Source: Dyadobacter fermentans | Lineage (GTDB): Bacteria; Bacteroidota; Bacteroidia; Cytophagales; Spirosomataceae | Length of the DNA stretch: 64,000 nt | Assembly: GCF_019924045.1 (NCBI RefSeq) | Contig: NZ_JAHXBN010000014.1 | Location: forward strand, 124,001 to 188,000 | Reading direction: 5' to 3' | Part shown: piece by piece, positions 1 through 64,000 of the stretch | How positions within the stretch are numbered: the stretch's first letter is position 1 | How the letters are laid out: each line of letters starts with the position of its first letter | Notes under the pieces: generated by a model | What the model was told of the DNA's origin: nothing | Database searches by the model: none | What the model saw: only the letters and a program-made list of their open reading frames with translations | Made by a program: the position numbers and the translations under genes

Positions 1-1
1 C

Positions 2-760
2 ATTATCAAAGATATCACGCACGCACACAAGGGCGTGACGCTCGTAGACACACGCGACCTTTTTGAAAAACACGCTGCCACGGGTATTCTGGGCAAGGAA
101 ACTTTGCTGGAACACGTACATCCCAATTTGCAGGGATATGCGCTGCTTTCGGAAGCGTTTTATCAGACCCTTCGGCAAACGGGGCTATTGCCGGCATCAT
201 CAGCCGAAATGCCCTTAGAAGCGTTGAAAAAGCAGATGCCGGTCACCATCGTGGATTCGCTGAAAGGGGAGTATGAAATGATGATCCTCAAAGAAGGCTG
301 GCCGTTCAATATCCCGATGCCGGCGGAAGAAAAGCGGGAGAAAACGGAAGAGGAAAAGCTGGCGGGCGCATTGGTGGTCAAACAAATATCCTGGCGCGAC
401 GCCATGGGCCGGCTGCAACAGCATTACGCTGCCGCCAAAGATACCGCCGCAATGCTCCGCGTAGCCGAAGCGTTGGCGCTCGACGATCCGTTAAATGCGG
501 TGTATTTCGATAATGCCGGCAAGCTCAGTATTGCGTTGGGTTTGCATCGCCAGGCAGTTAATTATCTGTCAAAAGCATTCCGAATGGAGAACAGTTTCGA
601 ACGCGCGCGGATGCTTTTTGTGATATTACTCAAAATGGACCGGCCGGAGGAAGCATTGCCTTATGTGCGCTATGCGGCGACCAATAATACTTCGCGGTTT
701 AATCTGAATGAACTGCTTTCGTTCGTGCAGCAGCAGGTGGAAGCTAAAAAGCGGCGCTAA
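2..760 (+). CDS. SGNH/GDSL-type hydrolase with TPR-like C-terminus (5' truncated)
   Basis: The frame is open to the left window edge, so only the last 252 residues are visible and the start codon is missing. Near the visible N-terminus the motif HVHPNLQGY resembles block V of SGNH/GDSL esterases, which carries the catalytic histidine; the nucleophile serine would lie outside the window. After it comes a charged linker and then helical, TPR-like sequence (about residues 130-250) with alternating Ala/Leu-rich helices. SGNH proteins fused to TPRs are common in Bacteroidota, but substrate cannot be told from this end. The gene is convergent with the next gene, with a long palindrome between them. 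Confidence 0.6.
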   Translation: MIKDITHAHKGVTLVDTRDLFEKHAATGILGKETLLEHVHPNLQGYALLSEAFYQTLRQTGLLPASSAEMPLEALKKQMPVTIVDSLKGEYEMMILKEGWPFNIPMPAEEKREKTEEEKLAGALVVKQISWRDAMGRLQQHYAAAKDTAAMLRVAEALALDDPLNAVYFDNAGKLSIALGLHRQAVNYLSKAFRMENSFERARMLFVILLKMDRPEEALPYVRYAATNNTSRFNLNELLSFVQQQVEAKKRR

Positions 761-816
761 TACGATTGGCGCGAAGCGCTTGGCAGCCGGTGCGAAGCTC
801 TTGCTTTGCACACACC

Positions 817-885
817 ATTCGCAGGCCTCCGGCCGGTCAACACAGCAAGCTTATTGCAATACCGACCGGCCGGAGGCCTGCGAAT
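817..885. repeat. REP-like perfect inverted repeat, 22-bp arms
   Basis: Arms at 817-838 and 864-885 are exactly complementary over 22 bp and are separated by a 25-nt loop. The element is GC-rich, has no flanking T-run, and sits between convergent genes. It therefore looks more like a REP/BIME-type palindrome than an intrinsic terminator, though it could stop transcription from both sides. Confidence 0.75.
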
Positions 886-921
886 ATCAGGCACGAAGGT
901 TTACCTTCGCGCCACCCGCCA

Positions 922-1458
922 TCATTTACGAAGGGTGCTGAAAAAAGATATTTCACCGTCGGTTTTGACCATCAGCACATCGGCTTCTTTGCCTTTGGAA
1001 ACGGTCACGAAATAGTGATCGGCGTCTTCGAACTGGGTGCCGTAGAGGAGCATGTTGGTGTCGTTATTCTCGTTGTCTTTGTACTCTACCACCGCGCCGA
1101 TTGCGTAGCCTTTAAATTGTTTCTGGATCTCTTTTTGTGCTTTGGCTGGAACATCGGAGAATTTCTTGTCGGTGGTGGTACCTACCAGCATGAAATGGTT
1201 GTCGTAGTAGGCGGTCTGTTGCTGGCCGTCTTTGGTGAATGTAACTTCATCGAACTGCGGACCTCTTACCCATTTGGCATCGAGTACCTGGCCGAAATCG
1301 GCGTAAAAGCTGTCTTTGGAGCGGGAACTTACTTCCTGACGCGCTGCGGCGTGTTTTTCGGCGCGGTGTTCTTTTTTGATGTCTTTGGCAAGGGTTTGTG
1401 CCTGAGCTCCTGTGATCGCCAGTGCGGCGATGATGGCGGATGTGATGAAAGTTTTCAT
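922..1458 (-). CDS. Secreted protein of unknown function
   Basis: The start at 1458 is chosen because a classic signal peptide (MKTFITSAIIAALAITGAQAQ, ending AQAQ) begins there; a longer reading frame upstream adds only non-signal residues. The mature protein (about 158 aa) has a Lys/Glu-rich N-terminus followed by mixed beta/alpha sequence with aromatic residues, reminiscent of small periplasmic proteins of Bacteroidota with PepSY-like or BLIP-like folds. I do not recognise the family with confidence. It is monocistronic, diverges from the LytTR regulator at 1644, and has no visible catalytic motif. Confidence 0.7.
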   Translation of the reverse strand: MKTFITSAIIAALAITGAQAQTLAKDIKKEHRAEKHAAARQEVSSRSKDSFYADFGQVLDAKWVRGPQFDEVTFTKDGQQQTAYYDNHFMLVGTTTDKKFSDVPAKAQKEIQKQFKGYAIGAVVEYKDNENNDTNMLLYGTQFEDADHYFVTVSKGKEADVLMVKTDGEISFFSTLRK

Positions 1459-1643
1459 TGTGATGCTATGTTTTTTGGTGATTGATCGTTTGAATGATCC
1501 AAAACTACCCGATGCGGCCAACCTGGGAAACAGCGCGTGGGCAGAAGGGCAGAAACTATCGGTGAAAAGGGCAAAAGTGTCTTTGTGATTTCTTTTCGCT
1601 ACATTGGTTTTCGCATTCCTCCCACCAAACCGGATCTTTAATT

Positions 1644-2339
1644 ATGAATTGCCTGGTGATCGACGACAATATCATTGCCCGCACCACATTGAAGCAGCTT
1701 GTCAAGCACGACAAAGAGCTGGTGCTCATCGGGGAATGCGACAATGCCATGGACGCCTACCGCAGAATCATGGACGAGCAGGTCGACCTGTTGCTGCTCG
1801 ACATTGAAATGGAAGGAATGACGGGCATCGAATTGGTGAAAAGTCTGGGTAGTAAAAACCCGGTGATCATATTCACAACCTCCAAAAAGGAGTATGCCGC
1901 AGAGGCATTCGAGCTCAATGTAGCCGATTATATTACCAAGCCGGTAACGCCCGCCCGCTTCTTGCAGGCCATTGAAAAGGCCAGGGAGATTTTCAGGAGC
2001 AAAAAACAGGAGGTGAGGATGGAGGACGACAGTTTTCTGTTCATCAGGGATTCGAACATCGTTCGCCGCCTGAAAATCGGTGATATCCTGTATGCCGAGG
2101 CCATGGGGGATTATGTCAAACTGTTCACCCTTGAAAAATTTTACTCCGTGCATACTTCTTTGAAGGAGGTGGAAGCGAAACTCCCGGAATCGAAATTCCT
2201 GCGCGTACATCGCTCATTTATCATCCAGGTAGGTAAAATCGACACAATCGAAGGCGGCACGCTTATTATTAACAAGAAAATGGTACCCGTAGCCGATACC
2301 TACCGCGCGGCGTTGAACCGCAGGTTGAATGTTTTGTGA
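1644..2339 (+). CDS. LytTR-family response regulator
   Basis: The 231-aa protein has an N-terminal receiver domain (about 1-120) with acidic pair D7-D8, phospho-acceptor D53 in LLLLDIEMEGMTG, and switch lysine K99 in YITKPVTP. A C-terminal LytTR DNA-binding domain follows (about 130-230; FLRVHRSFIIQVGKI is its typical core). It would act in the cytoplasm as a transcription factor. The hybrid kinase begins only 19 bp after its stop, so the two are almost surely cotranscribed. LytTR regulators usually pair with LytS-type kinases, so this HPt-bearing partner is uncommon. Confidence 0.9.
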   Translation: MNCLVIDDNIIARTTLKQLVKHDKELVLIGECDNAMDAYRRIMDEQVDLLLLDIEMEGMTGIELVKSLGSKNPVIIFTTSKKEYAAEAFELNVADYITKPVTPARFLQAIEKAREIFRSKKQEVRMEDDSFLFIRDSNIVRRLKIGDILYAEAMGDYVKLFTLEKFYSVHTSLKEVEAKLPESKFLRVHRSFIIQVGKIDTIEGGTLIINKKMVPVADTYRAALNRRLNVL

Positions 2340-2358
2340 TTTTTGAAAAGTTGAATCC

Positions 2359-4224
2359 ATGAGAGTCCGCACGCTAGTCATTTACATTACCACGGGTTTC
2401 GTGGCTGCGGTGCTTGCCCTGGTGGCGGTGCAGTATATGACGCGGCGCAATTTGGAGGAGTTGATCAGCGCCAATGAGAGCCTGCTCGATGAGTATCGGA
2501 CGAGTAGCGGGCTTTCGCATCAGGCGGATAGTACCAGCCGCGCGGCATTGGCGGTGAAGATCAATGTGGTAGATCAGAGCGGGCAGCGGGTCTTGCGTTG
2601 GAATTTATATCTGACGATTGGTGTGCTGGCGTTGCTTACGGCGGTTTTTGCGATCATTATCGGCCGTATGAAGAAACAGGCGGAACTGATCGGCCAGCTC
2701 AATACCAGCGAAAGGAAGCTGAAAGAGGCCGTGCTCGTGAAAGAGAACTTCCTGGCCAATATGAGCCACGAAATCCGGACACCGCTGAATGCGATTTTAG
2801 GCTACACCAATCTCCTCCAAAAGAAGAAACTCGACGCCGATACCCGCTTGCATATCACTACGGTGCAGCAATCCGGGGAAACGCTGCTGGCGATCGTAAA
2901 CGACATCCTCGACCTGTCCAAAATAGAATCGGGCATGATGCGGATCGAACACGTGCCGTTCGATCCCGAGGCATTGGTGCATTCGGTAGGGACGATGTTC
3001 CACCACCGCTCGGCCGAAAAAAACGTGCCGCTCATTGTGTCGTTCGATCCGGCGATCCCGGAAACCATTACGGGCGACCCGACCCGGCTGACGCAGATTC
3101 TCGTGAACCTGGTGAGCAATGCATTTAAATTCACAGAAACCGGTGAAATAAACCTCCGCGTCACTGCGAACGGCCGTAACGATGACCGCCTGAACCTGAT
3201 GTTCGAGGTGACGGATACCGGGATCGGCATCGAAACCGAGCGGCTCGAAACGATTTTTGAGCGGTTCCGCCAGGCGGAAGACTCTACTACCCGACAGTTT
3301 GGGGGCACCGGCCTGGGATTATCCATCGTACGCGACCTCGTGCATTTGCAGGACGGGCATATCGCCCTATCGAGCAAGCCCGGGGCAGGCACTTCGGTGA
3401 AGGTGACCATTCCTTACCGGGTAGCGGTGGAGAGCGAATTGCCCCTTCCGGGTGCTCCTGCGGAAGCCGCGCACGCGCAACGCCCAGGGTTGCGTGTGTT
3501 GATTGCGGAAGACCATATCATTAACCAGGGGCTCATGATGCGCCTTATGGAGGAACGGGGGATAGCAGGCCGTGTGGCAACGAATGGGTTTGAAGCGATC
3601 GAAATGCTTCGCAGCGAGCCATTCGACCTTGTATTTATGGATATTCAAATGCCCGGAATGGACGGCTACACGGCTACGCGGGCCATACGTGAGGAACTGA
3701 AACTGACGATTCCGGTAATCGCGATGACGGCCCATGCGATGGAGGGGGAAAAAGAGAAATGCATCCGCCTCGGAATGGACGATCACATGGCCAAGCCAGT
3801 CAGGGAAAGCGAGCTGGACAGGGTATTGACCACTTACACCCAACCCTTATCGCGAAACGGTATTCCTGCTCCTGCGTTCAAAGTGATTGATCTCGATTAT
3901 ATGCGGGAGATCAGCAATGGCGATGCTACCTACGAAAAGCTGGTGACCGAACAGTTCCTGCACCTGATGCCGCGGGAGCTGGAAGCACTGTCGGCGGCGG
4001 TAGGAAAGCGTGATCGCAGCGAAATCCGCCGCATTGCCCACGGAATCAAAACCACCATTTCGATTATGGGCCTGAATGCACTGCTGGACGAGCCGCTGGA
4101 TGTCCTGGAAAATGGATCCTCCGCGAAGGAAGATATCTCCGGGTTGGTCGAGCAGGTACTGGGCATTTGCAAGGAAGCACTGGGTGAGGCAGGGATATTT
4201 TACCGGCAGTTTCAGCGGGAGTAG
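2359..4224 (+). CDS. Hybrid sensor histidine kinase with receiver and HPt domains
   Basis: Two N-terminal membrane segments (about 5-25 and 80-102) flank a short periplasmic region, too small for a conventional sensor domain. The HisKA domain carries H137 (NMSHEIRTPLNAILGY), and the HATPase_c domain shows the G-box GGTGLGLSIV. A receiver domain with D428 (FMDIQMPGMDGYT) and a C-terminal HPt domain with H561 (RIAHGIKTTI) follow. All phosphorelay residues are present, so the likely flow is H137 to D428 to H561 to D53 of the LytTR regulator just upstream. The architecture is known in the BarA/ArcB class; use with LytTR output is my inference from the tight gene pairing. Confidence 0.9.
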   Translation: MRVRTLVIYITTGFVAAVLALVAVQYMTRRNLEELISANESLLDEYRTSSGLSHQADSTSRAALAVKINVVDQSGQRVLRWNLYLTIGVLALLTAVFAIIIGRMKKQAELIGQLNTSERKLKEAVLVKENFLANMSHEIRTPLNAILGYTNLLQKKKLDADTRLHITTVQQSGETLLAIVNDILDLSKIESGMMRIEHVPFDPEALVHSVGTMFHHRSAEKNVPLIVSFDPAIPETITGDPTRLTQILVNLVSNAFKFTETGEINLRVTANGRNDDRLNLMFEVTDTGIGIETERLETIFERFRQAEDSTTRQFGGTGLGLSIVRDLVHLQDGHIALSSKPGAGTSVKVTIPYRVAVESELPLPGAPAEAAHAQRPGLRVLIAEDHIINQGLMMRLMEERGIAGRVATNGFEAIEMLRSEPFDLVFMDIQMPGMDGYTATRAIREELKLTIPVIAMTAHAMEGEKEKCIRLGMDDHMAKPVRESELDRVLTTYTQPLSRNGIPAPAFKVIDLDYMREISNGDATYEKLVTEQFLHLMPRELEALSAAVGKRDRSEIRRIAHGIKTTISIMGLNALLDEPLDVLENGSSAKEDISGLVEQVLGICKEALGEAGIFYRQFQRE

Positions 4225-4337
4225 GGTGCGTTTCGGAAATTGTGCAATGAGTGGATGCAACGCATGGCAGAAATAAATCGGTCTCATCGGTTACATCATT
4301 TTACTTTGATTATATTGTACCGAAACCCGACTGCGCT

Positions 4338-5534
4338 ATGCTTTCTGACAAACTCATCCTGCTTTTCTTCTTGATCTGCCTGTCGATCGGCGTAAAAGGC
4401 CAGATCCGATTTGAAAAAGGCTATTTTGTGGGCAACGATAAGGTGAAAACCGTGTGCAATATCCGGAATGTGGATTGGGATAACAGCCCGTCGTCGTTCC
4501 GCTACCAGCTGCCGGGGAGCAACGAAGTGCTGGAAGCTACTTTACAAGACGTGAGTGCCTTTGGAATCGATGCAGGTAACACCTATGTCCGGGCCTTCGT
4601 GAAGGTGGACCAAAGCTCCACTGATGTGAGCAGCCTTTCCAATGGCCGCAATCCCGAATGGAAGGAGGAGCTCGTGTTCCTCAAAGTGCTGGTAGAAGGA
4701 GAGGCGACGCTGCTGCAATACAAGCGGGACGAGATCAGCCAATTTTACTATCAGAAAGGAGATTCTCTGTTTACACCTTTGATTTTTAAGAGATATATTG
4801 ACGGGAATGGGCAGCGGGCCATTAATTTCGGTTTCCGGCAGCAACTGCTGAACGACCTTTCCTGCGAGGGGATCAGCCGGTTGGAGATCGAGCGGACCAA
4901 TTACCGCGAGGGCGATCTCGTTCGCTTTTTCGAGCGCTATAACACTTGCCGTAACCCGGCGGCGAAGAATGTCGTCAAGCAGGCAAAGAGGAACGTTTTC
5001 AATGTAAAGATCACTGCGGGAGCAGATCTGACCATGCTTTCGACCCGGAATTTTACATTTACGAACAAAGGCAAACGCAACGGAAGCGAGGTTTCTCCAC
5101 GGGTTGGTCTGGAAGGGGAATATTTCGCGCCATTTCATAAAAACAAATGGTCGGTCGTGGCCGAGCCCAGTTTCCAGTATTACAAATTTCCCCTGGCCTC
5201 TCCCGGATACGCGCTCGACGCCGAGTTCTGGACCATTGAGCTGCCGGTGGGGATCCGCCATCACTTTTACCTGACAGACCAAACTAAAATATTCGTGAAT
5301 GTGCTGTACGCCTGGACTTTGAAGGAACAGGCAATGGGCAAGCAGGACGATAATGTGAATTACGGAGTCATTGCCGGATCCAATTTTGCCGGCGGCGTGG
5401 GAGTTGCCAGCGGACGTTTCAGCCTCGAAGCACGCTACTATTTCAACCGAAGCCTTTTTTTGTACCGCGCAAGGGTGGATGCGGATTATAGCAAAGCTTC
5501 GCTCATCCTTGGGTATAAGCTGTTTAGCAAGTAG
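4338..5534 (+). CDS. Outer-membrane beta-barrel-like protein
   Basis: The 398-aa protein is read from ATG 4338, which starts a signal peptide (MLSDKLILLFFLICLSIGVKGQ). The C-terminal half (about 235-398) has the alternating aromatic pattern of a small barrel, in the manner of PorT or outer-membrane-protein-beta-barrel families: glycine-rich turns and a last strand ending SLILGYKLFSK. The N-terminal half may be a soluble periplasmic or surface domain. A TACTTTG box at 4302-4308 could be its promoter. There is no operon partner and the function is unknown. Confidence 0.7.
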   Translation: MLSDKLILLFFLICLSIGVKGQIRFEKGYFVGNDKVKTVCNIRNVDWDNSPSSFRYQLPGSNEVLEATLQDVSAFGIDAGNTYVRAFVKVDQSSTDVSSLSNGRNPEWKEELVFLKVLVEGEATLLQYKRDEISQFYYQKGDSLFTPLIFKRYIDGNGQRAINFGFRQQLLNDLSCEGISRLEIERTNYREGDLVRFFERYNTCRNPAAKNVVKQAKRNVFNVKITAGADLTMLSTRNFTFTNKGKRNGSEVSPRVGLEGEYFAPFHKNKWSVVAEPSFQYYKFPLASPGYALDAEFWTIELPVGIRHHFYLTDQTKIFVNVLYAWTLKEQAMGKQDDNVNYGVIAGSNFAGGVGVASGRFSLEARYYFNRSLFLYRARVDADYSKASLILGYKLFSK

Positions 5535-5567
5535 CCTTTTTGTGTCGGCGCTGTTTTTTTGTTGTGG

Positions 5568-5672
5568 CATGCCTGACGGCATTCCGGACGTTGGATATCC
5601 CGATCTGCTACCAATGTTACATCGCTACGCGATTCGATCCTTAAAAGATTTGCATAGAATGCCGTAGGCATG
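5568..5672. repeat. REP-like imperfect palindrome
   Basis: CATGCCTGACGGCATTC at 5568-5584 pairs with GAATGCCGTAGGCATG at 5657-5672 apart from one inserted base, and smaller self-complementary patches lie in between. The element is in the 312-bp gap between the barrel gene and the MFS gene. The core ATGCCGTAGGCAT resembles palindromes dispersed in many Bacteroidota genomes. The rest of the gap holds a hairpin at 5781-5813 and nothing else that I can support. Confidence 0.6.
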
Positions 5673-5780
5673 TAATATAGGTAACAGAATAAAATTAGCG
5701 ATTTTGGCCAAATGCCTTCAGGTATGTGACAATAGCTGATAGCAAACAAACAACGCTTCCGCAAACGAGCTCCAACATTT

Positions 5781-5818
5781 CAGATCCCCGATGGTAGAAC
5801 CGCCGGGGATCTGTGTTT
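5781..5818 (+). terminator. Hairpin, possible terminator or leader structure
   Basis: There is a perfect 10-bp stem (5781-5790 with 5804-5813) with a 13-nt loop, followed by TGTTTT. The tail is short, and the site is closer to the next start (34 bp) than to the previous stop (247 bp). It could therefore be an RNA leader structure of the MFS gene rather than a terminator. Confidence 0.4.
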
Positions 5819-5846
5819 TAATGCATATCATCTCCTGAATCCCTGC

Positions 5847-7118
5847 ATGAAGCCGCAACTCGCACAGGTACGCTGGTACCGGATTATTCCCGTTGTTTTT
5901 GTTACATATAGCCTGGCATACCTCGACCGCGCCAATTTCGGGTTTGCGGTGGCTGGCGGCATGGCCGACGACCTCCATATCGACCCGAATACTTCCACAT
6001 TGCTGAGCTCGCTTTTTTTCCTGGGCTACTTCTTCTTCCAGATCCCCGGTGCGCACTATGCAGCCACGCGAACGGCCAAGAAGCTGATATTCATTTCGCT
6101 GATCCTCTGGGGCGGACTGGCTGCGGCAACCGGGATGGTTAACAACGCGACGGCGCTGATCGTGATCCGTTTCATGCTCGGGGTAGTGGAAAGCGCCGTA
6201 ATGCCCGCGATGCTGATCCTGCTGAGCCAATGGTTTACTAAAGAAGAGCGCTCCCGCGCCAATACGTTCCTGATATTGGGTAACCCCGTTACGGTGCTGT
6301 GGATGTCGGTACTTTCGGGATATCTGATCGATTCGCTCGGGTGGCGGTGGATGTTCATTATCCAGGGCGCGCCGGGCATTCTGTGGGCGTTCATTTGGTG
6401 GAAGCTCATCGACGAGCGCCCCATGCAGGCCGACTGGCTGACGCAGGAGGAGAAAATAGCCGTAGAAGAGAAACTGAAAGCCGAGCAGGCCGGTATCAAG
6501 CCGGTCAAAAACTATGCGGAGGCATTTAAATCCACGAAAGTAATCCTATTGTGCCTGCAATACCTGCTGTGGAGTGTCGGGGTTTATGGTTTTGTGATGT
6601 GGCTGCCGTCGATCATCAAGGCGGCTCCGAATATGAATATGGTGACTACGGGCTGGTTGTCGGCGGTACCTTATGTGTTTGCCGTGGTGGGGATGCTCGC
6701 CGCGTCCTATTTTTCGGATAAAACAGGTAACCGGAAAGTGTTCGTATGGCCGTTCCTGCTGATTGCCGCCGTGTGCCTTTATACGGCGGTATGGATTGGT
6801 ACCGAGCATTTCTGGCTTGCCTATGCTCTGCTGGTGGTTGCCGGAGGGGCTTTGTACACGCCTTATGGCCCGTTCTTCGCCGCAATTGCGGAGATATTAC
6901 CGAAGAATGTGATCGGCGGGGCCATCGGGTTGATCAACAGCCTGGGTGCATTGGGCTCGTTTGCAGGGTCTTACCTGGTGGGGTATCTCAACAGCGAAAC
7001 CGGAAATTTTAATGCTTCCTATACATTGATGGCAGTTGCGCTGGTATTGGCTACGCTGATCACTATCGCGGTAATCCCCGCGCCGAAGCCGCTGCAACCG
7101 GTGCCTGAGGAGGTCTGA
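5847..7118 (+). CDS. MFS transporter, anion:cation symporter (ACS) type
   Basis: The 423-aa protein has about 12 hydrophobic segments. The first shows the SYLDRANFG-like motif typical of ACS-family importers of organic acids, hexuronates, galactonate or phthalate. The cytoplasmic loop at the start of the second half carries a motif-A sequence (SYFSDKTGNRK). It sits upstream of an SGNH hydrolase and a PVC-type dehydrogenase on the same strand, so it may import the small product of their substrate. That link is inferred from position, and the substrate cannot be read from sequence. Confidence 0.85.
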   Translation: MKPQLAQVRWYRIIPVVFVTYSLAYLDRANFGFAVAGGMADDLHIDPNTSTLLSSLFFLGYFFFQIPGAHYAATRTAKKLIFISLILWGGLAAATGMVNNATALIVIRFMLGVVESAVMPAMLILLSQWFTKEERSRANTFLILGNPVTVLWMSVLSGYLIDSLGWRWMFIIQGAPGILWAFIWWKLIDERPMQADWLTQEEKIAVEEKLKAEQAGIKPVKNYAEAFKSTKVILLCLQYLLWSVGVYGFVMWLPSIIKAAPNMNMVTTGWLSAVPYVFAVVGMLAASYFSDKTGNRKVFVWPFLLIAAVCLYTAVWIGTEHFWLAYALLVVAGGALYTPYGPFFAAIAEILPKNVIGGAIGLINSLGALGSFAGSYLVGYLNSETGNFNASYTLMAVALVLATLITIAVIPAPKPLQPVPEEV

Positions 7119-7210
7119 TGCCCGATTTTTGTGTAACGGGCGGTTAAGTTCGATGCCTTCGGGTCTTTGTATGCTATTAAGTACTCTGCCAAACACTTAA
7201 CCCAAAGTAA

Positions 7211-8437
7211 ATGAGCAATTTTAGACTGCCGGGGCTTCCGGTTTGTGTTTTTCTGTTTTTACTAATCCTCGTCTACGGACCCACCCACGCCCAGAATAAA
7301 AGCCCGAATGTGCTGAAAGACGGCGACCGCGTCGTTTTCCTGGGGAACTCCATTTTTGAGAACGAATTCCAGTATGGTTACCTGGAACTGGCCCTCACGA
7401 CCCGTTTTGCCGACAAGGGCATCACATTCCGCAACCTCGGCTGGACGGGCGATAACGTCTGGGGCGAAGCGCGTAGCACCTACACCAACCCGCCTACACC
7501 TTACGAGCATTTGATGGAGGACATCACCCAGGCCGCGCCGAGCATCGTGTTCCTCGCATACGGGGGTGTGGAGGCGCAGGAAGGCCAGGTTGGTGTGGCG
7601 GATTTCAAGGATGGTTTGAATAAACTGATCGACAAGATCGAATCGCTAGGCGCCCGGACCGTGCTGCTTTCGACAATCCCGGTGGTCTCCTCGGACACTA
7701 CGCAGCATATCGATGCGCGGAATGCCGACCTTGAATTGTATTCCAAAGCGATTGCCGATGTGGCTTCCCAGCGTGGCAAGCAGTTTATAGATATTTACAA
7801 CCCGGTGCTGAATACGAGCAAGAAAGCGGATATCATTGAAAATACCGTCCATTTGAACGAAACCGGCTACTACTACCTCGCCGATGTGTTGGAAAAGGCA
7901 CTGGGTCTGCCCAGCGACCGGGAAACTTCGACGATCACTATCGCGAAACCGACGCCGTTTTCTTCCAATGTGAAAATACTGACGGACAGCAAGGACAATA
8001 ATGTGATCGTACGGTTTGTAGCCGCCGACAAATATCTTCCATTACCGTTTCCGCAAGCCAGCAGCTGGGTGGGCAATGATGCCAACGTGGTGCGGATCGT
8101 GGGATTGAAAAAAGGCTATTATACCCTTACAGCCGGCAATGAGCAGGTCGTTACCGCATCCGCCAAAGAGTGGGAGAAAGGCGTGGAGATCAAGCAGGGG
8201 CCGCAATTCGAGCAGTCGGCGCGCATCCGTGAGATGATTATCCGTAAAAACGAACTGCATTTTTTTCAGTACCGGCCATTGAACCAGACCTACATCATCG
8301 GTTTCCGCAAATATGAGCAGGGCAGGCACGTGAAGGGCCTCGAAGAGCAGAATATCCTCATCAAATGGCTCGAAGGGCAGATTATCCTCAATGCCCAGCC
8401 GAAGGAAGTGGTGTACGAACTGCGGAAGCTGGAATAG
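7211..8437 (+). CDS. Secreted SGNH/GDSL hydrolase
   Basis: The 408-aa protein has a signal peptide ending near THAQ28. The GDS-like block is FLGNSIFE with probable nucleophile S47, and the C-terminal block is NTVHLNETGYY with H214; the usual Asp of the DxxH motif is replaced. An extra beta-rich domain of about 170 residues follows the hydrolase domain. SGNH proteins of this kind are commonly linked to PVC-type heme-binding dehydrogenases, as here with the gene at 8565. It is likely periplasmic or outer-membrane-facing and may deacylate a sugar substrate; the exact reaction is unknown. Confidence 0.8.
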   Translation: MSNFRLPGLPVCVFLFLLILVYGPTHAQNKSPNVLKDGDRVVFLGNSIFENEFQYGYLELALTTRFADKGITFRNLGWTGDNVWGEARSTYTNPPTPYEHLMEDITQAAPSIVFLAYGGVEAQEGQVGVADFKDGLNKLIDKIESLGARTVLLSTIPVVSSDTTQHIDARNADLELYSKAIADVASQRGKQFIDIYNPVLNTSKKADIIENTVHLNETGYYYLADVLEKALGLPSDRETSTITIAKPTPFSSNVKILTDSKDNNVIVRFVAADKYLPLPFPQASSWVGNDANVVRIVGLKKGYYTLTAGNEQVVTASAKEWEKGVEIKQGPQFEQSARIREMIIRKNELHFFQYRPLNQTYIIGFRKYEQGRHVKGLEEQNILIKWLEGQIILNAQPKEVVYELRKLE

Positions 8438-8445
8438 GAGGACTT

Positions 8446-8560
8446 CGGCTGTCGGCTATCGGCAGTCGGGACCTCACAAATAAAGGAACATTCGAACAAG
8501 GTGCTGCGCACCGCAAGATTTGTAACAAGCCGAAAGCTGATAGCCGACGGCCGATAGCCT
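8446..8560. repeat. Intergenic word-repeat patch (CGGCTATCGGC type)
   Basis: Short related words (GGCTGTCGGCTATCGGC and its near complement GATAGCCGACGGCCGATAGCC) occupy both ends of the spacer between the SGNH and PVC-type genes. They form degenerate inverted repeats around a central segment. The style matches patches at 14806, 40261, 41158 and 47608, although each has its own words. Confidence 0.6.
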
Positions 8561-8564
8561 AAAT

Positions 8565-11500
8565 ATGAAAAAACTATTTTACGGAGCATTACTCCTTCCC
8601 ATGGTGCTGCTAACCTCCTCGACTGAGCCGGAGCAGCATCCCTTTAACCTGGACCCCGACGTTGAAAAGGAACTGAAATCCTTTAAGGTAGCTGAGGGCT
8701 TCGAGGTAACGCTATTCGCTGCCGACCCGATGGTCGCGAAGCCGATCCAGATGAACTGGGATACCGAAGGCCGCCTCTGGGTGGTGAGCAGCACGGTATA
8801 CCCGCATTTAAAAACGGGTGAGTCGGCGAACGACAAGATATTCGTCCTGGAAGACACGGATGGTGACGGTAAAGCCGATAAATCGACTGTTTTTGCCGAA
8901 GGATTAATACAACCCACCGGTATCCTGCCGGGTGACGGGGGCTGTTATGTGGCCAACTCCACCGAAATCCTGCATTTCGCGGATACCGACGGCGATGGCA
9001 AGGCCGACAAGAAGCGCCGCATTCTGAGCGGTTTCGGAACAGGCGATACCCACCATTTGATCCACACTTTCCGCTGGGGACCCGAAGGGCGGATGTATTT
9101 CAACCAGTCGATCTACATTTACAGCCACGTGGAAACGCCATTTGGTATCAAACGCCTCGAAGGAGGCGGTGTCTGGCAGCTCAACACGCGTAACCTCGAT
9201 ATGGACGTGTACGCCCGCGGGCTCGTGAATCCGTGGGGCTTGCAGTTCGACCGCTGGGGACAGTCTTTCTTGACGGACGGTGCTGGTGGTGAGGGTATAA
9301 ATTATGCATTTCCAGGAGCAACTTTCGTGACTGCCCCGGGAGCTGCACGTATTCTGCGCGGTCTTAACCCCGGTCAGCCGAAACACAGCGGCCTGGATGT
9401 GGTTTCGGGTGGACATTTGCCGGACGCATGGCAAGGCCGCATGATCACCAACGACTTCCGTGCTAACCGCATTAATAGCTTCAAACTGGAAGAGCAGGGC
9501 AGCGGTTACGTTTCAAAACAGACCGACGACCTGATGTGGTCGGATAATGTCGCTTTCCGTCCGGTGGATATCAATGTAGGTCCGGATGGCGCCATTTACG
9601 TCGCCGACTGGTATAACCCCATTATCCAGCACGGTGAAGTGGATTTTCACGATCCGCGCCGCGATCAGCAGCATGGCCGTATCTGGCGCATTGTTGCCAA
9701 GAACCGTCCGTTGGTGAAAAAGCCGCAGCTGGCGAAAGCGACGGTCAATGAATTGCTCGAATCACTGAAATTACCCGAAGACTGGACACGCCTGCAAGCC
9801 AAACAAGTGCTGAAAGCCCGAGGTGCGAAAGAAGTGCTGCCCGCTTTGGAAAAATGGGTAGCCGGTTTGGATAAAAATGATGCGAAATACGAGCATAACT
9901 TGTTGGAAGCATTATGGCTGTACCAAACACTGGAAACGGTAAACGAGCCGGTGCTGCTCAATTTGCTGAATGCAAAAAGCCACAACGTCCGTGCGGCTGC
10001 ATTACGTGCGCTGGCACTCTGGTATCCCAAAGTTTCGAATACACCGGCATTGTTGGCCAAGGCTGTGGGTGACCCGCATCCGCAGGTGCGGCTGGAAGCC
10101 GTGATTGCATTGCGCAAAACCAAAACGCCGGAAGCTGCCAAAACCGCGTTAACGGTGCTCGACGCGCAAATGGACGAGTTCCTGGACTTCGCATTATGGC
10201 AAACTGTGCGTGAACTGGAACCGGTGTGGCTACCCAAACTGAAAACGGATGCCAACTTGCTGGGTGATGCCAAAAAGACGGCTTATGCATTGAAATCGGC
10301 AACCGGCGCCGATGCAGCGACTTTGCTGACCACATTGTACCAGAAAGGTCAGGTACCCGACGATTACCAGAAGGACGTACTTGCTTCGATTGCGCGCCTC
10401 GGCCAGCCTGCGGACCTCAATATGCTTCTTGACCTTGCAGTGCAGAATAATAACAAGAATGCGGCAGCTCAACTCGCAGCACTCGAAGAAGCCGGTACCC
10501 AGCGCCATGTAGCGCCTAACAAAAATCCTGAGCGCATTGCGACGTTGATCGGCAACGACGAGGAAGCGATCAGTCTGAGCGCTATTCGCCTGATTGGCCT
10601 TTGGAAGCTGTCTGCTTTGAACGACCGGTTGACCGGACTGATCCAGAGTGGTAACCCGGCGACCAAAAAAGCGGCGCTGGGCGCATTGGGTGCTATTGAC
10701 AAGCCCAAGGCACTGCAACTCGTAACCGATCTCACAGGTCCGAAAAACACGCCCGAAGTACGCATTATCGCGGCAGCGCAACTGGCAGGCCTGGACGAAA
10801 AAGAGGGCGCGCGCGTAAGTGCTGAGCTCATGCGGACATTACCAGCCGATACCGATATGTCGGATCTGTTCCTGGCATTCATTCCATCGAACCCGGGTTC
10901 GGCTGCTTTGGCTGAGGCCATTGCGGCGAAGAAAATCCCGGAAGCCGTAGCCAAGCGTGGGCGTGTGCTCGTGCAGCAACGCGCCGGATGGACGCGCCAG
11001 AGCATCGATGAGATCGCTGCATTGAAAAAGGCCCTGGAAGCATCGGGGGGCTCATTACCAGCACCTAAAATGCCGCAAGACCTCGACGACAAAACCATTG
11101 AAGGGCTTGCCAAACTGGCGCGCGAAAAAGGCGATGCCGCCAAAGGAGAGCTCATTTTCCGTAAAGCGGAGTCGAGCTGCACTACCTGCCACGCCATCGG
11201 TGGCGCAGGCGGATTGATCGGCCCGGATTTGAGCAGCCTCGGTACCAGTTCGCCGGCAGAAACCATTATTCGTTCGATCCTGTATCCAAGTGCTTCGATT
11301 AAAGAAGGTTACGATCTGAAACGCGTCGTGAAAAAAGACGGTTCCGAACTGATGGGTTACCTGGCTTCCGACGGCGCCAACGATATCGTGATCCGCGATG
11401 TTACGGGCAAAGAAGTTTCCATTGCCAAAAGTCAGGTGCAGGTGATGGAGAAAGTCCCCGGTTCGCTCATGCCTCCCGGCCTTACCGCCAGTCTCGACCG

Positions 11501-12017
11501 AGACCAGTTTGTGAACCTCGTCGCATTCCTGACCAAACTCGGCGAACCCGGCGACTTCCGCGTACCTGCAACGCGCTACGTACGCAGGTGGGAGACGATC
11601 GAGTTGAGCAAGGAGCTAGCCGCGAAATTCTCCATGGATGCGGGCCCTGTTATCGCCGGCAAAGGTGCCAAAGTGACCACCTCGCCCGCGTACAGCAAGG
11701 TCTCCGGCGAGCTCCCGGTAGATGATTTAGCCGAAATGAAAAACAGTGCCGGCAAACCATTCAGCATCGTGCGTTTCGAAGTGGAGGCGTTGACCAAAGG
11801 ACCTGTAACTTTTGCATTAAACAGCTCCGGTGGCGTTGCTGCATACAATGGCAACAAAGCACTGAAAGTCTCCGGCGGTACCATCACCGCCGATCTCTCG
11901 CAAGGCATTCAGCCGATCACACTCGTCCTCGACCGGAATGTAGTGAAAGGTGGCTTGAAAGTGGAATTGAAAGACGTAGCCGGCAGCGCGCAAACGCGGT
12001 TGAAAGTGGGGCGGTAG
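8565..12017 (+). CDS. PVC-type heme-binding (CxxCH) dehydrogenase with HEAT repeats
   Basis: The 1150-aa secreted protein has an N-terminal signal. A beta-propeller dehydrogenase-like domain (about 35-385) contains two DTDGDGKADK calcium-type loops and IYVADWYNPIIQHGE. Alpha-helical HEAT-like repeats follow (about 390-840), then a cytochrome-c domain with heme-binding C872-T-T-C875-H876, and a C-terminal beta domain (about 1000-1150). This order matches the large 'PVC-type heme-binding CxxCH' family, thought to oxidise sugars or polyols in the periplasm and pass electrons to the single heme. It is preceded by SGNH and MFS genes and ends at a strong terminator, supporting one catabolic transcription unit. 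Confidence 0.9.
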   Translation: MKKLFYGALLLPMVLLTSSTEPEQHPFNLDPDVEKELKSFKVAEGFEVTLFAADPMVAKPIQMNWDTEGRLWVVSSTVYPHLKTGESANDKIFVLEDTDGDGKADKSTVFAEGLIQPTGILPGDGGCYVANSTEILHFADTDGDGKADKKRRILSGFGTGDTHHLIHTFRWGPEGRMYFNQSIYIYSHVETPFGIKRLEGGGVWQLNTRNLDMDVYARGLVNPWGLQFDRWGQSFLTDGAGGEGINYAFPGATFVTAPGAARILRGLNPGQPKHSGLDVVSGGHLPDAWQGRMITNDFRANRINSFKLEEQGSGYVSKQTDDLMWSDNVAFRPVDINVGPDGAIYVADWYNPIIQHGEVDFHDPRRDQQHGRIWRIVAKNRPLVKKPQLAKATVNELLESLKLPEDWTRLQAKQVLKARGAKEVLPALEKWVAGLDKNDAKYEHNLLEALWLYQTLETVNEPVLLNLLNAKSHNVRAAALRALALWYPKVSNTPALLAKAVGDPHPQVRLEAVIALRKTKTPEAAKTALTVLDAQMDEFLDFALWQTVRELEPVWLPKLKTDANLLGDAKKTAYALKSATGADAATLLTTLYQKGQVPDDYQKDVLASIARLGQPADLNMLLDLAVQNNNKNAAAQLAALEEAGTQRHVAPNKNPERIATLIGNDEEAISLSAIRLIGLWKLSALNDRLTGLIQSGNPATKKAALGALGAIDKPKALQLVTDLTGPKNTPEVRIIAAAQLAGLDEKEGARVSAELMRTLPADTDMSDLFLAFIPSNPGSAALAEAIAAKKIPEAVAKRGRVLVQQRAGWTRQSIDEIAALKKALEASGGSLPAPKMPQDLDDKTIEGLAKLAREKGDAAKGELIFRKAESSCTTCHAIGGAGGLIGPDLSSLGTSSPAETIIRSILYPSASIKEGYDLKRVVKKDGSELMGYLASDGANDIVIRDVTGKEVSIAKSQVQVMEKVPGSLMPPGLTASLDRDQFVNLVAFLTKLGEPGDFRVPATRYVRRWETIELSKELAAKFSMDAGPVIAGKGAKVTTSPAYSKVSGELPVDDLAEMKNSAGKPFSIVRFEVEALTKGPVTFALNSSGGVAAYNGNKALKVSGGTITADLSQGIQPITLVLDRNVVKGGLKVELKDVAGSAQTRLKVGR

Positions 12018-12041
12018 TTTGTTTTGATGTTATTGAAATGC

Positions 12042-12073
12042 AGCCGGCTTCATCGTGGAGCCGGCTGTTTTTG
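12042..12073 (+). terminator. Rho-independent terminator
   Basis: A perfect 9-bp stem (12042-12050 with 12060-12068) with a 9-nt loop is followed by TTTTTG. It lies 25 bp after the PVC-type gene. Confidence 0.75.
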
Positions 12074-12216
12074 TTAGGATCAATATTCTTTGTCATTTGA
12101 TAATCAGTATTGGGTGCTTGATAAATTCCTGTTAGCTTGAATGGTTCTGAAAGGAGTTGACGTTGATAAGAAGCTCAAAAAAATGTAAATTTGTTTTGAC
12201 TCAATTCCTCACGTCT

Positions 12217-12399
12217 ATGCAAACGGTAGAAAAGAAAATAGGGAACGCTTTGAAACACAAACCAAAGCTTAAAAAACTAACAGCAAGAGAAATCCATGAG
12301 GATCTGATCGATATGAAGATCTATGAGGAACGGAAGAACGGAGAGTTTGTATCAGAAGAAGAAGCCATGGAGTTCCTGAGGAGCCATGGTAAAATATGA
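12217..12399 (+). CDS. Antitoxin-like protein of a RelE/ParE pair
   Basis: The 60-aa charged, helical protein (MQTVEKKIGNALKHKP...) has no clear DNA-binding motif. The start at 12217 is preferred over an upstream TTG because it gives the usual antitoxin length. It overlaps the toxin gene by 4 bp (ATGA), the normal arrangement for translational coupling. The call rests on the neighbour: small Lys/Glu-rich proteins directly before RelE/ParE toxins act as their antitoxins. Confidence 0.75.
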   Translation: MQTVEKKIGNALKHKPKLKKLTAREIHEDLIDMKIYEERKNGEFVSEEEAMEFLRSHGKI

Positions 12400-12656
12400 G
12401 ATATAAAATCGTCTACGAAAAACGCGCACTAAAAGAACTTTATAAATTGCCTTCAAAGGCCGTCAATCAGATTATAAAGAAGATTGATTCCTTGGCCGAA
12501 AATCCTTATCAGACAGGAATCAGAAAGCTCACTGATACCGATGAAGTTTACCGGGCTCGTGCCGGCAACTATCGAATTCTTTATGAAATTAATGATGGGC
12601 AATTGCGTATAATGATCGTGAAAATAGGCGATCGAAAGGACATTTATAATAGATAG
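12396..12656 (+). CDS. RelE/ParE-family toxin
   Basis: The 86-aa basic protein has the RelE fold pattern: N-terminal KALKELYKLP-like helices, then beta strands YRARAGNYRILYEI and a C-terminal GDRKDIY. RelE-type toxins cleave ribosome-bound mRNA, whereas ParE-type toxins poison gyrase. The C-terminal R/K/Y residues favour the RelE side, but sequence alone does not settle it. It is coupled by a 4-bp overlap to the antitoxin. Its stop lies only 8 bp from the end of the convergent fic gene. Confidence 0.85.
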   Translation: MRYKIVYEKRALKELYKLPSKAVNQIIKKIDSLAENPYQTGIRKLTDTDEVYRARAGNYRILYEINDGQLRIMIVKIGDRKDIYNR

Positions 12657-12664
12657 GCAGCAGC

Positions 12665-13786
12665 CTACTCTCCCAGAATCCGATACAATTCCAGATTTAA
12701 ATAATAGTGATTTCCCTGAATCACACGCCTTTGCAATACTCCTAAATCAACCAACTGGTTCAGATATTTTTTCGCAGTATTCTCGGCATACAACCGCTGA
12801 TCGGTCAGATGCTTTACGCGTGTGAACGGTTGCGTGAAAATCGCGTTGACGAGCAATTCGGGACGGGTGATGGCAGTGTCGTCCAGAATTACTTGTCGGA
12901 TCGCGTCTTTGGTGTTCAGGATGTCGTTGATTTTATTATAGGTTAATATGGCCGTAGTTTCAATGGCATTAAGCATGAATCGTAACCACGTATTCCAGTC
13001 GCCTCGCTGGCTGACGCCCATTAATCCGTTGTAATAATCTTCGCGATGGTCGAGAATATAGCGGCTGAGAAAGAGAATAGGGTAGTCGAGTAACCCTTTG
13101 TGTGTAAGATAATTGATATTGAAAATCCTGCCGGTTCGGCCATTGCCGTCGCGGAACGGGTGGATGGCTTCGAACTGATAATGTCCGATCGCCATTTTGA
13201 GCACCGGATCGACTCTGAATGTTTCATCGTCATTTAAAAAGTTGACAAGATTCGTCAGTTTTGCTTCGATAATCCCGGCTCCGCGCGGAGGCGTATACAC
13301 GGGCTTGCCTGCGTTGGGGCCCGTACCACCTTGTCTGATATGCGTTTGGACGAACGGCGGCCGGATCCCTTCGGTTGTCTGGTAAATCTCCTGGTAAACT
13401 ACCCTGAAATAATCTTCGCTGAACCGATCGCTGTCCTTTAAGAAATCATGCCCAAACCACAATGCTTCGCGGTAACGTAGTACTTCTTTGGCAGACCCGG
13501 TTATTTCGCTGGGCCTCTGTTCACTGAATGCTTTGTAAAGTTCATCGTCCGTTGTAAAGATGTTCTCGATTGCGCTGGAAGCCTTGGCTTCTTGCAGGCT
13601 GATTGTATTGATCAGAACGGCTTGATTGGGAATTGCAATACTTCGGCCTTGTAACCTTCCCAAAGCGGCTTTTGCATTTGCAAGTGCCTCGTAAACGTCA
13701 ATATTACGATACAGTTCTTCCGAAATCGGAAGTTCCGGAAGGTCGTTCCAGGGGATGTTGCGGTCGGGATTGATGGGGTATGGCAT
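12665..13786 (-). CDS. Fic/DOC family AMPylase-type protein with C-terminal winged helix
   Basis: The 373-aa protein carries an N-terminal Fic/DOC domain with the class II inhibitory helix motif SSAIEN (S/TxxxE-G/N). The Fic core motif is HPFRDGNGRTGRIFN (HxFx-D/E-GNGRxxR), complete with the catalytic histidine. A C-terminal winged-helix-like segment (LTDQRLYAENTAKKYLNQL) follows. Such enzymes transfer AMP from ATP to hydroxyl groups of target proteins; the internal inhibitory helix means no separate antitoxin is needed. The winged helix may let it bind DNA, possibly the palindromes just upstream (13802-13921). Confidence 0.9.
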   Translation of the reverse strand: MPYPINPDRNIPWNDLPELPISEELYRNIDVYEALANAKAALGRLQGRSIAIPNQAVLINTISLQEAKASSAIENIFTTDDELYKAFSEQRPSEITGSAKEVLRYREALWFGHDFLKDSDRFSEDYFRVVYQEIYQTTEGIRPPFVQTHIRQGGTGPNAGKPVYTPPRGAGIIEAKLTNLVNFLNDDETFRVDPVLKMAIGHYQFEAIHPFRDGNGRTGRIFNINYLTHKGLLDYPILFLSRYILDHREDYYNGLMGVSQRGDWNTWLRFMLNAIETTAILTYNKINDILNTKDAIRQVILDDTAITRPELLVNAIFTQPFTRVKHLTDQRLYAENTAKKYLNQLVDLGVLQRRVIQGNHYYLNLELYRILGE

Positions 13787-13801
13787 GAGTATGTGTATCA
13801 G

Positions 13802-13921
13802 TTTGGCATTAAATTGAGCTAAATTTTAATGTTAGCCCTGATTTTGACATCAAATTTAATGCTTTTAATTGAGCTAACATTAAATTTGGTCATGTTTTAA
13901 TGTTAGCTCCGATTTTGGCAT
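13802..13921. promoter_or_regulatory. Cluster of direct and inverted repeats upstream of fic
   Basis: A 27-bp direct repeat with a few mismatches lies at 13824-13850 and 13895-13921 (core TTTTAATGTTAGC), with starts 71 bp apart. A perfect 14-bp inverted repeat pairs 13871-13884 (GAGCTAACATTAAA) with 13896-13909, across an 11-nt loop. A further related half-site (GCATTAAATTGAGCTAAA) lies at 13806-13823. This dense arrangement of TTAATGTTAGC half-sites just before fic looks like a multi-operator control region, and might also serve the divergent ThuA gene. Confidence 0.6.
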
Positions 13922-14033
13922 TAAAACAGCGCTTTGAATTGGAGAAGTAACTTAATCTCACTTATACCGAAACAGTAAATTTGAAGCCCCGCTTGTTTTA
14001 AATACTATTTCCATCTTTACCCAAATTACAATC

Positions 14034-14777
14034 ATGTTCAAAAAATTACTGGCCCTGTCTCTTCTGATCGGATGCGCGGTTACGGCACATGCGCAGCAGT
14101 TTAAGGCGCTGCTTTTTACTAAAACTGCGGGTTTTCACCATGTTTCCATTCACGAAGGTGTGATCGGGATCAGGAACCTGGCGTCGAGACATAATTTTTC
14201 CGTCGACTGGCAGGAGAATGCCGACGTTTTCAACGATAAAAGTCTGGCTAACTATTCGGTGGTAATCTTCCTGAACACGACCGGCGATATCCTCAACGAT
14301 ACACAGCAGGCGGCGCTGGAAAAGTACATCAAGAGCGGAAAAGGCTGGGTAGGTATCCACGCGGCGGCAGATACGGAGTACGACTGGCCGTGGTATGGCA
14401 AGCTGGTGGGAGCGTATTTCAAAACCCACCCGGCACAGCAAACCGCATTCCTGGATGTGAAAGACAGCAATTTCCCGGGTCTGGAACGCTTCCCGAAACG
14501 TATGATGTGGACCGACGAATGGTATGAATATAAAAAGCCGCTCAATGCCGACGACCTGAAAGTACTCATCACGATCGACGAAAAGACGTACGATCCTAAA
14601 ACCAGCCAGGGCAATGGCATGGGGGACCACCCGATTGCATGGTACCACAATTTCGACGGTGGCCGTGCATTCTACACCGGCCTGGGCCACATTGGCCTGG
14701 TTTACTCGGATCAATCGTTCCTCGACCACCTTTACGGCGGTATTTACTGGGCTGCGACTGGGAAAGGGGTGAAGTAG
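14034..14777 (+). CDS. ThuA-domain protein, secreted
   Basis: The 247-aa protein has a signal peptide ending AHAQQ and then one ThuA domain. Family-typical segments are FTKTAGFHH near the start, GWVGIHAAADTEYDW (about 100-115), a conserved His-rich stretch GDHPIAWYHNFDGGRAFYTGLGH (quoted in parts: GDHPIAWYH, GRAFYTGLGH), and a final GGIYWA. ThuA proteins have a class-I-amidotransferase-like fold and are linked to sugar (trehalose/3-keto-sugar) utilization. Secreted forms are frequent beside PVC-type dehydrogenases, of which one lies 2 kb upstream. The biochemical role is unsettled. Confidence 0.85.
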   Translation: MFKKLLALSLLIGCAVTAHAQQFKALLFTKTAGFHHVSIHEGVIGIRNLASRHNFSVDWQENADVFNDKSLANYSVVIFLNTTGDILNDTQQAALEKYIKSGKGWVGIHAAADTEYDWPWYGKLVGAYFKTHPAQQTAFLDVKDSNFPGLERFPKRMMWTDEWYEYKKPLNADDLKVLITIDEKTYDPKTSQGNGMGDHPIAWYHNFDGGRAFYTGLGHIGLVYSDQSFLDHLYGGIYWAATGKGVK

Positions 14778-14805
14778 CGTTGTTGCGGTTTGGGTGTCGT
14801 TGGTG

Positions 14806-14845
14806 ATTTTGACCGCCGACCATCGACCGCAGACCGCCGACCATC
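14806..14845. repeat. Intergenic word-repeat patch (GACCGCCGACCATC type)
   Basis: The 14-bp word GACCGCCGACCATC occurs twice, about 21 bp apart, with a degenerate copy (GACCGCAGACC) between. It lies just downstream of the ThuA gene and has the same style as the other word-repeat patches in the window. Confidence 0.5.
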
Positions 14846-14871
14846 TGGGCCGCAGAGTGGCCTCCTGTTTA

Positions 14872-14980
14872 TAGCAACCGATAGCTTTAACAACATTTCA
14901 GCTCCGGAGGAGCTTCCTTGATCATCGCGAATCAGGAAGCTCCTTCGGAGCTGAAATCGTTTTGTGACGTAAGGTTGCTA
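14872..14980. mobile_element. 109-bp MITE/REP-like palindromic element
   Basis: The element is bounded by 8-bp perfect terminal inverted repeats TAGCAACC (14872-14879) and GGTTGCTA (14973-14980). Inside is a 24-bp hairpin stem, 14895-14918 with 14934-14957, having one mismatch, and a 15-nt loop. It encodes no protein. The two-level symmetry fits a non-autonomous element mobilised in trans, either by a REP-associated tyrosine transposase or a DDE transposase; none is encoded in this window. I found no clear target-site duplication. Confidence 0.6.
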
Positions 14981-15003
14981 CAACCAGGGAACCGCGCTGC
15001 GGT

Positions 15004-15738
15004 TCATTTTTGAGAAAATAGTTTGATGGTGTAATCGAGCAGAGCAGTATCGCCGATTTTGCCGTGACCAGGGATTATGACTTTCGCATCCGGATATTGC
15101 GCTTTGATTTTCGTCACCGTCGCAGACCAGGCATCGACATTCGCATCGGCCAGATTACCTTTTGTCGCATCGATTTCCTTGATCAGGCAACCGCCGAACA
15201 TTACCTTTTCACTCGGGAAATAGCCAATGATATTGTCGCGCGTATGTCCTTCACCGTAAAAAGCCGCTACGACCGGTTTTTTGCCCACTTTCAGGTTCAG
15301 CTTATCGTCGAAACCTTTCTGAGGGACAGGAAACTTGTGCTCTTTGTCGAATGCAATTGTTTTGTTTGTAGCGTAGGAGGGAATGCCGTGTTCGTGGAAT
15401 GCCTTCAACCCACCTACACAATCTTCGTGGAAATGTGTCGCGATCACGGCTTTAACTTTGCATTTCAAACTGTCCTCGATCCAACGGATTACCTTTTCCG
15501 AAGTTGCATCGTCCGCCGGCGTATCGAAAATCACCGCCTCGCCCGCATCGAATACGATCAGGCCGTTGCAAGGGACTTTGCCGAAAGTTTGCGTTTGCAG
15601 GTAGGTGAGGTGGGTATATGCGTGGTCGCTAATTTTTTGAATTTCTAGGTCGTCGGTTTTGAAGCTTTTGTCGGGTGTTTGCGCATGCGCAAGTGTGTAC
15701 AGGCATAAGAACAGGCAAGCGAGAACGTGTTTTTTCAT
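15004..15738 (-). CDS. Subclass B1 metallo-beta-lactamase
   Basis: The 244-aa protein has a signal peptide (MKKHVLACLFLCLYTLAHAQ). It contains every B1 zinc ligand: H102, H104 and D106 (THFHEDCVGG), H165 (GEGHTRDN), C184 (FGGCLIKE) and H225 (PGHG). The substrate-contact lysine K187 and the GNL..AN segment (194-200), typical of B1 enzymes such as BlaB, IMP and NDM, are also present. It would hydrolyse beta-lactams including carbapenems in the periplasm. It is a lone chromosomal gene with no integrase, insertion sequence or cassette site next to it, so it looks intrinsic. Activity is predicted, not shown. Confidence 0.9.
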   Translation of the reverse strand: MKKHVLACLFLCLYTLAHAQTPDKSFKTDDLEIQKISDHAYTHLTYLQTQTFGKVPCNGLIVFDAGEAVIFDTPADDATSEKVIRWIEDSLKCKVKAVIATHFHEDCVGGLKAFHEHGIPSYATNKTIAFDKEHKFPVPQKGFDDKLNLKVGKKPVVAAFYGEGHTRDNIIGYFPSEKVMFGGCLIKEIDATKGNLADANVDAWSATVTKIKAQYPDAKVIIPGHGKIGDTALLDYTIKLFSQK

Positions 15739-15832
15739 GCGTTGGTTGGTGAGTAGAAGTGAATGGGAAAGTGGCTGGCAAGATAAAGGAAATTGCCGTT
15801 TTTTGTTACATTACGTCAAAAAGCCACCTATT

Positions 15833-16195
15833 ATGCAAACTCTCGCTACCATTCTCGTCGCCTTAGTCGCGCTGGAACACCTTTACATTCTCTACATCGA
15901 AATGTTTGCCTGGGAAACGAAGGGCAAGGAAACCTTCAAAGGCTCGCTCGCGCCTGAGCTCTTCAAACCTACTAAAACGCTGGCTGCTAACCAGGGGCTG
16001 TACAATGGCTTCCTGGCCGCGGGGCTGATTTGGTCGCTGCTGATTGAGGACCACCACTGGCGTTTATATGTGGGTGTTTTCTTTCTGACTTGTGTGATTG
16101 TTGCAGGTATTTATGGAGCTGTGACCGCGAGCAAGAAGATATTCTTTGTGCAGGCGCTGCCGGCGATTGTGGCTTTGGTGGTGCTGCATTTGTGA
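15833..16195 (+). CDS. DUF1304-family membrane protein
   Basis: The 120-aa protein has four hydrophobic helices and the family-typical early motif EHLYILYIEMFAW, followed by NQGLYNGFLAAGL in the second helix. DUF1304 proteins are small inner-membrane proteins without an established function. The start at 15833 gives the full first helix; a longer upstream frame is rejected because it lacks membrane character. It diverges from the beta-lactamase gene. Confidence 0.85.
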   Translation: MQTLATILVALVALEHLYILYIEMFAWETKGKETFKGSLAPELFKPTKTLAANQGLYNGFLAAGLIWSLLIEDHHWRLYVGVFFLTCVIVAGIYGAVTASKKIFFVQALPAIVALVVLHL

Positions 16196-16270
16196 GGAGA
16201 AGAGAGTCCGGAAAAATGGCAATAGCCATCTTACCTAGAATTTTCTTATCTTCGGGTAAACAGTAAGGCT

Positions 16271-16501
16271 ATGAGGATATTGAATGTTTCGATTTCGGAG
16301 AAGGAATTTGAAAAATTGGGATTGAAGGGAGAAAGTCTCACATTCGCAGAACTTTTCAATTTGGTCAGCAAGGAGCTGGTTCGCCAAAATCTTGAAAGAT
16401 CTGTTGAATTGGCAGAAAAATATGGTCTGTCTGATCTGTCGATGGACCAAATCACCGCCGAGGTGAAAGCTGTACGCACACATGCAAAAAATAATCATTG
16501 A
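16271..16501 (+). CDS. Antitoxin-like partner of PIN toxin
   Basis: The 76-aa protein begins with a short beta/helix segment (LNVSISEKEFEKLGLKG) and ends with SMDQITAEVKAVR. The closing motif ITAEV-x-x-x-R also occurs in the antitoxin-like gene at 31638, which likewise precedes a PIN gene, so it may be the toxin-binding tail. It overlaps the PIN gene by 20 bp. A TATCTTCG box at 16247-16254 (one mismatch to TAnnTTTG) suggests a very short leader. Confidence 0.7.
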   Translation: MRILNVSISEKEFEKLGLKGESLTFAELFNLVSKELVRQNLERSVELAEKYGLSDLSMDQITAEVKAVRTHAKNNH

Positions 16502-16901
16502 TACGAATGTATTTGTATCAGCACTTATTCAAAGGAGTTACCCATATCTGATTGTTCGAGAGCTCTTCATTGAAGAGAAGATTCAGCTTTGCGTTTCCGA
16601 TGAGTTGCTGGCTGAATATTACGAGGTATTATCAAGGCCAAAGTTTTCGCAATTTCCCGACTTTTTTATCCGTGCAGAGGCTCTCCTTGCAGATATTGAT
16701 AACAGGGCGGAAAAATATTATCCTACTACAAAAATCAGCCTAATATCCGATCAAGACGACAATAAAATATTAGAGTTGGCAGAGGAGAGCCAGGCGGATT
16801 TTATTGTTACCGGCAACACGAATGACTTCACTTTTACACATTACAAGAGTTCGCGAGTTTTAAGTCCCAAAGAATACTGGGAGTTACACAACGAAACATA
16901 G
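16482..16901 (+). CDS. PIN-domain ribonuclease toxin
   Basis: The 139-aa PIN domain has the first acidic cluster IIIDTNVFVSAL (D7), a conserved Glu region (ELLAEYYEVLSRPKF), and later acidic residues SDQDDNKILELA with ADFIVTGNTNDF. These are the usual metal-binding positions of the COG1569-type 'putative toxin-antitoxin toxin component' family. It would cut RNA when freed from its antitoxin. It is translationally coupled to the small gene upstream. Confidence 0.85.
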   Translation: MQKIIIDTNVFVSALIQRSYPYLIVRELFIEEKIQLCVSDELLAEYYEVLSRPKFSQFPDFFIRAEALLADIDNRAEKYYPTTKISLISDQDDNKILELAEESQADFIVTGNTNDFTFTHYKSSRVLSPKEYWELHNET

Positions 16902-16926
16902 CTCGGTTTCTGAGATGTAGCAGACC

Positions 16927-17514
16927 CTAACGAAGCGCTTTCAATTTAAAGCCAAACAAATTGACCTTAGGCCTGTCAACCGCAAAGTGCGTCCATGCGA
17001 TCACGATGGTGTTGATCACCAATAATGCGCTGCTGAAATACAATGGAAACTGGGGGACGCCGAGGCGGCCGAATATTGAGGAAAACATGCTGATGAGTGG
17101 TATTCCATAAGCGAGTACGGTCCAGGCAGCCTGAAATTGCAGCACGCGTTTCCCAAAATCTGCGACACCCACAACAGTGTTCCGTTTGTAGAGCCAGAGG
17201 GCAAACGGCAGAAACACATTACCGAACGGCAGGATCCAGAATGATAATGCGGAAAGGTTTAAAAGTTTGAGTACGCCCGTGTCCTCACGAGCAGGTGCAG
17301 ACGAGGTTTCGGTAGTGGCCGAAAAATGTTCTACCGGAACTTCGAGCGCCTGCGCGAGGAGCCGCAACGTCTCGCCGCGCGGAACGGCGCTGCCGGCCTC
17401 GATCCGTTGCAAAGTGCGCAGGTTAATGCCTGCCATTTCGGCGAGCGCTTCCTGCGAAAGGCCTTTGTTTTTGCGCAATGTACGGATTTGCTCGGAGGTG
17501 GTTTGTTTGTTCAT
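16927..17514 (-). CDS. XRE-type HTH protein with membrane segments
   Basis: The 195-aa protein has an N-terminal XRE helix-turn-helix (about 5-60; LSQEALAEMAGINLRTLQRIE) followed by three or four hydrophobic helices (about 85-185). The start at 17514 places the HTH at the usual distance from the N-terminus. A membrane-tethered regulator of this design may sense the membrane state or a partner protein. The hydrophobic part resembles DUF4870-like domains, but this is uncertain. It diverges from the M28 peptidase gene. Confidence 0.8.
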   Translation of the reverse strand: MNKQTTSEQIRTLRKNKGLSQEALAEMAGINLRTLQRIEAGSAVPRGETLRLLAQALEVPVEHFSATTETSSAPAREDTGVLKLLNLSALSFWILPFGNVFLPFALWLYKRNTVVGVADFGKRVLQFQAAWTVLAYGIPLISMFSSIFGRLGVPQFPLYFSSALLVINTIVIAWTHFAVDRPKVNLFGFKLKALR

Positions 17515-17674
17515 TTCGAAGTTGTTTCCGGTAAAATTAGCGTGGCGGCCACGCATTTGATAGCGGCATTATTGCGACATTTCTGCGTAGTGGTACATTC
17601 TCCGGCATTGTTCTGCATTGTTTCCGCTGGTTTATTATATTTAACCATTCCATAAACCATTTCACTCCGTTCCT

Positions 17675-19924
17675 ATGCGACACCTTTTCAAAAGAACATT
17701 TATTCCAATACTACTTTCCGGACTGGCAGCTGTGCCTTCGTTCGCACAGCAACAGCCATCGCTCCTTGGCTTCGGTACCGAGTCAGCGAAGAAGCAGCTG
17801 GACCTCGAAGTGACTTTCGATAAACAATTGCAAGCCAATAACCTGCGCGACTGGATGAAGCGCATGACGGCTTTTCCGCACCAGTTGGGATCCCCATATG
17901 GCCTTAATAATGCGCTTTTCCTTCGCGACAAGCTCGCTTCGTGGGGTTTCGACGCACGGCTGGATACGGTGCACGTGCTTTTCCCCACGCCCAAAGTGCG
18001 GATATTAGAATTGACCGAGCCGACGAAATTCAAAGCTTCGCTCACGGAAAAGCCATTAAAGGAGGACGCTACATCGGCACAGACGAAGGACGTGCTGCCG
18101 CCTTACCACGCGTTTTCGGCCAATGGGGATGTGACGGCCGAGCTGGTTTTTGTGAATTATGGCGTGCCGGACGATTATGAAGAATTGGCAAAGCTCGGTG
18201 TGGATGTGAAGGGCAAGATCGTGATCGCCAAATATGGTGGTTCGTGGCGGGGTATCAAGCCGAAAGTCGCGTACGAGCATGGTGCAATCGGGTGCATTAT
18301 TTATTCCGATCCGAAGGAGGACGGCTATTTCCAGGGCGACGTATATCCCAAAGGGGCATTTAAAAACGAGTCGGGCGTGCAGCGCGGGTCGGTGGTGGAT
18401 TTGCCACTCGCGCCGGGAGATCCGCTCACGAACGGATTTGTGGCCGACGCGACGCACAAGCGGCTGTCGGTAGAGGAAGCCCCGGCGATGATGAAGATCC
18501 CGGTGCTGCCGATTTCGTATGGCGACGCATTGCCGCTGCTTAAAGCATTGGGCGGTCAGATCGCGCCAACGACGTGGCGGGGCGCATTGCCGATCACCTA
18601 CCACGTCGGCCCCGGCCCGGCGAAGGTGCATTTGAAGCTGGAATTCAATTTCGATATTGTGCCTTGCTACAACGTGATCGCGACGCTCAAAGGCAGCGAG
18701 TTCCCCGACCAATGGGTGATCCGCGGTAACCATCACGACGCCTGGGTGTTCGGCGCGGCCGACCCGGTGAGCGGCGCCGTGGCCGAACTCGAAGAAGCAC
18801 GGGCATTGGGCGAGCTCGTCAAAACCGGCTGGAAACCGAAACGTACCATCGTCTACTGCTGGTGGGACGGCGAAGAGCCCGGCCTGCTCGGCTCGACCGA
18901 ATGGGTGGAGAAATACCAGTCCATTTTGAAGGAAAAGGCCGTGGTGTACCTCAACTCCGATGGAAACGGTCGCGGGTACCTGAGCGCGGGCGGCTCGCAC
19001 ACGCTCGAAAAATTCATCAATCAGGTAGGCCGCGACGTGACCGATCCCGAAAAAGGCACGAGCGTGATCGACCGCCTGCGCTCGCGCACGATCCTGAACG
19101 GCTCACCGACCGCCAAGCAGGAAGCCCGCACCCGCGCCGACCTGCGCATTGGCGCCCTGGGTTCCGGTTCTGACTATACGCCGTTCATCCAGCACCTCGG
19201 CATCGCCTCCCTCAACGTCGGCTACGGCGGCGAAGATGCCGGCGGCGACTACCACTCCATTTTCGACTCCTACGACCATTACACCCGCTTCAAGGACGGC
19301 GACTTTGCCTACGGCGTAGCCCTTGCCAAAACCCTCGGCCGCTCCGTCCTCCGCTTCGCCAATGCGGACGTGCTCCCCTTCGACTTCACCAACTTCGCGA
19401 ACACCGTGCAGCTCTACACCTCGGAAGTAAAAAAGGAGCTCGAAAACGTCCGCGCCAAAGCTGAGGAACACAACAAAGCGCTCAACGAAGGCCGCTTCGA
19501 AGCCGCTGCCGATCCGAAAGATCCTTTTGTGAAGCCTGCTCTTCAATCCGTGGCGCCGTATTTGAATTTCGCGCCGTTGGATAATGCATTGGTAGCACTC
19601 GAAAACAGCGCCAAGGCATTTGCTGCGGCTTCCTCGAAACTCTCCGGCCTGCCTGCGGATAAATTGAAGGAGTTGAATGAGATTTTATACAAAACCGAAA
19701 GGAAACTGATCCATGCCGATGGCTTACCTCGCCGGCCCTGGTACCGGCACCAGATCTATGCGCCGGGCTTTTATACGGGGTATGGGGTTAAGACTTTGCC
19801 GATGATCCGGGAGGCGATCGAGCAGAAGAATTGGAAGGAGGCTGAGGAGGGGATTTTGAGGGTGACGGGGGTTTTGGAGGGGTTTGTGGGGGAGGTTGAG
19901 AAGGCGATTGGGGTGGGGAGGTGA
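17675..19924 (+). CDS. M28 peptidase, glutamate carboxypeptidase II-like
   Basis: The 749-aa protein has a signal peptide ending SFAQQ. A PA-like insert (about 135-290) precedes the M28 catalytic domain. All five zinc ligands of the human GCPII type can be placed: H353 and D363 (GNHHDAWVFGAADP), E401 beside E400 (WDGEEPGLLGSTEW), D429 (YLNSDGNGRG) and H527 (GDYHSIFDSYDH). A helical transferrin-receptor-like dimerization domain ends the protein (about 610-745). It is probably an exported carboxypeptidase acting on peptides with acidic C-termini; specificity is inferred from the family. The last 150 bp are strikingly G-rich on the coding strand. Confidence 0.9.
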   Translation: MRHLFKRTFIPILLSGLAAVPSFAQQQPSLLGFGTESAKKQLDLEVTFDKQLQANNLRDWMKRMTAFPHQLGSPYGLNNALFLRDKLASWGFDARLDTVHVLFPTPKVRILELTEPTKFKASLTEKPLKEDATSAQTKDVLPPYHAFSANGDVTAELVFVNYGVPDDYEELAKLGVDVKGKIVIAKYGGSWRGIKPKVAYEHGAIGCIIYSDPKEDGYFQGDVYPKGAFKNESGVQRGSVVDLPLAPGDPLTNGFVADATHKRLSVEEAPAMMKIPVLPISYGDALPLLKALGGQIAPTTWRGALPITYHVGPGPAKVHLKLEFNFDIVPCYNVIATLKGSEFPDQWVIRGNHHDAWVFGAADPVSGAVAELEEARALGELVKTGWKPKRTIVYCWWDGEEPGLLGSTEWVEKYQSILKEKAVVYLNSDGNGRGYLSAGGSHTLEKFINQVGRDVTDPEKGTSVIDRLRSRTILNGSPTAKQEARTRADLRIGALGSGSDYTPFIQHLGIASLNVGYGGEDAGGDYHSIFDSYDHYTRFKDGDFAYGVALAKTLGRSVLRFANADVLPFDFTNFANTVQLYTSEVKKELENVRAKAEEHNKALNEGRFEAAADPKDPFVKPALQSVAPYLNFAPLDNALVALENSAKAFAAASSKLSGLPADKLKELNEILYKTERKLIHADGLPRRPWYRHQIYAPGFYTGYGVKTLPMIREAIEQKNWKEAEEGILRVTGVLEGFVGEVEKAIGVGR

Positions 19925-20179
19925 TGGGCTTGGCTGTAAGAGTTTGAAGTGCCAGTAATCGACAATGATCAAAGCCTTTTGTGTTGATTCATTTTAGATT
20001 ACAACACCGCAGTAGAAAAAAGGAATTCAACCTTTTATTGAATATTGAAAGGATAAAAAGTGCTAATTGTGCGGTGAAATTTACTATGCTTTTGTTAGTT
20101 ATTTAAAATCTGAAACGGTGGTCTAATAATTTGATGGAACTAAGTTATTTGTAGACCTACTAAATTATCACCCTTTAAA

Positions 20180-21949
20180 ATGAAATTAAAGTCATTTAGA
20201 ATCCAAAACTATAAATCCATAATTGACAGTGGAGAATGTAGATTATGTGAAACAGACGGGATCACAGTGCTAGCAGGACAGAATGAATCAGGAAAAAGTT
20301 CAATTCTTCAGGCGCTTCGCGACTTCGAGAGGAATGAACTAAGTGATGGGTGTTTTCGTGATGATGAATCGGTTCCAGTAATTTCATGTGTGTTTGACGA
20401 CTTGGAGGATGACGAAAGTCGAATTAAAGCGAGTGGATTCGGTGATATCACCGACGGTCTGTGGGCGTATCTAAAGGAGGTCGGGGAGTTTCGACTCATC
20501 AAACGCGGTGGCGAGCACAATAAACTTATACCTTCTTTGGACGAATCCTTAATGAAAAGGACTGTCGAATTGATGGAAGATACTAACGCAGCTATCCTTA
20601 GAAAAAGGGATACAGTGAAGTCTTTGTCATCAGGGGAAGACGAGGAAGATGAGAAACCGCTCTACGACTTAGAAGATGATATCGATCGAATAATTTCAGA
20701 TCTAGATTCACTAACTCCTTATACTCTGTTCTTTGATGATTTTTGTGACATTTTACCCGACACCATTCTCATCTCTGACTTGAAAACATCTAAAACAGTT
20801 AAAGGGTTGGCTGCTGTGAGGAATGTAGAGAAAATTTTAGCAACAGATTTTTCAAAGCTGGATTCTTTATCTGACTCAAAGAGGGAATCGTCCCAAACGG
20901 GATACCAAGAAACACTAACAGCAGACTTTAAGGAAAAGTGGAAACAGAGAATCGGAGACGAAAATGGGGCAACGGTTCATGTCAGGCATTACAGAAATGA
21001 GAAGGGAGAACCTTACCTTGCATTCTATATTGAAACTCGTAAAGGCGAATTCTTGCCGGTTGGTAAAAGATCGCAGGGATTTAAATGGTTTCTTTCTTTT
21101 TACTTGCAACTAAAAGCCGAGAATGAGGGAAAAAGAAAGCTAATAATTCTATTTGACGAACCCGGAATGTATTTACATTCGAAGGCGCAAGTGGACATGA
21201 TTAAAGTGTTTGAAGAAATTTCATCAAAAAATCAAATTGTTTATTCTACTCATTCGCCTTATTTAATTGGCACTGATAGCTTGCATCGTGTAAGGTTAGT
21301 CCTAAATACACCTAACAAGGGGACAACTGTTGAGAAGATAACATCGGGAAAAGTAGGCGGGAGGAAGGATGCGCTAAAACCAATTATAGACGCAATCGGT
21401 TTGGAGGTGGCTTCGAGTTTTTCGATAGCCAAGAAAGATAATGTTATTCTGGAAGGAATATCAGATTTTTACTATATGCAGGCGATGAAAATCCTTCTGG
21501 ATATTAAAGGTGAATTTGCTTTCGTTCCGTCAATGGGTGCTTCTAATGCTCATTTACTAATGGAAATTTGCATTGGATGGGGATTGAACTGGGTAATAAT
21601 ATTTGATGACAAAGGCGCGAGGAAAGACTATAACAAAATTAGAGATAGCTTTTTTAACAAGGATGACACAGATGCGCAGAAGCAAATATATCAACTCCCC
21701 AAATGCGACGGGATTGAGGATATGTTTGCGGTAAGTGACATGAAACTGGTTAATTCTAAGGCTGAGTTTTCTTCTCAGAACTTAAATTCTGTTACCGTCA
21801 ACAACTATGGTGGAAAAGAGCTCTATGCTAGATTGTTTCTTGAAAGGGTTAGTACTGGGGAAATTACTGCTGAGAAATTGTCAAAAAAGGCGATAACTGG
21901 GTTTTCAGAGGTTTTTAGATTTATATCTGGGGCATTCAACCATCAATGA
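20180..21949 (+). CDS. OLD-family AAA ATPase with TOPRIM nuclease domain
   Basis: The 589-aa protein has an N-terminal SMC/RecF-like ATPase: Walker A GQNESGKS (33-40), Walker B IILFDEPG (D326-E327) and switch H358 in STHSPYLIG. The C-terminal TOPRIM domain shows E425 in LEGISD and D476-D477 in IIFDDKGARKD. This is the layout of OLD (overcoming lysogenization defect) nucleases and of GajA of the Gabija defence system. No UvrD-like helicase follows, so it fits a class 1, stand-alone OLD enzyme. Its codon use is clearly AT-richer than its neighbours, suggesting recent transfer. Likely role: anti-phage DNA cleavage. Confidence 0.85.
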   Translation: MKLKSFRIQNYKSIIDSGECRLCETDGITVLAGQNESGKSSILQALRDFERNELSDGCFRDDESVPVISCVFDDLEDDESRIKASGFGDITDGLWAYLKEVGEFRLIKRGGEHNKLIPSLDESLMKRTVELMEDTNAAILRKRDTVKSLSSGEDEEDEKPLYDLEDDIDRIISDLDSLTPYTLFFDDFCDILPDTILISDLKTSKTVKGLAAVRNVEKILATDFSKLDSLSDSKRESSQTGYQETLTADFKEKWKQRIGDENGATVHVRHYRNEKGEPYLAFYIETRKGEFLPVGKRSQGFKWFLSFYLQLKAENEGKRKLIILFDEPGMYLHSKAQVDMIKVFEEISSKNQIVYSTHSPYLIGTDSLHRVRLVLNTPNKGTTVEKITSGKVGGRKDALKPIIDAIGLEVASSFSIAKKDNVILEGISDFYYMQAMKILLDIKGEFAFVPSMGASNAHLLMEICIGWGLNWVIIFDDKGARKDYNKIRDSFFNKDDTDAQKQIYQLPKCDGIEDMFAVSDMKLVNSKAEFSSQNLNSVTVNNYGGKELYARLFLERVSTGEITAEKLSKKAITGFSEVFRFISGAFNHQ

Positions 21950-22094
21950 TTCTTCTATTATGAGATATTGTACGCCATAGCCTTCTTGCAGGCTATGATT
22001 ATACTGTTCTGGACTTGTTCGGTGAACCGTTTGGGGATCCTAACGGGCGTCAAAAAGCGTAAATTTCTGATGTGAAGCGAATGAAAAACTCATC

Positions 22095-23138
22095 TCAACC
22101 CAACCCACCCAACCCCCTCAAATGCCCCAATGCAATCTCAACATACTCCCTCTTAATCAACTCACTTTTCCTCTTACTCCAAGATTTTATCCGTTCCATA
22201 ATCTCATCAATGCCAAATTCCGGATTATTCTGGACGATGAAATCGGTAGTCGCCAGTATTTCGAGTGACAAGTCCGAGCTGAACCCGTTAATTAATGCCA
22301 AGAGCTTTTGGTTGATCGCTTTTGCCTCAGGGCTGAGCTCGCTGTTGATGTAATCATTCACTTCCCCCCACTTTTCGTAGTTAAGCATCAGCGGCTCAAA
22401 TGCTTTGGCCTGTCCTTGTTCCAATCCTTTCAGGTACACACCATTGAGCGCATAGAGCACCTTTTCGACGCCAACTGCATAGGGCCCATAATGCTGCGCG
22501 GTAAATGTTAGCTGCAAAGGCTGGCCAAGTCGCTGATAAAAATAGGCTAGCTTGTTAGCCGCGAAAAGACTACTGTGCTCACCCATGCTTTCGTAGGCGA
22601 ATAATGCATACAATAGTTGCGCGCGAGCAGGAGTTAGTTTGACGTTCTTGGCGGTCGCTTGCTTTTGCAAGATCGCTTTAATATGGTCAGTGGGTTCGAA
22701 AACAACGATTTCCGAGTCGACCCCATTTAGATGTTCCTCAATCATGGGTTTGACAACATTCCAATCCAAGCCGCCATTTCCGCAGCCAAGGGGCGGAAGA
22801 GCAATGCTTGAAATTTTTTGTTCCGAAATGAGCTCTCGCAAGGCAACAAGACCATCCTCTACGAACGAATATTCAGAAGGCTTCCTCCAATGCGTTTTCG
22901 TTGGGAAGTTGACAATCAGTCGTTTTCCCAGCAGCATATTGTTGTCCCAAACAGCAAGTAGCTTTCCGGGTGCAAGCTCATGGCGCTTACACGTGTCCGC
23001 ATACACCTTATAGTTATGCGGAAATGCTTCTTTGAATTGCAGCGCTATGCCTTTCCCCATCACCCCGACAGTGTTGACGGTGTTCACCAGCGCTTCCGTT
23101 TTGGCTTGGAGCAAATCTCCGACTGAGAATCGTATCAT
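22095..23138 (-). CDS. darG: DarG antitoxin, macro-domain ADP-ribosyl hydrolase
   Basis: The 347-aa protein's N-terminal macro domain (about 1-155) shows NTVNTVGVMGKGIALQFK, NFPTKTHWR and ALPPLGCGNGGLDW, the pockets that bind ADP-ribose. The C-terminal part (about 160-347) matches the DarT-binding domain seen in DarG proteins (AQLLYALFAYESMGEHSS, LTFTAQHYGPYA). It removes the ADP-ribose that DarT puts on thymidine in single-stranded DNA and also binds the toxin. The gene starts 7 bp after the darT stop, the standard operon order. Confidence 0.92.
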   Translation of the reverse strand: MIRFSVGDLLQAKTEALVNTVNTVGVMGKGIALQFKEAFPHNYKVYADTCKRHELAPGKLLAVWDNNMLLGKRLIVNFPTKTHWRKPSEYSFVEDGLVALRELISEQKISSIALPPLGCGNGGLDWNVVKPMIEEHLNGVDSEIVVFEPTDHIKAILQKQATAKNVKLTPARAQLLYALFAYESMGEHSSLFAANKLAYFYQRLGQPLQLTFTAQHYGPYAVGVEKVLYALNGVYLKGLEQGQAKAFEPLMLNYEKWGEVNDYINSELSPEAKAINQKLLALINGFSSDLSLEILATTDFIVQNNPEFGIDEIMERIKSWSKRKSELIKREYVEIALGHLRGLGGLG

Positions 23139-23145
23139 AAGCGAA

Positions 23146-23787
23146 TTAACTAAAAAAACATATTGGTGCGACCCTTACGGCAATATTTAAGCCAGCCGAT
23201 TTCAACTGTCCTTTAACAAGGGCTTCTACATTTTCGTTGTAAACGAGGAAAGATTCTATCGATTCTAACGGTACATGCGAATGGACGAGAAATTCTGCCT
23301 GGTATCTTCTGGGGCGGTCGGTGTCCAAGTCAGATTTCTGAAAATTGCTTTGCTGAATGCTTTCCCAATCAACTTTATCCAAGTCTTTCAGATCATTGTA
23401 ATGATTAGAATACGCGGTATTTGCCTGTCCATCGGTAAAGAAAAAACGGGAGTTTCGGGTTAAAACGGCAATTTCTGAACGTATTATCAGGATTTCTTCT
23501 CTTGCAAGCTTTGGAACAACCGGAGCCCAATATCCCGTAATGATATTATACAGCATAATCGATCGCGGAGTGAAGTAGAATGGTACGTACTCCCCGATAT
23601 TCCCGTAACCATCGATTCTTACACGCGTTGTATCTCTTGCACCAATGATATCCGGATTTCCGATCGGGTGAAACTCCCTGCTGGCAGACGGATGATTTTT
23701 TGTGCAAAGTCCGGCTTCCAGTATGTGTGGCAAATTTCGAATGTTACAAATCCGATAGCAGTACTTACGGTCCGCATTGATGGTCAT
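23146..23787 (-). CDS. darT: DarT toxin, ssDNA thymidine ADP-ribosyltransferase
   Basis: The 213-aa form starts at MTINADRKYCYRICN, which lines up with the usual DarT N-terminus (YRITHIDNLP-like); the frame extends to 23904 but the extra 39 residues have no family support. The early NAD-binding region contains GARDTTRVR and PFYFTPRSIMLY. E165 in RRYQAEFLVHS is the expected catalytic glutamate. DarT uses NAD+ to ADP-ribosylate thymidines, blocking replication, and acts in toxin-antitoxin and anti-phage roles. It forms an operon with darG. Confidence 0.9.
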   Translation of the reverse strand: MTINADRKYCYRICNIRNLPHILEAGLCTKNHPSASREFHPIGNPDIIGARDTTRVRIDGYGNIGEYVPFYFTPRSIMLYNIITGYWAPVVPKLAREEILIIRSEIAVLTRNSRFFFTDGQANTAYSNHYNDLKDLDKVDWESIQQSNFQKSDLDTDRPRRYQAEFLVHSHVPLESIESFLVYNENVEALVKGQLKSAGLNIAVRVAPICFFS

Positions 23788-23875
23788 CGCAGGAAAATAA
23801 TGATAGTTTTCAAGTTTGCATGCGAAATATACAAAATAGGGCCGAGATAGGTCGAAATCCTGCACTCCGATACAA

Positions 23876-23904
23876 CAAGCATAACATTTGGTCAGAAATT
23901 TCAA
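23876..23904 (-). promoter_or_regulatory. Candidate darTG promoter
   Basis: On the minus strand TTG (23904-23902) and TATGCTTG (23883-23876) are separated by 18 nt, close to the Bacteroidota TTG / TAnnTTTG promoter. Transcription would begin near 23870, downstream of the alternative start at 23904, which supports the shorter DarT. Confidence 0.4.
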
Positions 23905-24094
23905 GATTTTGAGAAAATTTTTGACTCGATGAATGGGACATGAGACTACAATTGTTTGGCGTATCGTGTAAATTAATTAGCAAATTACATCATATTGTTA
24001 ATTTGTAATTCTCTGTTTATCAATAGTTTATTTCTGCTTGTGGTTTCGTTTCTAGCTTTTCTGTGTTAATATTACCTTGCAAACATTACAAACT

Positions 24095-24364
24095 ATGACA
24101 CACGAAAAAAAATCTTCCAACTCCACAGAACGCCGCCTCACCGTCTACCGCAAGTACCTCCCACGCGCATGGTACCAGTACGCCCTCATGCCCGAAATCC
24201 GCCTCTGTGGCAAATGGCTGCAAGAAGCAGGTTTCGAATGCGGCGACGAAGTGACGGTGAAGTGTTTGGACAACAAATTAGAAATCACACTCAATCCGGT
24301 GGAAGAGCCGGAGTCCGGGCCGATAAAGAAACGGGGAGCTGCGCAAAAGGAGGTTGGTGTGTAG
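24095..24364 (+). CDS. SymE-like type I toxin
   Basis: The 89-aa protein carries the SymE/AbrB-like segment RRLTVYRKYLPR...PEIRLCGKWLQEAGF and GDEVTVKCLDNKLEITL. SymE is known in E. coli as an SOS-induced toxin that condenses the nucleoid and is repressed by the antisense RNA SymR. ATG 24095 is chosen over a TTG at 24077. A TACCTTGC box at 24073-24080 could be the promoter. I cannot identify an antisense RNA from sequence. It borders the OLD/DarTG island. Confidence 0.8.
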   Translation: MTHEKKSSNSTERRLTVYRKYLPRAWYQYALMPEIRLCGKWLQEAGFECGDEVTVKCLDNKLEITLNPVEEPESGPIKKRGAAQKEVGV

Positions 24365-24497
24365 GGAATGTTTAGCCCAACGAAGATTCCATTAGGAAGC
24401 AGTTTTGGCACGCATTCGAGCCTTATCAAAACCCGCTCACAAAAAAATCCCTCCGACAACTCGAAGGGACCCAGTACATTATCAAAAAGCAAAAACC

Positions 24498-25253
24498 TCA
24501 CTTCACCGTATACCAATCCCTAACCCTTACCTCAATCTTCCCATCCTTCTCATTCACCAGCTTCTTAAACGCTTCCGTATCGCTAAACCCATTCTGCCCA
24601 CGATAGTGGTAAGGATAAACCACCTTCGGCTTGAACGCCAGCACGGTAGCGGCAGCCTCATTAATATCCATAGTGTAAGGCAAATTCATGCAAACAAACG
24701 CGACATCGATGTTTTTCAATGCCTTAATCTCCGGAATGCCGGAGGTGTCGCCGCTGAGGAAGACCGATTTGCCGCCCAGTTTGAGGACGTAACCGTTGCC
24801 GCGGCCTTTGGTGTGGCGGGAGTCGGCGGTTTCGGGGAGGTTGTACATCGGGATGGCGGTGATGCTGATGCCGAGTTTTTCGGTGGTGGCACCGTTGGCG
24901 AGGACGGTCGTTTTGGCTTTCAATGCGTCGGACATTTTATCGGCGACGGCTTGCGGGGCCACGATGACGGTGTTGGTCAGGTCGAGGGCGTCGAGGGAGG
25001 TCGGGTCGAAATGGTCGCCGTGGATGTCGGTGATCACGATCAGGTCGGGTTTGGCGATGCCTACGAAGGTTTTGGGGGCCTGGTAGGGGTCGGCATAGAT
25101 GGTTTTGCCGTTCCAGGTGAGGGCCAGCGTGGCGTGGTTGAGCGGCTGGATTTTGAGCGGACCTTTGGAGGTCGGGATTTCATCGGGCTTAGGAAGCTGG
25201 GCCCAGCAGAGCGAGGCCGCGAAAAGGAGCAAAAAGGTGAAAGTCGTTTTCAT
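24498..25253 (-). CDS. Secreted MBL-fold metallo-hydrolase
   Basis: The 251-aa protein has a signal peptide (MKTTFTFLLLFAASLCWAQ). It has a minimal metallo-hydrolase fold of the UPF0173/beta-lactamase-superfamily-2 type: LNHATLALTW, YADPYQ, then the metal motif TDIHGDHFDP, GNGYVLKLGGKSVFLSGDTSG, and a final VVYPYHYRGQNG. It is not a beta-lactamase of the B1 kind (no HxHxD followed by Cys ligand). Substrate unknown. The 5' part is strongly G-rich on the plus strand, unlike its neighbours. Confidence 0.8.
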   Translation of the reverse strand: MKTTFTFLLLFAASLCWAQLPKPDEIPTSKGPLKIQPLNHATLALTWNGKTIYADPYQAPKTFVGIAKPDLIVITDIHGDHFDPTSLDALDLTNTVIVAPQAVADKMSDALKAKTTVLANGATTEKLGISITAIPMYNLPETADSRHTKGRGNGYVLKLGGKSVFLSGDTSGIPEIKALKNIDVAFVCMNLPYTMDINEAAATVLAFKPKVVYPYHYRGQNGFSDTEAFKKLVNEKDGKIEVRVRDWYTVK

Positions 25254-25390
25254 GATTTGTTGTTTTTATACAAATCAAATTTAGGCTTTACCAACCCCGG
25301 AGCAAGTTTTCGGCCGATTTTTCATGGCTTTTTAATCGCGAAGTGAAAGTTCTGTTTAGCTTGCAGCGGGATGGATTATCGCTTGCTATC

Positions 25391-26182
25391 ATGATGTATT
25401 TCCGTAAAGCAGCGCTCCGCGTGGCGCAATTTATACTTAGTTCTATTTTAATACTCGTTATGTGCGTGGGCGATGTGCTAGCGCAGGAGTTTGTAGTAGC
25501 ACCATTCAATTTCAATATCCAGAATGGCTCTTACGCGTCCGCGAGTACGAATGCGGAGGCGCTGGCGCATACGAAACAGGAAATCGCGCCGCAGACGTTC
25601 ATGTCCAAGCCCGAGCCGAACCTGTCGATGCTCTTCCCGCAGCCGGGCGGTATTCTGCTTTTCAAATCGCAGAACATGAAGGACCCGGCGAATGTGGTAG
25701 GTAAGCTCATTAGCCCGTCGCTGGTGGTGATCGATACTATCTTTCATAATCAGGTTTATAGACAAAAAGTCAATGGCGTCGATCAGTATTCCTTTGACAT
25801 GTGCTATTCGCTGCGCATTGACGGAAAGCGATATTACACGGATTTTCGGCCGCACACCATTGACTATCGCTACCCATTAGTGTATCACAATCAGCTATTC
25901 ATGATTGCTTCGCAAGAAATGGGTTATGAAATGTATGCCGATAAAGGCTATCCGGAGCATTTCCGAGTTGCCGTGTTCGAAATGCAGAACGGCGGGATTC
26001 AAATGCATTTCGCAAGCGAAGAACTACCATTTCATTATGGTCTCGAATTTCTCGATGAGAGCGATAACGTGATCCAGTCGGAATATAGAGCGGAAAATCA
26101 GAGTTTTTATGTTGAGATCAAGGGTTTGAATGAAACATACAAAGGAGTTTGGAATGGAAAGGAATTGAAGCATTTGAATTAG
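25391..26182 (+). CDS. Secreted protein of unknown function
   Basis: The 263-aa protein starts at one of two adjacent ATGs (25391 or 25394); both give a hydrophobic signal segment ending VLAQE. The mature part is beta-rich with many aromatic residues (YHNQLFMIASQEMGYEMY) and no cysteine-based or catalytic motif that I recognise. It is flanked by unrelated genes and may be periplasmic. No family call can be supported. Confidence 0.65.
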   Translation: MMYFRKAALRVAQFILSSILILVMCVGDVLAQEFVVAPFNFNIQNGSYASASTNAEALAHTKQEIAPQTFMSKPEPNLSMLFPQPGGILLFKSQNMKDPANVVGKLISPSLVVIDTIFHNQVYRQKVNGVDQYSFDMCYSLRIDGKRYYTDFRPHTIDYRYPLVYHNQLFMIASQEMGYEMYADKGYPEHFRVAVFEMQNGGIQMHFASEELPFHYGLEFLDESDNVIQSEYRAENQSFYVEIKGLNETYKGVWNGKELKHLN

Positions 26183-26270
26183 GCATGATGCTAATCCGGC
26201 TTCCGGGAAGCAGTTTTTTAAAAGCTATCACACTATCTTCACGGCCTATTTTTTAACTCGAAATAAATTC

Positions 26271-26909
26271 ATGAAGCATTTTACCCGCACAGCATTGCTG
26301 GCATTACTCCTGATTCCAGCGCTGACTTTCGCCCAGCAAACCGAGGAGCAGCAAGTCAAGAAAACATTTGACGACTACAAATCAGCGATCCTGAATGACA
26401 AGGGCGAGGAGGCTGTTGAAAAGGTGGATACAAAGACGATTACCTATTACGGCGATATACTCGAAAAGGTAAAAACGGCCGATTCGCTGACGATCGATAA
26501 GCTTTCTCTGATGGACAAACTCATGGTGCTGATCATTCGCCATCGCATTTCCAAAGACGAGATACTGACCACAAACGGCAAGCAACTGCTGGTAACGGCC
26601 ATTAAAATGGGGATGGTGGGGAAGAGCTCGGTGATGAATAACGAGGTAGGCGCAGTGAAAGTAAACGGCAATTTCGCTACGGGCGAACTGCTGGTGCGGG
26701 GGCAGAAGACGCCTTTATCGTTCGAATTCAACAAAGAAAACGGGACCTGGAAGCTCGATCTCACGGCGGTGTTCCCGGCGGGCGAGGCGGCGTTTCGCCA
26801 AATGGTAAAACAAAGCGGCGAGCCTGAAAATGAATATTTGCTCTCATTGATCGAACTGACTTCGGGTAAGGAGCCTGGCGCAGATGTCTGGGTGCCCGTT
26901 CGGCGATGA
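26271..26909 (+). CDS. Secreted protein, NTF2-like appearance
   Basis: The 212-aa protein has a clear signal peptide (MKHFTRTALLALLLIPALTFAQ). The early EEQQVKKTFDDYKSAILNDKGEEAVEKV looks like the first helices of SnoaL/NTF2-like secreted proteins, here quoted as EEQQVKKTFDDYKSA. The later NGTWKLDLTAVFP fits the last strands of that fold. It has no catalytic assignment. It lies 88 bp after the previous unknown gene and could be cotranscribed with it. Confidence 0.7.
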   Translation: MKHFTRTALLALLLIPALTFAQQTEEQQVKKTFDDYKSAILNDKGEEAVEKVDTKTITYYGDILEKVKTADSLTIDKLSLMDKLMVLIIRHRISKDEILTTNGKQLLVTAIKMGMVGKSSVMNNEVGAVKVNGNFATGELLVRGQKTPLSFEFNKENGTWKLDLTAVFPAGEAAFRQMVKQSGEPENEYLLSLIELTSGKEPGADVWVPVRR

Positions 26910-26940
26910 AGCTACGTCAAATGTATTTTTGCATGTCATC

Positions 26941-27000
26941 CCGAGTGGAGTCGAAGGAACAGTGCGATAACGTTCGCAACGATCTTTCTACTCCGCTCGG
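26941..27000. repeat. REP-like palindrome (CCGAGTGGAGTCGAAGGA type)
   Basis: The 20-bp arms 26941-26960 and 26981-27000 are imperfectly complementary (CCGAGTGGAGTCGAAGGAAC versus a near complement) and are separated by 20 nt. The motif TGTCATCCCGAGTGGAGTC is a dispersed palindrome type seen in many Bacteroidota genomes. It lies between convergent genes and may act as a transcript end. Confidence 0.6.
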
Positions 27001-27028
27001 ATTGAAATTGGATCTGATACAAACGCTT

Positions 27029-28396
27029 TCACACAATAGGCGCTTCCTCCTCGGGTACACGCGGTTGCGCGGGCACGCCTGCGAGGCGCTGTAACACGTG
27101 CGCCACCACGGGCCGGCTGCTGAACAGGTAGGCGTGATGGTTCATGAGGAAATGCCTGTCCCAGAAAGTGTTCAGTAGTTTAATGCCGCTGTAATCGCCT
27201 TCCCTGGCTCGGGCCATGGCATTGTCCTCGTTGTCGAGGAAACCATAATAGAGCGGGTCCGCTCCCGGGCCGGCGTCCTGTTTGATAATATCCAGCACAT
27301 TATAGAAGTTGAAACCGCCTTCGAGTTTCAAGTTAGGGTCCTTTTTGAAGATTTCGTCGCCGTAGCTACCCAGGTTGCGGAAGTCGGCAGTCAGGCCTTC
27401 GGCGTCGGGTTGGGGATCGAAGTTGGCGGTATTTGCATTGAGGTTAAACTGTTTGGAGCTCACATACAGCAGGTAATCGCTGGGGTCGTAGTAAATGTGG
27501 ACGTGCTTGGCCAGCAGCTTCAACGGCGTATAGTTGTAGTGAAAATGTGGGCCTTTGAATTTCCTGCGCATGTTTCGCAGCTGTACACCTCCCTGCTGTA
27601 CGGCGAGGTGCGTTACGTCGGGCGCCATAAGGAATATATTTTCGAAAATGCCGGTCGGAATGCTATGGCCTTCTCCGGGGTTGATCATGCCGTTCAGCAG
27701 CTGATGCCCGAATGAATGCACAGCCAGGTTGAGCGTCTTGCCCGCTTCTTTCAGCTTTCGGGAAAGGACTTCAAAGTACTCAAACAACCCGTTCCGGGTG
27801 AACTGCTCGCCATAGCCGATCGAGCGGTCGTCGGCCTTTTTACGCCATCCGTACGACGGCCATCCGAAGTACAACACATTGGCCACGCTGTTTTCGGGGT
27901 GGGCAAAATAGCTTTGTACGAACTGCGGCGCGAGTTCCAGTTTGAGGCCGGGTTCCCAATCGAAGCCATGGATGTAAACAAAAACGTGCTTGCGCGACTC
28001 CGGCAGCCGGCTCGCGGCCTGCGTCACGCCGGTAGCCCATACCTCGGGGAAAAGCTCCGTTACCCTGAAATCGCGGTCGGGTGAGGGAGGCAGGTTCGCA
28101 AAGAACAGTTTATCGGGCGCATCGGCCATATCAATAACGGGAATGCCTGCTTTCTGCTGCCGGTAGCAGATAAAGAAATGCGATTGATCAAGAGCCGACA
28201 AGCCCGAATAGGCATCGAGCTCCACTTTGTTTCCGATCACTTTGGTGCCGTCACTGGTAATATGCCATAACGCGCGCCCGTCGTATTCGGCGCTGATAAC
28301 AGTCACTTTGGAGCCTCGTTTAAAAAAGGGCCGCGGGCCGTTCGGGCCGGGGCGCTGCGATTGCTGGTCGAGGTTATCGCTGATAATGCCTTCCAT
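27029..28396 (-). CDS. Alpha/beta hydrolase (DUF900-like)
   Basis: The 455-aa protein without signal peptide has an N-terminal region of about 110 residues of unknown fold. An alpha/beta-hydrolase core follows: oxyanion region KHVFVYIHGFDW and nucleophile elbow AVHSFGHQ, where the usual first Gly is His. It resembles DUF900 esterase-like proteins. The catalytic acid and His are not securely placed. Its substrate is unknown and the gene stands alone. Confidence 0.7.
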   Translation of the reverse strand: MEGIISDNLDQQSQRPGPNGPRPFFKRGSKVTVISAEYDGRALWHITSDGTKVIGNKVELDAYSGLSALDQSHFFICYRQQKAGIPVIDMADAPDKLFFANLPPSPDRDFRVTELFPEVWATGVTQAASRLPESRKHVFVYIHGFDWEPGLKLELAPQFVQSYFAHPENSVANVLYFGWPSYGWRKKADDRSIGYGEQFTRNGLFEYFEVLSRKLKEAGKTLNLAVHSFGHQLLNGMINPGEGHSIPTGIFENIFLMAPDVTHLAVQQGGVQLRNMRRKFKGPHFHYNYTPLKLLAKHVHIYYDPSDYLLYVSSKQFNLNANTANFDPQPDAEGLTADFRNLGSYGDEIFKKDPNLKLEGGFNFYNVLDIIKQDAGPGADPLYYGFLDNEDNAMARAREGDYSGIKLLNTFWDRHFLMNHHAYLFSSRPVVAHVLQRLAGVPAQPRVPEEEAPIV

Positions 28397-28569
28397 AAGA
28401 GGTGGTTGTTTTAAGGATCGAGGTAGTTCTACAAGTTAACTAGTATCGCTGATCTACTCAATCGTTTGTTATTTACCGGTAGACCGTTTGTGGAATATGT
28501 TATTAACGAAAAATACATGTGTGGCACGGTTTTCGCATATTCATTGGCATAACCATCCAAACACCAAAG

Positions 28570-29031
28570 ATGAAAGCTCTTATTTCGATGTTATTGGCTG
28601 CCTCTATGCTGGCGGCTTGTAACACGCAGTCAGACAAGCAGGAAGCACTCTTGAAATCACAGCAAAAAACCATCGATTCAATGCGTGTGGCCATGGAAAA
28701 GCAGGCCATTATAGATTCAATGAACGCCCTGCAAGCTCAGCGTCAGGAAGCGGAAAAGTGGGAAGATCTTGAGAAAACTGAGGCAACAAACCACACTCAC
28801 ACTGCGGCAAGCGCTCCGGCTCCCGCTGTTGCACAGGCTCCGGCTAAAAAGAAATGGAGCCACACGGCCAAAGGTGCACTGGTAGGAGCAGGCACCGGGG
28901 CCATTACCGGCGCGATCGTGAACAAGAAGCGTGTAGAGGGCGCATTGATCGGCACGGTGATTGGCGCGGGTGTAGGTGCAGGTACGGGCGCAATCGTTGA
29001 CCATACCGTGAAAAAACGTCAGCAACAATAA
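28570..29031 (+). CDS. Glycine-zipper outer-membrane lipoprotein
   Basis: The 153-aa protein has a lipobox (SMLAAC) at the end of a short signal. A coiled-coil-prone segment follows (about 25-75: EALLKSQQKTIDSMRVAMEK), then an Ala/Pro linker and a C-terminal YMGG/glycine-zipper domain with repeated GxxxG (GALVGAGTGAITGAIV, GALIGTVIGAGVGAGTGAIV). Such proteins insert into or pack against the outer membrane and are often stress-induced. The start at 28570 places the lipobox correctly. A strong terminator follows. Confidence 0.85.
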   Translation: MKALISMLLAASMLAACNTQSDKQEALLKSQQKTIDSMRVAMEKQAIIDSMNALQAQRQEAEKWEDLEKTEATNHTHTAASAPAPAVAQAPAKKKWSHTAKGALVGAGTGAITGAIVNKKRVEGALIGTVIGAGVGAGTGAIVDHTVKKRQQQ

Positions 29032-29054
29032 TCACATACGCTATATAGATTCGA

Positions 29055-29084
29055 TTGCCGGCCGTAAAGGCCGGCAATTTTTTT
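29055..29084 (+). terminator. Rho-independent terminator
   Basis: A perfect 9-bp GC-rich stem (29055-29063 with 29069-29077) with a 5-nt loop is followed by seven T. It lies 24 bp after the lipoprotein gene. Confidence 0.85.
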
Positions 29085-29092
29085 ATGCCTGC

Positions 29093-30574
29093 TCATTTCA
29101 CGGGTACAGGTACCAGCATGGGTGCTTTGCCATGTCTCGGCAGCCTGTATACGTCGCCATTAGCGGTGGAAAAGTAAATGAACGATTCCGACGGTTTACG
29201 ACCGTGGCCATCTGCCCATATCGCATAAAAGCCGTCTTGCGCGTGTATGGGCCTGCGTACGTAAGAGTGGTTCATGGGGCTGTTCCGGGTCAGTTGCCTT
29301 TCCAGGCCCCATTGCTTCCCGCCATCGTCGCTCCGCCACATGGCCACTTCTCCCCCCGGATTGTAGGCCTGCGGGCCATCGACGCTGGGCCCGACGACCC
29401 GCCAGCTGTTTTTGGAAATGTGATATACCGACCCCATGTCGTAATTGTTGTCGGAAGTGGTCACCATGTGATGTTCCCACCCCTGGCCGCTCGGCCGGTA
29501 TATTGTCCATTCCCGCGGGCCATTGGCCGGACCCGCTTCGTAGCCTTTACTGGCGATGACGAGGATAGCAGGTTTGTTTTGCTGGTCGAAAGTAATGTCG
29601 AGCAGGTAGCAGTTCCGCTTTTCACTCGCATAATCGTGTACGGTGGCCAGGTTGCGAGGGCTGGTTAATGGCAATTGCGCCGTTTCGCCCGAGATATTCT
29701 GCCAGGTTTTTCCAAAATCCGATGTTTCGAGGTAATGCAGGTTGGTCCGGTAGTTAAGTCCTTTGCCCTTGGGATGGTAGTCAAATGCCACGCCGATCTT
29801 TCCGTTCCGCTCCGCAGTAATCTGGTAATGCCCTTCCTCGATATGCGCGAGCACTTTCCATTCGTTCCAATGCGCGCCATCGGTGGTGGTATTGTAGCCG
29901 ATCACCCGCTGGCCGGCCTTGTTGTATTTGGTAAAAAGCGCGATAAAACCTTTTCCTTTGATGTGGTAAACCTGAAAATAGGAGAAGTTGGTAAATGGCT
30001 GCGCCCTGCCATCGACTATTTCCGTGGCATTCACCCGTTCGAAATCGCCGATATCGAAGGGTTTCCTGCTTTTGTGAATGTAGGAAGGGCGTGAAATGCC
30101 GTGAGACGTTGAGAAAATCCAGATATAGCCGCGGTCGTCGATCGAAATCACAGGGTTATCGTGCGCGTCGGTCGTTTTCTTGTCGAGAACAGTCAGCGGG
30201 TTGGCTACTTTACTCGTTCTGTGATCGAAATAGGAGACATTGTGCAGCAATGTGGAATTGGCGCTGTCGGTACCTCCGAAACAGAAAAATGTCTTATCAA
30301 CCTGTCTCGCATAAATGGCAAACGGCCGGTGATTGGCCGGGTAAACCGCCAGTCCGCCGCTGTATTTGTAAACATATTCATCGTTCGAAGGCTGGTTCAT
30401 GTACCAGATTCCGCGGAAGCCATTGGCTCTTTTCATCACAATTTCCGCTTCTGCGAAACGGCCGTCGGTGGTCTGGGCGAGGGTGGTGGTGGATGGGGTG
30501 ATGTATGTTAAAAAGGTCAGGGAAGTCAGGAAGGTCAGGTATTGTTTCGGAACCGGGCCGGATTTTGCTGTCAT
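29093..30574 (-). CDS. Secreted BNR-repeat (sialidase-fold) protein
   Basis: The 493-aa protein is read from 30574. The N-terminus is an odd signal-like segment made of repeated LTFLT units (YLTFLTSLTFLTYI) ending TTTLAQ. The body is a BNR-4-type beta-propeller with ISIDDRGYIWIFSTSHG, TTDGAHWNEWK, ETSDFGKTWQNISG and MWRSDDGGKQWGLE, the last two being Asp-box repeats. Such secreted propellers act as sialidases, rhamnosidases or uronyl lyases; the catalytic residues cannot be assigned. It is probably exported and acts on glycans. Confidence 0.8.
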   Translation of the reverse strand: MTAKSGPVPKQYLTFLTSLTFLTYITPSTTTLAQTTDGRFAEAEIVMKRANGFRGIWYMNQPSNDEYVYKYSGGLAVYPANHRPFAIYARQVDKTFFCFGGTDSANSTLLHNVSYFDHRTSKVANPLTVLDKKTTDAHDNPVISIDDRGYIWIFSTSHGISRPSYIHKSRKPFDIGDFERVNATEIVDGRAQPFTNFSYFQVYHIKGKGFIALFTKYNKAGQRVIGYNTTTDGAHWNEWKVLAHIEEGHYQITAERNGKIGVAFDYHPKGKGLNYRTNLHYLETSDFGKTWQNISGETAQLPLTSPRNLATVHDYASEKRNCYLLDITFDQQNKPAILVIASKGYEAGPANGPREWTIYRPSGQGWEHHMVTTSDNNYDMGSVYHISKNSWRVVGPSVDGPQAYNPGGEVAMWRSDDGGKQWGLERQLTRNSPMNHSYVRRPIHAQDGFYAIWADGHGRKPSESFIYFSTANGDVYRLPRHGKAPMLVPVPVK

Positions 30575-30671
30575 AGGGTAGGTGGTGTAACTGGTGATCA
30601 CATAGTTACTAAAACCGGTAATGGCAGTTTTGCTACTGATAGCCAAGTGTAGAATACGCTTCTGTCTTTTA

Positions 30672-30718
30672 TTTTACCTTGTAATTATAACACTTACTGT
30701 TAGATTTACAAGGTAAAA
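30672..30718. promoter_or_regulatory. 13-bp inverted repeat operator-like site
   Basis: TTTTACCTTGTAA (30672-30684) and TTACAAGGTAAAA (30706-30718) are perfectly complementary with a 21-nt spacer. Each arm contains a TACCTTG promoter-like box, so the site could fire in both directions or be bound by a dimeric regulator. It directly precedes the short frame at 30719. Confidence 0.5.
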
Positions 30719-30820
30719 ATGCTTGTATATCCGGGTAAAGAAAGGTTTCCGCTGGCGAAGGACGTTACGGCCATTCCACTGTCCGAAATGGTTACTGAAT
30801 TACTCAATTTAAAAATATAA
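30719..30820 (+). CDS. Possible small protein (33 aa)
   Basis: An ATG right after the inverted repeat opens a 33-codon frame (MLVYPGKERFPLAKDV...ELLNLKI) that stops 6 bp before the methyltransferase start. Codon use is like that of real genes and the spacing suggests translational coupling. It could be a genuine small protein, a leader peptide, or the remnant of a larger gene. I do not recognise it. Confidence 0.35.
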   Translation: MLVYPGKERFPLAKDVTAIPLSEMVTELLNLKI

Positions 30821-30826
30821 CGCCTT

Positions 30827-31591
30827 ATGGCCTGGAACCCGGAAGTTTATAGTCAATTCAAATCGGAGCGCTCAGCGCCGTTTTACGACTTGCTGGCATT
30901 GTTGAAAGTGCGGCCGGGATTGAAGGCGATCGACTTGGGATGCGGCACCGGGGAACTGACGGCCAAACTGGCCGACGCCTTGCCGGAATCGTACGTACTG
31001 GGCGTCGATTCCTCGCAGGAAATGCTCGGCAACTCGCAGAAACCGGATGGCAGTACTTTGAATTTTGAATGGATTACCATTCAAAAGCAGCTGGAAAAGG
31101 TGCAACAATGGGACGTCGTGTTTTCCAATGCCGCCTTGCAATGGGTCCCCGGCCACGAAGCGTTGTTTCCCCAAATTATTAGCAAAATAAAACCCGGCGG
31201 GCAGCTGTTGGTACAAATGCCGGCCCAGCATCACAACCTGACTAACCGCTTGCTCAATGAACTTGCCGGACGGGAGCCTTATGCGGCGGTTTATGCCGGC
31301 TGGAACCGGTTATCGCCCGTACTGGAACCCGATCAATATGCGCAGCTCCTTTTCGAAAACGGAGGCAAAGCCATGCAGGTTTTTGAGAAAATATATCCGC
31401 TGATTTTGAAAGATGTGGACGCGCTGCTGACCTGGGTCTCCGGCACGGCCCTCATTCCCTACCTCGAACGCCTGCCGGAAGCGTTAAAAGCCCCATTTCT
31501 CGAAAATTACAAGGCAATGCTGAACACCCATTTCCCCAAAGAACCTGTTTTTTACCCCTTCAAGAGAATATTGATAGGAGCGGAGTTTTGA
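30827..31591 (+). CDS. tam: Trans-aconitate 2-methyltransferase-like SAM methyltransferase
   Basis: The 254-aa class I methyltransferase has SAM motif I AIDLGCGTGELTAKLA (about 35-50), GVDSSQEML and the post-motif FSNAALQWVPGHEALFPQI. The opening MAWNPEVYSQFKSERSAPFYDLL matches Tam (WNP..Y..F..ER). E. coli Tam methyl-esterifies trans-aconitate, an inhibitor of aconitase. The family is large, so the precise substrate is likely but not certain. It follows the possible small frame by 6 bp. Confidence 0.8.
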   Translation: MAWNPEVYSQFKSERSAPFYDLLALLKVRPGLKAIDLGCGTGELTAKLADALPESYVLGVDSSQEMLGNSQKPDGSTLNFEWITIQKQLEKVQQWDVVFSNAALQWVPGHEALFPQIISKIKPGGQLLVQMPAQHHNLTNRLLNELAGREPYAAVYAGWNRLSPVLEPDQYAQLLFENGGKAMQVFEKIYPLILKDVDALLTWVSGTALIPYLERLPEALKAPFLENYKAMLNTHFPKEPVFYPFKRILIGAEF

Positions 31592-31625
31592 ATCAAGGGT
31601 AACAGGATAAGTCTTTTCTTTTTTG

Positions 31626-31633
31626 TAAATTTG
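31626..31633 (+). promoter_or_regulatory. TAnnTTTG box at the start codon of the antitoxin gene
   Basis: TAAATTTG exactly matches the Bacteroidota -7 consensus and ends 4 bp before ATG 31638. Transcription would start at or near the A of the start codon, implying a leaderless or nearly leaderless message. No good -33 TTG lies at the expected distance. Confidence 0.4.
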
Positions 31634-31637
31634 AGAT

Positions 31638-31850
31638 ATGGACACGCTCTTGATCAACATATTGGATCCCAAAGCCACCAAGCTCCTGAAAGACCTGGAA
31701 GAAATGGAATTGATTTCCATTCAAAAGCCCTCCGAAGATGGTTTTGTTTCCGTTCTGAAAAAGCTTCGTTCTATTTCTGACTCAACTCCGACGCTAGAAG
31801 AAATCACAGCCGAAGTTGAATCAGAAAGGAAGAAGCGGTATGACAAATAA
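31638..31850 (+). CDS. Antitoxin-like partner of second PIN toxin
   Basis: The 70-aa acidic, helical protein (LLKDLEEMELISIQ...) ends in TPTLEEITAEVESERKKRYDK. The ITAEV-x-x-x-R tail is shared with the antitoxin-like gene at 16271, though the rest differs. It overlaps the PIN gene by 11 bp. The N-terminal ILDPKATKLLKDLEEM pattern is common in small Bacteroidota antitoxins. Function is inferred from coupling to the PIN gene. Confidence 0.75.
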   Translation: MDTLLINILDPKATKLLKDLEEMELISIQKPSEDGFVSVLKKLRSISDSTPTLEEITAEVESERKKRYDK

Positions 31851-32259
31851 GCCTCAGCGAATCATTATTGATACTAATCTTTGGGTTAGCTTTCTTATTT
31901 CCGGCAATGTGAAGTTGGAAGACTTGTTATTTGCCCAAAAAGTATCCCTCATTTTTAGTGAAGAACTCGTGCAGGAGTTTGTCAGCGTTACTGGTCGTCC
32001 TAAGTTTGCCAGGTACTTCAATCTACAAACGGTGGAAGAGTTGCTTTCCGTGATCCATGAAGTCGCGACATTTGTACAAGTTACAACCACGGTCAGCATT
32101 TGCCGGGATCCCAAAGACGATTTTCTTCTCGCGCTGGCTCTTGATTCAAATGCCGACGTTCTGATCACCGGTGATTCAGATTTATTGGAACTGGAACAAG
32201 TTGGCGGAACGCGGATAATGACGTTGTCGAGCTTCCTTGATACGCAATACTATGCCTGA
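31840..32259 (+). CDS. PIN-domain ribonuclease toxin
   Basis: The 139-aa PIN domain has acidic residues in IIIDTNLWVSFL, EELVQEFVSVTGRPKF, CRDPKDDFLLALAL and ADVLITGDSDLLEL, the four usual metal-binding positions. ATG 31840 is preferred over an upstream in-frame start. It is a paralogue-like relative of the PIN gene at 16482. Its 3' end overlaps the convergent NmrA gene by 10 bp. Confidence 0.87.
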   Translation: MTNKPQRIIIDTNLWVSFLISGNVKLEDLLFAQKVSLIFSEELVQEFVSVTGRPKFARYFNLQTVEELLSVIHEVATFVQVTTTVSICRDPKDDFLLALALDSNADVLITGDSDLLELEQVGGTRIMTLSSFLDTQYYA

Positions 32260-33140
32260 TACGCCCCCGCGAACCGCTTCGCAAAGTCTTCCAGTTTGAA
32301 AGTACCTTTGATCTCCCCACGGTTTTTCCAGTAATCTTCCTGCATTCTGCCGCTTTGCAGCGCTTGCCCCATGTCGCGGTAAAGGCCGGCGAAGCTCTCG
32401 TTCAGGCCGGCTTGGAGCATGCCGTTGAAAGCGTCTTCGTCGGTGAAGGTAATCCAGGGCGTACCTTCTTTACCAACGGCCGCGCCCAGTATTGCGGCAA
32501 TTTCGGACGGGTGGCGCTCGTCGCTGGATATGTAGGTGATGGTTTGTGCTTCGGTAAACGGCGTGAGAAGTTGCTCCGTGGCTACTTTGGCAATGTCGTC
32601 GGTGTCAACGAGTACGAGTTTTTCCTCGGTGCCGCCGAAATTACTGCCGGCAATGCCCGCGTTTTTGATCAGGCCGATTTGCGCGTACAGGTTATTGAAG
32701 AAATAGGATGGGCGCAGGATTTTTACGTGTAACCCGGGCGTTTGCGCCAATTTTTCTTCCAGATAACCCAATGCATCGATCGGTCCCGCACCCTTCCGCA
32801 AATGTGCGCCTATGCTGCTCAGGAGCACGATGTTCGTGACACCGGCCGATTGAATGGCCTGCAAATATTTGTCTGCTACTTCCAGCTGGAATGCAGCGTA
32901 ATCCGCAACAGAGAAATCCGAAGGTATCATCAGGTAGGCGACATCGCCACCCTGAAATGCTGACGTGAGGAAGGTCGCGTCTTGTACCGAACCAATCGCC
33001 GCTTCGGCACCGAGGCTTTCGATCTGCGCTTTTTTATTTGCATTGCTGCTGATAACAACTACCTGATGGCCGGCTTTAACCAGATTTTGGGTAACGGGCA
33101 GGCTAATATTGCCAAGTGACCCTGTGATAATGTATTTCAT
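32250..33140 (-). CDS. NmrA-type NAD(P)-binding oxidoreductase
   Basis: The 296-aa protein has a Rossmann start (MKYIITGSLGNISLPVTQNL, variant GxxGxxG) and NmrA/TMR-like continuation (GSVQDATFL, VLLSSIGAH). It resembles QorB/YtfG-type NAD(P)H quinone reductases, which lie beside an HxlR/YtfH-type regulator in E. coli, and the same divergent layout is seen here. Substrate unknown. Its likely control is by the HxlR protein at 33219. Confidence 0.85.
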   Translation of the reverse strand: MKYIITGSLGNISLPVTQNLVKAGHQVVVISSNANKKAQIESLGAEAAIGSVQDATFLTSAFQGGDVAYLMIPSDFSVADYAAFQLEVADKYLQAIQSAGVTNIVLLSSIGAHLRKGAGPIDALGYLEEKLAQTPGLHVKILRPSYFFNNLYAQIGLIKNAGIAGSNFGGTEEKLVLVDTDDIAKVATEQLLTPFTEAQTITYISSDERHPSEIAAILGAAVGKEGTPWITFTDEDAFNGMLQAGLNESFAGLYRDMGQALQSGRMQEDYWKNRGEIKGTFKLEDFAKRFAGAYQA

Positions 33141-33151
33141 GTCTTTTCAAA

Positions 33152-33206
33152 TTGTTTTTTGATGGGACAAAGCTATATTTGTACTTACTTTTTGACAAGT
33201 ACTTAC
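33152..33206 (+). promoter_or_regulatory. hxlR promoter with repeated GTACTTAC operator
   Basis: TTG (33152-33154) and TATATTTG (33174-33181) are 19 nt apart, a textbook Bacteroidota promoter. The word GTACTTAC occurs at 33181-33188 and 33199-33206, 18 bp apart, straddling the expected transcription start. It is a likely operator for the HxlR regulator, which could also control the divergent gene. Confidence 0.6.
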
Positions 33207-33218
33207 CCGAGAGTATGT

Positions 33219-33605
33219 ATGACTAAAATCAAGGAAAACTCGACTTACAATGCGAACCGTGAGATTGTAATGCAGGAATGTCCGGTTACCTATGTGATGA
33301 ACAAGATCGGAGGCCACTGGAAACCGATCATTTTGTACCATCTTTTGGCGGGTAGCAAGCGTTACAGCGAGATTAAGAAGGCCATGCCGCACATTACCGA
33401 AAAGATGCTCATTCAGCATTTGAAACAGCTGGAAACCGACCGCTTGCTTATTCGTGAGGCTAAGCCCGTGGTGCCGCCGTATGTTACCTACACGCTCACT
33501 GACGGCGGCAGGGAGCTGGAATCGGTGATCAACGCGATGGCAGAATGGGCGTACCGGGACATGAAACGGAATAACCAGCCGGAAGCGGCAGAAATGGCTG
33601 CATGA
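33219..33605 (+). CDS. HxlR-family transcriptional regulator
   Basis: The 128-aa winged-helix protein has an early CPVTYVMNKIGGHWKPIIL, the standard HxlR opening; its conserved Cys is the redox or electrophile sensor in YodB-type members. KRYSEIKKAMPHITEKMLIQHL is the recognition region. The start at 33219 gives the usual length, with a promoter at 33152-33181. It probably controls the divergent NmrA-type oxidoreductase in response to quinones or aldehydes. Confidence 0.9.
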   Translation: MTKIKENSTYNANREIVMQECPVTYVMNKIGGHWKPIILYHLLAGSKRYSEIKKAMPHITEKMLIQHLKQLETDRLLIREAKPVVPPYVTYTLTDGGRELESVINAMAEWAYRDMKRNNQPEAAEMAA

Positions 33606-33695
33606 GCGTCGGGCAAAGTTTTGATGTAATTAGATTTGCCTGCTGACACACAGTTGTCAGCGGCCCGACTATCTTGCACCGAAAACAGACCAGCT

Positions 33696-34109
33696 ATGAA
33701 AGTCCATACCACCAATTACGAAAACACGTTCATCGAGGTTGCCGACGACTGCCCTGCGGCGGGTGGCGAAATACCGCCGATGAAGGGCGAATCCAAAACC
33801 GTGGCCGGTATCCAGTATGAAATGATTAGTAAAAACCCTTATAAATTCACGTCCGACGATGTGCTGTTCAAGGTTTTTGCGGAAAGAAAGGACCTTACCG
33901 AAAGCGAGCTGGAAGAGGCCCGTAAGCAGTTTTTTTCAAAAGGCCAGGCGTGCATGCGTTGCTCACCGTTGACCAAGCGCTACGGCTGGGGTGTTCACAA
34001 CGACGAGAGCGGGAAAATCGCGTTGTACGCATGTGATAGTCCTGAGTACAAAGAGTTTACCCGGCACAGCGGCATGAAAACGGTAAAGGCGATGAAATCG
34101 AGCCGGTAG
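33696..34109 (+). CDS. DUF6157-like protein
   Basis: The 137-aa cytoplasmic protein opens HTTNYENTFIEVADDCP and contains KTVAGIQYEMI, the pattern of DUF6157. It is common in Bacteroidota and Firmicutes and has no known function. A later pair of cysteines (ACMRCSPLTKRYGWG) may bind metal or be redox-active. It stands alone after hxlR. Confidence 0.8.
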   Translation: MKVHTTNYENTFIEVADDCPAAGGEIPPMKGESKTVAGIQYEMISKNPYKFTSDDVLFKVFAERKDLTESELEEARKQFFSKGQACMRCSPLTKRYGWGVHNDESGKIALYACDSPEYKEFTRHSGMKTVKAMKSSR

Positions 34110-34159
34110 CTTACGGGGAGATATTTGGTATATTTACGTTACTCCTCTAACCTGTACTC

Positions 34160-35809
34160 ATGAAAAATCTGCTCTGCATCGTTTTATTGCTGATCGGGGC
34201 TGTACGAAACGGTTCTGCACAACTCAACCTCGCCATTGAACCGGTCGCCAGCGGTTTCACAAGGCCTGTCAAGGTCGCTCATGCGTCCGACGGCCGTCTT
34301 TTTGTGGCCGAAATAGGCGGAAAGATCAAGATTTTCAAAAACGGGGCTATCCTTTCACAACCATTTCTGGACATTGGTGCGAAAATCAATGATCCCGATT
34401 GGGCAGGGATATTCAGCATTGCCTTCCCGCCCGACTACCAGACTTCCGGCTTTTTTTATGTACTGTATGTGGTAAAGAGCCTGACGGAAGTGCAGGTTTC
34501 GCGGTTCTCCCGGCAGGCGGGTAATGCCGATCTGGCGGATGCCAACTCGGAAGTTAAAATCCTCACGATCCCGTACGGAAACGTCCTGGGGGGCCATAGA
34601 GGCGGCGATATGGCTTTTGGAAAAGACGGCTTTTTGTACATTTCTACGGGCGACAACGGTCCTGGCTCCCGCGGAGTGCCCGGAGACCCGGACAACAATT
34701 CCCAGGACATGGGCAAACTCTTCGGTAAGCTCCTCCGGCTTGATACCAACAGTCCGGTGCCTGATAACCCGCTCGGGAAGATATTTGCGCTTGGCCTCAG
34801 AAATCCCTGGCGATTCGGCTTCGACCGCCAGACAGGCGATCTCTGGATCGGGGATAACGGCCAGGATGGGTGGGAGGAGATCAATTACCTGCCATATCCC
34901 TTCGGCGGGCCGCCCTCGAATTTCGGTTGGAACTGCCTTGAAGGCACGCAGAGCTACAATCCGTCGCATTGTGCGCAGGGAACGACTTACACCGCTCCCA
35001 GGCTCACCTATCCCGGCTACACCAACAATGGCGGCAATGACGCTTCCGTAATGGGCGGATTTGTTTACCGCGGCTCACGCTATCCTTCGATGAAAGGCCA
35101 TTACTTTTTTGGGGATTATTCGAGTGGGAAAATCGGGTACATCGATCCGCTCGGCGTGGCTAAACCTGATGCCGGGCTTATCTACTCGTCACTTATCTCA
35201 TTTGGAGAAGATCAGGCAGGTGAGCTTTATATCCTGTCTTTTTTGAGCGGTACATTATCCAGAATTACCAATCCGGGCGATCCGCTACCCGTCAAACTAC
35301 TTTATTTCAAACTCACCCAAGACGGCGGCGGCTTCCGGCTCGAATGGAGGACGGGGCAGGAAGCCAAATTTTCGCATTTTGATATACAGCGGAGTAGCGA
35401 CGGCCGGATCTTTGAAACACTCGCGACGCTGCCAGGAGAAGGAGCGGGGAGTGCCTATGCTTTTACAGACGGTGAGCCATTGCAGGGTTTAAATTACTAT
35501 CGGCTGAAAATGGTCGACCTCGACGGTACCTTCCAACATAGTTCCCTGTTGACTGGCATGATGGATGCGCGCGGGGAGCCCTTCATTTTTCCCAATCCGG
35601 GAGGTAGCCAGATCACGGTCGGAGGCCTTGCCCAAGGAGATAAAGTCGTTATTTACAATGCATCGGGCCTGCTGGTTGATAGCCATTCCATTACAACCGA
35701 CGGATATTGGAAATTGAATATGGAAGGGAAGCCGAAGGGAGTCTACACCGCCTTTATCGACAATGCAGCCACCGGCTTCTCTCGAAAATTGAAAATAGCC
35801 TATAAGTAA
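34160..35809 (+). CDS. PQQ-dependent sugar dehydrogenase-like protein with T9SS tail
   Basis: The 549-aa protein has a signal peptide and a six-bladed soluble glucose/sorbosone dehydrogenase domain (about 25-370) with GGHRGGDMAFGKDGFLYIS, GLRNPWRFGFDR and IGDNGQDGWEEIN. These include the His and Arg typical of the PQQ site. A short fibronectin/CBM-like beta domain (about 380-465) and a type-A T9SS sorting tail (about 475-549, FIFPNPGG...) follow. It is exported through T9SS to the surface and oxidises sugars there if PQQ is available. A TATATTTA box at 34129-34136 may be its promoter. Confidence 0.85.
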   Translation: MKNLLCIVLLLIGAVRNGSAQLNLAIEPVASGFTRPVKVAHASDGRLFVAEIGGKIKIFKNGAILSQPFLDIGAKINDPDWAGIFSIAFPPDYQTSGFFYVLYVVKSLTEVQVSRFSRQAGNADLADANSEVKILTIPYGNVLGGHRGGDMAFGKDGFLYISTGDNGPGSRGVPGDPDNNSQDMGKLFGKLLRLDTNSPVPDNPLGKIFALGLRNPWRFGFDRQTGDLWIGDNGQDGWEEINYLPYPFGGPPSNFGWNCLEGTQSYNPSHCAQGTTYTAPRLTYPGYTNNGGNDASVMGGFVYRGSRYPSMKGHYFFGDYSSGKIGYIDPLGVAKPDAGLIYSSLISFGEDQAGELYILSFLSGTLSRITNPGDPLPVKLLYFKLTQDGGGFRLEWRTGQEAKFSHFDIQRSSDGRIFETLATLPGEGAGSAYAFTDGEPLQGLNYYRLKMVDLDGTFQHSSLLTGMMDARGEPFIFPNPGGSQITVGGLAQGDKVVIYNASGLLVDSHSITTDGYWKLNMEGKPKGVYTAFIDNAATGFSRKLKIAYK

Positions 35810-35857
35810 GTGCTTTTTCGGCGTCTATTTTTTAATTTACCAAAAACTGAAAACGCC

Positions 35858-36439
35858 ATGAAAAAGAACATTAACACCATTCAAAGCCTGACCTGGCTGC
35901 GTGAAACGCTCTTGTTTTTCCGTAACCATTACCTCATCGTACTTGGTCTCGGTCTCGCCGCGGCCATCGGCCGCATTGTGCAACTCGGTGCTTTCGGACC
36001 GATATCTCCTGGCTTGCACATTGCCATGGAAGTGCTCGTCGAGTGTGCGAGGATCTTACTTTTCGTGTACGCATTAGGGCTGACGCAGCTAAAACGCGGG
36101 TTTTTGCGTTTGAAACGGATGTTCACCAGCGGCAAGGCCTGGACAGAGCACTGGGAAAAGGGTCGCATTCGCCTGAAAACCTATTGGCGGTCATTGCTTG
36201 CAAGCTTTGTGATTTACCTGCTGATCGCCTGGGTAACTAACCTGCTGATCGACTACACAGCTTTCCAGACCTGTCTTTACTACAAACTGAAAGTCAACAA
36301 TATCATCGCGGAAAAGTCTTCTGAATGGGTGATTATATTGTTTTTCAAAAACCTGTCGGTTATTCCCCTTACACTGATTTTCAATGCATTATTTCTGCTT
36401 TGGGTTACCGGTCGTGTTTCCGACCGCGGAAATGCCTGA
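35858..36439 (+). CDS. Inner-membrane protein of unknown function
   Basis: The 193-aa protein has about four hydrophobic helices (near 26-45, 60-85, 115-135, 165-185) and a basic cytoplasmic loop (KRGFLRLKRMFTSGKAWTE). No family motif is recognised. It starts 48 bp after the sugar dehydrogenase gene and is followed 27 bp later by the racemase, so these three may be cotranscribed. Confidence 0.65.
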   Translation: MKKNINTIQSLTWLRETLLFFRNHYLIVLGLGLAAAIGRIVQLGAFGPISPGLHIAMEVLVECARILLFVYALGLTQLKRGFLRLKRMFTSGKAWTEHWEKGRIRLKTYWRSLLASFVIYLLIAWVTNLLIDYTAFQTCLYYKLKVNNIIAEKSSEWVIILFFKNLSVIPLTLIFNALFLLWVTGRVSDRGNA

Positions 36440-36466
36440 GCAATCGTTTATATCTACACCAAGAAA

Positions 36467-37162
36467 ATGAAAAAATTAGGCCTTGTAGGCGGTATGAGCT
36501 GGGTCTCGACCGTCGATTATTACCGCTTTATCAATGAAGGCGTAAATGCCAGGTTGGGAGGGCTTAACTACGCCGAATGCGTTATTTACTCAGTCAATTT
36601 TAGCGCGTTTGTGAGCAATAACACCGCCGGCAAATGGGACGAGACGTTCCGTATTCTGAGGGACGCCTGCCTGAACCTCGAAAAAGCGGGAGCCGAAGCC
36701 ATCGTGCTTTGCGCGAATACCGCCCACGCTGTGGCAGACCGTTTGGAAAAGGAAATCAATCTGCCGATCATCCATATCGTCACCGCGACGGCCGCAGCCA
36801 TCAAGGACGCAGGACTCCGGAAAGTAGGCCTGCTGGGTACGAAGTTTACCATGGAGATGGATTTTTATAAAGATAAACTGGTGAGCCTGGGCATCGAACC
36901 CATTGTGCCGGCGACGCAGGAGAGCCGGGATTTTATTCAGGATACACTGCGTGATGAGTTGGGGAAGGGCATTATTCGGGAAGAAACGAAGCAGCGCTAT
37001 CTTTCGATTATTGATGAACTGATTCGCCAGGGTGCCGAAGGGATTATCCTGGGGTGCACGGAGATTCCGATGATACTTGGTCAGGAAGATGTGCCAGTGC
37101 CGGTTTTCGACACGACCCGCATCCATTCCGATGCCGCTATCGCGTTTGCATTGGCGGACTGA
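36467..37162 (+). CDS. Aspartate/glutamate racemase family protein
   Basis: The 231-aa cytoplasmic enzyme opens KKLGLVGGMSWVSTVDYY. The two catalytic cysteines are C82 (VLCANTAHA) and C197 (LGCTEIP), the pair that moves the alpha proton in PLP-independent racemases such as YgeA. It would supply D-aspartate or D-glutamate, or act on related amino acids. It ends at a bidirectional terminator. Confidence 0.87.
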   Translation: MKKLGLVGGMSWVSTVDYYRFINEGVNARLGGLNYAECVIYSVNFSAFVSNNTAGKWDETFRILRDACLNLEKAGAEAIVLCANTAHAVADRLEKEINLPIIHIVTATAAAIKDAGLRKVGLLGTKFTMEMDFYKDKLVSLGIEPIVPATQESRDFIQDTLRDELGKGIIREETKQRYLSIIDELIRQGAEGIILGCTEIPMILGQEDVPVPVFDTTRIHSDAAIAFALAD

Positions 37163-37210
37163 ATCAGCAGGCCCGGCAGCGGGGAAACCTGGCCGTGATA
37201 AAAAAATCAA

Positions 37211-37245
37211 AGCGGGCTATCCATTTTCAGGATAGCCCGCTTTTA
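37211..37245. terminator. Bidirectional rho-independent terminator
   Basis: A perfect 12-bp stem (37211-37222 with 37230-37241) with a 7-nt loop is flanked by A-rich sequence on the left and TTTT on the right. It serves the racemase gene from the left and the M81 gene from the right. Confidence 0.8.
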
Positions 37246-37259
37246 CATGCATGGCATTA

Positions 37260-38828
37260 TTATTTGTCCGACAATGGCACCAGTTTTGCCTTCAAATCGG
37301 GATCCTTCATATCCTTATCCAGCGGGAACATTGGACGCTTGATGCGTTTGTAAGGCAACCGCTCCAGGTCCTGGTCAACGCCGCCGGGAGTAAGCGACAA
37401 AATCCAGTCGGCGCGCATGTTGTACAGCTCCGGTTCGAGATAGCCTATTTTTACGACCACGATGTCCGATTTGCGCGGATTCAGGCCAAGGCGGGTAAAA
37501 TCAGCTTCTTTGTGATAAGGCTTGCGTTTTTTGGTTACGATCACCCGCACGCTGCCCACCTTCACGACCACCTCGGTTTCGGCATTGACGTCTCCGTGAT
37601 GGATCGCCTCCACCGTACCTACCAGATGTATCGGAGGCGCGAAACGCGCATCCACTTTCGCACCGGCATATGCGTCGATTTTTCCTCCTACACCGGCTTT
37701 TACTGCCGCTTCAACCAGTTCAGGGCCTGGAATAGAGGCGTAAATTAGGGATGGACCGTTTTCGTTCCTGAATTCAGGACGTTTGAGGATTTCCGTGATC
37801 GTCCACGTAACGTCGCCTGCACCGCCGGCGGTGGGGTTATCCCCCGAATCGCTGATGAAGAACGGATGTTTATCACTGGCCAAAGCCTTGTTCAATGCAC
37901 CTTTCAGGTCGTCGGTAGGCGCTACGAATGCAAATTCTTTACGTACCTCCCAGAAACTCTTGGCCAGCGTTTCGGCACTTTCGGTCACTTTGGCTTTATC
38001 GTCGCCGGTAACCATCACCACGGCGTGGTTCCGTGGTTCGTCGGCCCAGGCGTAGCCCACCCACATGGCGGCGTCGACAATACCCGGCTGCACCGACGCA
38101 GGCGCTACTTTGGCGTAAAGCGATTTCCCTGGTTCAATGCGGGTACTCGTTTTTTCGCCGGGAAGCAGGATCGGCACCGGGATCCAGGCCTTGTATGCCG
38201 GCTTGCCTTTGCCGCTTTCGAGGCGCGAAAGCAAGTTTGCTACGGCCCGCCTTTTGGATTCCATAGCATCCTCGTGGGGAGCCATCCGATAGCAGGTAAT
38301 GAGGTCGGTATGCTGCGCGAGGCGCCACGATACGTTGCCGTGCAAGTCCATACAGGTCGAAACAAGTACCTTCTTGCCGATCACCTCGCGGATGCGCGTG
38401 ATGAGGTCGCCTTCGGGGTCATCCAACCCTTCAACGCTCATGGCACCGTGGATATCGAAATATAGTCCGTCGTACGGGCCGTTTTTCTTCAAAAGTTCGA
38501 GTGTCTGCTTCACCAGCGACTCATAGGCCGCCCTCGTCACCATACCACCCGGCAACGACTTTCCTACCAATGCCGGGAGCCATTCGGCACGTTTGCGTAA
38601 GCTGGAATCCGGCGCCATAAAAGGGTAAGAGGTAAAAATCTGTTCGCCGTATTTGGCTTTGAATGCAGGTTCTTCGGTACGCGCCGGCGAGAACGTGCTC
38701 GACTCGATACCCAGCCCCGCAATGGCAATCCGGGGCAATGCTTTGGATTTTTTTTCTCCGTCTGCAAAGCACAAGACCTGTGCTCCCGCCAGGAAGAAAG
38801 AAAAGATCAGGGAAAATGTAATTTTCAT
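37260..38828 (-). CDS. Secreted M81-family (MlrC-like) metallo-protein
   Basis: The 522-aa protein is read from 38828, where a signal peptide (MKITFSLIFSFFLAGAQ) starts; the frame reaches 39020 but the extra part is not signal-like. The DUF1485/MlrC N-domain contains GIESSTFSP, YDGLYFDIHGAM and STCMDLHGNVS with likely metal ligands D/H/H. The MlrC C-terminal domain follows (about 320-510). MlrC of Sphingomonas opens linearised microcystin. In Bacteroidota secreted relatives are of unknown substrate. It is the last gene of the SusCD operon. Confidence 0.85.
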   Translation of the reverse strand: MKITFSLIFSFFLAGAQVLCFADGEKKSKALPRIAIAGLGIESSTFSPARTEEPAFKAKYGEQIFTSYPFMAPDSSLRKRAEWLPALVGKSLPGGMVTRAAYESLVKQTLELLKKNGPYDGLYFDIHGAMSVEGLDDPEGDLITRIREVIGKKVLVSTCMDLHGNVSWRLAQHTDLITCYRMAPHEDAMESKRRAVANLLSRLESGKGKPAYKAWIPVPILLPGEKTSTRIEPGKSLYAKVAPASVQPGIVDAAMWVGYAWADEPRNHAVVMVTGDDKAKVTESAETLAKSFWEVRKEFAFVAPTDDLKGALNKALASDKHPFFISDSGDNPTAGGAGDVTWTITEILKRPEFRNENGPSLIYASIPGPELVEAAVKAGVGGKIDAYAGAKVDARFAPPIHLVGTVEAIHHGDVNAETEVVVKVGSVRVIVTKKRKPYHKEADFTRLGLNPRKSDIVVVKIGYLEPELYNMRADWILSLTPGGVDQDLERLPYKRIKRPMFPLDKDMKDPDLKAKLVPLSDK

Positions 38829-38944
38829 ATATTTTGTTTTAACAAACGGGCTCAGGGCCTCTATTTTGTTTAAACATAATGAAAATTGGCGAAATGAAAT
38901 GAAGAGGAGTAATTTGTGCAAGAAACCCTTGCACAAATTGATAA

Positions 38945-40252
38945 TCACTTGCGGGCCGGTTTCACATTTCCATACCCGCTCGCTCCGTGAAACCAATTGG
39001 CCCCCTGGCCTACGAGCCACAGATAATAGTCGGAAGGAAGATCGGGCTCGATTCCCACGAATTTTCCATCCGCATTCAACGGCGTATCGCCTTCTTTCCG
39101 GGTTTTAAAAATGGCGGTGCCTTCGTCTACTTCGTCGAACATGGCTACGTAGAGCGCCTCTGCGCCGGACATTTTTGCGCCGGCGATTTGTTGCCAGAGG
39201 AACTCGCCCTTGTTGCGGGGAATCTGGTTGTAGAGTGATTTATCGTTTTTGAGGTTACCCCAGCTGAACCCCGGGAATACCAGCGGCGCGTAATCGATCT
39301 TATTCGTTTTGCACCAGGTAATGTCTGCGGGCAGGTTCGGGCCGGCCACACTCAGGTAGGTGGACGCATTGTAGCGTCCTACGGCCCAGGGCATGATGAT
39401 ATCGGCTTGCCTGATAACCGTGTGCAGCAGTGGCGAGTTCTCGGTGTCGCGCCCGAGCTCGCGCCAGTAATACGGTACGCCAAGGAGTATCGAGGCCTTT
39501 TTGGTTGGACCTTTCACCTTGTCCATCAGCTTCTGAATGTCGGCAATGGTGTATTTGCGGCCGTCGTTGAAACCAACGCCCCAGATGGCGAGCAGCGGGC
39601 GGCCGTTGTGGCGCAGGTAGGTAGGGTTTTCCTGCCCGTCGAACAGTTTGAAAAGCTGTTGCAGCTCTTCCCAGTCTTTTGCGATGAAATCCATATCCGC
39701 GGACGTCGAACCGCTGAGATCGTACATAATGCTGATCGCCCGGCCATATTTTTTGGAGGCTTTCAATGCATTGGCCAACACTTTGTTGAAGTGGCGTTTG
39801 CCGCTTTCGCCCTTCACTTCGGAAACGAACCTTTGCATATATACGCCGTCGATCCCATGCTCTTTCATCCATTTGAAATGCAGGTCCACGCTTTCTTCGT
39901 CGTAGGGGCTGTATACCTTAGCCGTTTCGCCGTTGGCATATTTAAATGCGGTGTTATAGGTTTTGGAATACTCCGTTACATCTGGCCAGAAATCAATCGA
40001 AGCGAAGCCCGGCTCGAACTTTCCGGCCTTCTGATAATGATGCCAGCCGCGGCCGGCCCCATCGCCTTCGGCCGTGAACCAGCCCTGGTAACCCGCCATG
40101 ACCAGCCCTTTGTAGCTTTTGAACAACGAATACGACTCATCGTATTTAACCTCTTCGACGGGTTTAGGGTCTTCGGTTTTAGGATTCTCATCGCTGCCCT
40201 TGCAGCTTAGCGAGATGATGGAAAGGAAGAGTAGGAGTTTGAATAAATTCAT
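38945..40252 (-). CDS. GH71/99-like glycoside hydrolase lipoprotein
   Basis: The 435-aa protein has a lipoprotein signal (FLSIISLSC with Cys at 17). The body resembles glycoside hydrolase family 71/99-like enzymes: GLVMAGYQGWF, WPDVTEYSK, GIDGVYMQRF and VAMFDEVDEGTAIFK, the last being a typical acid-rich active-site segment. It is surface or periplasmic and located in the SusCD operon, so it likely cuts the glycan bound by that pair. The substrate is not deducible. It contains no CBM. Confidence 0.8.
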   Translation of the reverse strand: MNLFKLLLFLSIISLSCKGSDENPKTEDPKPVEEVKYDESYSLFKSYKGLVMAGYQGWFTAEGDGAGRGWHHYQKAGKFEPGFASIDFWPDVTEYSKTYNTAFKYANGETAKVYSPYDEESVDLHFKWMKEHGIDGVYMQRFVSEVKGESGKRHFNKVLANALKASKKYGRAISIMYDLSGSTSADMDFIAKDWEELQQLFKLFDGQENPTYLRHNGRPLLAIWGVGFNDGRKYTIADIQKLMDKVKGPTKKASILLGVPYYWRELGRDTENSPLLHTVIRQADIIMPWAVGRYNASTYLSVAGPNLPADITWCKTNKIDYAPLVFPGFSWGNLKNDKSLYNQIPRNKGEFLWQQIAGAKMSGAEALYVAMFDEVDEGTAIFKTRKEGDTPLNADGKFVGIEPDLPSDYYLWLVGQGANWFHGASGYGNVKPARK

Positions 40253-40260
40253 AAGAAGGC

Positions 40261-40450
40261 TATATGCTATATGCTTTAAGCTCTAAGCTAATTGCTGTTT
40301 TTTAATATTTATGGCCGTAGGCGTACAGCTTATCGCTTAAAGCCTAGGGCTGTATGCTTTAAGCGATAAGCTGTATGCTTTTCATGTTGTTTAAAATATT
40401 GCTGCCGTAGGTTATGAGCCTATTGCTTAAAGCTTATAGCCTACGGCCTT
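40261..40450. repeat. Intergenic word-repeat patch (AGCTTTAAGC type)
   Basis: The spacer is filled with short related words (TATGCTTTAAGC, CTTATCGCTTAAAGC, GCTTATAGCCTACGGCC, GGCCGTAGGCGTAC) and their complements. They give several overlapping degenerate hairpins, including a GGCCGTAGGC/GCCTACGGCC pair at its two ends. No gene lies here. Confidence 0.65.
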
Positions 40451-40455
40451 TTTAC

Positions 40456-41145
40456 TCACAATGCAACCCTCACCGCTTTCGCATAGTTAAACTTCGACTC
40501 CGGCGCATCGATAATGCCGCCTGCGCGGAAGAAGTACTGGTTGCCGGTTTTCAATACGTTGCTGTTCGAGGGCAGGTCGATTTCGAGCTGATAAACCTTG
40601 TTAGGGTCAATCGCGCCGTTGATTTCCTGCTCGGCCAGCGCCACGCGCATGGGCTCGCCCACGGACGGTTCCGGGTGCGCATACAAGCCGATTTTCCTCA
40701 CATTGTTCATCACAGTTTGCTGCAATTTGAACTTGGCGACAATCTTTGTGCCCACTTTCTCAATGCTGGCTTCTTTGACACGAATATAAGGCTGCACCTT
40801 GAAATCCAGCTTCGTTTCGCCTTTGACGGTAACCTCCTGCGCCGCCATAGGTACGAAATTCCCGCGTACGGGGGTGATCGTGTACGTGTTCGCGAAGATC
40901 AGGTTGTTGCGGTAACTGCCGTCGTTTTTGATGATCATGGTCTGCTTGGTATTCGACGAATAACCGTGCTCGATGTACTCGATGGTGCTGCCGCGGATAA
41001 TGTCCTGTTCCACAGGCTCATTGGTTTCGGCATCCAGAAAGGTACCATACAGTTGCGAATCAGGAGCAGGGTAGTTGTCGACGCTGCATGCCGCTGTGCC
41101 GAAAAGCAGCATCAGGGCGGGGATGTAGGGGAGTATTTGTTTCAT
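40456..41145 (-). CDS. DUF3823 lipoprotein of a Sus-type operon
   Basis: The 229-aa protein has a lipobox (LLFGTAAC) and the DUF3823 pattern of two beta domains (GTFLDAETNEPVEQ; VQPYIRVKEASIEKVG). It is found specifically downstream of SusD genes and is presumed to be a surface glycan-binding accessory (SusE/F-like role), without a shown ligand. Its spacer to SusD carries word repeats. Confidence 0.85.
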   Translation of the reverse strand: MKQILPYIPALMLLFGTAACSVDNYPAPDSQLYGTFLDAETNEPVEQDIIRGSTIEYIEHGYSSNTKQTMIIKNDGSYRNNLIFANTYTITPVRGNFVPMAAQEVTVKGETKLDFKVQPYIRVKEASIEKVGTKIVAKFKLQQTVMNNVRKIGLYAHPEPSVGEPMRVALAEQEINGAIDPNKVYQLEIDLPSNSNVLKTGNQYFFRAGGIIDAPESKFNYAKAVRVAL

Positions 41146-41157
41146 TGTTAAATGGTT

Positions 41158-41243
41158 TTGCTTTAAGCTGTATGCTGTAAGCTTTAAGCTTTTTTGAAGC
41201 TCAGAAAATGAGCATATAGCCTATGGCTTACAGCTTATAGCCC
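41158..41243. repeat. Intergenic word-repeat patch (GCTGTAAGCTTTAAGC type)
   Basis: Words GCTTTAAGCTGTATGCTG and TAAGCTTTAAGC are followed by GCATATAGCCTATGGCTTAC and ACAGCTTATAGCC, which are near-complementary halves. The patch ends against the susD stop. The words are close to those of the patch at 40261. Confidence 0.6.
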
Positions 41244-41245
41244 TC

Positions 41246-43141
41246 TTAATACTGCGGATTCTGAACCAGACCATTCGCGCCGATGCCGGGAATCGCGCGG
41301 TAATACTGGCGGTAATCGAATGTGGACGGGTTGCTGCGGGGCACATTCACACGCACGAAAATGTATTTCGCAGGCGTCACGCGCAAGTCGAGGATCGGCA
41401 GCAATGCGTGGCGCATGGTATTGTTGAACGCTGTGTGGTATTCGCGGCGACGGATCAGGTCCCAGAAACGCTTGTGCTCAAATGCGAGTTCAACCCTTCT
41501 TTCGCGGATCACGTTGTTGATCGTCAGCGGAATTTCGACTTTATGTCCGGCCCTGCGGCGGACGTCGTTCAATGCTTTAGCACCTTTTGTTTTGTCGCCC
41601 GTACCGCTTTCGGCAATTGCTTCGGCGTAGTTCAGCAGGATCTCGGCGTAGCGGAAATCGGCGAAGTCGGTCACGCATTGGTTCCAGCCCGGCGCGATAT
41701 TCAGTCCTTCATTCAGAAACTTCTTGAAACTCACGCCCGTGCGGGTATTATTGCCACCCCAGGTATCGAAACCGGAGTATTTCGTACGGTCGGAGGCGCC
41801 ATAAGTGTAGTAAGTCGTGCCGCCGTGGGTGAACGGATCGCCGCCCATGATCTGCGCCGAACCGTCGGGTTTGATGAAACCGGCCTGGATCACGATCTTC
41901 TGGCCTTTCCAACTGGTACCGGGCAGGATCATAGTCGCCCACATACGCGCGTCCTTTCCTTTGAAGATATCGTTCTCGCTATCAAACCTTTTGTATTGTT
42001 TGGTTGCATTGAAACCGGTGTAATCGGTCAGGTCGTTGGCGGCAGCGGAAGTTGCAAGCGGTGCGCTTTCACCGGGCTTGTCGTAGCTTTCGTAAACGTC
42101 CATCAGTTCCAGGGTCGGGTTCATGCGGCCCGGGTGCGGCCAGCCGTTGGCGGTTTGGTTGGGTTGGTACCAGATGCCGTAATTGTGGCCGGTGCCGGAG
42201 CCAGGTCTCGCGTAACCTTTGATGAAAATCACCTCTTCCGGGGCATTGTTGGGGTCTTCAAAAAGCAACCGGTAGTTGTTGGCGGCTTCTTCCGGCGTTG
42301 CAGGTGAGGGTTTGTACAAATTGAATTTGCCCGAACTGATAATCGCCTCCGACGCATCGATGGCCGCTTTGTAGAACTCCGCTGCGGCAGCTTTATCCAA
42401 TCCGACCAGTTTTTGATCCACGGCTGTTCCCGAGATCGGGGCGCGGTCGGCGTATTTGGCCAATGAGGCTGCGTGCAATGCAGCGCGAGATTTCAGGGCA
42501 TAGGCTACCCATTTGGTGGCGCGTCTTTCACCGCCGGGCCACGAGTCACCCAGGTTGCCCACGGCTGTATCGCATTCTTTCAGTACAAAATCCCAGGTTT
42601 CCTTCTCGGTGCTGCGGGGCACTTTCAGCGCCTCTACGTCACCTTCATACTTCTGTACGGAGGTGATCAGCGGCACGCCGCCGTAGCGCTTAGCCAATGC
42701 GAAATAGGCATATGCGCGGATGAACGCACTTTCGCCGACCAGCGCCTTCCGTTCGTCTTCGGTGATGTCGAGGGTAGGGATGATGTCGATCAGGATGTTC
42801 ACATCGCGGATCAGTTTGTAGCCCTGATCCCACCACTGGAAATCGTCGTTCCCGATAAAATCACCGAATTCGGTATGCACGGCCTCGTCCGTCGACATAG
42901 CCGGGGCGAAACCGCCGTTGTTCGGGTCGCCGGTGTTCCAGTTGAACCCCTGGCGGAAGAAGGTGAAATCCTCGATTGGCAGTTGATAATACAGGTTTGC
43001 CATGTACAATTTTACGCCTTCCGGGTTAGAGAACAGGTTCTCGCCCTGCAACTTATCGAGCGGCTGCTTGTCGAGCACATCACCGCAGCTCATTGCCACG
43101 AGCACCAACAACAGCGTTAGGGTCTTTTTTAAATAGCTCAT
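41246..43141 (-). CDS. SusD/RagB-family glycan-binding lipoprotein
   Basis: The 631-aa protein has a lipobox (LVAMSC) and typical SusD N-terminus (KQPLDKLQGENLFSNPEGVK). Helical TPR-like scaffold and late conserved segments (DFRYAEILLNYAEA, RRAGHK, RERRVELAFEHKRFWDLIRRR) mark the RagB/SusD family. It caps the SusC channel on the cell surface and binds the glycan. The ATG at 43141 is used; a TTG six bases upstream is less likely. It is 12 bp from the SusC stop. Confidence 0.95.
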   Translation of the reverse strand: MSYLKKTLTLLLVLVAMSCGDVLDKQPLDKLQGENLFSNPEGVKLYMANLYYQLPIEDFTFFRQGFNWNTGDPNNGGFAPAMSTDEAVHTEFGDFIGNDDFQWWDQGYKLIRDVNILIDIIPTLDITEDERKALVGESAFIRAYAYFALAKRYGGVPLITSVQKYEGDVEALKVPRSTEKETWDFVLKECDTAVGNLGDSWPGGERRATKWVAYALKSRAALHAASLAKYADRAPISGTAVDQKLVGLDKAAAAEFYKAAIDASEAIISSGKFNLYKPSPATPEEAANNYRLLFEDPNNAPEEVIFIKGYARPGSGTGHNYGIWYQPNQTANGWPHPGRMNPTLELMDVYESYDKPGESAPLATSAAANDLTDYTGFNATKQYKRFDSENDIFKGKDARMWATMILPGTSWKGQKIVIQAGFIKPDGSAQIMGGDPFTHGGTTYYTYGASDRTKYSGFDTWGGNNTRTGVSFKKFLNEGLNIAPGWNQCVTDFADFRYAEILLNYAEAIAESGTGDKTKGAKALNDVRRRAGHKVEIPLTINNVIRERRVELAFEHKRFWDLIRRREYHTAFNNTMRHALLPILDLRVTPAKYIFVRVNVPRSNPSTFDYRQYYRAIPGIGANGLVQNPQY

Positions 43142-43153
43142 TATCAATTAATA

Positions 43154-46100
43154 TTAAAATTTGACATTGATCCCGAAGTTGTAGCTTCTCGTCACCGGGT
43201 AGGTAAGCCCTGCTCCAAACAATCCTTCCACTTTTTCCGGATCGAAAGGCTTCACGAACGGATCGGCCCAGGTGAAAATGTTATGGGCATTGCCATACAC
43301 GCGCACATCGTTGATACCGATCTTTTTCAGCCAGGGCAGGTTGAAGGTGTAACCCAGCTGCGCGCTCTTGAAACGCAGGTAGGAAGCATCTTTCCGCCAC
43401 GCGCCGCTCTCGGCGTACATGGCGCCCACATTGTAGTTGAAGCGGGAGGCAGGCCATTCGCCGGGGATCCACTGGCCGTCGGGCGACTGGTGCCATCTGT
43501 CATAGAAATACTCGGGGGTGTTGCCGCGGAATGCGAACACTTCGGCATACACCTCGCGGAAGCGCACGCTGTACTTGCCCGAGCCCTGGAACAACGCCGT
43601 GAAATCGAACCCTTTCCACGATGCATTCAAAGTCACACCATAATACATTTTGGGATCGCCGCCGAAGAACAGCGGAATGGCGTCGTTGCCATCGATTACC
43701 CCGTTACCATCCACGTCCTTGTATTTGAAATCGCCGGGCAGCTCGCGGGTATTGCCGAGGTCGCCATTCTGGATGGGCGCGTAAATGACCTCATCCTTGC
43801 TTTGGAACTGGCCTTCGAGCTGGTAGGCCCACACCACGTCGTTCCACCGGTTGGTAGCTCCGCCGCGCCATTTGTCCATGCTGCTCAGGAATTCACCGCG
43901 CTCTACGTAGCGGTTCTGCGTGCGGGCAAAGTTGAAATTACCCGAAATACCATATTTGAAATCGCGGATCTGCCCATTGTAGGCAGCCGAGAACTCGATC
44001 CCGCGTACACGGTCGCTGTTCAGGTTTTCCTCAGGCAAGGTTCCACCGAATGTGTTGGGCAGCGAAACATTCCTGCGTGCGAGTAAGCCCTTGCGGTCGC
44101 GCTGGTAAATGTCGAAAGTGAAATCAATTTTGTTATCCCAAAGACCTACGTCGATACCCACATCCTGAATATTGGATTTGAACCAGGTGAGCTTCTCGTT
44201 CACGATCGCCGGAGAAGCCGCACCGGTGGTGTAATTGCCGTTGGTAAACTCATATCCGCCACCGCCGGTGAGCGAGAAGCCGGGCACATACTGGAACGGC
44301 GCACCCGCGTCGGCCCCCACAAGCCCATACGAACCTCTCAGTTTCAGCATGGAAATGAAGGGGATCTGCTTCATAAAGGCCTCTTCCGATGCCCGCCATC
44401 CGGCCGATACTACGGGGAACAGGCCCCAGCGGCGGTCGGGATGGTAGCGGTAGGAGCCGTCATAGCGCGCAGCGACTTCGAGCAAATACTTTTCTTTGAA
44501 ATCATAATTCAACCGGCCCACATACGACTGGCTTGCATATTCCGCTTCGGAGCCGCTGGTGGTCTGGTTGTTCAGCCCCGCCTGGTCGATCTGGTCGTTG
44601 GTGAAGAATGCGTACTCACGGCCCAGCCCCGCCCATCGGTTATGCGATTGCTGCTGCTCGTATACCAATGTGGCGCCCAGGTTATGGTTTTTCGCGATCA
44701 CGGTATTGTAAAACAGCTGTCCCTGGAAGGTAATGCGGTTGTTATCGGTGAAATTGTTGCCGATCCGCGACGGGTTGCGCTGCGCGTGTGCGGTGTATTT
44801 GTCGGTCGCAGCGTCGTAAGTGTACAGGTTATAGGCCTTCGAAACCGATTTGGCGCGATAGTTATTGCTATCGTAAGCGACTAACCCTTTAATGCGTAGT
44901 CCCGGAACGAACGGCACGGTGTAAGTCAGTGCGAACGTCGACTGAAAGAATTTGTTCACCTCTTGCGAGTAGCCGGTAAGGCTCCTGTCGGCCAATGCAA
45001 CCGGGTTGTAACCGCCGCTCAGCAATGCAGGATATTTCGGGTTGTCGTTAGCATACGGGCGTTCGGTCGGCAGTGCAATGCGGGTACCTTTGTAAATGTT
45101 AAAGAAGTTATCACCCGGCTGGTCGCGCTTGTCGAACAGCCCTGAGAGGATCAGGTCTGCTTTCAGGTTTTTGGTTAAATCAATACCGATATTGGAGCGG
45201 AAGGTGTATTTCTGATAACCCATATCACCACTTTTGAGCAAACCGTTTTCCTTTTGGTAGCCAAAACTGGTAAAGTAGTTCACAACGCCTTCGCCGCCCG
45301 ATGCAGAAATGAAATGCTGCTGCTGGCTCGCCGATTTGTTCAGTGTTTCCTTATACCAATCGGTGCCCTGGTAGCCCGGTGCGCCGCTGCGGAACTTCTC
45401 GATTTCCTCGGGAGAAAACACCGGATTCTCACCCAGGTTCTTCGCGGCGTCATTCCGCATTTCCGCCCATTGCAATGCGCTGGTCATTTTGGGGACGTCG
45501 GTAGGGCTTTGGCGGCCATACACCATATTGTAGCTGAACTGCGGCTTGCCCTGCTTGCCCTTTTTCGTAGTCACGATCACGACGCCGTTACCGGCACGGA
45601 TACCGAATATCGCTGCCGAAGCATCTTTCAGTACGGAAATACTTTCAATATCGTCCGGATTGATCTTCTGAAACTCATACCCGCCGTCGCGCGCCACGCC
45701 GTCGACCACGTACAATGGCTCACCAAAGCCGCGTATATTGATATTCGTGCTGAATGAGCCCGGCTCGCCGGAGTTCTGGCGGATCTGCACCCCGGCCACT
45801 TTACCTTGCAGGCTTTGTGCCAAACTGGTATGCGTGGTGGTTTTGATCTGCTCTGAAACAATATTCGAAATCGCGCCGGTGAGGGTCTGCTTACGCTGCG
45901 TGCCGTAACCCACCACGACCACTTCCTGCAACTCATCCGTGCTGAGTGCGAGTTGTACATCGAAGCTCGTGCGGCTACCGACGGCGATCTCCTGCCTTTT
46001 GTAACCCAAAAAACTCACGATAATCACCGAACCCGATTTGGGAACGGAGAGCGAAAATTTTCCATTGGCATCAGTGGTAGTACCTTTCGTGGTGCCTTGC

Positions 46101-46297
46101 AGCACAATGCTCGCGCCGGGAATGGCGCTGCTTTTCTCGTCTTTCACTTCGCCGCTGATGAGGGTTTCGTCTGCGGCGGATTGCGCCCACGCACCCGCTT
46201 GCACGAGCAGCATTAAGCATAGTGCAGCGCATACATGCCGGAGCAACGTCCGGATGCGGCGCCCGCACAAGGGTTTTGATAGAAGTTGTTTGTTCAT
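43154..46297 (-). CDS. SusC/RagA TonB-linked outer-membrane transporter
   Basis: The 1047-aa protein has a signal peptide (about 1-39) and a carboxypeptidase-like domain (SGEVKDEKSSAIPGASIV, about 47-120). The SusC box EVVVVGYGTQ precedes a plug domain (about 130-260) and a 22-strand barrel ending YNFGINVKF. It imports oligosaccharides together with SusD. There is no STN domain, so it is not itself a signalling receptor. It is the first gene of the operon; the upstream spacer of 353 bp probably holds its promoter. Confidence 0.95.
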   Translation of the reverse strand: MNKQLLSKPLCGRRIRTLLRHVCAALCLMLLVQAGAWAQSAADETLISGEVKDEKSSAIPGASIVLQGTTKGTTTDANGKFSLSVPKSGSVIIVSFLGYKRQEIAVGSRTSFDVQLALSTDELQEVVVVGYGTQRKQTLTGAISNIVSEQIKTTTHTSLAQSLQGKVAGVQIRQNSGEPGSFSTNINIRGFGEPLYVVDGVARDGGYEFQKINPDDIESISVLKDASAAIFGIRAGNGVVIVTTKKGKQGKPQFSYNMVYGRQSPTDVPKMTSALQWAEMRNDAAKNLGENPVFSPEEIEKFRSGAPGYQGTDWYKETLNKSASQQQHFISASGGEGVVNYFTSFGYQKENGLLKSGDMGYQKYTFRSNIGIDLTKNLKADLILSGLFDKRDQPGDNFFNIYKGTRIALPTERPYANDNPKYPALLSGGYNPVALADRSLTGYSQEVNKFFQSTFALTYTVPFVPGLRIKGLVAYDSNNYRAKSVSKAYNLYTYDAATDKYTAHAQRNPSRIGNNFTDNNRITFQGQLFYNTVIAKNHNLGATLVYEQQQSHNRWAGLGREYAFFTNDQIDQAGLNNQTTSGSEAEYASQSYVGRLNYDFKEKYLLEVAARYDGSYRYHPDRRWGLFPVVSAGWRASEEAFMKQIPFISMLKLRGSYGLVGADAGAPFQYVPGFSLTGGGGYEFTNGNYTTGAASPAIVNEKLTWFKSNIQDVGIDVGLWDNKIDFTFDIYQRDRKGLLARRNVSLPNTFGGTLPEENLNSDRVRGIEFSAAYNGQIRDFKYGISGNFNFARTQNRYVERGEFLSSMDKWRGGATNRWNDVVWAYQLEGQFQSKDEVIYAPIQNGDLGNTRELPGDFKYKDVDGNGVIDGNDAIPLFFGGDPKMYYGVTLNASWKGFDFTALFQGSGKYSVRFREVYAEVFAFRGNTPEYFYDRWHQSPDGQWIPGEWPASRFNYNVGAMYAESGAWRKDASYLRFKSAQLGYTFNLPWLKKIGINDVRVYGNAHNIFTWADPFVKPFDPEKVEGLFGAGLTYPVTRSYNFGINVKF

Positions 46298-46601
46298 ACC
46301 GTAGGGTTAAGTTCCTGTTCGTTTAAATGCATTCGTTGTGTTCATTCAGGGATGCGGCCCTCGTCGGGGCCGCCGGAAGTTTTGATTTAGCGCATAGTCT
46401 TTCTTTCCCGCACGGTGGGTGCAGGGGTCGTTCATGGTTGGATTTTGAATGGAAAAGATGATAAAGCGGTCGGCCGAACCGTGGGCTCAAAGTAATCGGG
46501 AGCTAATTAAGAAATGGTTAACAAACCATTAATAGGGCGCTTAATCCGCTTAATTTTTACATTATCCCGGTAAAATATTGGGGGATTTTGGGGTAGGGCA
46601 A
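46298..46601. other. Upstream spacer of the SusC operon
   Basis: No gene is seen here. On the minus strand a TTACTTTGA box (46494-46488) resembles a TAnnTTTG promoter element, which would give a leader of about 190 nt before SusC. The box is followed on the plus strand by AT-rich sequence with a GGTTAACAAACC palindrome (46513-46526 region). The promoter is a guess at about 0.3. Confidence 0.35.
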
Positions 46602-46633
46602 TAAAAAACGCCTCACATGGGTGCGAGGCGTTT
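46602..46633 (-). terminator. Rho-independent terminator
   Basis: A perfect 9-bp stem (46606-46614 with 46625-46633) with a 10-nt loop is followed on the minus strand by TTTTTTAT. It ends the small membrane-protein gene at 46651. Confidence 0.75.
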
Positions 46634-46650
46634 GGTTACTTGGGTGCCTG

Positions 46651-46917
46651 TTAAGATTTCGCTTCGATTTTGTGATGATGTTCATCGTCGCAATCGCTCC
46701 AATGCCCTCTGTTCCATGGACCGCCATTATGCGACGTCCCGGCTCGGAATGCAAGGATGTTCATCATGATAAATGCGAAAATGATTACGATGGCAGCCAC
46801 ACGTGCGGCGACGGTGAGGCCGCGGCGTCGGGAGAACGGACCGTAAATGTAGCCGATGATGAAAACCATACAGGCCACGAACAGGATACGGGCGAAAATC
46901 AATAATCCAAAAAACAT
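46651..46917 (-). CDS. Small membrane protein
   Basis: The 88-aa protein has two hydrophobic helices (about 2-25 and 38-58) separated by a short basic loop (SRRRGLT). A His/Asp/Trp-rich soluble tail follows (NRGHWSDCDDEHHHK) that could bind metal. No family is recognised. A terminator follows directly, which supports the gene. It is the last gene after the secreted protein at 46960. Confidence 0.65.
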   Translation of the reverse strand: MFFGLLIFARILFVACMVFIIGYIYGPFSRRRGLTVAARVAAIVIIFAFIMMNILAFRAGTSHNGGPWNRGHWSDCDDEHHHKIEAKS

Positions 46918-46959
46918 GATTTCTAAAAGTTTAAGTGAAACAATGATGAAGTGTAATCG

Positions 46960-47598
46960 CTATTTAAGCAGCGCCTCGCTTTCAGCTTTGCCCCAATGCG
47001 GCATGACGGAAAATGCCGTTGCGGGAAGTTTCTGAATGGCTTTCCCGGCAAGTTCTTTGGCCAGATCCTTGTCGCCGCCCCAGAGTTTGGGCGTGTAGTA
47101 TTTGGTCCATGCTTCGAGGTAAGTGGCACGCGGGTTAGCGGCATCCAGCTTTTGTGCTTTCTTTAAAAACTGGTCGGAAAGCGGGCCGAACTCCCTGCCC
47201 ATGGTCATGGGGCTGATGAAAACCCTGGTGCGGTAAATCATCGCCTGGACGACATAGATTTCGGCCAACACCCTACTGTCGCCCTTCGCGAGCGACTCGC
47301 TTTTCTTGATCTGCGCTTCGCCGCGCAGGCTGTAAGGCTCGATTTTCTCGCCATCGTCTTGCAGGAGAAATCCGATTTTGGCATTGCAAAAAGCAGCATA
47401 GTAATAGGGAAGCCATTCGGTTTTCCTGGTATTGCCCATCTGGACGAATGTCTTTTCAAGTGCCTGAAAATCGGCAACCGACTTGGCCTGATCGAGCTTC
47501 TTGACGGAAGCGTCCAACTGAGCGGAATAATCGCCGTTTTGCGCAAAAGTGAATGCAGCAGTGCAAATGAGCAGGATGGTGGTGATGAGCGTTTTCAT
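46960..47598 (-). CDS. Secreted helical (TPR-like) protein
   Basis: The 212-aa protein has a signal peptide (MKTLITTILLICTAAFTFAQ). The mature part is helical with repeated A/L pattern (KKLDQAKSVADFQALEK, QFLKKAQKLDAANPRATYLEA), typical of TPR-like Bacteroidota proteins. No catalytic motif. It follows the TonB-dependent receptor by 69 bp and may be cotranscribed with it. Confidence 0.7.
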   Translation of the reverse strand: MKTLITTILLICTAAFTFAQNGDYSAQLDASVKKLDQAKSVADFQALEKTFVQMGNTRKTEWLPYYYAAFCNAKIGFLLQDDGEKIEPYSLRGEAQIKKSESLAKGDSRVLAEIYVVQAMIYRTRVFISPMTMGREFGPLSDQFLKKAQKLDAANPRATYLEAWTKYYTPKLWGGDKDLAKELAGKAIQKLPATAFSVMPHWGKAESEALLK

Positions 47599-47607
47599 GG
47601 TTTTGAA

Positions 47608-47667
47608 TGATTGAATGAGTGAATGAATAAGTTTGTGAGTTTAGACTTTGAACTTTAAACTCTAAAC
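47608..47667. repeat. Intergenic word-repeat patch (AACTTTAAACTCTAAACTC type)
   Basis: Two vocabularies are seen: GAATGATTGAATGAGTGAATGAAT, then GTTTAGACTTTGAACTTTAAACTCTAAAC (quoted parts: GAATGATTGAATGAG, AACTTTAAACTCTAAAC). The second contains internally complementary TTTAGAC/TTTAAA/GAGTTTA words. The patch runs up to the TonB receptor stop. Confidence 0.5.
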
Positions 47668-49908
47668 TCACTGACTCTGATCGAGTAGATCCTCCGTGCG
47701 GTCGATGCCCAGGCTCATAAAGATGCCGAGGAAGAAGAAGCGGGGGGCAGGGAGGGTAATGGCGGTTTTGAATTGGCCGTTGTAGGCGTAGTTGTAGCCG
47801 AATACTTGCTTGGTTCCGAGCACGTTGTTGGCGCCGAATGCGAAGCCGGAGTAATCTTTGAATTTCGACTTTTTGAAAAAGGTCATCATTTTCGACACGT
47901 GCAGGTTGAGGACATTGTAGGGACGGGCAATGCCGGAATCGTAAATGCGGGTACCGGCATCTCCGCCGGCGCGGATGTCGTAATATGGCCGTCCGGCTGC
48001 GTAAGAGTAGGAAACATTGACATTGGTACTGATCCCCTGGAAAAAGCGTTTGATGGCGATGGTGAATGTATGCGGGCTCGTGAACGATGGCCGGATACTT
48101 TCGGGGTAGTCGAGGTACCTGCGTTTCGTGTCGAGGTAAGTGTAAGTGAGCCAATAATCCAGGTTACGGACGGTCTTTTTGTCGCGCCAGAATAGCTCCA
48201 GTCCTTTCGCATAGCCATCGCCGGCGAGGGTGATATCCGGGAATGTCTGCACCAGGTTCCTGTACTTTTTGTAATAAACCTCCGACCTGAAGAACCGGTT
48301 ATTGGCCTTTTTGGAGTAATTCAGCACATAATGCTCCGAGCGGGAGAATCCCAGGTTCCGGTTTTGAAAAAGGTACCGGTTCTCCGGTTTTTGGTAGAAA
48401 ACACCATACGCGAGGTTCAGTTGGCTGCCTGTTGCCAGCCGATATCCCAGGCTCGCACGCGGTGCTACCACTGCCTTGCGAAGCAGGCTCGAATACTCAG
48501 CCCGCAGTCCCGGCCGGAATGCCAGGTTCTCGCTCAAATGAATATCGCCTTCCATAAAGACAGCCGATAGCTGATCGCGGAGCGTCGCCGCGGTGCCATT
48601 GTAATGTTGTATGTCACGGAAAGAGAATGTCTCGCCGCCGAACCGGAACGCCTGGTTGCGTTCGAAGCTGCGCGTGAACACGGCACGGCCCTGTGCGAAA
48701 TGCGATCGGAGGGTTATGTCGCTGTTTTTCGTTGAAAATGGGGCGTTAGGCAAAGCTATGGGTTCATTACTTCCGACGAGCAGGCGGTTATGGACCATAT
48801 TTTTGTCAAAAGTGTAAGCCATGCCTGCGTCGAGGCGCCAGTTGGCTCCGAGGTCGGTCCGGTAGCTGACGGTCCCGTAGATGTTCGGGTTTTTTAAACG
48901 GAAATCGGAGCGGAGCAGCGAGCTGTCGGTGTCCGGGTTACGCATGCCGATATTGCTTTCGGCGAAGGCGACATACGCTTTCAGTATACCTGTTTTCCCG
49001 GTTGTGACGCGGATGTTCGCATTGGCGCTGGTGTATTCCGGCCCGTGATAATAGTCGGGGCGCTGGGGGACGACCTTATTGTACAGCCCCTGATTGCTGT
49101 AAGCGAGCCCGCCGCCATAGCTGCTCCGGCCCGATTTCGACAAATGCTGAAATCCCGCCCCGAGGTTCGAGGGAAATACGCTGAAATTGGCGGAGCTCTT
49201 TTCGGGCAGATCGATGCTTTCGAGGATCAATGCGCTGCTCATAGCCTGGCCGTATAATGCCGAGTAGCCGCCGGTGTTGAACAATACGCCCTTGAAAAGG
49301 AACAGATTAATGCGGGCTGGCTGCATAATGCCCGGCACAGAGGCATAGTTCGGGTTTTTCATAAGTGTACCATCGACGAACATCCGGGTTTCGTCGCTGG
49401 TACCACCGCGCACAAACAGCCCCTCGCGCTCGCCCACCTGCTGCGCGCCCGGGAGCGACCGCAGCGCATTGGATATATCGCCGCCATTGCCCGCCACAGT
49501 GTAGGCGTCGATGGGTGTGAGGGATGCACCTTTTGCTTTGTCGCTCGCTTCGAAGCTGCCGGCACTTACCGTCACGGCTTCGAGTGTATTGGCGGCATCG
49601 TCGAGGGTAATGGAGAGCGTAATGGTGCTATCTGCAATGGTGAGTGTTTGTTGTTGCGTTTTGAAGCCAAGGGACGAGACAACGAGCGTCTGATTGCCTC
49701 GCCGGTCAGTCTCGAAATAGAACTTGCCTAGCGAATCGGCTATGGTACCAGATTGGGAGCCTTTCATACGGATGTGCGCTCCGGGAACAGGTTCGCCCAA
49801 TGGCCCCGTTATATCGCCGTTAATGCGAGTCTGTGCCCGGGCCGCCAGCGTGAGAAGCAGGCTTCCCGCCATCAGGATGAGTCTGGTTGTGAATGCATTG
49901 GAAATCAT
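47668..49908 (-). CDS. TonB-dependent receptor with carboxypeptidase-like domain
   Basis: The 746-aa protein has a signal peptide ending ARAQ. The CarboxypepD_reg-like domain (about 28-110) starts INGDITGPLGEPVPGAHIR, a plug domain follows (about 115-230; RSLPGAQQVGEREGLFVRGG), then an outer-membrane barrel. It lacks the SusC VVVGYG box, so it is an ordinary TonB-dependent receptor for a siderophore, cobalamin, peptide or similar ligand. The LytTR/kinase pair lies 106 bp upstream on the same strand and may control it. Confidence 0.88.
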   Translation of the reverse strand: MISNAFTTRLILMAGSLLLTLAARAQTRINGDITGPLGEPVPGAHIRMKGSQSGTIADSLGKFYFETDRRGNQTLVVSSLGFKTQQQTLTIADSTITLSITLDDAANTLEAVTVSAGSFEASDKAKGASLTPIDAYTVAGNGGDISNALRSLPGAQQVGEREGLFVRGGTSDETRMFVDGTLMKNPNYASVPGIMQPARINLFLFKGVLFNTGGYSALYGQAMSSALILESIDLPEKSSANFSVFPSNLGAGFQHLSKSGRSSYGGGLAYSNQGLYNKVVPQRPDYYHGPEYTSANANIRVTTGKTGILKAYVAFAESNIGMRNPDTDSSLLRSDFRLKNPNIYGTVSYRTDLGANWRLDAGMAYTFDKNMVHNRLLVGSNEPIALPNAPFSTKNSDITLRSHFAQGRAVFTRSFERNQAFRFGGETFSFRDIQHYNGTAATLRDQLSAVFMEGDIHLSENLAFRPGLRAEYSSLLRKAVVAPRASLGYRLATGSQLNLAYGVFYQKPENRYLFQNRNLGFSRSEHYVLNYSKKANNRFFRSEVYYKKYRNLVQTFPDITLAGDGYAKGLELFWRDKKTVRNLDYWLTYTYLDTKRRYLDYPESIRPSFTSPHTFTIAIKRFFQGISTNVNVSYSYAAGRPYYDIRAGGDAGTRIYDSGIARPYNVLNLHVSKMMTFFKKSKFKDYSGFAFGANNVLGTKQVFGYNYAYNGQFKTAITLPAPRFFFLGIFMSLGIDRTEDLLDQSQ

Positions 49909-50014
49909 GGCTTTGTTTGTTTTTTGACCAAAGCTATGGCATGCCTCAATGCATTTCAGGGAGAGTAGACCAGACCACTAATGTCTGCGACGAAACCGTC
50001 AAATCCTGCGACGA

Positions 50015-50731
50015 TCAATCGGGCGAAATGTTCAGCAGTCTGCGGAGATTGGCTTTGAAGTGCTCACTGACCGGGATTTCGGCGGCACCAATCAGTACGA
50101 AATCGCGCTTGACCGCGGTGATTTTCTGAACGGCTACCAGGTAGGACTTATGGGTACGGACAAATGCCGGCTCTGGAAGTTTTTCTTCCAATGCCTTGAA
50201 CGTCATGCGGGTAATAACCGGTTTGGTGGCAGATGTAAGGTGAATTTTGACATAATCTTTCAATCCCTCGATCCACGCCACATCGGCCGCTACTATTTTC
50301 ACCAACGAATATTCGACATTCACGAAGAAATCGGGCAGCGCGGCGGGGGAGATGGCAACAGGTGTTTGGTGTTTTAGTTCGAACAACTCGTGGGCTCGGT
50401 TGCAGGCTTTTAGAAAGCGCTCCATACTCACGGGTTTTAGCAGGTAATCAACCACATTCAATTCGAAACCTTCCAACGCATATTGGTCATAAGCCGTTAC
50501 CAGGATCACGAGCGGCGGATCGGGAAGGGTTTTCAAAAATTGCAAGCCGCTGAGACGGGGCATTTGAATATCCAGGAAAAGCAGATCAATGCGCTCGTTT
50601 TGTAATATCTCAATAGCCTCCATCGCATTCCGCGCGGTTTTCACGAGCGTCAGGTAGGGCACCTGGCGGATATTGTCGACAAGTAGGTCGAGCACGAGCT
50701 TTTCATCGTCAACGGCAAGGCATCGCATCAT
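50015..50731 (-). CDS. LytTR-family response regulator
   Basis: The 238-aa protein has a receiver domain with D8-D9, phospho-acceptor D54 (LLFLDIQMPRLSG) and switch Lys in YLLKPVSM, then a LytTR DNA-binding domain (about 135-236; AFVRTHKSYLVAVQKI). ATGA overlap of 4 bp with the upstream kinase gene shows translational coupling. It is paired with a LytS-like kinase, the common arrangement, unlike the pair at 1644-4224. Confidence 0.92.
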   Translation of the reverse strand: MMRCLAVDDEKLVLDLLVDNIRQVPYLTLVKTARNAMEAIEILQNERIDLLFLDIQMPRLSGLQFLKTLPDPPLVILVTAYDQYALEGFELNVVDYLLKPVSMERFLKACNRAHELFELKHQTPVAISPAALPDFFVNVEYSLVKIVAADVAWIEGLKDYVKIHLTSATKPVITRMTFKALEEKLPEPAFVRTHKSYLVAVQKITAVKRDFVLIGAAEIPVSEHFKANLRRLLNISPD

Positions 50732-51750
50732 CGTAAATCCAGGTTCAGGGTGACTGTGAAAACTTGGTTGCGGTCGTCGATCACGAGGGTGTGTTTATCC
50801 GGATAAATGAGTTTTAGCCGGGTGCGTACATTTTCGAGACCAATGCCCGAATTCCCGTCTTTCGTTTCATCGGGGTAAGCATCGTAGGGATTGGTGACTG
50901 TTAGCGTCAGAAAGCCGTTCGCGGCTTCGAGGCGGATCAGAATATATGGTTCATCGAGCCGTGAGGCGCCATGCTTGAATGCATTTTCTACAAACGGGAT
51001 CATGATCATCGGCTCCACAGACAGGCGGCCGGCATCCGTATCCATTTGAATATCCAGTTCAATGCGCATTTCATCCGAAAAGCGCAGTTTTTGCAATTCA
51101 ATATAGCTTTTGAGATAATCCGTTTCCTGCTGCAAGGTCACCTGCTTCGCCTGCGTGTCGTACGTCATGTAACGCATGAGGTCAGCCAGGCGGAGGAGTG
51201 CATCTTCAAGTTGGTCGGAGCGTTGTCTCGCGAGTGCTACCATGTTTGTCAGCACATTAAAAAGAAAATGCGGATTGACCTGCGACCGCAGGAGTTTCAG
51301 CTCGGCGGCCAATTGCTGCGCCTCGTATTCCTTACGCGCACGTTCCCGGCGAATGCCGTCGCTTACCCGGCGATACACAATGCTTGCCGCGTATACCAAC
51401 ACCGACGGGCCGAATATCAATCCGGCGGCGCTGCGCAGCACTACTTCCGGGAAAAAGTGGGCTACAATCTGGTATTTGAGGGCAAAGGAGGCCATGATCG
51501 CGGCGATCGCGCAAGGAATATACAACCACCAGCGCCAGCCGCGGGCCAGTTTGGGATAGAGATAAAATGCATTGAAATAGAAAATCCCCGCGTGAATCAG
51601 GCCTGCCAGCACGAAAAACGCCGCCGGTAACCCGCCGATCCTGTATCCTTCGTCGGCTGATGATACGAGGTAGGGCAGCAGCAGAATGGTCAACCATATG
51701 CCGATATGGATTGCAATCTCCCGTTTCTGCTGCGTTTTCAAGGATGTCAT
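50728..51750 (-). CDS. LytS-like sensor histidine kinase
   Basis: The 340-aa protein has four membrane helices (about 10-130) and a coiled linker. The His_kinase domain of the LytS type has H161 in QVNPHFLFNVL, and the HATPase domain has FVENAFKHGASR and SGIGLENVRTRL. It has no extracellular sensor domain, so it likely reads the membrane or an associated protein. It phosphorylates the coupled LytTR regulator; the target set probably includes the TonB receptor just downstream. Confidence 0.9.
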   Translation of the reverse strand: MTSLKTQQKREIAIHIGIWLTILLLPYLVSSADEGYRIGGLPAAFFVLAGLIHAGIFYFNAFYLYPKLARGWRWWLYIPCAIAAIMASFALKYQIVAHFFPEVVLRSAAGLIFGPSVLVYAASIVYRRVSDGIRRERARKEYEAQQLAAELKLLRSQVNPHFLFNVLTNMVALARQRSDQLEDALLRLADLMRYMTYDTQAKQVTLQQETDYLKSYIELQKLRFSDEMRIELDIQMDTDAGRLSVEPMIMIPFVENAFKHGASRLDEPYILIRLEAANGFLTLTVTNPYDAYPDETKDGNSGIGLENVRTRLKLIYPDKHTLVIDDRNQVFTVTLNLDLR

Positions 51751-51813
51751 GTGAAGTGTAAAAATCCAAATTTATAGGAATCGCCTGCTAATCAAAAGAA
51801 ACGGGCAGCGAAC

Positions 51814-51850
51814 TAAAAAAAATCAGGCGGAGAGAAACTCCCCGCCTGAT
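51814..51850 (-). terminator. Rho-independent terminator
   Basis: A perfect 9-bp stem (51822-51830 with 51842-51850), with 11 nt between the arms, is followed on the minus strand by eight T. It ends the 1669-residue surface protein gene and hence the whole collar-protein unit. Confidence 0.85.
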
Positions 51851-51894
51851 ACCGTTAATCTAAACAACACATTAATAACGCATTAGTGTCGTAA

Positions 51895-54800
51895 TTATCG
51901 GTTGATAAGCACTTTCCGGTTGATAACCTCACCGTTCTTGTGCGTGATCGTCAGAATGTACATGCCTACCGGCAGGCTCTTCACATCGATGGTCTTTGAA
52001 ACGTTTTTCCCCGATTTATAAACCGAAAGTCCCGTCAGGCTATGCATTTCTACTGCCTTAACCTGGCTCCAATCCGTACTTCTCAGGTTCAGAACGTCGG
52101 ATACCGGGTTCGGATAGGATTCCGAGTTCAGCGCCGGCACATCGTAGCCAATCTTGATGATCTTACTGTAAGCGAATGTCTTATCGGTATCGATCATTTT
52201 CAGGCGGTAGAAGTTATCACCCGAAGCAGGCTTTTTGTCAACGAATGTGTAGTTCACCACTGAGTAGCTCTCGCCTTGAGACTTTTGTGTGCCGATAGTC
52301 GCCCAGTTTTTACCGTCGGCGCTGCGTTGAACATCGAAACGGTCGCTGTGCGTTTCTTCGGCCGTGTTCCATCTCAATGCAATGGTATTTTCAACTTTCG
52401 CACCGCTGAAATCGATCAGCGTCACCGGAAGAGAGCAATCTTTGTAAGCAGAGAGCGTGTCCGAACAGCCGTTCAGGGTCGCCACAATAATTGCCGTTTC
52501 CTTACTCGGAATGTTGATTACCGTGTTGCCGCTGACAGTACCCTTGTCGGTAGTGATTACAGCACCCGGGGTAGCCGTGAAGTATACGGTATACGTCTGG
52601 GGACTGGCCGCGAACTGGCATTCGTACTGGGCGCCGGTCAACGCGATGGTCGGCTTCTCGTTGACATTCACTGTGGCCGTCTGCCCGGAGATCGGCGTCG
52701 TAGCGCCGCCAGCACCGGCTACATTGGTCAAAGTGTAAACAAATGATCCCGTCGTGCCGGTCGGTACGTCTACGGTCGCTGTCGTGTTCACGCCCGTGGT
52801 CGACACGGTCAGGTCACCGCCGCCATTGATTTTATAGGTAAATGTAAACGGAGCGATACCATTCACAGCCGTAAATGTAATCTTAGGTGCCGTTTCGTTT
52901 TGGCAGGCAGTAGTGCTGCCGGAAATCGTCGCCGTGAGGTTGTTCGATACGGTTACAGTGGCCGTCTGAGCGGAAGGCGGCGTCAATGTGCAGTTCTGAG
53001 CGTCGGTCACCGTCACCAATTCGTAGGTAAATGTGCCCACGGCAGCAGTCGACTGGCTCACAGTTGCGCTGGTTTGCACGCCGGTGGTGCTCACCGTCTG
53101 GTTCGTTCCGTTATTCACCTTGTAAGTGAAAGTATACGGCAAAGTACCGCCGGTAGCGCTGAAAGTAACGTTTGGCGCCGGTGCACCCTGGTTCACGGTG
53201 GTAGTTCCCGCAATGCTCGAACCGGTGATCTGGTTCACGGTCAGTACCGCCGCGTCGGAAGTGCTGTTGTTACATGGGTTGGTGATGATACAGCGGTATT
53301 CCGAAAGATTATCGCTGGCAGGAACGTTGCTTAATGTCAGTGTCGGGTCATCGGCAGTCGGGTTTGTGCCGGTTGTAATGTTCGCGAATGAGCCGCCGAA
53401 TAGTTTTTTCTGCCATTGATAAGTAACACCTGTCTGCGAAGTAGCCACGGTGAACGAAGTACCGGAGCCTGCACAGATCGTCGCCGCATCAGGCTGGTCG
53501 GTGATCGGCGGAGCCGGGGTAGGGGTTACCGTTACTTTGAACGAGCAGGTAGGGGCTGTTCCGATGCCATTCGAAGCCGTTACAAGTACGGTTGTCTCGC
53601 CGGCAGGGAATGCGTACGGGAATGTGATCGGGTTGCCGCCTACGGTGTATGTAATGGTAGGGGCAGGACATCCGTCTGCGGTTGCGGTGAATGTCTTCGT
53701 GGATGTACAAGTTCCGGGATCAGGCGAGAATGACTGATCGCCCGGGCAGAAAGTGATAACAGGTGTAGAAGTTACCGTCGTAGTGGTCGGGTTGTTGGTT
53801 CCAACCGTGCCCGGATCGTCGGTAAGTACATTGGCGAAATTGCTTCCTGAAACTGTACCCTGAGTAGAAAGCTGACAAACCGAAGCCGGGATGTTGTTGT
53901 TGATCGTAACCCTGAACTTGATCGTCGTGCTCTTGCCGCTTGGAATGGTAAAGCCGCTTCCTGTACCATTTACGGTTACTGTCTCGCCAGCCTGGGTCGC
54001 CTCGGTTCTTGCAGGGCTTGGCGTAGCTGGTTGCGTTGCTTCGCTAACTGCGGGTTCGGTAACCGGTTGTACAACAGGGGTTGCGATGGCTACCTCCGGC
54101 TCTGCGGCAGGTGTGGTTACGGACTGTGCGGATGCCGTTTGATTCGATGCCTTATCGGCTTCCTCTTTTTCAGCCAACACCTCTACCACGCCTTCGCGGA
54201 ATACAAGCGCACCCGGCTGAGCACAGGTTGCATTGAAGGTAAATGTTCCTGCTCCGCTTTGAAGGGCCCGGCCTATCGGCGTATTGCCTCCGTTATCCCA
54301 TACACTCACGACCGTTGTTCCGGTTCCCTGCGAACGGACCGTAGAAGTGGTATTACCCGCCCTGGCACGATACGCAAAGTTGGTGGGCGACGACATGTTG
54401 ATCGTGTTGCCACTTACCTTGGAACAAATGATGGCATTGTTAAGGGCTACCGCCGGATCAAGAGCAGCTGCGGCTACGTCGATACCATAGAATGCGATGG
54501 CCGAAACCAGCTGAACATTATTGTTGACAAGCGAAAAGTTGCTCGTTGAACCGCCGGTGACGGTGGCGCCTGTGGCGATACCATGCACGTTCTGTACATT
54601 TTTAACGGTGTTACCCTGGATAAGAACGGTGGCTTTGGCCTGGTTGCTGCCCGCAGTGATACCTTCCACGGAAGCTACAATGCCGGATACCGCATTAGAC
54701 AACGACGGGTTGTCTGTCGTATTATTGAGAATGGTCCCTTCGATGGTACCATTGCCGGAGCCAAACGAATTGATCCCGATACCGCCGTTGTGTTTGACGT

Positions 54801-56904
54801 TATTGCTTTCGATGTTAAACTTGGCCGTAGCATTGTTGAATGCTGAAACATCGATCCCCCTGCCTACTCCACTGCCTGGATCGACGGTAGCGTTTTTGAT
54901 TTCGGCAGTCATCAGCGAGTTGTCGTTGGCAAATACTTCCACACCAGCCGTCCGGCAGTTCAGGAATTTGGAATTATTCTGAACTTTCACTTTCATATTG
55001 GAAGTTCCGTAACCCACTACCTGAAGACCTGAGGCGCCGTCGGAATCCTGGAAGGTAGAGTTATCGACGGTTAGCAACGCCATATCGGTACTGAAATTCG
55101 CGAAATAAGCAGCCCGGCCTCCCGGATCGGTGAAAGTAGAATTCGTGATCGTGTTCGTACCACCGGTATTTACGGCAAAAATACAGCCTTCGAACGAGTT
55201 CCCGGAAGAGCCAGATGAGCCAACCGAACCATTGGTAAAACTGAAATTGCTGGTACCCCGCAGGTTGATACCTTCCTGCGCCACCGTTCCGCTGATGATA
55301 ATACGGTCCATTGTCAGGCCGTTGGTATTCAATGCATGTACCGCTGCATAGGCATTTGCATTAGCCATGTCGGTGGGAGTACCGGATGGTGTCGTGCCGT
55401 CGGTCGTGTTGGCGTTGGTCAGGTTTATGTTTTTGAGGGTAATGTTGGTCGTGTTAAGCAATTCGATACCGCGCTGGGCGATGTTCTGGATCGTCCCTCC
55501 GCTTCCCAGGGTAGTTCCGCTACCCGTTATCTGGAAAGTACCGCTGGTACCGGAAATAGTCATCCCTTTATTACCCCCATTTGCGTTTACCGCTGTCAGG
55601 GTTACGGCGAGGGTAATCCCGCCCGAAATGTCGAGCGCGGGTATATTGGTGCTGTTGTTGGCTGTCAGCGTTCCGGAAGTGATGGTGAGGTTCCCGGTAA
55701 CACTCGAAAGTTTGATTGGGCTGACAGTGCCGCTGGAAACCGTAGACGATACCTGGCCGAAAGTAGCAGCCAGCGCTTTGTTGGAAATATTCAGCGCGGA
55801 ACCGGTGCCGGTCAGATCGATTTCACTTGCCGTGAAAAGACCGGCGGCGCTACTCTGAAACTTGGCGCCCGAGCTATTACCGATGTTGAGCCCCTGAACT
55901 GTGGCAATACCCGACAAGGAGAACACATTGCCCGCAGAGTTGGTTAATGCCGGGCGTGTGCCGTTAATGGCTGGAAGCAGGTTGCTGCCGCTTGGAGCAG
56001 ACAGGCCGGTCAGAGCAAGTAATGTCGACCCGGTGGCTCCTTGCCCGAATACTTTTTGGTTGTTGCGGACCGTAATACCGCCGTCGTAGTTTCCGCTATA
56101 AATGAAAATGAAATGTCCGTCTTTCGCATTGTTGCCGGACCCATTGTTGATCGCCTGGAACGAGTTCAGGCTATTAAATGGCTTCGCCAGTGTTCCCGTA
56201 CCGCCTGCTGCGGCATCGTCATTGATAAACCAGATCACATTGCTGACGGTGATGCTTACCGTGGCCGTAGATGTCATCCCGGAGCCATTCTGGATATCAT
56301 AAGTGAATGTGTCCGTACCGGTATAACCTGCCGCAGGCTCGTAGGTGAATGCCCCGGTAGCGGCTGTAACGGTTGCGGTACCACCTCCGGTACTGGTAAT
56401 GGTGGTGGAGCCGCTGAGGCTCAGCGCTGTGCCGCCCGGGCTTACGTCGTTGGCGAAAAGGCCCGAACCCGCGTCGATATTAATCCCGACGTTCCCGATC
56501 GTGGAATAGCTGTCGTTTACTGCGATGGGGCTTGCTACCACGGATCCGGGGACCAGCGTCGTGTTGGCGTCGATCGTTTCGGTAAATGTGGTCCCGTTGG
56601 CAGGGTCAGGCCCACCGTTCGCGATTACTACGGTGTATTCCAGCACGCCGCCTGCGGTAGCGCCACCACTGATAACGGCATCCGTGTTGGTAGCGGTAAT
56701 GCTGGGTGCGAGGAACGCCTTCGCACCCGATTTCTTCCGTGCGCGTGCAAACGGCACTTTTTCTTGTGATTTTTTGTCGGACTTGGTTTCCGGTTTTGCC
56801 ACCCATTCCTGGGAAGCTGGCTTCTCGCCAGAAAGCTTGCTGACCATTTCGGCCCCCGACGCCAGCAGGGCAATGCCTGCCAGATAGTAGTAGAAAGTTT
56901 TCAT
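51895..56904 (-). CDS. Giant T9SS-exported beta-helix/Ig-like surface protein
   Basis: The 1669-aa protein has an N-terminal hydrophobic signal and a DUF11-like segment (about 75-120; EYTVVIANGGPDPANGTTF). A cadherin/VCBS-like segment follows (about 120-220), then a long right-handed beta-helix-like part (about 225-900) rich in short N/T/G strands. Next come a TATQP/E-rich linker, a HYR-like domain (CPGDQSFSPDPGTC), an Ig-like domain (YQWQKK) and two duplicate beta domains (TFTYKVNNG and TFTYKINGG). A type-A T9SS sorting tail (about 1590-1669) closes it. It is a probable adhesin or matrix protein. It is the last gene of the unit starting at 59454. Confidence 0.85.
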   Translation of the reverse strand: MKTFYYYLAGIALLASGAEMVSKLSGEKPASQEWVAKPETKSDKKSQEKVPFARARKKSGAKAFLAPSITATNTDAVISGGATAGGVLEYTVVIANGGPDPANGTTFTETIDANTTLVPGSVVASPIAVNDSYSTIGNVGINIDAGSGLFANDVSPGGTALSLSGSTTITSTGGGTATVTAATGAFTYEPAAGYTGTDTFTYDIQNGSGMTSTATVSITVSNVIWFINDDAAAGGTGTLAKPFNSLNSFQAINNGSGNNAKDGHFIFIYSGNYDGGITVRNNQKVFGQGATGSTLLALTGLSAPSGSNLLPAINGTRPALTNSAGNVFSLSGIATVQGLNIGNSSGAKFQSSAAGLFTASEIDLTGTGSALNISNKALAATFGQVSSTVSSGTVSPIKLSSVTGNLTITSGTLTANNSTNIPALDISGGITLAVTLTAVNANGGNKGMTISGTSGTFQITGSGTTLGSGGTIQNIAQRGIELLNTTNITLKNINLTNANTTDGTTPSGTPTDMANANAYAAVHALNTNGLTMDRIIISGTVAQEGINLRGTSNFSFTNGSVGSSGSSGNSFEGCIFAVNTGGTNTITNSTFTDPGGRAAYFANFSTDMALLTVDNSTFQDSDGASGLQVVGYGTSNMKVKVQNNSKFLNCRTAGVEVFANDNSLMTAEIKNATVDPGSGVGRGIDVSAFNNATAKFNIESNNVKHNGGIGINSFGSGNGTIEGTILNNTTDNPSLSNAVSGIVASVEGITAGSNQAKATVLIQGNTVKNVQNVHGIATGATVTGGSTSNFSLVNNNVQLVSAIAFYGIDVAAAALDPAVALNNAIICSKVSGNTINMSSPTNFAYRARAGNTTSTVRSQGTGTTVVSVWDNGGNTPIGRALQSGAGTFTFNATCAQPGALVFREGVVEVLAEKEEADKASNQTASAQSVTTPAAEPEVAIATPVVQPVTEPAVSEATQPATPSPARTEATQAGETVTVNGTGSGFTIPSGKSTTIKFRVTINNNIPASVCQLSTQGTVSGSNFANVLTDDPGTVGTNNPTTTTVTSTPVITFCPGDQSFSPDPGTCTSTKTFTATADGCPAPTITYTVGGNPITFPYAFPAGETTVLVTASNGIGTAPTCSFKVTVTPTPAPPITDQPDAATICAGSGTSFTVATSQTGVTYQWQKKLFGGSFANITTGTNPTADDPTLTLSNVPASDNLSEYRCIITNPCNNSTSDAAVLTVNQITGSSIAGTTTVNQGAPAPNVTFSATGGTLPYTFTYKVNNGTNQTVSTTGVQTSATVSQSTAAVGTFTYELVTVTDAQNCTLTPPSAQTATVTVSNNLTATISGSTTACQNETAPKITFTAVNGIAPFTFTYKINGGGDLTVSTTGVNTTATVDVPTGTTGSFVYTLTNVAGAGGATTPISGQTATVNVNEKPTIALTGAQYECQFAASPQTYTVYFTATPGAVITTDKGTVSGNTVINIPSKETAIIVATLNGCSDTLSAYKDCSLPVTLIDFSGAKVENTIALRWNTAEETHSDRFDVQRSADGKNWATIGTQKSQGESYSVVNYTFVDKKPASGDNFYRLKMIDTDKTFAYSKIIKIGYDVPALNSESYPNPVSDVLNLRSTDWSQVKAVEMHSLTGLSVYKSGKNVSKTIDVKSLPVGMYILTITHKNGEVINRKVLINR

Positions 56905-56969
56905 GGTTTCAGTTTGAAGAATAATTTTGGATCATAGGATTGGAAGTTGAGATGGTCCGGACAATCCGG

Positions 56970-57278
56970 TTAAGAAAAAACAGCTTCGTAGCGCGTGCCC
57001 AGCGGATCCTGGGCTATGGGAACTAAAAAAATATCGAGGTATTTCCCGTTCGGGTGAACGACCCTGAAAATCCCTTGTGCAAAGACCCTGTGATCGCCAT
57101 TGGTCTGAAACTCTACTGAAAATGAACTCCTTTCGAGGGGAGTATAGCCGTTCAGCTCGTTAACAGCTGCAATAGTTGCGGGCAGGGAAAAATTTTCTGC
57201 GAAATGGATGACCACCGGTCCGCCGGTTAGCGCTTTAAATTCCGCTGCGGTTATCTGGCTTAAATCGTATGTTTCCAT
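56970..57278 (-). CDS. DUF6916-like small protein
   Basis: The 102-aa beta-rich protein opens METYDLSQITAAEFKAL and has the pattern GPVVIHFAENFSLPAT, then LERSSFSVEFQTNG and QGIFRVVHPNGKYLDIFLVPI. This matches DUF6916, found beside tail-collar proteins in many bacteria. It has no signal and no known function. It overlaps the acetyltransferase gene by 19 bp, so the two are translationally coupled. Confidence 0.75.
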   Translation of the reverse strand: METYDLSQITAAEFKALTGGPVVIHFAENFSLPATIAAVNELNGYTPLERSSFSVEFQTNGDHRVFAQGIFRVVHPNGKYLDIFLVPIAQDPLGTRYEAVFS

Positions 57279-57757
57279 TCCATTAAATGATAAACTCCAT
57301 TGGTTTCACTGATTTTTTTAAATCCAAGGCGGGTATACAGATTCTTGGCAGGATTAAAGGCTTCTACATGGATCGTGAGCGGCCTTTCCAGGTCTGCTGC
57401 CCTGTCCATGAGGTCTTTAAAAATAGCCTGGCCGAACCCCCGGTTCCGGTAGTCGGGCAGGATACTGATGTCAATAATCCGCATTCCCAGGCCTTGAAAG
57501 TTCTCGTGGAGGTAAAGCCTCCCGATGGTTTTGTTTTCAAATTCAATCACCCAGAAATAGGCACCTATATAATTTTTCTGATAGTATTCGTGCTGCGCTT
57601 CGAACTGACTGTTCAGGAATTCTTTTTTCATAAGATCAGTCCAGAACGGGACTCTCTCCATTTCTGCCTCCCTTGTGCTGGCATAGACTTCCCTCAAAAA
57701 AGGAGCGTCTTTGGGCGTAATGGGTCTGAGTGCAAGAGCGGTATTGGTAAGCTTCAT
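57260..57757 (-). CDS. GNAT-family N-acetyltransferase
   Basis: The 165-aa protein has the acetyl-CoA-binding motif LPDYRNRGFGQAIF (R-x-x-G-x-G type) and a later LTIHVEAFNPAKNLYTRLGF. It likely acetylates an amine on a protein or small molecule. It sits inside the collar-protein unit between the third collar gene and the DUF6916-like gene, so a modifying role on the secreted proteins is conceivable but inferred. Confidence 0.85.
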   Translation of the reverse strand: MKLTNTALALRPITPKDAPFLREVYASTREAEMERVPFWTDLMKKEFLNSQFEAQHEYYQKNYIGAYFWVIEFENKTIGRLYLHENFQGLGMRIIDISILPDYRNRGFGQAIFKDLMDRAADLERPLTIHVEAFNPAKNLYTRLGFKKISETNGVYHLMEWKHTI

Positions 57758-57804
57758 TTTTTAAGATAAATCAGAAAAATATAAACAATGCCTATCAGTG
57801 CCTG

Positions 57805-58326
57805 CTAAGGGCGCTGCGGGAAAATGCCTTGTAGGGCTATACAGAAGTTCACCGTAAGATACGGCATCATATTGTTATGGGGGAATGTGGATCCGGTCAC
57901 CGAGGTTGCCTGAAAATGCATCTGCGCGTTGGGTGAGCCCGTAGCATAGATACTCCCTTGCGTCGAAAATGCAAGCGCGCTGTTCGGGCTTGGCGTTTTG
58001 AGTTCGCCTGCTTCCGGCGCCGCATTCATAGTGTGGGTATGGAATGGAATTTCGCTGGTAAGCAATGTCACATTTTCTGACCCCGACTGCTCTCCAAGGT
58101 CATGGAGCGAAAGGCCGGGCCCCTGCCCAGGCTGCATGGGTGCGCTGCCCTGAAGATCGGGCAATGCAAATGTGGATTTGCCATCGCCGCCGTATGTCGT
58201 TCCCAACAATGAAAACAAGGCCGTGTTTTGTGAAATGGGCATGAGCTGTCCGTTACAAAATGCCCAGCCGGTGGGAGGAAAGTTAAACGGGAATATTCTT
58301 ATCTCTGCTACGAATTGATCTGCCAT
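57805..58326 (-). CDS. Phage tail-collar-domain protein (third of three)
   Basis: The 173-aa protein is a single tail-collar domain with IRIFPFNFPPTGWAFCNGQ, ISQNTALFSLLGTTYGGDG and FALPDLQGSAP, as in microcystin-dependent protein (MdpB) and phage T4 gp12 collars, and ends in a conserved PYLTVNFCIALQGIFP. It has no signal peptide. It is 45 bp after the previous collar gene and 47 bp before the GNAT gene. No sheath, tube or baseplate gene is near, so this is not a prophage. Confidence 0.88.
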   Translation of the reverse strand: MADQFVAEIRIFPFNFPPTGWAFCNGQLMPISQNTALFSLLGTTYGGDGKSTFALPDLQGSAPMQPGQGPGLSLHDLGEQSGSENVTLLTSEIPFHTHTMNAAPEAGELKTPSPNSALAFSTQGSIYATGSPNAQMHFQATSVTGSTFPHNNMMPYLTVNFCIALQGIFPQRP

Positions 58327-58371
58327 TGGATTGATAGGTTTTGAGGTTCTACAATTGCCTGTCGCCGAAAA

Positions 58372-58890
58372 CTAGGTTTGCGACGGGAATACGCCGAACA
58401 GGGAAATGATGAAGTTGATACACAAATAGGGCTGCATGTTCGTGTGCGGCTGACTGCCTCCAATGGGGACGAGGGCCTGCGCGGCCATCGGCTGGGCAGG
58501 CGTGCTGATAATGAAGGAGTTTACCGTACTGGATGTCCCGAGGACAGCGTTCTTGGGGCTGGCCGCATCTGCGGCCCCGGTATTAGCCAGGAAAGCGTGG
58601 TTATGCTGTGGAATCTGCTGCGTCGTGAGCGTCACCTCTTCGACCCCGCCGGTTTCGCCTATCGTATAGGTGCTGCCGCCTCCGAGCGTACCCATGTGAA
58701 CAGGCAGGCGTCCCTGCAAATCGGGCAGGCGAAAAGTTTCTTCGCCATCGCCGCCATATGTTGTTCCTATCAATTGGAAAAGGACTTCGTTTTCAGATAT
58801 CGGGAGTGTTTGCCCTTCGCAGAACAACCACCCGTTGGGCGCGAAGTTGCCTGCAAATAGTCTGATCTCTCCTACGTAAGGTTGTCCCAT
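58372..58890 (-). CDS. Phage tail-collar-domain protein (second of three)
   Basis: The 172-aa collar domain has IRLFAGNFAPNGWLFCEGQ, FQLIGTTYGGDG, FRLPDLQGRLP and the C-terminal PYLCINFIISLFGVFP. It is the most diverged of the three: it has EGQ instead of NGQ and VLFQLIG instead of ALFALLG. It is 54 bp after the first collar gene. Tandem divergence suggests separate fibre subunits rather than redundant copies. Confidence 0.88.
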   Translation of the reverse strand: MGQPYVGEIRLFAGNFAPNGWLFCEGQTLPISENEVLFQLIGTTYGGDGEETFRLPDLQGRLPVHMGTLGGGSTYTIGETGGVEEVTLTTQQIPQHNHAFLANTGAADAASPKNAVLGTSSTVNSFIISTPAQPMAAQALVPIGGSQPHTNMQPYLCINFIISLFGVFPSQT

Positions 58891-58944
58891 ATACTTTTGA
58901 AGTTTTGTGTTTTGAGTTGGATGATTGGAAATCGCTGCCGGACG

Positions 58945-59454
58945 CTAGTTTTGGCTTGGGAAGATACCTTGCAACGCAATGCAAAAGCTGATCACCAGAA
59001 AGGGCTGCAGGTTGGTGTGTGCCTGGCTGCCGCCCACGTTCGAAATAGTAGCCGCAGCGATCGGCGAGAGCGAGTTAGGAACCGTCGAATAAATGTTGTT
59101 CGGCAATGAGTTGGCCAGAAACGCGCCCGTAGGGTCATTCAAATTGGCAGGGCCCGAATCGATGGCGTTCACAAAGTGGTTGTGCGCAGGCATTTCGCTC
59201 ATGTTTATCGTGTGCGCTTCCTGTCCTCCCTTCTGGCCGAGGTTATACCCGTTGCCAAAGTGAATGGGTACCCTGCCACGGAAATCAGGCAATGCGAAGT
59301 TGGTCTGCCCGTTCCCCCCGTAAGTAGTACCAAGCAAAGCGAACAGTGCCTGATTTTGGTTGATAGGGAGAAGTTGCCCATTGGCAAGCGCCCAGCCTTT
59401 CGGCGGGAAATTGAAACTCACCATCCGGATCTCAGATAGAAATGGTTCAGCCAT
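58945..59454 (-). CDS. Phage tail-collar-domain protein (first of three)
   Basis: The 169-aa protein is read from 59454, matching the MA..F.. start of its two neighbours; the frame extends to 59502 but that part lacks family support. Collar motifs are MVSFNFPPKGWALANGQ, NQNQALFALLGTTYGGNG and FALPDFRGRVPIHFG. It is the promoter-proximal gene of the unit, so the whole set probably begins here. Confidence 0.88.
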   Translation of the reverse strand: MAEPFLSEIRMVSFNFPPKGWALANGQLLPINQNQALFALLGTTYGGNGQTNFALPDFRGRVPIHFGNGYNLGQKGGQEAHTINMSEMPAHNHFVNAIDSGPANLNDPTGAFLANSLPNNIYSTVPNSLSPIAAATISNVGGSQAHTNLQPFLVISFCIALQGIFPSQN

Positions 59455-59971
59455 AAAATGAAATGGGTTAAAGAATGGATAATGTAAATATTGACGTTTC
59501 ACTGCCGGTTGCCGGCAGTATCGATGAAGTGCAGTCGAAATGAGTGTTGATGAGCAGTATTGACCGGTTTGTACCTGTCCCGATTAGGACGATACCCGGA
59601 AAACGGCAATGACAACAGCGGAAGATGTAGAAGTTATTTTCATAAGGAGGTGCGTTTGGTTCAGGTTATGTAAAAATAGTACTTCAATATTAGTGATATA
59701 TCGCCATTTCGAGGAAATAAATTACTAAACGGTAATAATTATTCTACGTATAATGATATAAAAAGCTGGTAACTAGTTGCATTAAAATATTGAATATGAG
59801 GTTCTTGAAATTATCCTCCGGCGGTAAAAGATTTTCAAACGGCTTAATTTGCTACGATAGATTTCGATCAAAGCAATGGGATCTTACTTGTTAGATTATT
59901 CATGCTCTGGATGTTAAGAATCGATGGTTCCCGGCTTTATAGAGTGACCATACTTAGCTAACCCGGTACCT
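59455..59971. other. 517-bp AT-rich spacer between divergent units
   Basis: The spacer separates the collar unit (minus) from the GH140-like gene (plus). It holds an 8-bp hairpin (59501-59508 with 59512-59519, 3-nt loop). On the minus strand there is a 19-codon frame at 59643-59584, in phase with the first collar gene but closed by TAA. The central part (about 59690-59900) is AT-rich and likely contains both promoters, which I cannot pin down. Confidence 0.4.
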
Positions 59972-61339
59972 ATGAAACCCAACAAGCTCCTCATTCTGGC
60001 AGTGCTCTGCTGCTCGCTCGCAGGCGCACGCGCACAGCACTATACGATAAGTGGAAACAAGCGTTTTTTACTCAGAGAAGATAAGCCTTTTTTCTGGCTT
60101 GGCGACACTGCCTGGGAGCTTTTTCACCGGCTCGATCGCGCCGACGCCGATTATTATCTCCAAAAACGTGCTGAGCAGGGCTTTACCGTCATTCAAGCAG
60201 TGGCTTTGGCTGAATTCGATGGGCTGGCCGAGCCGAATCCTTATGGTGAAAAACCACTGGTCAACAACGATCCCACGCAGCCGAACGAGAACTACTTCAA
60301 GCACGTCGATTACATTATCGACAAAGCGGCGAGCTATGGCTTAACCATCGCTTTCCTGCCGACCTGGGGCGATAAAGTGTTTAAAAATACCTGGGGCAAG
60401 GGGCCGGAAATTTTTAATGAAAACAATGCAAAAATCTATGGAAAATGGCTTGGTAATCGCTACAAGGCCAAGCCAAATGTGATATGGGTGCTCGGCGGTG
60501 ACCGGCAGCCCCGGAAAGACAGCCGGGACGTGGAAATCTGGCGAGCCATGGCTGCCGGCGTTGCCGAAGGAGTGGGAGGGCATGACAAGGCTTTGATAAC
60601 CTACCATCCTCAGCCGAACAAGGAAGGTTCCAGCGAGTGGTTCCACGACGACGAGTGGTTCGATTTCAATATGTTCCAGACCGGCCATTGCCGGGATTCG
60701 CCGGTTTACGACAACATCCAGCGCTCGTACAACCGCACGCCCGTGAAGCCGGTTATCGACGCGGAGCCCATTTACGAAGACCATCCGGTGTGTTTTAATG
60801 TAAAGGAAAATGGCACGTCGAGCGCGTACGACGTGCGTAAATCGGCTTACCTCGATCTCTTCGCGGGCGCGTTCGGACATACGTACGGGTGTCACGACAT
60901 ATGGCAGATGTATTCGCCCAATCGTGAGGCAGTGAACGGCCCGCATATTTTTTGGCAGCAAGCCCTCGACTTGCCGGGCGCTCTGGAAATGAAGTATGTA
61001 CGGAGGCTGATGGAGTCCCGCCCGATCACGGACCGCGTTCCCGACCAGTCGATCGTGATTGAAAATGCTTTGCCGGCCCCCGAGCGTGTGCAGGCGACGC
61101 GTGGTAAGGATTACCTGTTTGTATATACGGCGTCCGGAAAGCCCTTTTCGGTGAACCCCGGCAAAATATCCGGCACAAGCCTGGAAGCATTCTGGTACGA
61201 TCCGCGGAATGGCAAAGTGCGGGACGCCGGGAAATTCGATAATAGGACGGTCAATAAATTCATCCCGCCTACATCCGGCTACGGACACGACTGGGTGCTG
61301 GTGATAGACGATGCGGCGCAGGGATACAAGAAGCCCTGA
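59972..61339 (+). CDS. GH140-like (DUF4038) secreted glycoside hydrolase
   Basis: The 455-aa protein has a signal peptide ending ARAQ. The DUF4038 core has FFWLGDTAWELFHRL, GFTVIQAVALAEFDGL and VIWVLGGDRQPRKD; KPVIDAEPIYEDHP holds the likely catalytic acid. The C-terminal domain (about 365-455) looks like the collagen-binding-like domain common in this family. Family 140 contains the apiosidase of the rhamnogalacturonan II pathway. It lies upstream of the ECF sigma/FecR/SusC set, so that set may sense a pectic glycan; this is inferred. Confidence 0.82.
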   Translation: MKPNKLLILAVLCCSLAGARAQHYTISGNKRFLLREDKPFFWLGDTAWELFHRLDRADADYYLQKRAEQGFTVIQAVALAEFDGLAEPNPYGEKPLVNNDPTQPNENYFKHVDYIIDKAASYGLTIAFLPTWGDKVFKNTWGKGPEIFNENNAKIYGKWLGNRYKAKPNVIWVLGGDRQPRKDSRDVEIWRAMAAGVAEGVGGHDKALITYHPQPNKEGSSEWFHDDEWFDFNMFQTGHCRDSPVYDNIQRSYNRTPVKPVIDAEPIYEDHPVCFNVKENGTSSAYDVRKSAYLDLFAGAFGHTYGCHDIWQMYSPNREAVNGPHIFWQQALDLPGALEMKYVRRLMESRPITDRVPDQSIVIENALPAPERVQATRGKDYLFVYTASGKPFSVNPGKISGTSLEAFWYDPRNGKVRDAGKFDNRTVNKFIPPTSGYGHDWVLVIDDAAQGYKKP

Positions 61340-61356
61340 CAGCATTTCGCATGATG

Positions 61357-61421
61357 GTGAATGATCGGATTGGAGTAATTCCGGGTAAAGTTTTACTTAA
61401 TAAAGAAATTCGATCATTCAC
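61357..61421. promoter_or_regulatory. 11-bp inverted repeat before the ECF sigma gene
   Basis: GTGAATGATCG (61357-61367) and CGATCATTCAC (61411-61421) are perfectly complementary with 43 nt between. The right arm ends 28 bp before the start of the sigma factor. It could be an operator or promoter-region structure. Confidence 0.4.
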
Positions 61422-61449
61422 AGCATTCATTTTGTACACCGGCTGACCG

Positions 61450-62022
61450 ATGGAGCAGGACCTCGAACGTTGGAAGAAATTCAAAGACGGCGATGCAGCC
61501 GTTTTTGAAGCCATGATCCGGGGAGAGTTTCGTGCGCTGTTTGAATATGGCTCGCGTTTCATCCACGACCGCGATACGCTGAACGATTGCATCCATGATC
61601 TTTTTGCCTCGCTTTGGGACCGCCGCCGTTTCCTGGCTGATACCGATAAAATCAGGCCTTACCTGCTGAAAAGCCTCCGCAACCGGTTACTTAAAGAAAT
61701 TGAGCGGAAGCATGCGCTTACGCCGTTTGAAAGCTGGCATGAAGGCCGCGATGCGGAGGAAGATATCGAAAGCCGGCTAATTTCGACCGAAACCGACGAG
61801 CGCCGCAAGCTGCAAATCGGGACAGTACTGCATTCGCTGACACCCCGCCAGCGTGAAATCATCCACCTCAAATTCTTCGAAAACCTCTCGCACGAGCAGA
61901 TCGCCGAGGTGCTCGATATTTCACGGCCTGCCGTGGCGAACCTGCTCTCGCAAGCATTACGACTCTTCCGTGCCAAGTGGCACTCCATTTTACCTTCGTT
62001 TTTTCTTATTTTAATGTGTTGA
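61450..62022 (+). CDS. ECF-type RNA polymerase sigma factor
   Basis: The 190-aa protein has region 2 (about 20-95; FIHDRDTLNDCIHDLFASLW) and region 4 (about 120-175; LTPRQREIIHLKFFENLSHE, then DISRPAVANLLSQAL). It belongs to the FecI-like class that works with FecR-type anti-sigma proteins and STN-domain SusC receptors. It is immediately upstream of the FecR gene. It ends in a short hydrophobic tail, which is unusual but common in this family. Confidence 0.9.
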   Translation: MEQDLERWKKFKDGDAAVFEAMIRGEFRALFEYGSRFIHDRDTLNDCIHDLFASLWDRRRFLADTDKIRPYLLKSLRNRLLKEIERKHALTPFESWHEGRDAEEDIESRLISTETDERRKLQIGTVLHSLTPRQREIIHLKFFENLSHEQIAEVLDISRPAVANLLSQALRLFRAKWHSILPSFFLILMC

Positions 62023-62128
62023 TTATTAATCAGTTAAATGATCCTCGAAAGTTTTTTTACTTTTTTCGATGATGATTTCCGCATTTGCCGATTATCCTGC
62101 CTGTAAATACACCAAATGGTGTTCTGTT

Positions 62129-63214
62129 ATGAAATATTATAAAGATTACGATCTCGAAGACTTCCTGCAAGACGACAGTTTCCGCCGGTGGGTAGTCGGT
62201 GAAGCCGACGCGACGGAGGGGCTTTGGGACGAGATCGTGCGCCTCTATCCCGATAAAAAAGTGATTATGCAGCAGGCGCGGGAGCTGATCACCACCTGGC
62301 GCGCGCACGCGGCCATTGTGACCGATCAGCAGCTCGAAGACCAGGTACAGCGCATCCTGCATACGACACAAGCAGGCGCCGAAGAGCCGGTACAACGCGT
62401 GCAATGGCGAAAATGGCTTTCCGTCGCTGCGGTAGTAGCGCTGGTAGTGGGCCTGGGTGCTGCTTTTTGGTGGAAAACTGAGCACACAGAAAATGGCGGA
62501 GGCCGCAGGATCGCCTACGTGCCGGGGGCGTCGAAGGCATTGCAGGAGGTGGTCAACAGGACAGGCAAGGCCATGCGCGTTGGATTGCCGGATGGCAGTC
62601 AGGTGAGCCTCGCACCCGCGGGCAGGATTAGTTATGCGGCGGATTTTATCCATGACAAAAAGAGGGAGGTCTTCCTGTCCGGCCAGGCATTTTTCGATGT
62701 GACGAAGGACCCGCAGAACCCGTTTTTTGTATATGCCAACGGGTTGGTGACGAGGGTGCTGGGGACCAGTTTTTTGGTTAAAACCACCGATACGAACGTG
62801 GAAGTGCTGGTAAGGAGCGGAAGGGTATCGGTTTTGCCTTTGAAAGACATTGAAAATCCCACCGACCGCAGTACTGAACTGCTTCTGACGCCCAACCAGC
62901 AAGCGATATTTTCGGTGAAGGACAATGTGGTTTCCAAATCTATCACCAATATGCCGCTCGAACTCATCAAGCCCGACCCGGAAGCCGGTTTTGTATTTGA
63001 AAACCAGCCGGTGAGCAAAGTATTCTCTGCATTGGAAAAAGTGTACGGCATTCCGATCGTGTACGACGCGACCGTGATGGAGAAATGTTCGCTCCGCGTG
63101 GAGCTGAGTAATGAGCCTTTTTTCACCAAACTCGACATCATCACGCAAACCCTCGGAGCGGCCTACCGCGTGAGCGACGGCCAGGTAGTCATTTCGAGCG
63201 AAGGTTGCAGATAG
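62129..63214 (+). CDS. FecR-family anti-sigma factor
   Basis: The 361-aa protein is read from 62129 (MKYYKDYDLEDFLQDDSF), after an upstream non-family stretch. A cytoplasmic N-domain binds the sigma factor. One membrane helix lies at about 93-112, then the FecR domain (about 155-250; VPDGSQ-like LPDGSQVSLAPAGRISY, VTRVLGTSFLV) and the DUF4974 C-terminal domain (about 275-360). It holds the ECF sigma factor until the SusC receptor's STN domain contacts its periplasmic part. Confidence 0.92.
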   Translation: MKYYKDYDLEDFLQDDSFRRWVVGEADATEGLWDEIVRLYPDKKVIMQQARELITTWRAHAAIVTDQQLEDQVQRILHTTQAGAEEPVQRVQWRKWLSVAAVVALVVGLGAAFWWKTEHTENGGGRRIAYVPGASKALQEVVNRTGKAMRVGLPDGSQVSLAPAGRISYAADFIHDKKREVFLSGQAFFDVTKDPQNPFFVYANGLVTRVLGTSFLVKTTDTNVEVLVRSGRVSVLPLKDIENPTDRSTELLLTPNQQAIFSVKDNVVSKSITNMPLELIKPDPEAGFVFENQPVSKVFSALEKVYGIPIVYDATVMEKCSLRVELSNEPFFTKLDIITQTLGAAYRVSDGQVVISSEGCR

Positions 63215-63412
63215 CATTCAATTTTACCTACCTATTCATCCTAAACCCTTAACATATGATTAAACACCAATTGTAGAAAGCAAAAAGCCGGAAACGGGTC
63301 CAGCGTTTCCGGCTTGAAAATTCCCCGGATTTTAAGCGAAACTTAAATCTCCCAAAATGGGAGAGAGGAAGGTCTTTGTCGTTTGTGAACACCCAAAAAC
63401 CATCGTAAAAGT
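63215..63412. promoter_or_regulatory. Leader of the STN-SusC gene with two hairpins
   Basis: A perfect 12-bp stem (63285-63296 with 63304-63315) with 7-nt loop has no T-run on the plus strand, but TTTTT on the minus side. A second hairpin, CTCCC/GGGAG, is at 63349-63363. The 198-nt gap is longer than expected between such genes, so the leader may regulate receptor expression. Confidence 0.45.
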
Positions 63413-64000
63413 ATGAAAAAAAATAGTTTACCATTTAAATATTTGGTAGCTGCGATGAAAGTTACATGCATACCATTTCTGGTGTCCCTCTTCTTTCAGA
63501 GCCTGGCCCTCGCCAACGACGGCGTGGCACAGGAAATCCTGAACCGGGAGGTCACGCTTCAAGCCAGGCAGCAAGACCTCAAACAGGTGCTGACGACGCT
63601 TGAAAAGAATGCCAAAGTCAAGTTTTCATACATTCCGTCCCTGATTTCGAACCAGAAAGCGAGCGTAGAAGCTTCCAACCAGAAACTCAGCAAGGTGTTG
63701 AAGGAGCTGCTGGGGCCATTGCAAATCCATTATTCGGTGTCGGGTAACTACATTATCCTGGTCCGCAAACCCGATGAGTCGTTTTCCGATTCCCCGAAGC
63801 TGCTCGAACCGGTACCGTTGCCGTACCTGCACCGGGTGGATATCGGCGTGAAAGGCAAGGTGACGGGCTCCGATAACAAGGAAGCGCTGCCCGGCGTGAG
63901 CGTGGTGGTGAAAGGCACGCAGCAAGGCGCTATTACCGGTGGCGACGGGAGTTTCGAACTCGTAGTACCCGACGATAAAGCTGTGCTGGTATTCAGTTTC
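63413..64000 (+). CDS. STN-domain SusC/RagA receptor (3' truncated)
   Basis: An uninterrupted frame of 196 codons runs from ATG 63413 to the window end. It shows a signal peptide (VSLFFQSLALAND), then a secretin/TonB short N-terminal (STN) domain (about 45-110; LKQVLTTLEKNAKVKFSY, LQIHYSVSGNYIIL). A carboxypeptidase-like domain starts VKGKVTGSDNKEALPGVSVV (about 142). The STN domain signals to the FecR protein just upstream, completing the ECF sigma cascade. The plug and barrel are outside the window. Confidence 0.9.
   Translation, partial: MKKNSLPFKYLVAAMKVTCIPFLVSLFFQSLALANDGVAQEILNREVTLQARQQDLKQVLTTLEKNAKVKFSYIPSLISNQKASVEASNQKLSKVLKELLGPLQIHYSVSGNYIILVRKPDESFSDSPKLLEPVPLPYLHRVDIGVKGKVTGSDNKEALPGVSVVVKGTQQGAITGGDGSFELVVPDDKAVLVFSF

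Follow-up and report, generated by a model that had tools for sequence, protein, structure and literature searches.

Three collar proteins, a GNAT acetyltransferase and a DUF6916 protein form, as judged from domain content and gene order, a conserved bacterial unit that occurs across several phyla and usually lies beside a giant exported protein. We describe it from the window, the whole 64,000-nucleotide stretch of Dyadobacter fermentans DNA that was analyzed. The reading that we prefer, to which we assign a probability of roughly one half, is that the unit encodes a cellular, phage-independent surface system, in which a heterotrimeric, metal-knit collar head would work with the giant protein as its scaffold.

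Organization of the six-gene unit

The genome that contains the window is 8.0 Mb in 173 contigs. The unit consists of six genes in the order collar 1, collar 2, collar 3, GNAT, DUF6916 and giant protein, all on the minus strand (Table 1). This order on one strand had been proposed in a preliminary description, and it was borne out by the coordinates and by Pfam domains, all of which exceeded the curated cut-offs (24 bits for PF07484, 27 bits for PF21880 and 27 bits for GNAT). The same description gave gaps of 45–65 bp and one overlap of 19 bp; the distances recomputed from the coordinates agree (54, 45, 47, −19 and 65 bp in the order of transcription). The 19-bp overlap between GNAT and DUF6916 was exact in 23 of 39 loci (the window and 38 named Bacteroidota loci, L095–L132), and the two genes were separated by 12–27 bp in the other 16. 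For collar 1 we used the ATG that aligns with the relatives; the mechanically predicted ORF begins at a GTG at 59502.

Table 1. Positions of the six genes and the terminator-like element in the window
Feature	Position	Strand	Properties
Collar protein, class 1	58945–59454	−	169 aa, leaderless, start MAEPFLSEIR; PF07484, 97 bits
Collar protein, class 2	58372–58890	−	172 aa, leaderless; PF07484, 98.3 bits
Collar protein, class 3	57805–58326	−	173 aa, leaderless; PF07484, 98 bits
GNAT acetyltransferase	57260–57757	−	165 aa; PF13508, 46.4 bits
DUF6916 protein	56970–57278	−	102 aa, small mainly beta fold; PF21880, 68.1 bits
Giant surface protein	51895–56904	−	1669 aa; Big_9 and Por_Secre_tail (Pfam)
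Intrinsic-terminator-like stem-loop, end of unit	51850–51822	−	13-pair stem, then seven T

The terminator claimed for the end of the unit was recovered as a stem-loop whose stem is the longest among the 13 stem sites of the region, for which 12.5 sites were expected from shuffled sequence. The 5′ flank is a divergent apiosidase gene, and the 3′ flank carries genes for a histidine kinase, a LytTR regulator and a TonB-type outer-membrane protein. No tRNA was found in the window, and there was no Rfam match within positions 46000–64000.

Conservation of the cassette

We examined the linkage of these genes in two samples. The first comprised 59 genomes, namely the window genome and 58 relatives; 37 of the 59 belong to the genus of the window. 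DUF6916 was present in 18 of the 59, and exactly those 18 had the collar triplet, at a spacing of about 560 bp. The second was an even set of 395 Bacteroidota genomes, the window genome included, in which DUF6916 was found in 13 genomes at 16 places; a collar gene was in the locus at all 16, at a distance of 3 kb in one of them. Further, a contig scan yielded 46 named DUF6916 loci, of which 43 had collars; two of the three loci lacking them (L134, L136 and L140) lie on short contigs, 6 and 13 kb in length. On these counts of gene neighborhoods, the linkage within the cassette is more than chance.

Each of the 38 named Bacteroidota loci contained exactly three collar genes. The preliminary description raised the question of whether a T9SS giant regularly follows the cassette in Bacteroidota, and a giant with the N-terminal module of that in the window adjoined the cassette in 37 of these 38 loci, downstream on the same strand in 35 and divergent in two (L130 and L132). 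In the exception, L131, the contig is cut. Among 13 further Bacteroidota loci, no giant was recognized in L226 and L227. Unrelated neighbors everywhere around the collar genes, which would have spoken against a unit, were looked for across the loci and not seen. Thus, the suggested collaboration of the six genes is strongly supported by their conserved co-occurrence and order, by the adjoining giant and by collar-collar and DUF6916-collar fusions.

Beyond Bacteroidota, related cassettes were found in Proteobacteria, Deinococcus, Acidobacteria and Paenibacillus. A search of plasmid records with collar 2 gave 67 records, with three places in 16 of the 20 listed, and seven were opened. The plasmids of Aminobacter, Ruegeria TM1040 and Pontibrevibacter each carry a giant, three collars, GNAT and DUF6916, and that of Comamonas carries two DUF6916 genes, GNAT, three collars and a giant; in all four of these proteobacterial records, the DUF6916 assignment was upheld by Pfam. 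In each of the three Deinococcus records, the collars come after a protein of about 900–944 aa, and GNAT is present in two of the records; an HMM trained on Dyadobacter DUF6916 had no match in the three. In D. gobiensis, two collars are annotated and three were recognized by HMMs. The acidobacterial locus L139 has no giant directly beside the cassette, and a 1096-aa TIG-domain protein is encoded about 2 kb further on.

Three classes of collar proteins

In phylogenetic trees, the collars split into three classes that do not follow the boundaries of phyla, and collars 1, 2 and 3 of the window belong to classes 1, 2 and 3, respectively. Class 3 had support values of 94/88. Those of class 2 were 94.7/94 without the proteobacterial and acidobacterial members, and 91.8/57 and 14.6/16 with them. 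Class 1 had 95.9/73, with one type-B group nested inside it. The deep support of the classes in these trees is therefore modest.

We built an HMM for each class solely from 18 Dyadobacter loci, the three window collars being among the training rows. With these HMMs, one collar of each class was found in 38 of 43 triplet loci outside the training set, a count from which we excluded type B, every locus that had fewer than three collars, the truncated L137, and L081, which duplicates L230; the margins between classes were as low as 7–10 bits in L133, L142, L236 and L238. The five exceptions were L145, L146, L147, L227 and L229. The class order was 123 in most triplet loci, 213 in L138 and L230, 231 in L139 and 321 in L220, and L141 contained two complete sets.

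Natural collar-collar fusions occur, in which a single ORF encodes two or three collars; L064 contains an ORF with three. A strict pattern located a His-x-His pair behind the Collar domain in 175 of 177 collar ORFs, and the remaining two likewise read HxH. Further, the identity between Dyadobacter and Aminobacter collars was 60–63% for all three, which suggests horizontal transfer between these lineages.

A second collar locus of the window genome, on contig C35, defines type B, together with loci in five Dyadobacter relatives. In these six loci, the collars are followed by a T9SS-type giant of about 1270–1295 aa. In five, genes for a sigma factor, FecR, a TonB receptor and a 507-aa protein lie ahead of the collars; in the sixth, L067, another giant takes this place. 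Type-B collars are partly fused, two per ORF and once three, and the number of collar domains was three or six in all six loci. Pfam recognized a T9SS signal in the L007 giant, and the other five have a BLAST match to the window giant and ends similar in sequence.

The giant protein and its export device

The window giant has a hydrophobic N-terminus, DUF11-like and Big_9 domains, a right-handed beta-helix, an Ig-like part and a C-terminal T9SS sorting domain. The latter scored 43.9 bits with PF18962 (cut-off 27) and 34.6 bits with TIGR04183 (cut-off 23), and by this domain the giant is a predicted T9SS cargo. The beta-helix is similar to the adhesin PfbA and to tailspikes of phages. In the window genome there were 116 T9SS-signal matches, 34 of them in open frames of 1000 aa or more, and both collar loci are followed by one of these 34 large proteins.

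The giants of 37 of the 38 named Bacteroidota loci share a module of about 1000 aa. An HMM of this module also matched the large neighbor in L133 and L135, and gave 89–118 bits in the three Deinococcus plasmids. The T9SS signal was present in all 10 further Bacteroidota neighbors that were scanned. The Paenibacillus giant has SLH domains, and that of Ruegeria TM1040 has an autotransporter barrel. No export or anchor domain was recognized in the large neighbors of L135, L142, Aminobacter, Pontibrevibacter, Comamonas and Deinococcus, the sequences of L142, Aminobacter, Pontibrevibacter and Comamonas being incomplete. Because the export or anchor device differs between lineages, the giant is likely exported to the surface; the preliminary description, which had considered it a secreted surface protein, gains support from this swap of T9SS signal, SLH domain and autotransporter barrel.

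GNAT and DUF6916

By its domain and motif, the window GNAT is a predicted acetyltransferase, with an acetyl-CoA motif that reads RNRGFG (pattern Q/RxxGxG/A). This pattern was present in 38 of 52 cassette GNATs, and the 14 that do not match are mostly from Flavobacterium. An alignment of 17 Dyadobacter GNATs had a mean column identity of 72%, and the window GNAT is 43% identical to that of the Aminobacter cassette. The AF2 model of DUF6916 was a confident small, mainly beta fold (pLDDT 88, pTM 0.81) with no match to a known fold. L222 and L224 encode DUF6916 and a collar as one fusion protein, an arrangement that speaks for physical contact between the two.

Proposed mechanism

In the surface system that we propose, the three collars would fold together into one heterotrimeric head. 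A mixed trimer is suggested because the three classes are kept together in varying orders, and because fusions of twos and threes sum to multiples of three. Such a trimer is probably not universal, since several related loci carry a single collar. A metal may tie the head together, with each chain contributing a His-x-His pair in the manner of the T4 short tail fiber, since virtually every collar ORF contains this pair. DUF6916 could act as an assembly or docking partner of the head, and GNAT may acetylate the collars or DUF6916, perhaps at their conserved short N-termini. The giant beta-helix/Ig protein would reach the surface by the route of its host and serve as a stalk or scaffold for the head, and the function is most likely that of a glycan-binding or cell-contact adhesin. 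The leaderless head would have to leave the cytoplasm; in relatives it may do so folded, by piggyback on a Tat partner.

Localization of the collar proteins and alternative readings

The location of the collars separates the surface system from another reading, in which the collars would assemble with GNAT and DUF6916 in the cytoplasm and assist the giant before its export, as a chaperone, folding or modification factor, without ever reaching the surface. We consider this unlikely, and it draws on several observations. The collars of the window genome lack a signal peptide, as do type-A collars, GNAT and DUF6916 of Bacteroidota, and the motif EIR is located 6–7 residues after a Met in 109 of 114 collar ORFs of L095–L132. 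Further, the giants are diverse and the small cassette genes are constant. Against it stand export signals in related loci, which we judged by eye and with simple patterns. Starts that resemble signal peptides were present on three collars each in L145 and L147 and on two in L041, and a DUF6916 copy has a twin-arginine start in L133, L139, L220 and Comamonas, which would place the partners outside the cytoplasm there. On these starts, the site of action of the collars is probably extracytoplasmic at least in the lineages of L145, L147 and L041.

A gene with a twin-arginine motif was located just upstream of collar 1 in 18 of the 38 named Bacteroidota loci. Eleven such proteins (nine from named loci and two from unnamed ones, one being cut) could be aligned as a single, weakly conserved family; that of L124 looks different and was left out of the alignment. 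Tat-like genes made up 27 of 416 genes near cassettes and 19 of 565 far from them, a weak excess (Fisher p = 0.03, kinship ignored). No such partner was found beside the collars of the window, and the partner family had no match in the window genome. Piggyback export of folded collars by Tat is thus possible in those relatives that encode a twin-arginine partner. A wider generalization, which we regard as speculative and on balance improbable, is that these loci define a class of surface appendages over several phyla. Its obligate heterotrimeric head would be folded in the cytoplasm and exported folded, either as a Tat passenger of DUF6916 or of a different twin-arginine protein or, in certain lineages, through Sec, and would stand on a giant scaffold that uses T9SS, an autotransporter or the S-layer.

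The collars might instead be freed by lysis or in vesicles as lectin-like or antagonistic heads, with the giant as the receptor or tether of the cell itself. Collar domains terminate phage fibers that bind surface glycans. The leaderless collars and the PfbA- and tailspike-like beta-helix of the giant would fit release; we nevertheless judge it distinctly unlikely, because no lysis gene was recognized in the unit or in the 10 flanking genes and because versions of the collars with signal-peptide-like starts exist.

A domesticated prophage or tailocin remnant, with the T9SS gene beside it by chance, would account for the nearest named families of the collars, which are phage tail proteins, and for L144, a contig filed as viral that carries two collars, GNAT and DUF6916. 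The 10 flanking genes contained no phage structural PHROG (tube, sheath, baseplate, terminase, portal or lysis); the PHROGs that they matched were sigma factors, transcriptional regulators and families without a function. The preliminary description had considered a prophage or contractile device unlikely, and none of these families was found in the six unit proteins or the 10 flanking genes, which speaks against a prophage, a tailocin or a contractile injection system. Further, the one-of-each collar classes are conserved over phyla in a cassette without tail genes, and in the one phage locus inspected a single collar gene is accompanied by genes for minor tail proteins and for an endolysin, with no GNAT or giant. 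DUF6916 was not found in phage records or viral contigs, a weak negative given that the viral-contig scan missed L144 and tblastn missed plasmid members recognized by Pfam. We therefore hold a phage remnant to be very improbable. Equally remote is an anti-phage decoy, in which a host collar heterotrimer, homologous to phage receptor-binding fibers, would disturb the assembly or attachment of phage fibers: none of the six proteins matched a PADLOC model, and the usual linkage to an exported giant would be left unexplained.

Comparison with known systems

The surface system proposed here resembles tailocins and extracellular contractile injection systems in the cellular use of phage tail parts, and differs from them in that no sheath, tube, baseplate, spike or lysis gene was recognized in the unit or its 10 flanking genes. 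The use of tail-fiber parts by cells at their surface is already known as a kind. The giant is similar to T9SS cargo adhesins of Bacteroidota, which have Por_Secre_tail, Ig-like and beta-helix domains; such adhesins are not known to depend on collar partners. The giants carry a T9SS signal, an S-layer domain or an autotransporter barrel in turn, and this exchange offers a natural experiment that tells the host export device from the shared machine.

Chromosomal genes annotated as "tail fiber protein" (COG4675, microcystin-dependent protein) belong to the same family as the collars, and the triplets in the Aminobacter, Deinococcus, Comamonas and Ruegeria plasmids are so named. This annotation names neither a function nor the cassette with GNAT, DUF6916 and the giant. 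Such proteins are easily dismissed as phage debris, and they may cause cellular contigs to be marked as viral.

The T4 short tail fiber gp12 (PDB 1ocy and 1pdi) and a phage long tail fiber (8kec) share the sequence-recognized Collar domain with the unit. In T4 gp12, which is a homotrimer, a His-x-His pair from each chain binds zinc. The pair follows the domain in the unit collars, and the PDB alignment to 1ocy ends before the motif. The unit differs from gp12 in that its collars have no fiber shaft, no virion genes accompany them and there are three different chains. The one-of-each rule predicts a mixed trimer, and it gives DUF6916 and this GNAT roles that can be tested.

Neighbours of the cassette and a second locus in the genome

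Close relatives of the apiosidase-like glycosidase encoded beside the window cassette were found in six of the Dyadobacter cassette loci (L042, L043, L047, L051, L054 and L056). Two members of the twin-arginine family represented at locus L126 were scanned against Pfam, and neither gave a match. At L007, the collar set consists of two genes, one encoding a single collar and the other two fused collars, preceded by genes for a sigma factor, FecR and a TonB-type receptor; the giant of this locus is a T9SS protein of 1272 aa.

Coordinates and placement of collar-associated features
Feature	Position	Remark
Apiosidase-like glycosidase gene	window:59972-61339	divergent
Type-B collar locus L007	C35:206001-226000	second collar locus in the window's genome
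Twin-arginine-motif protein, unnamed family	L126:7078-7800	upstream of collar 1; also A6 relatives
Collar pair around 328-aa protein	L041:10168-12515	both collars with signal-peptide-like starts
Longer collar-domain protein	L069:8855-9820	likewise in L072, L073
IMG/VR contigs L142, L144, L145, L146, L147		viral by filing; collar genes present, triplets in most
Sulfotransferase gene	L142:2865-3770	downstream of collar triplet, upstream of DUF4347/fn3 giant

Variant collar loci

The five IMG/VR contigs are perhaps cellular fragments that owe their viral label to their collar genes. L144 carries two collar genes with GNAT and DUF6916, and the collars of L145 and L147 have signal-peptide-like starts.

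The longer proteins of L069, L072 and L073 (311-415 aa) have a signal-peptide-like start, with the collar domain farther along the chain; judged by sequence, the domain is put to a different use here. Shortened collar genes of approximately 100-120 aa occur in pairs at L061, L062 and L071, and represent either minimal collars or genes in decay. A large protein adjoins the pairs of L061 and L062. From its sequence, L041 looks like the pairing of collars with cargo in a compact form. The C-terminal part of the protein encoded between its two collar genes resembles a T9SS signal.
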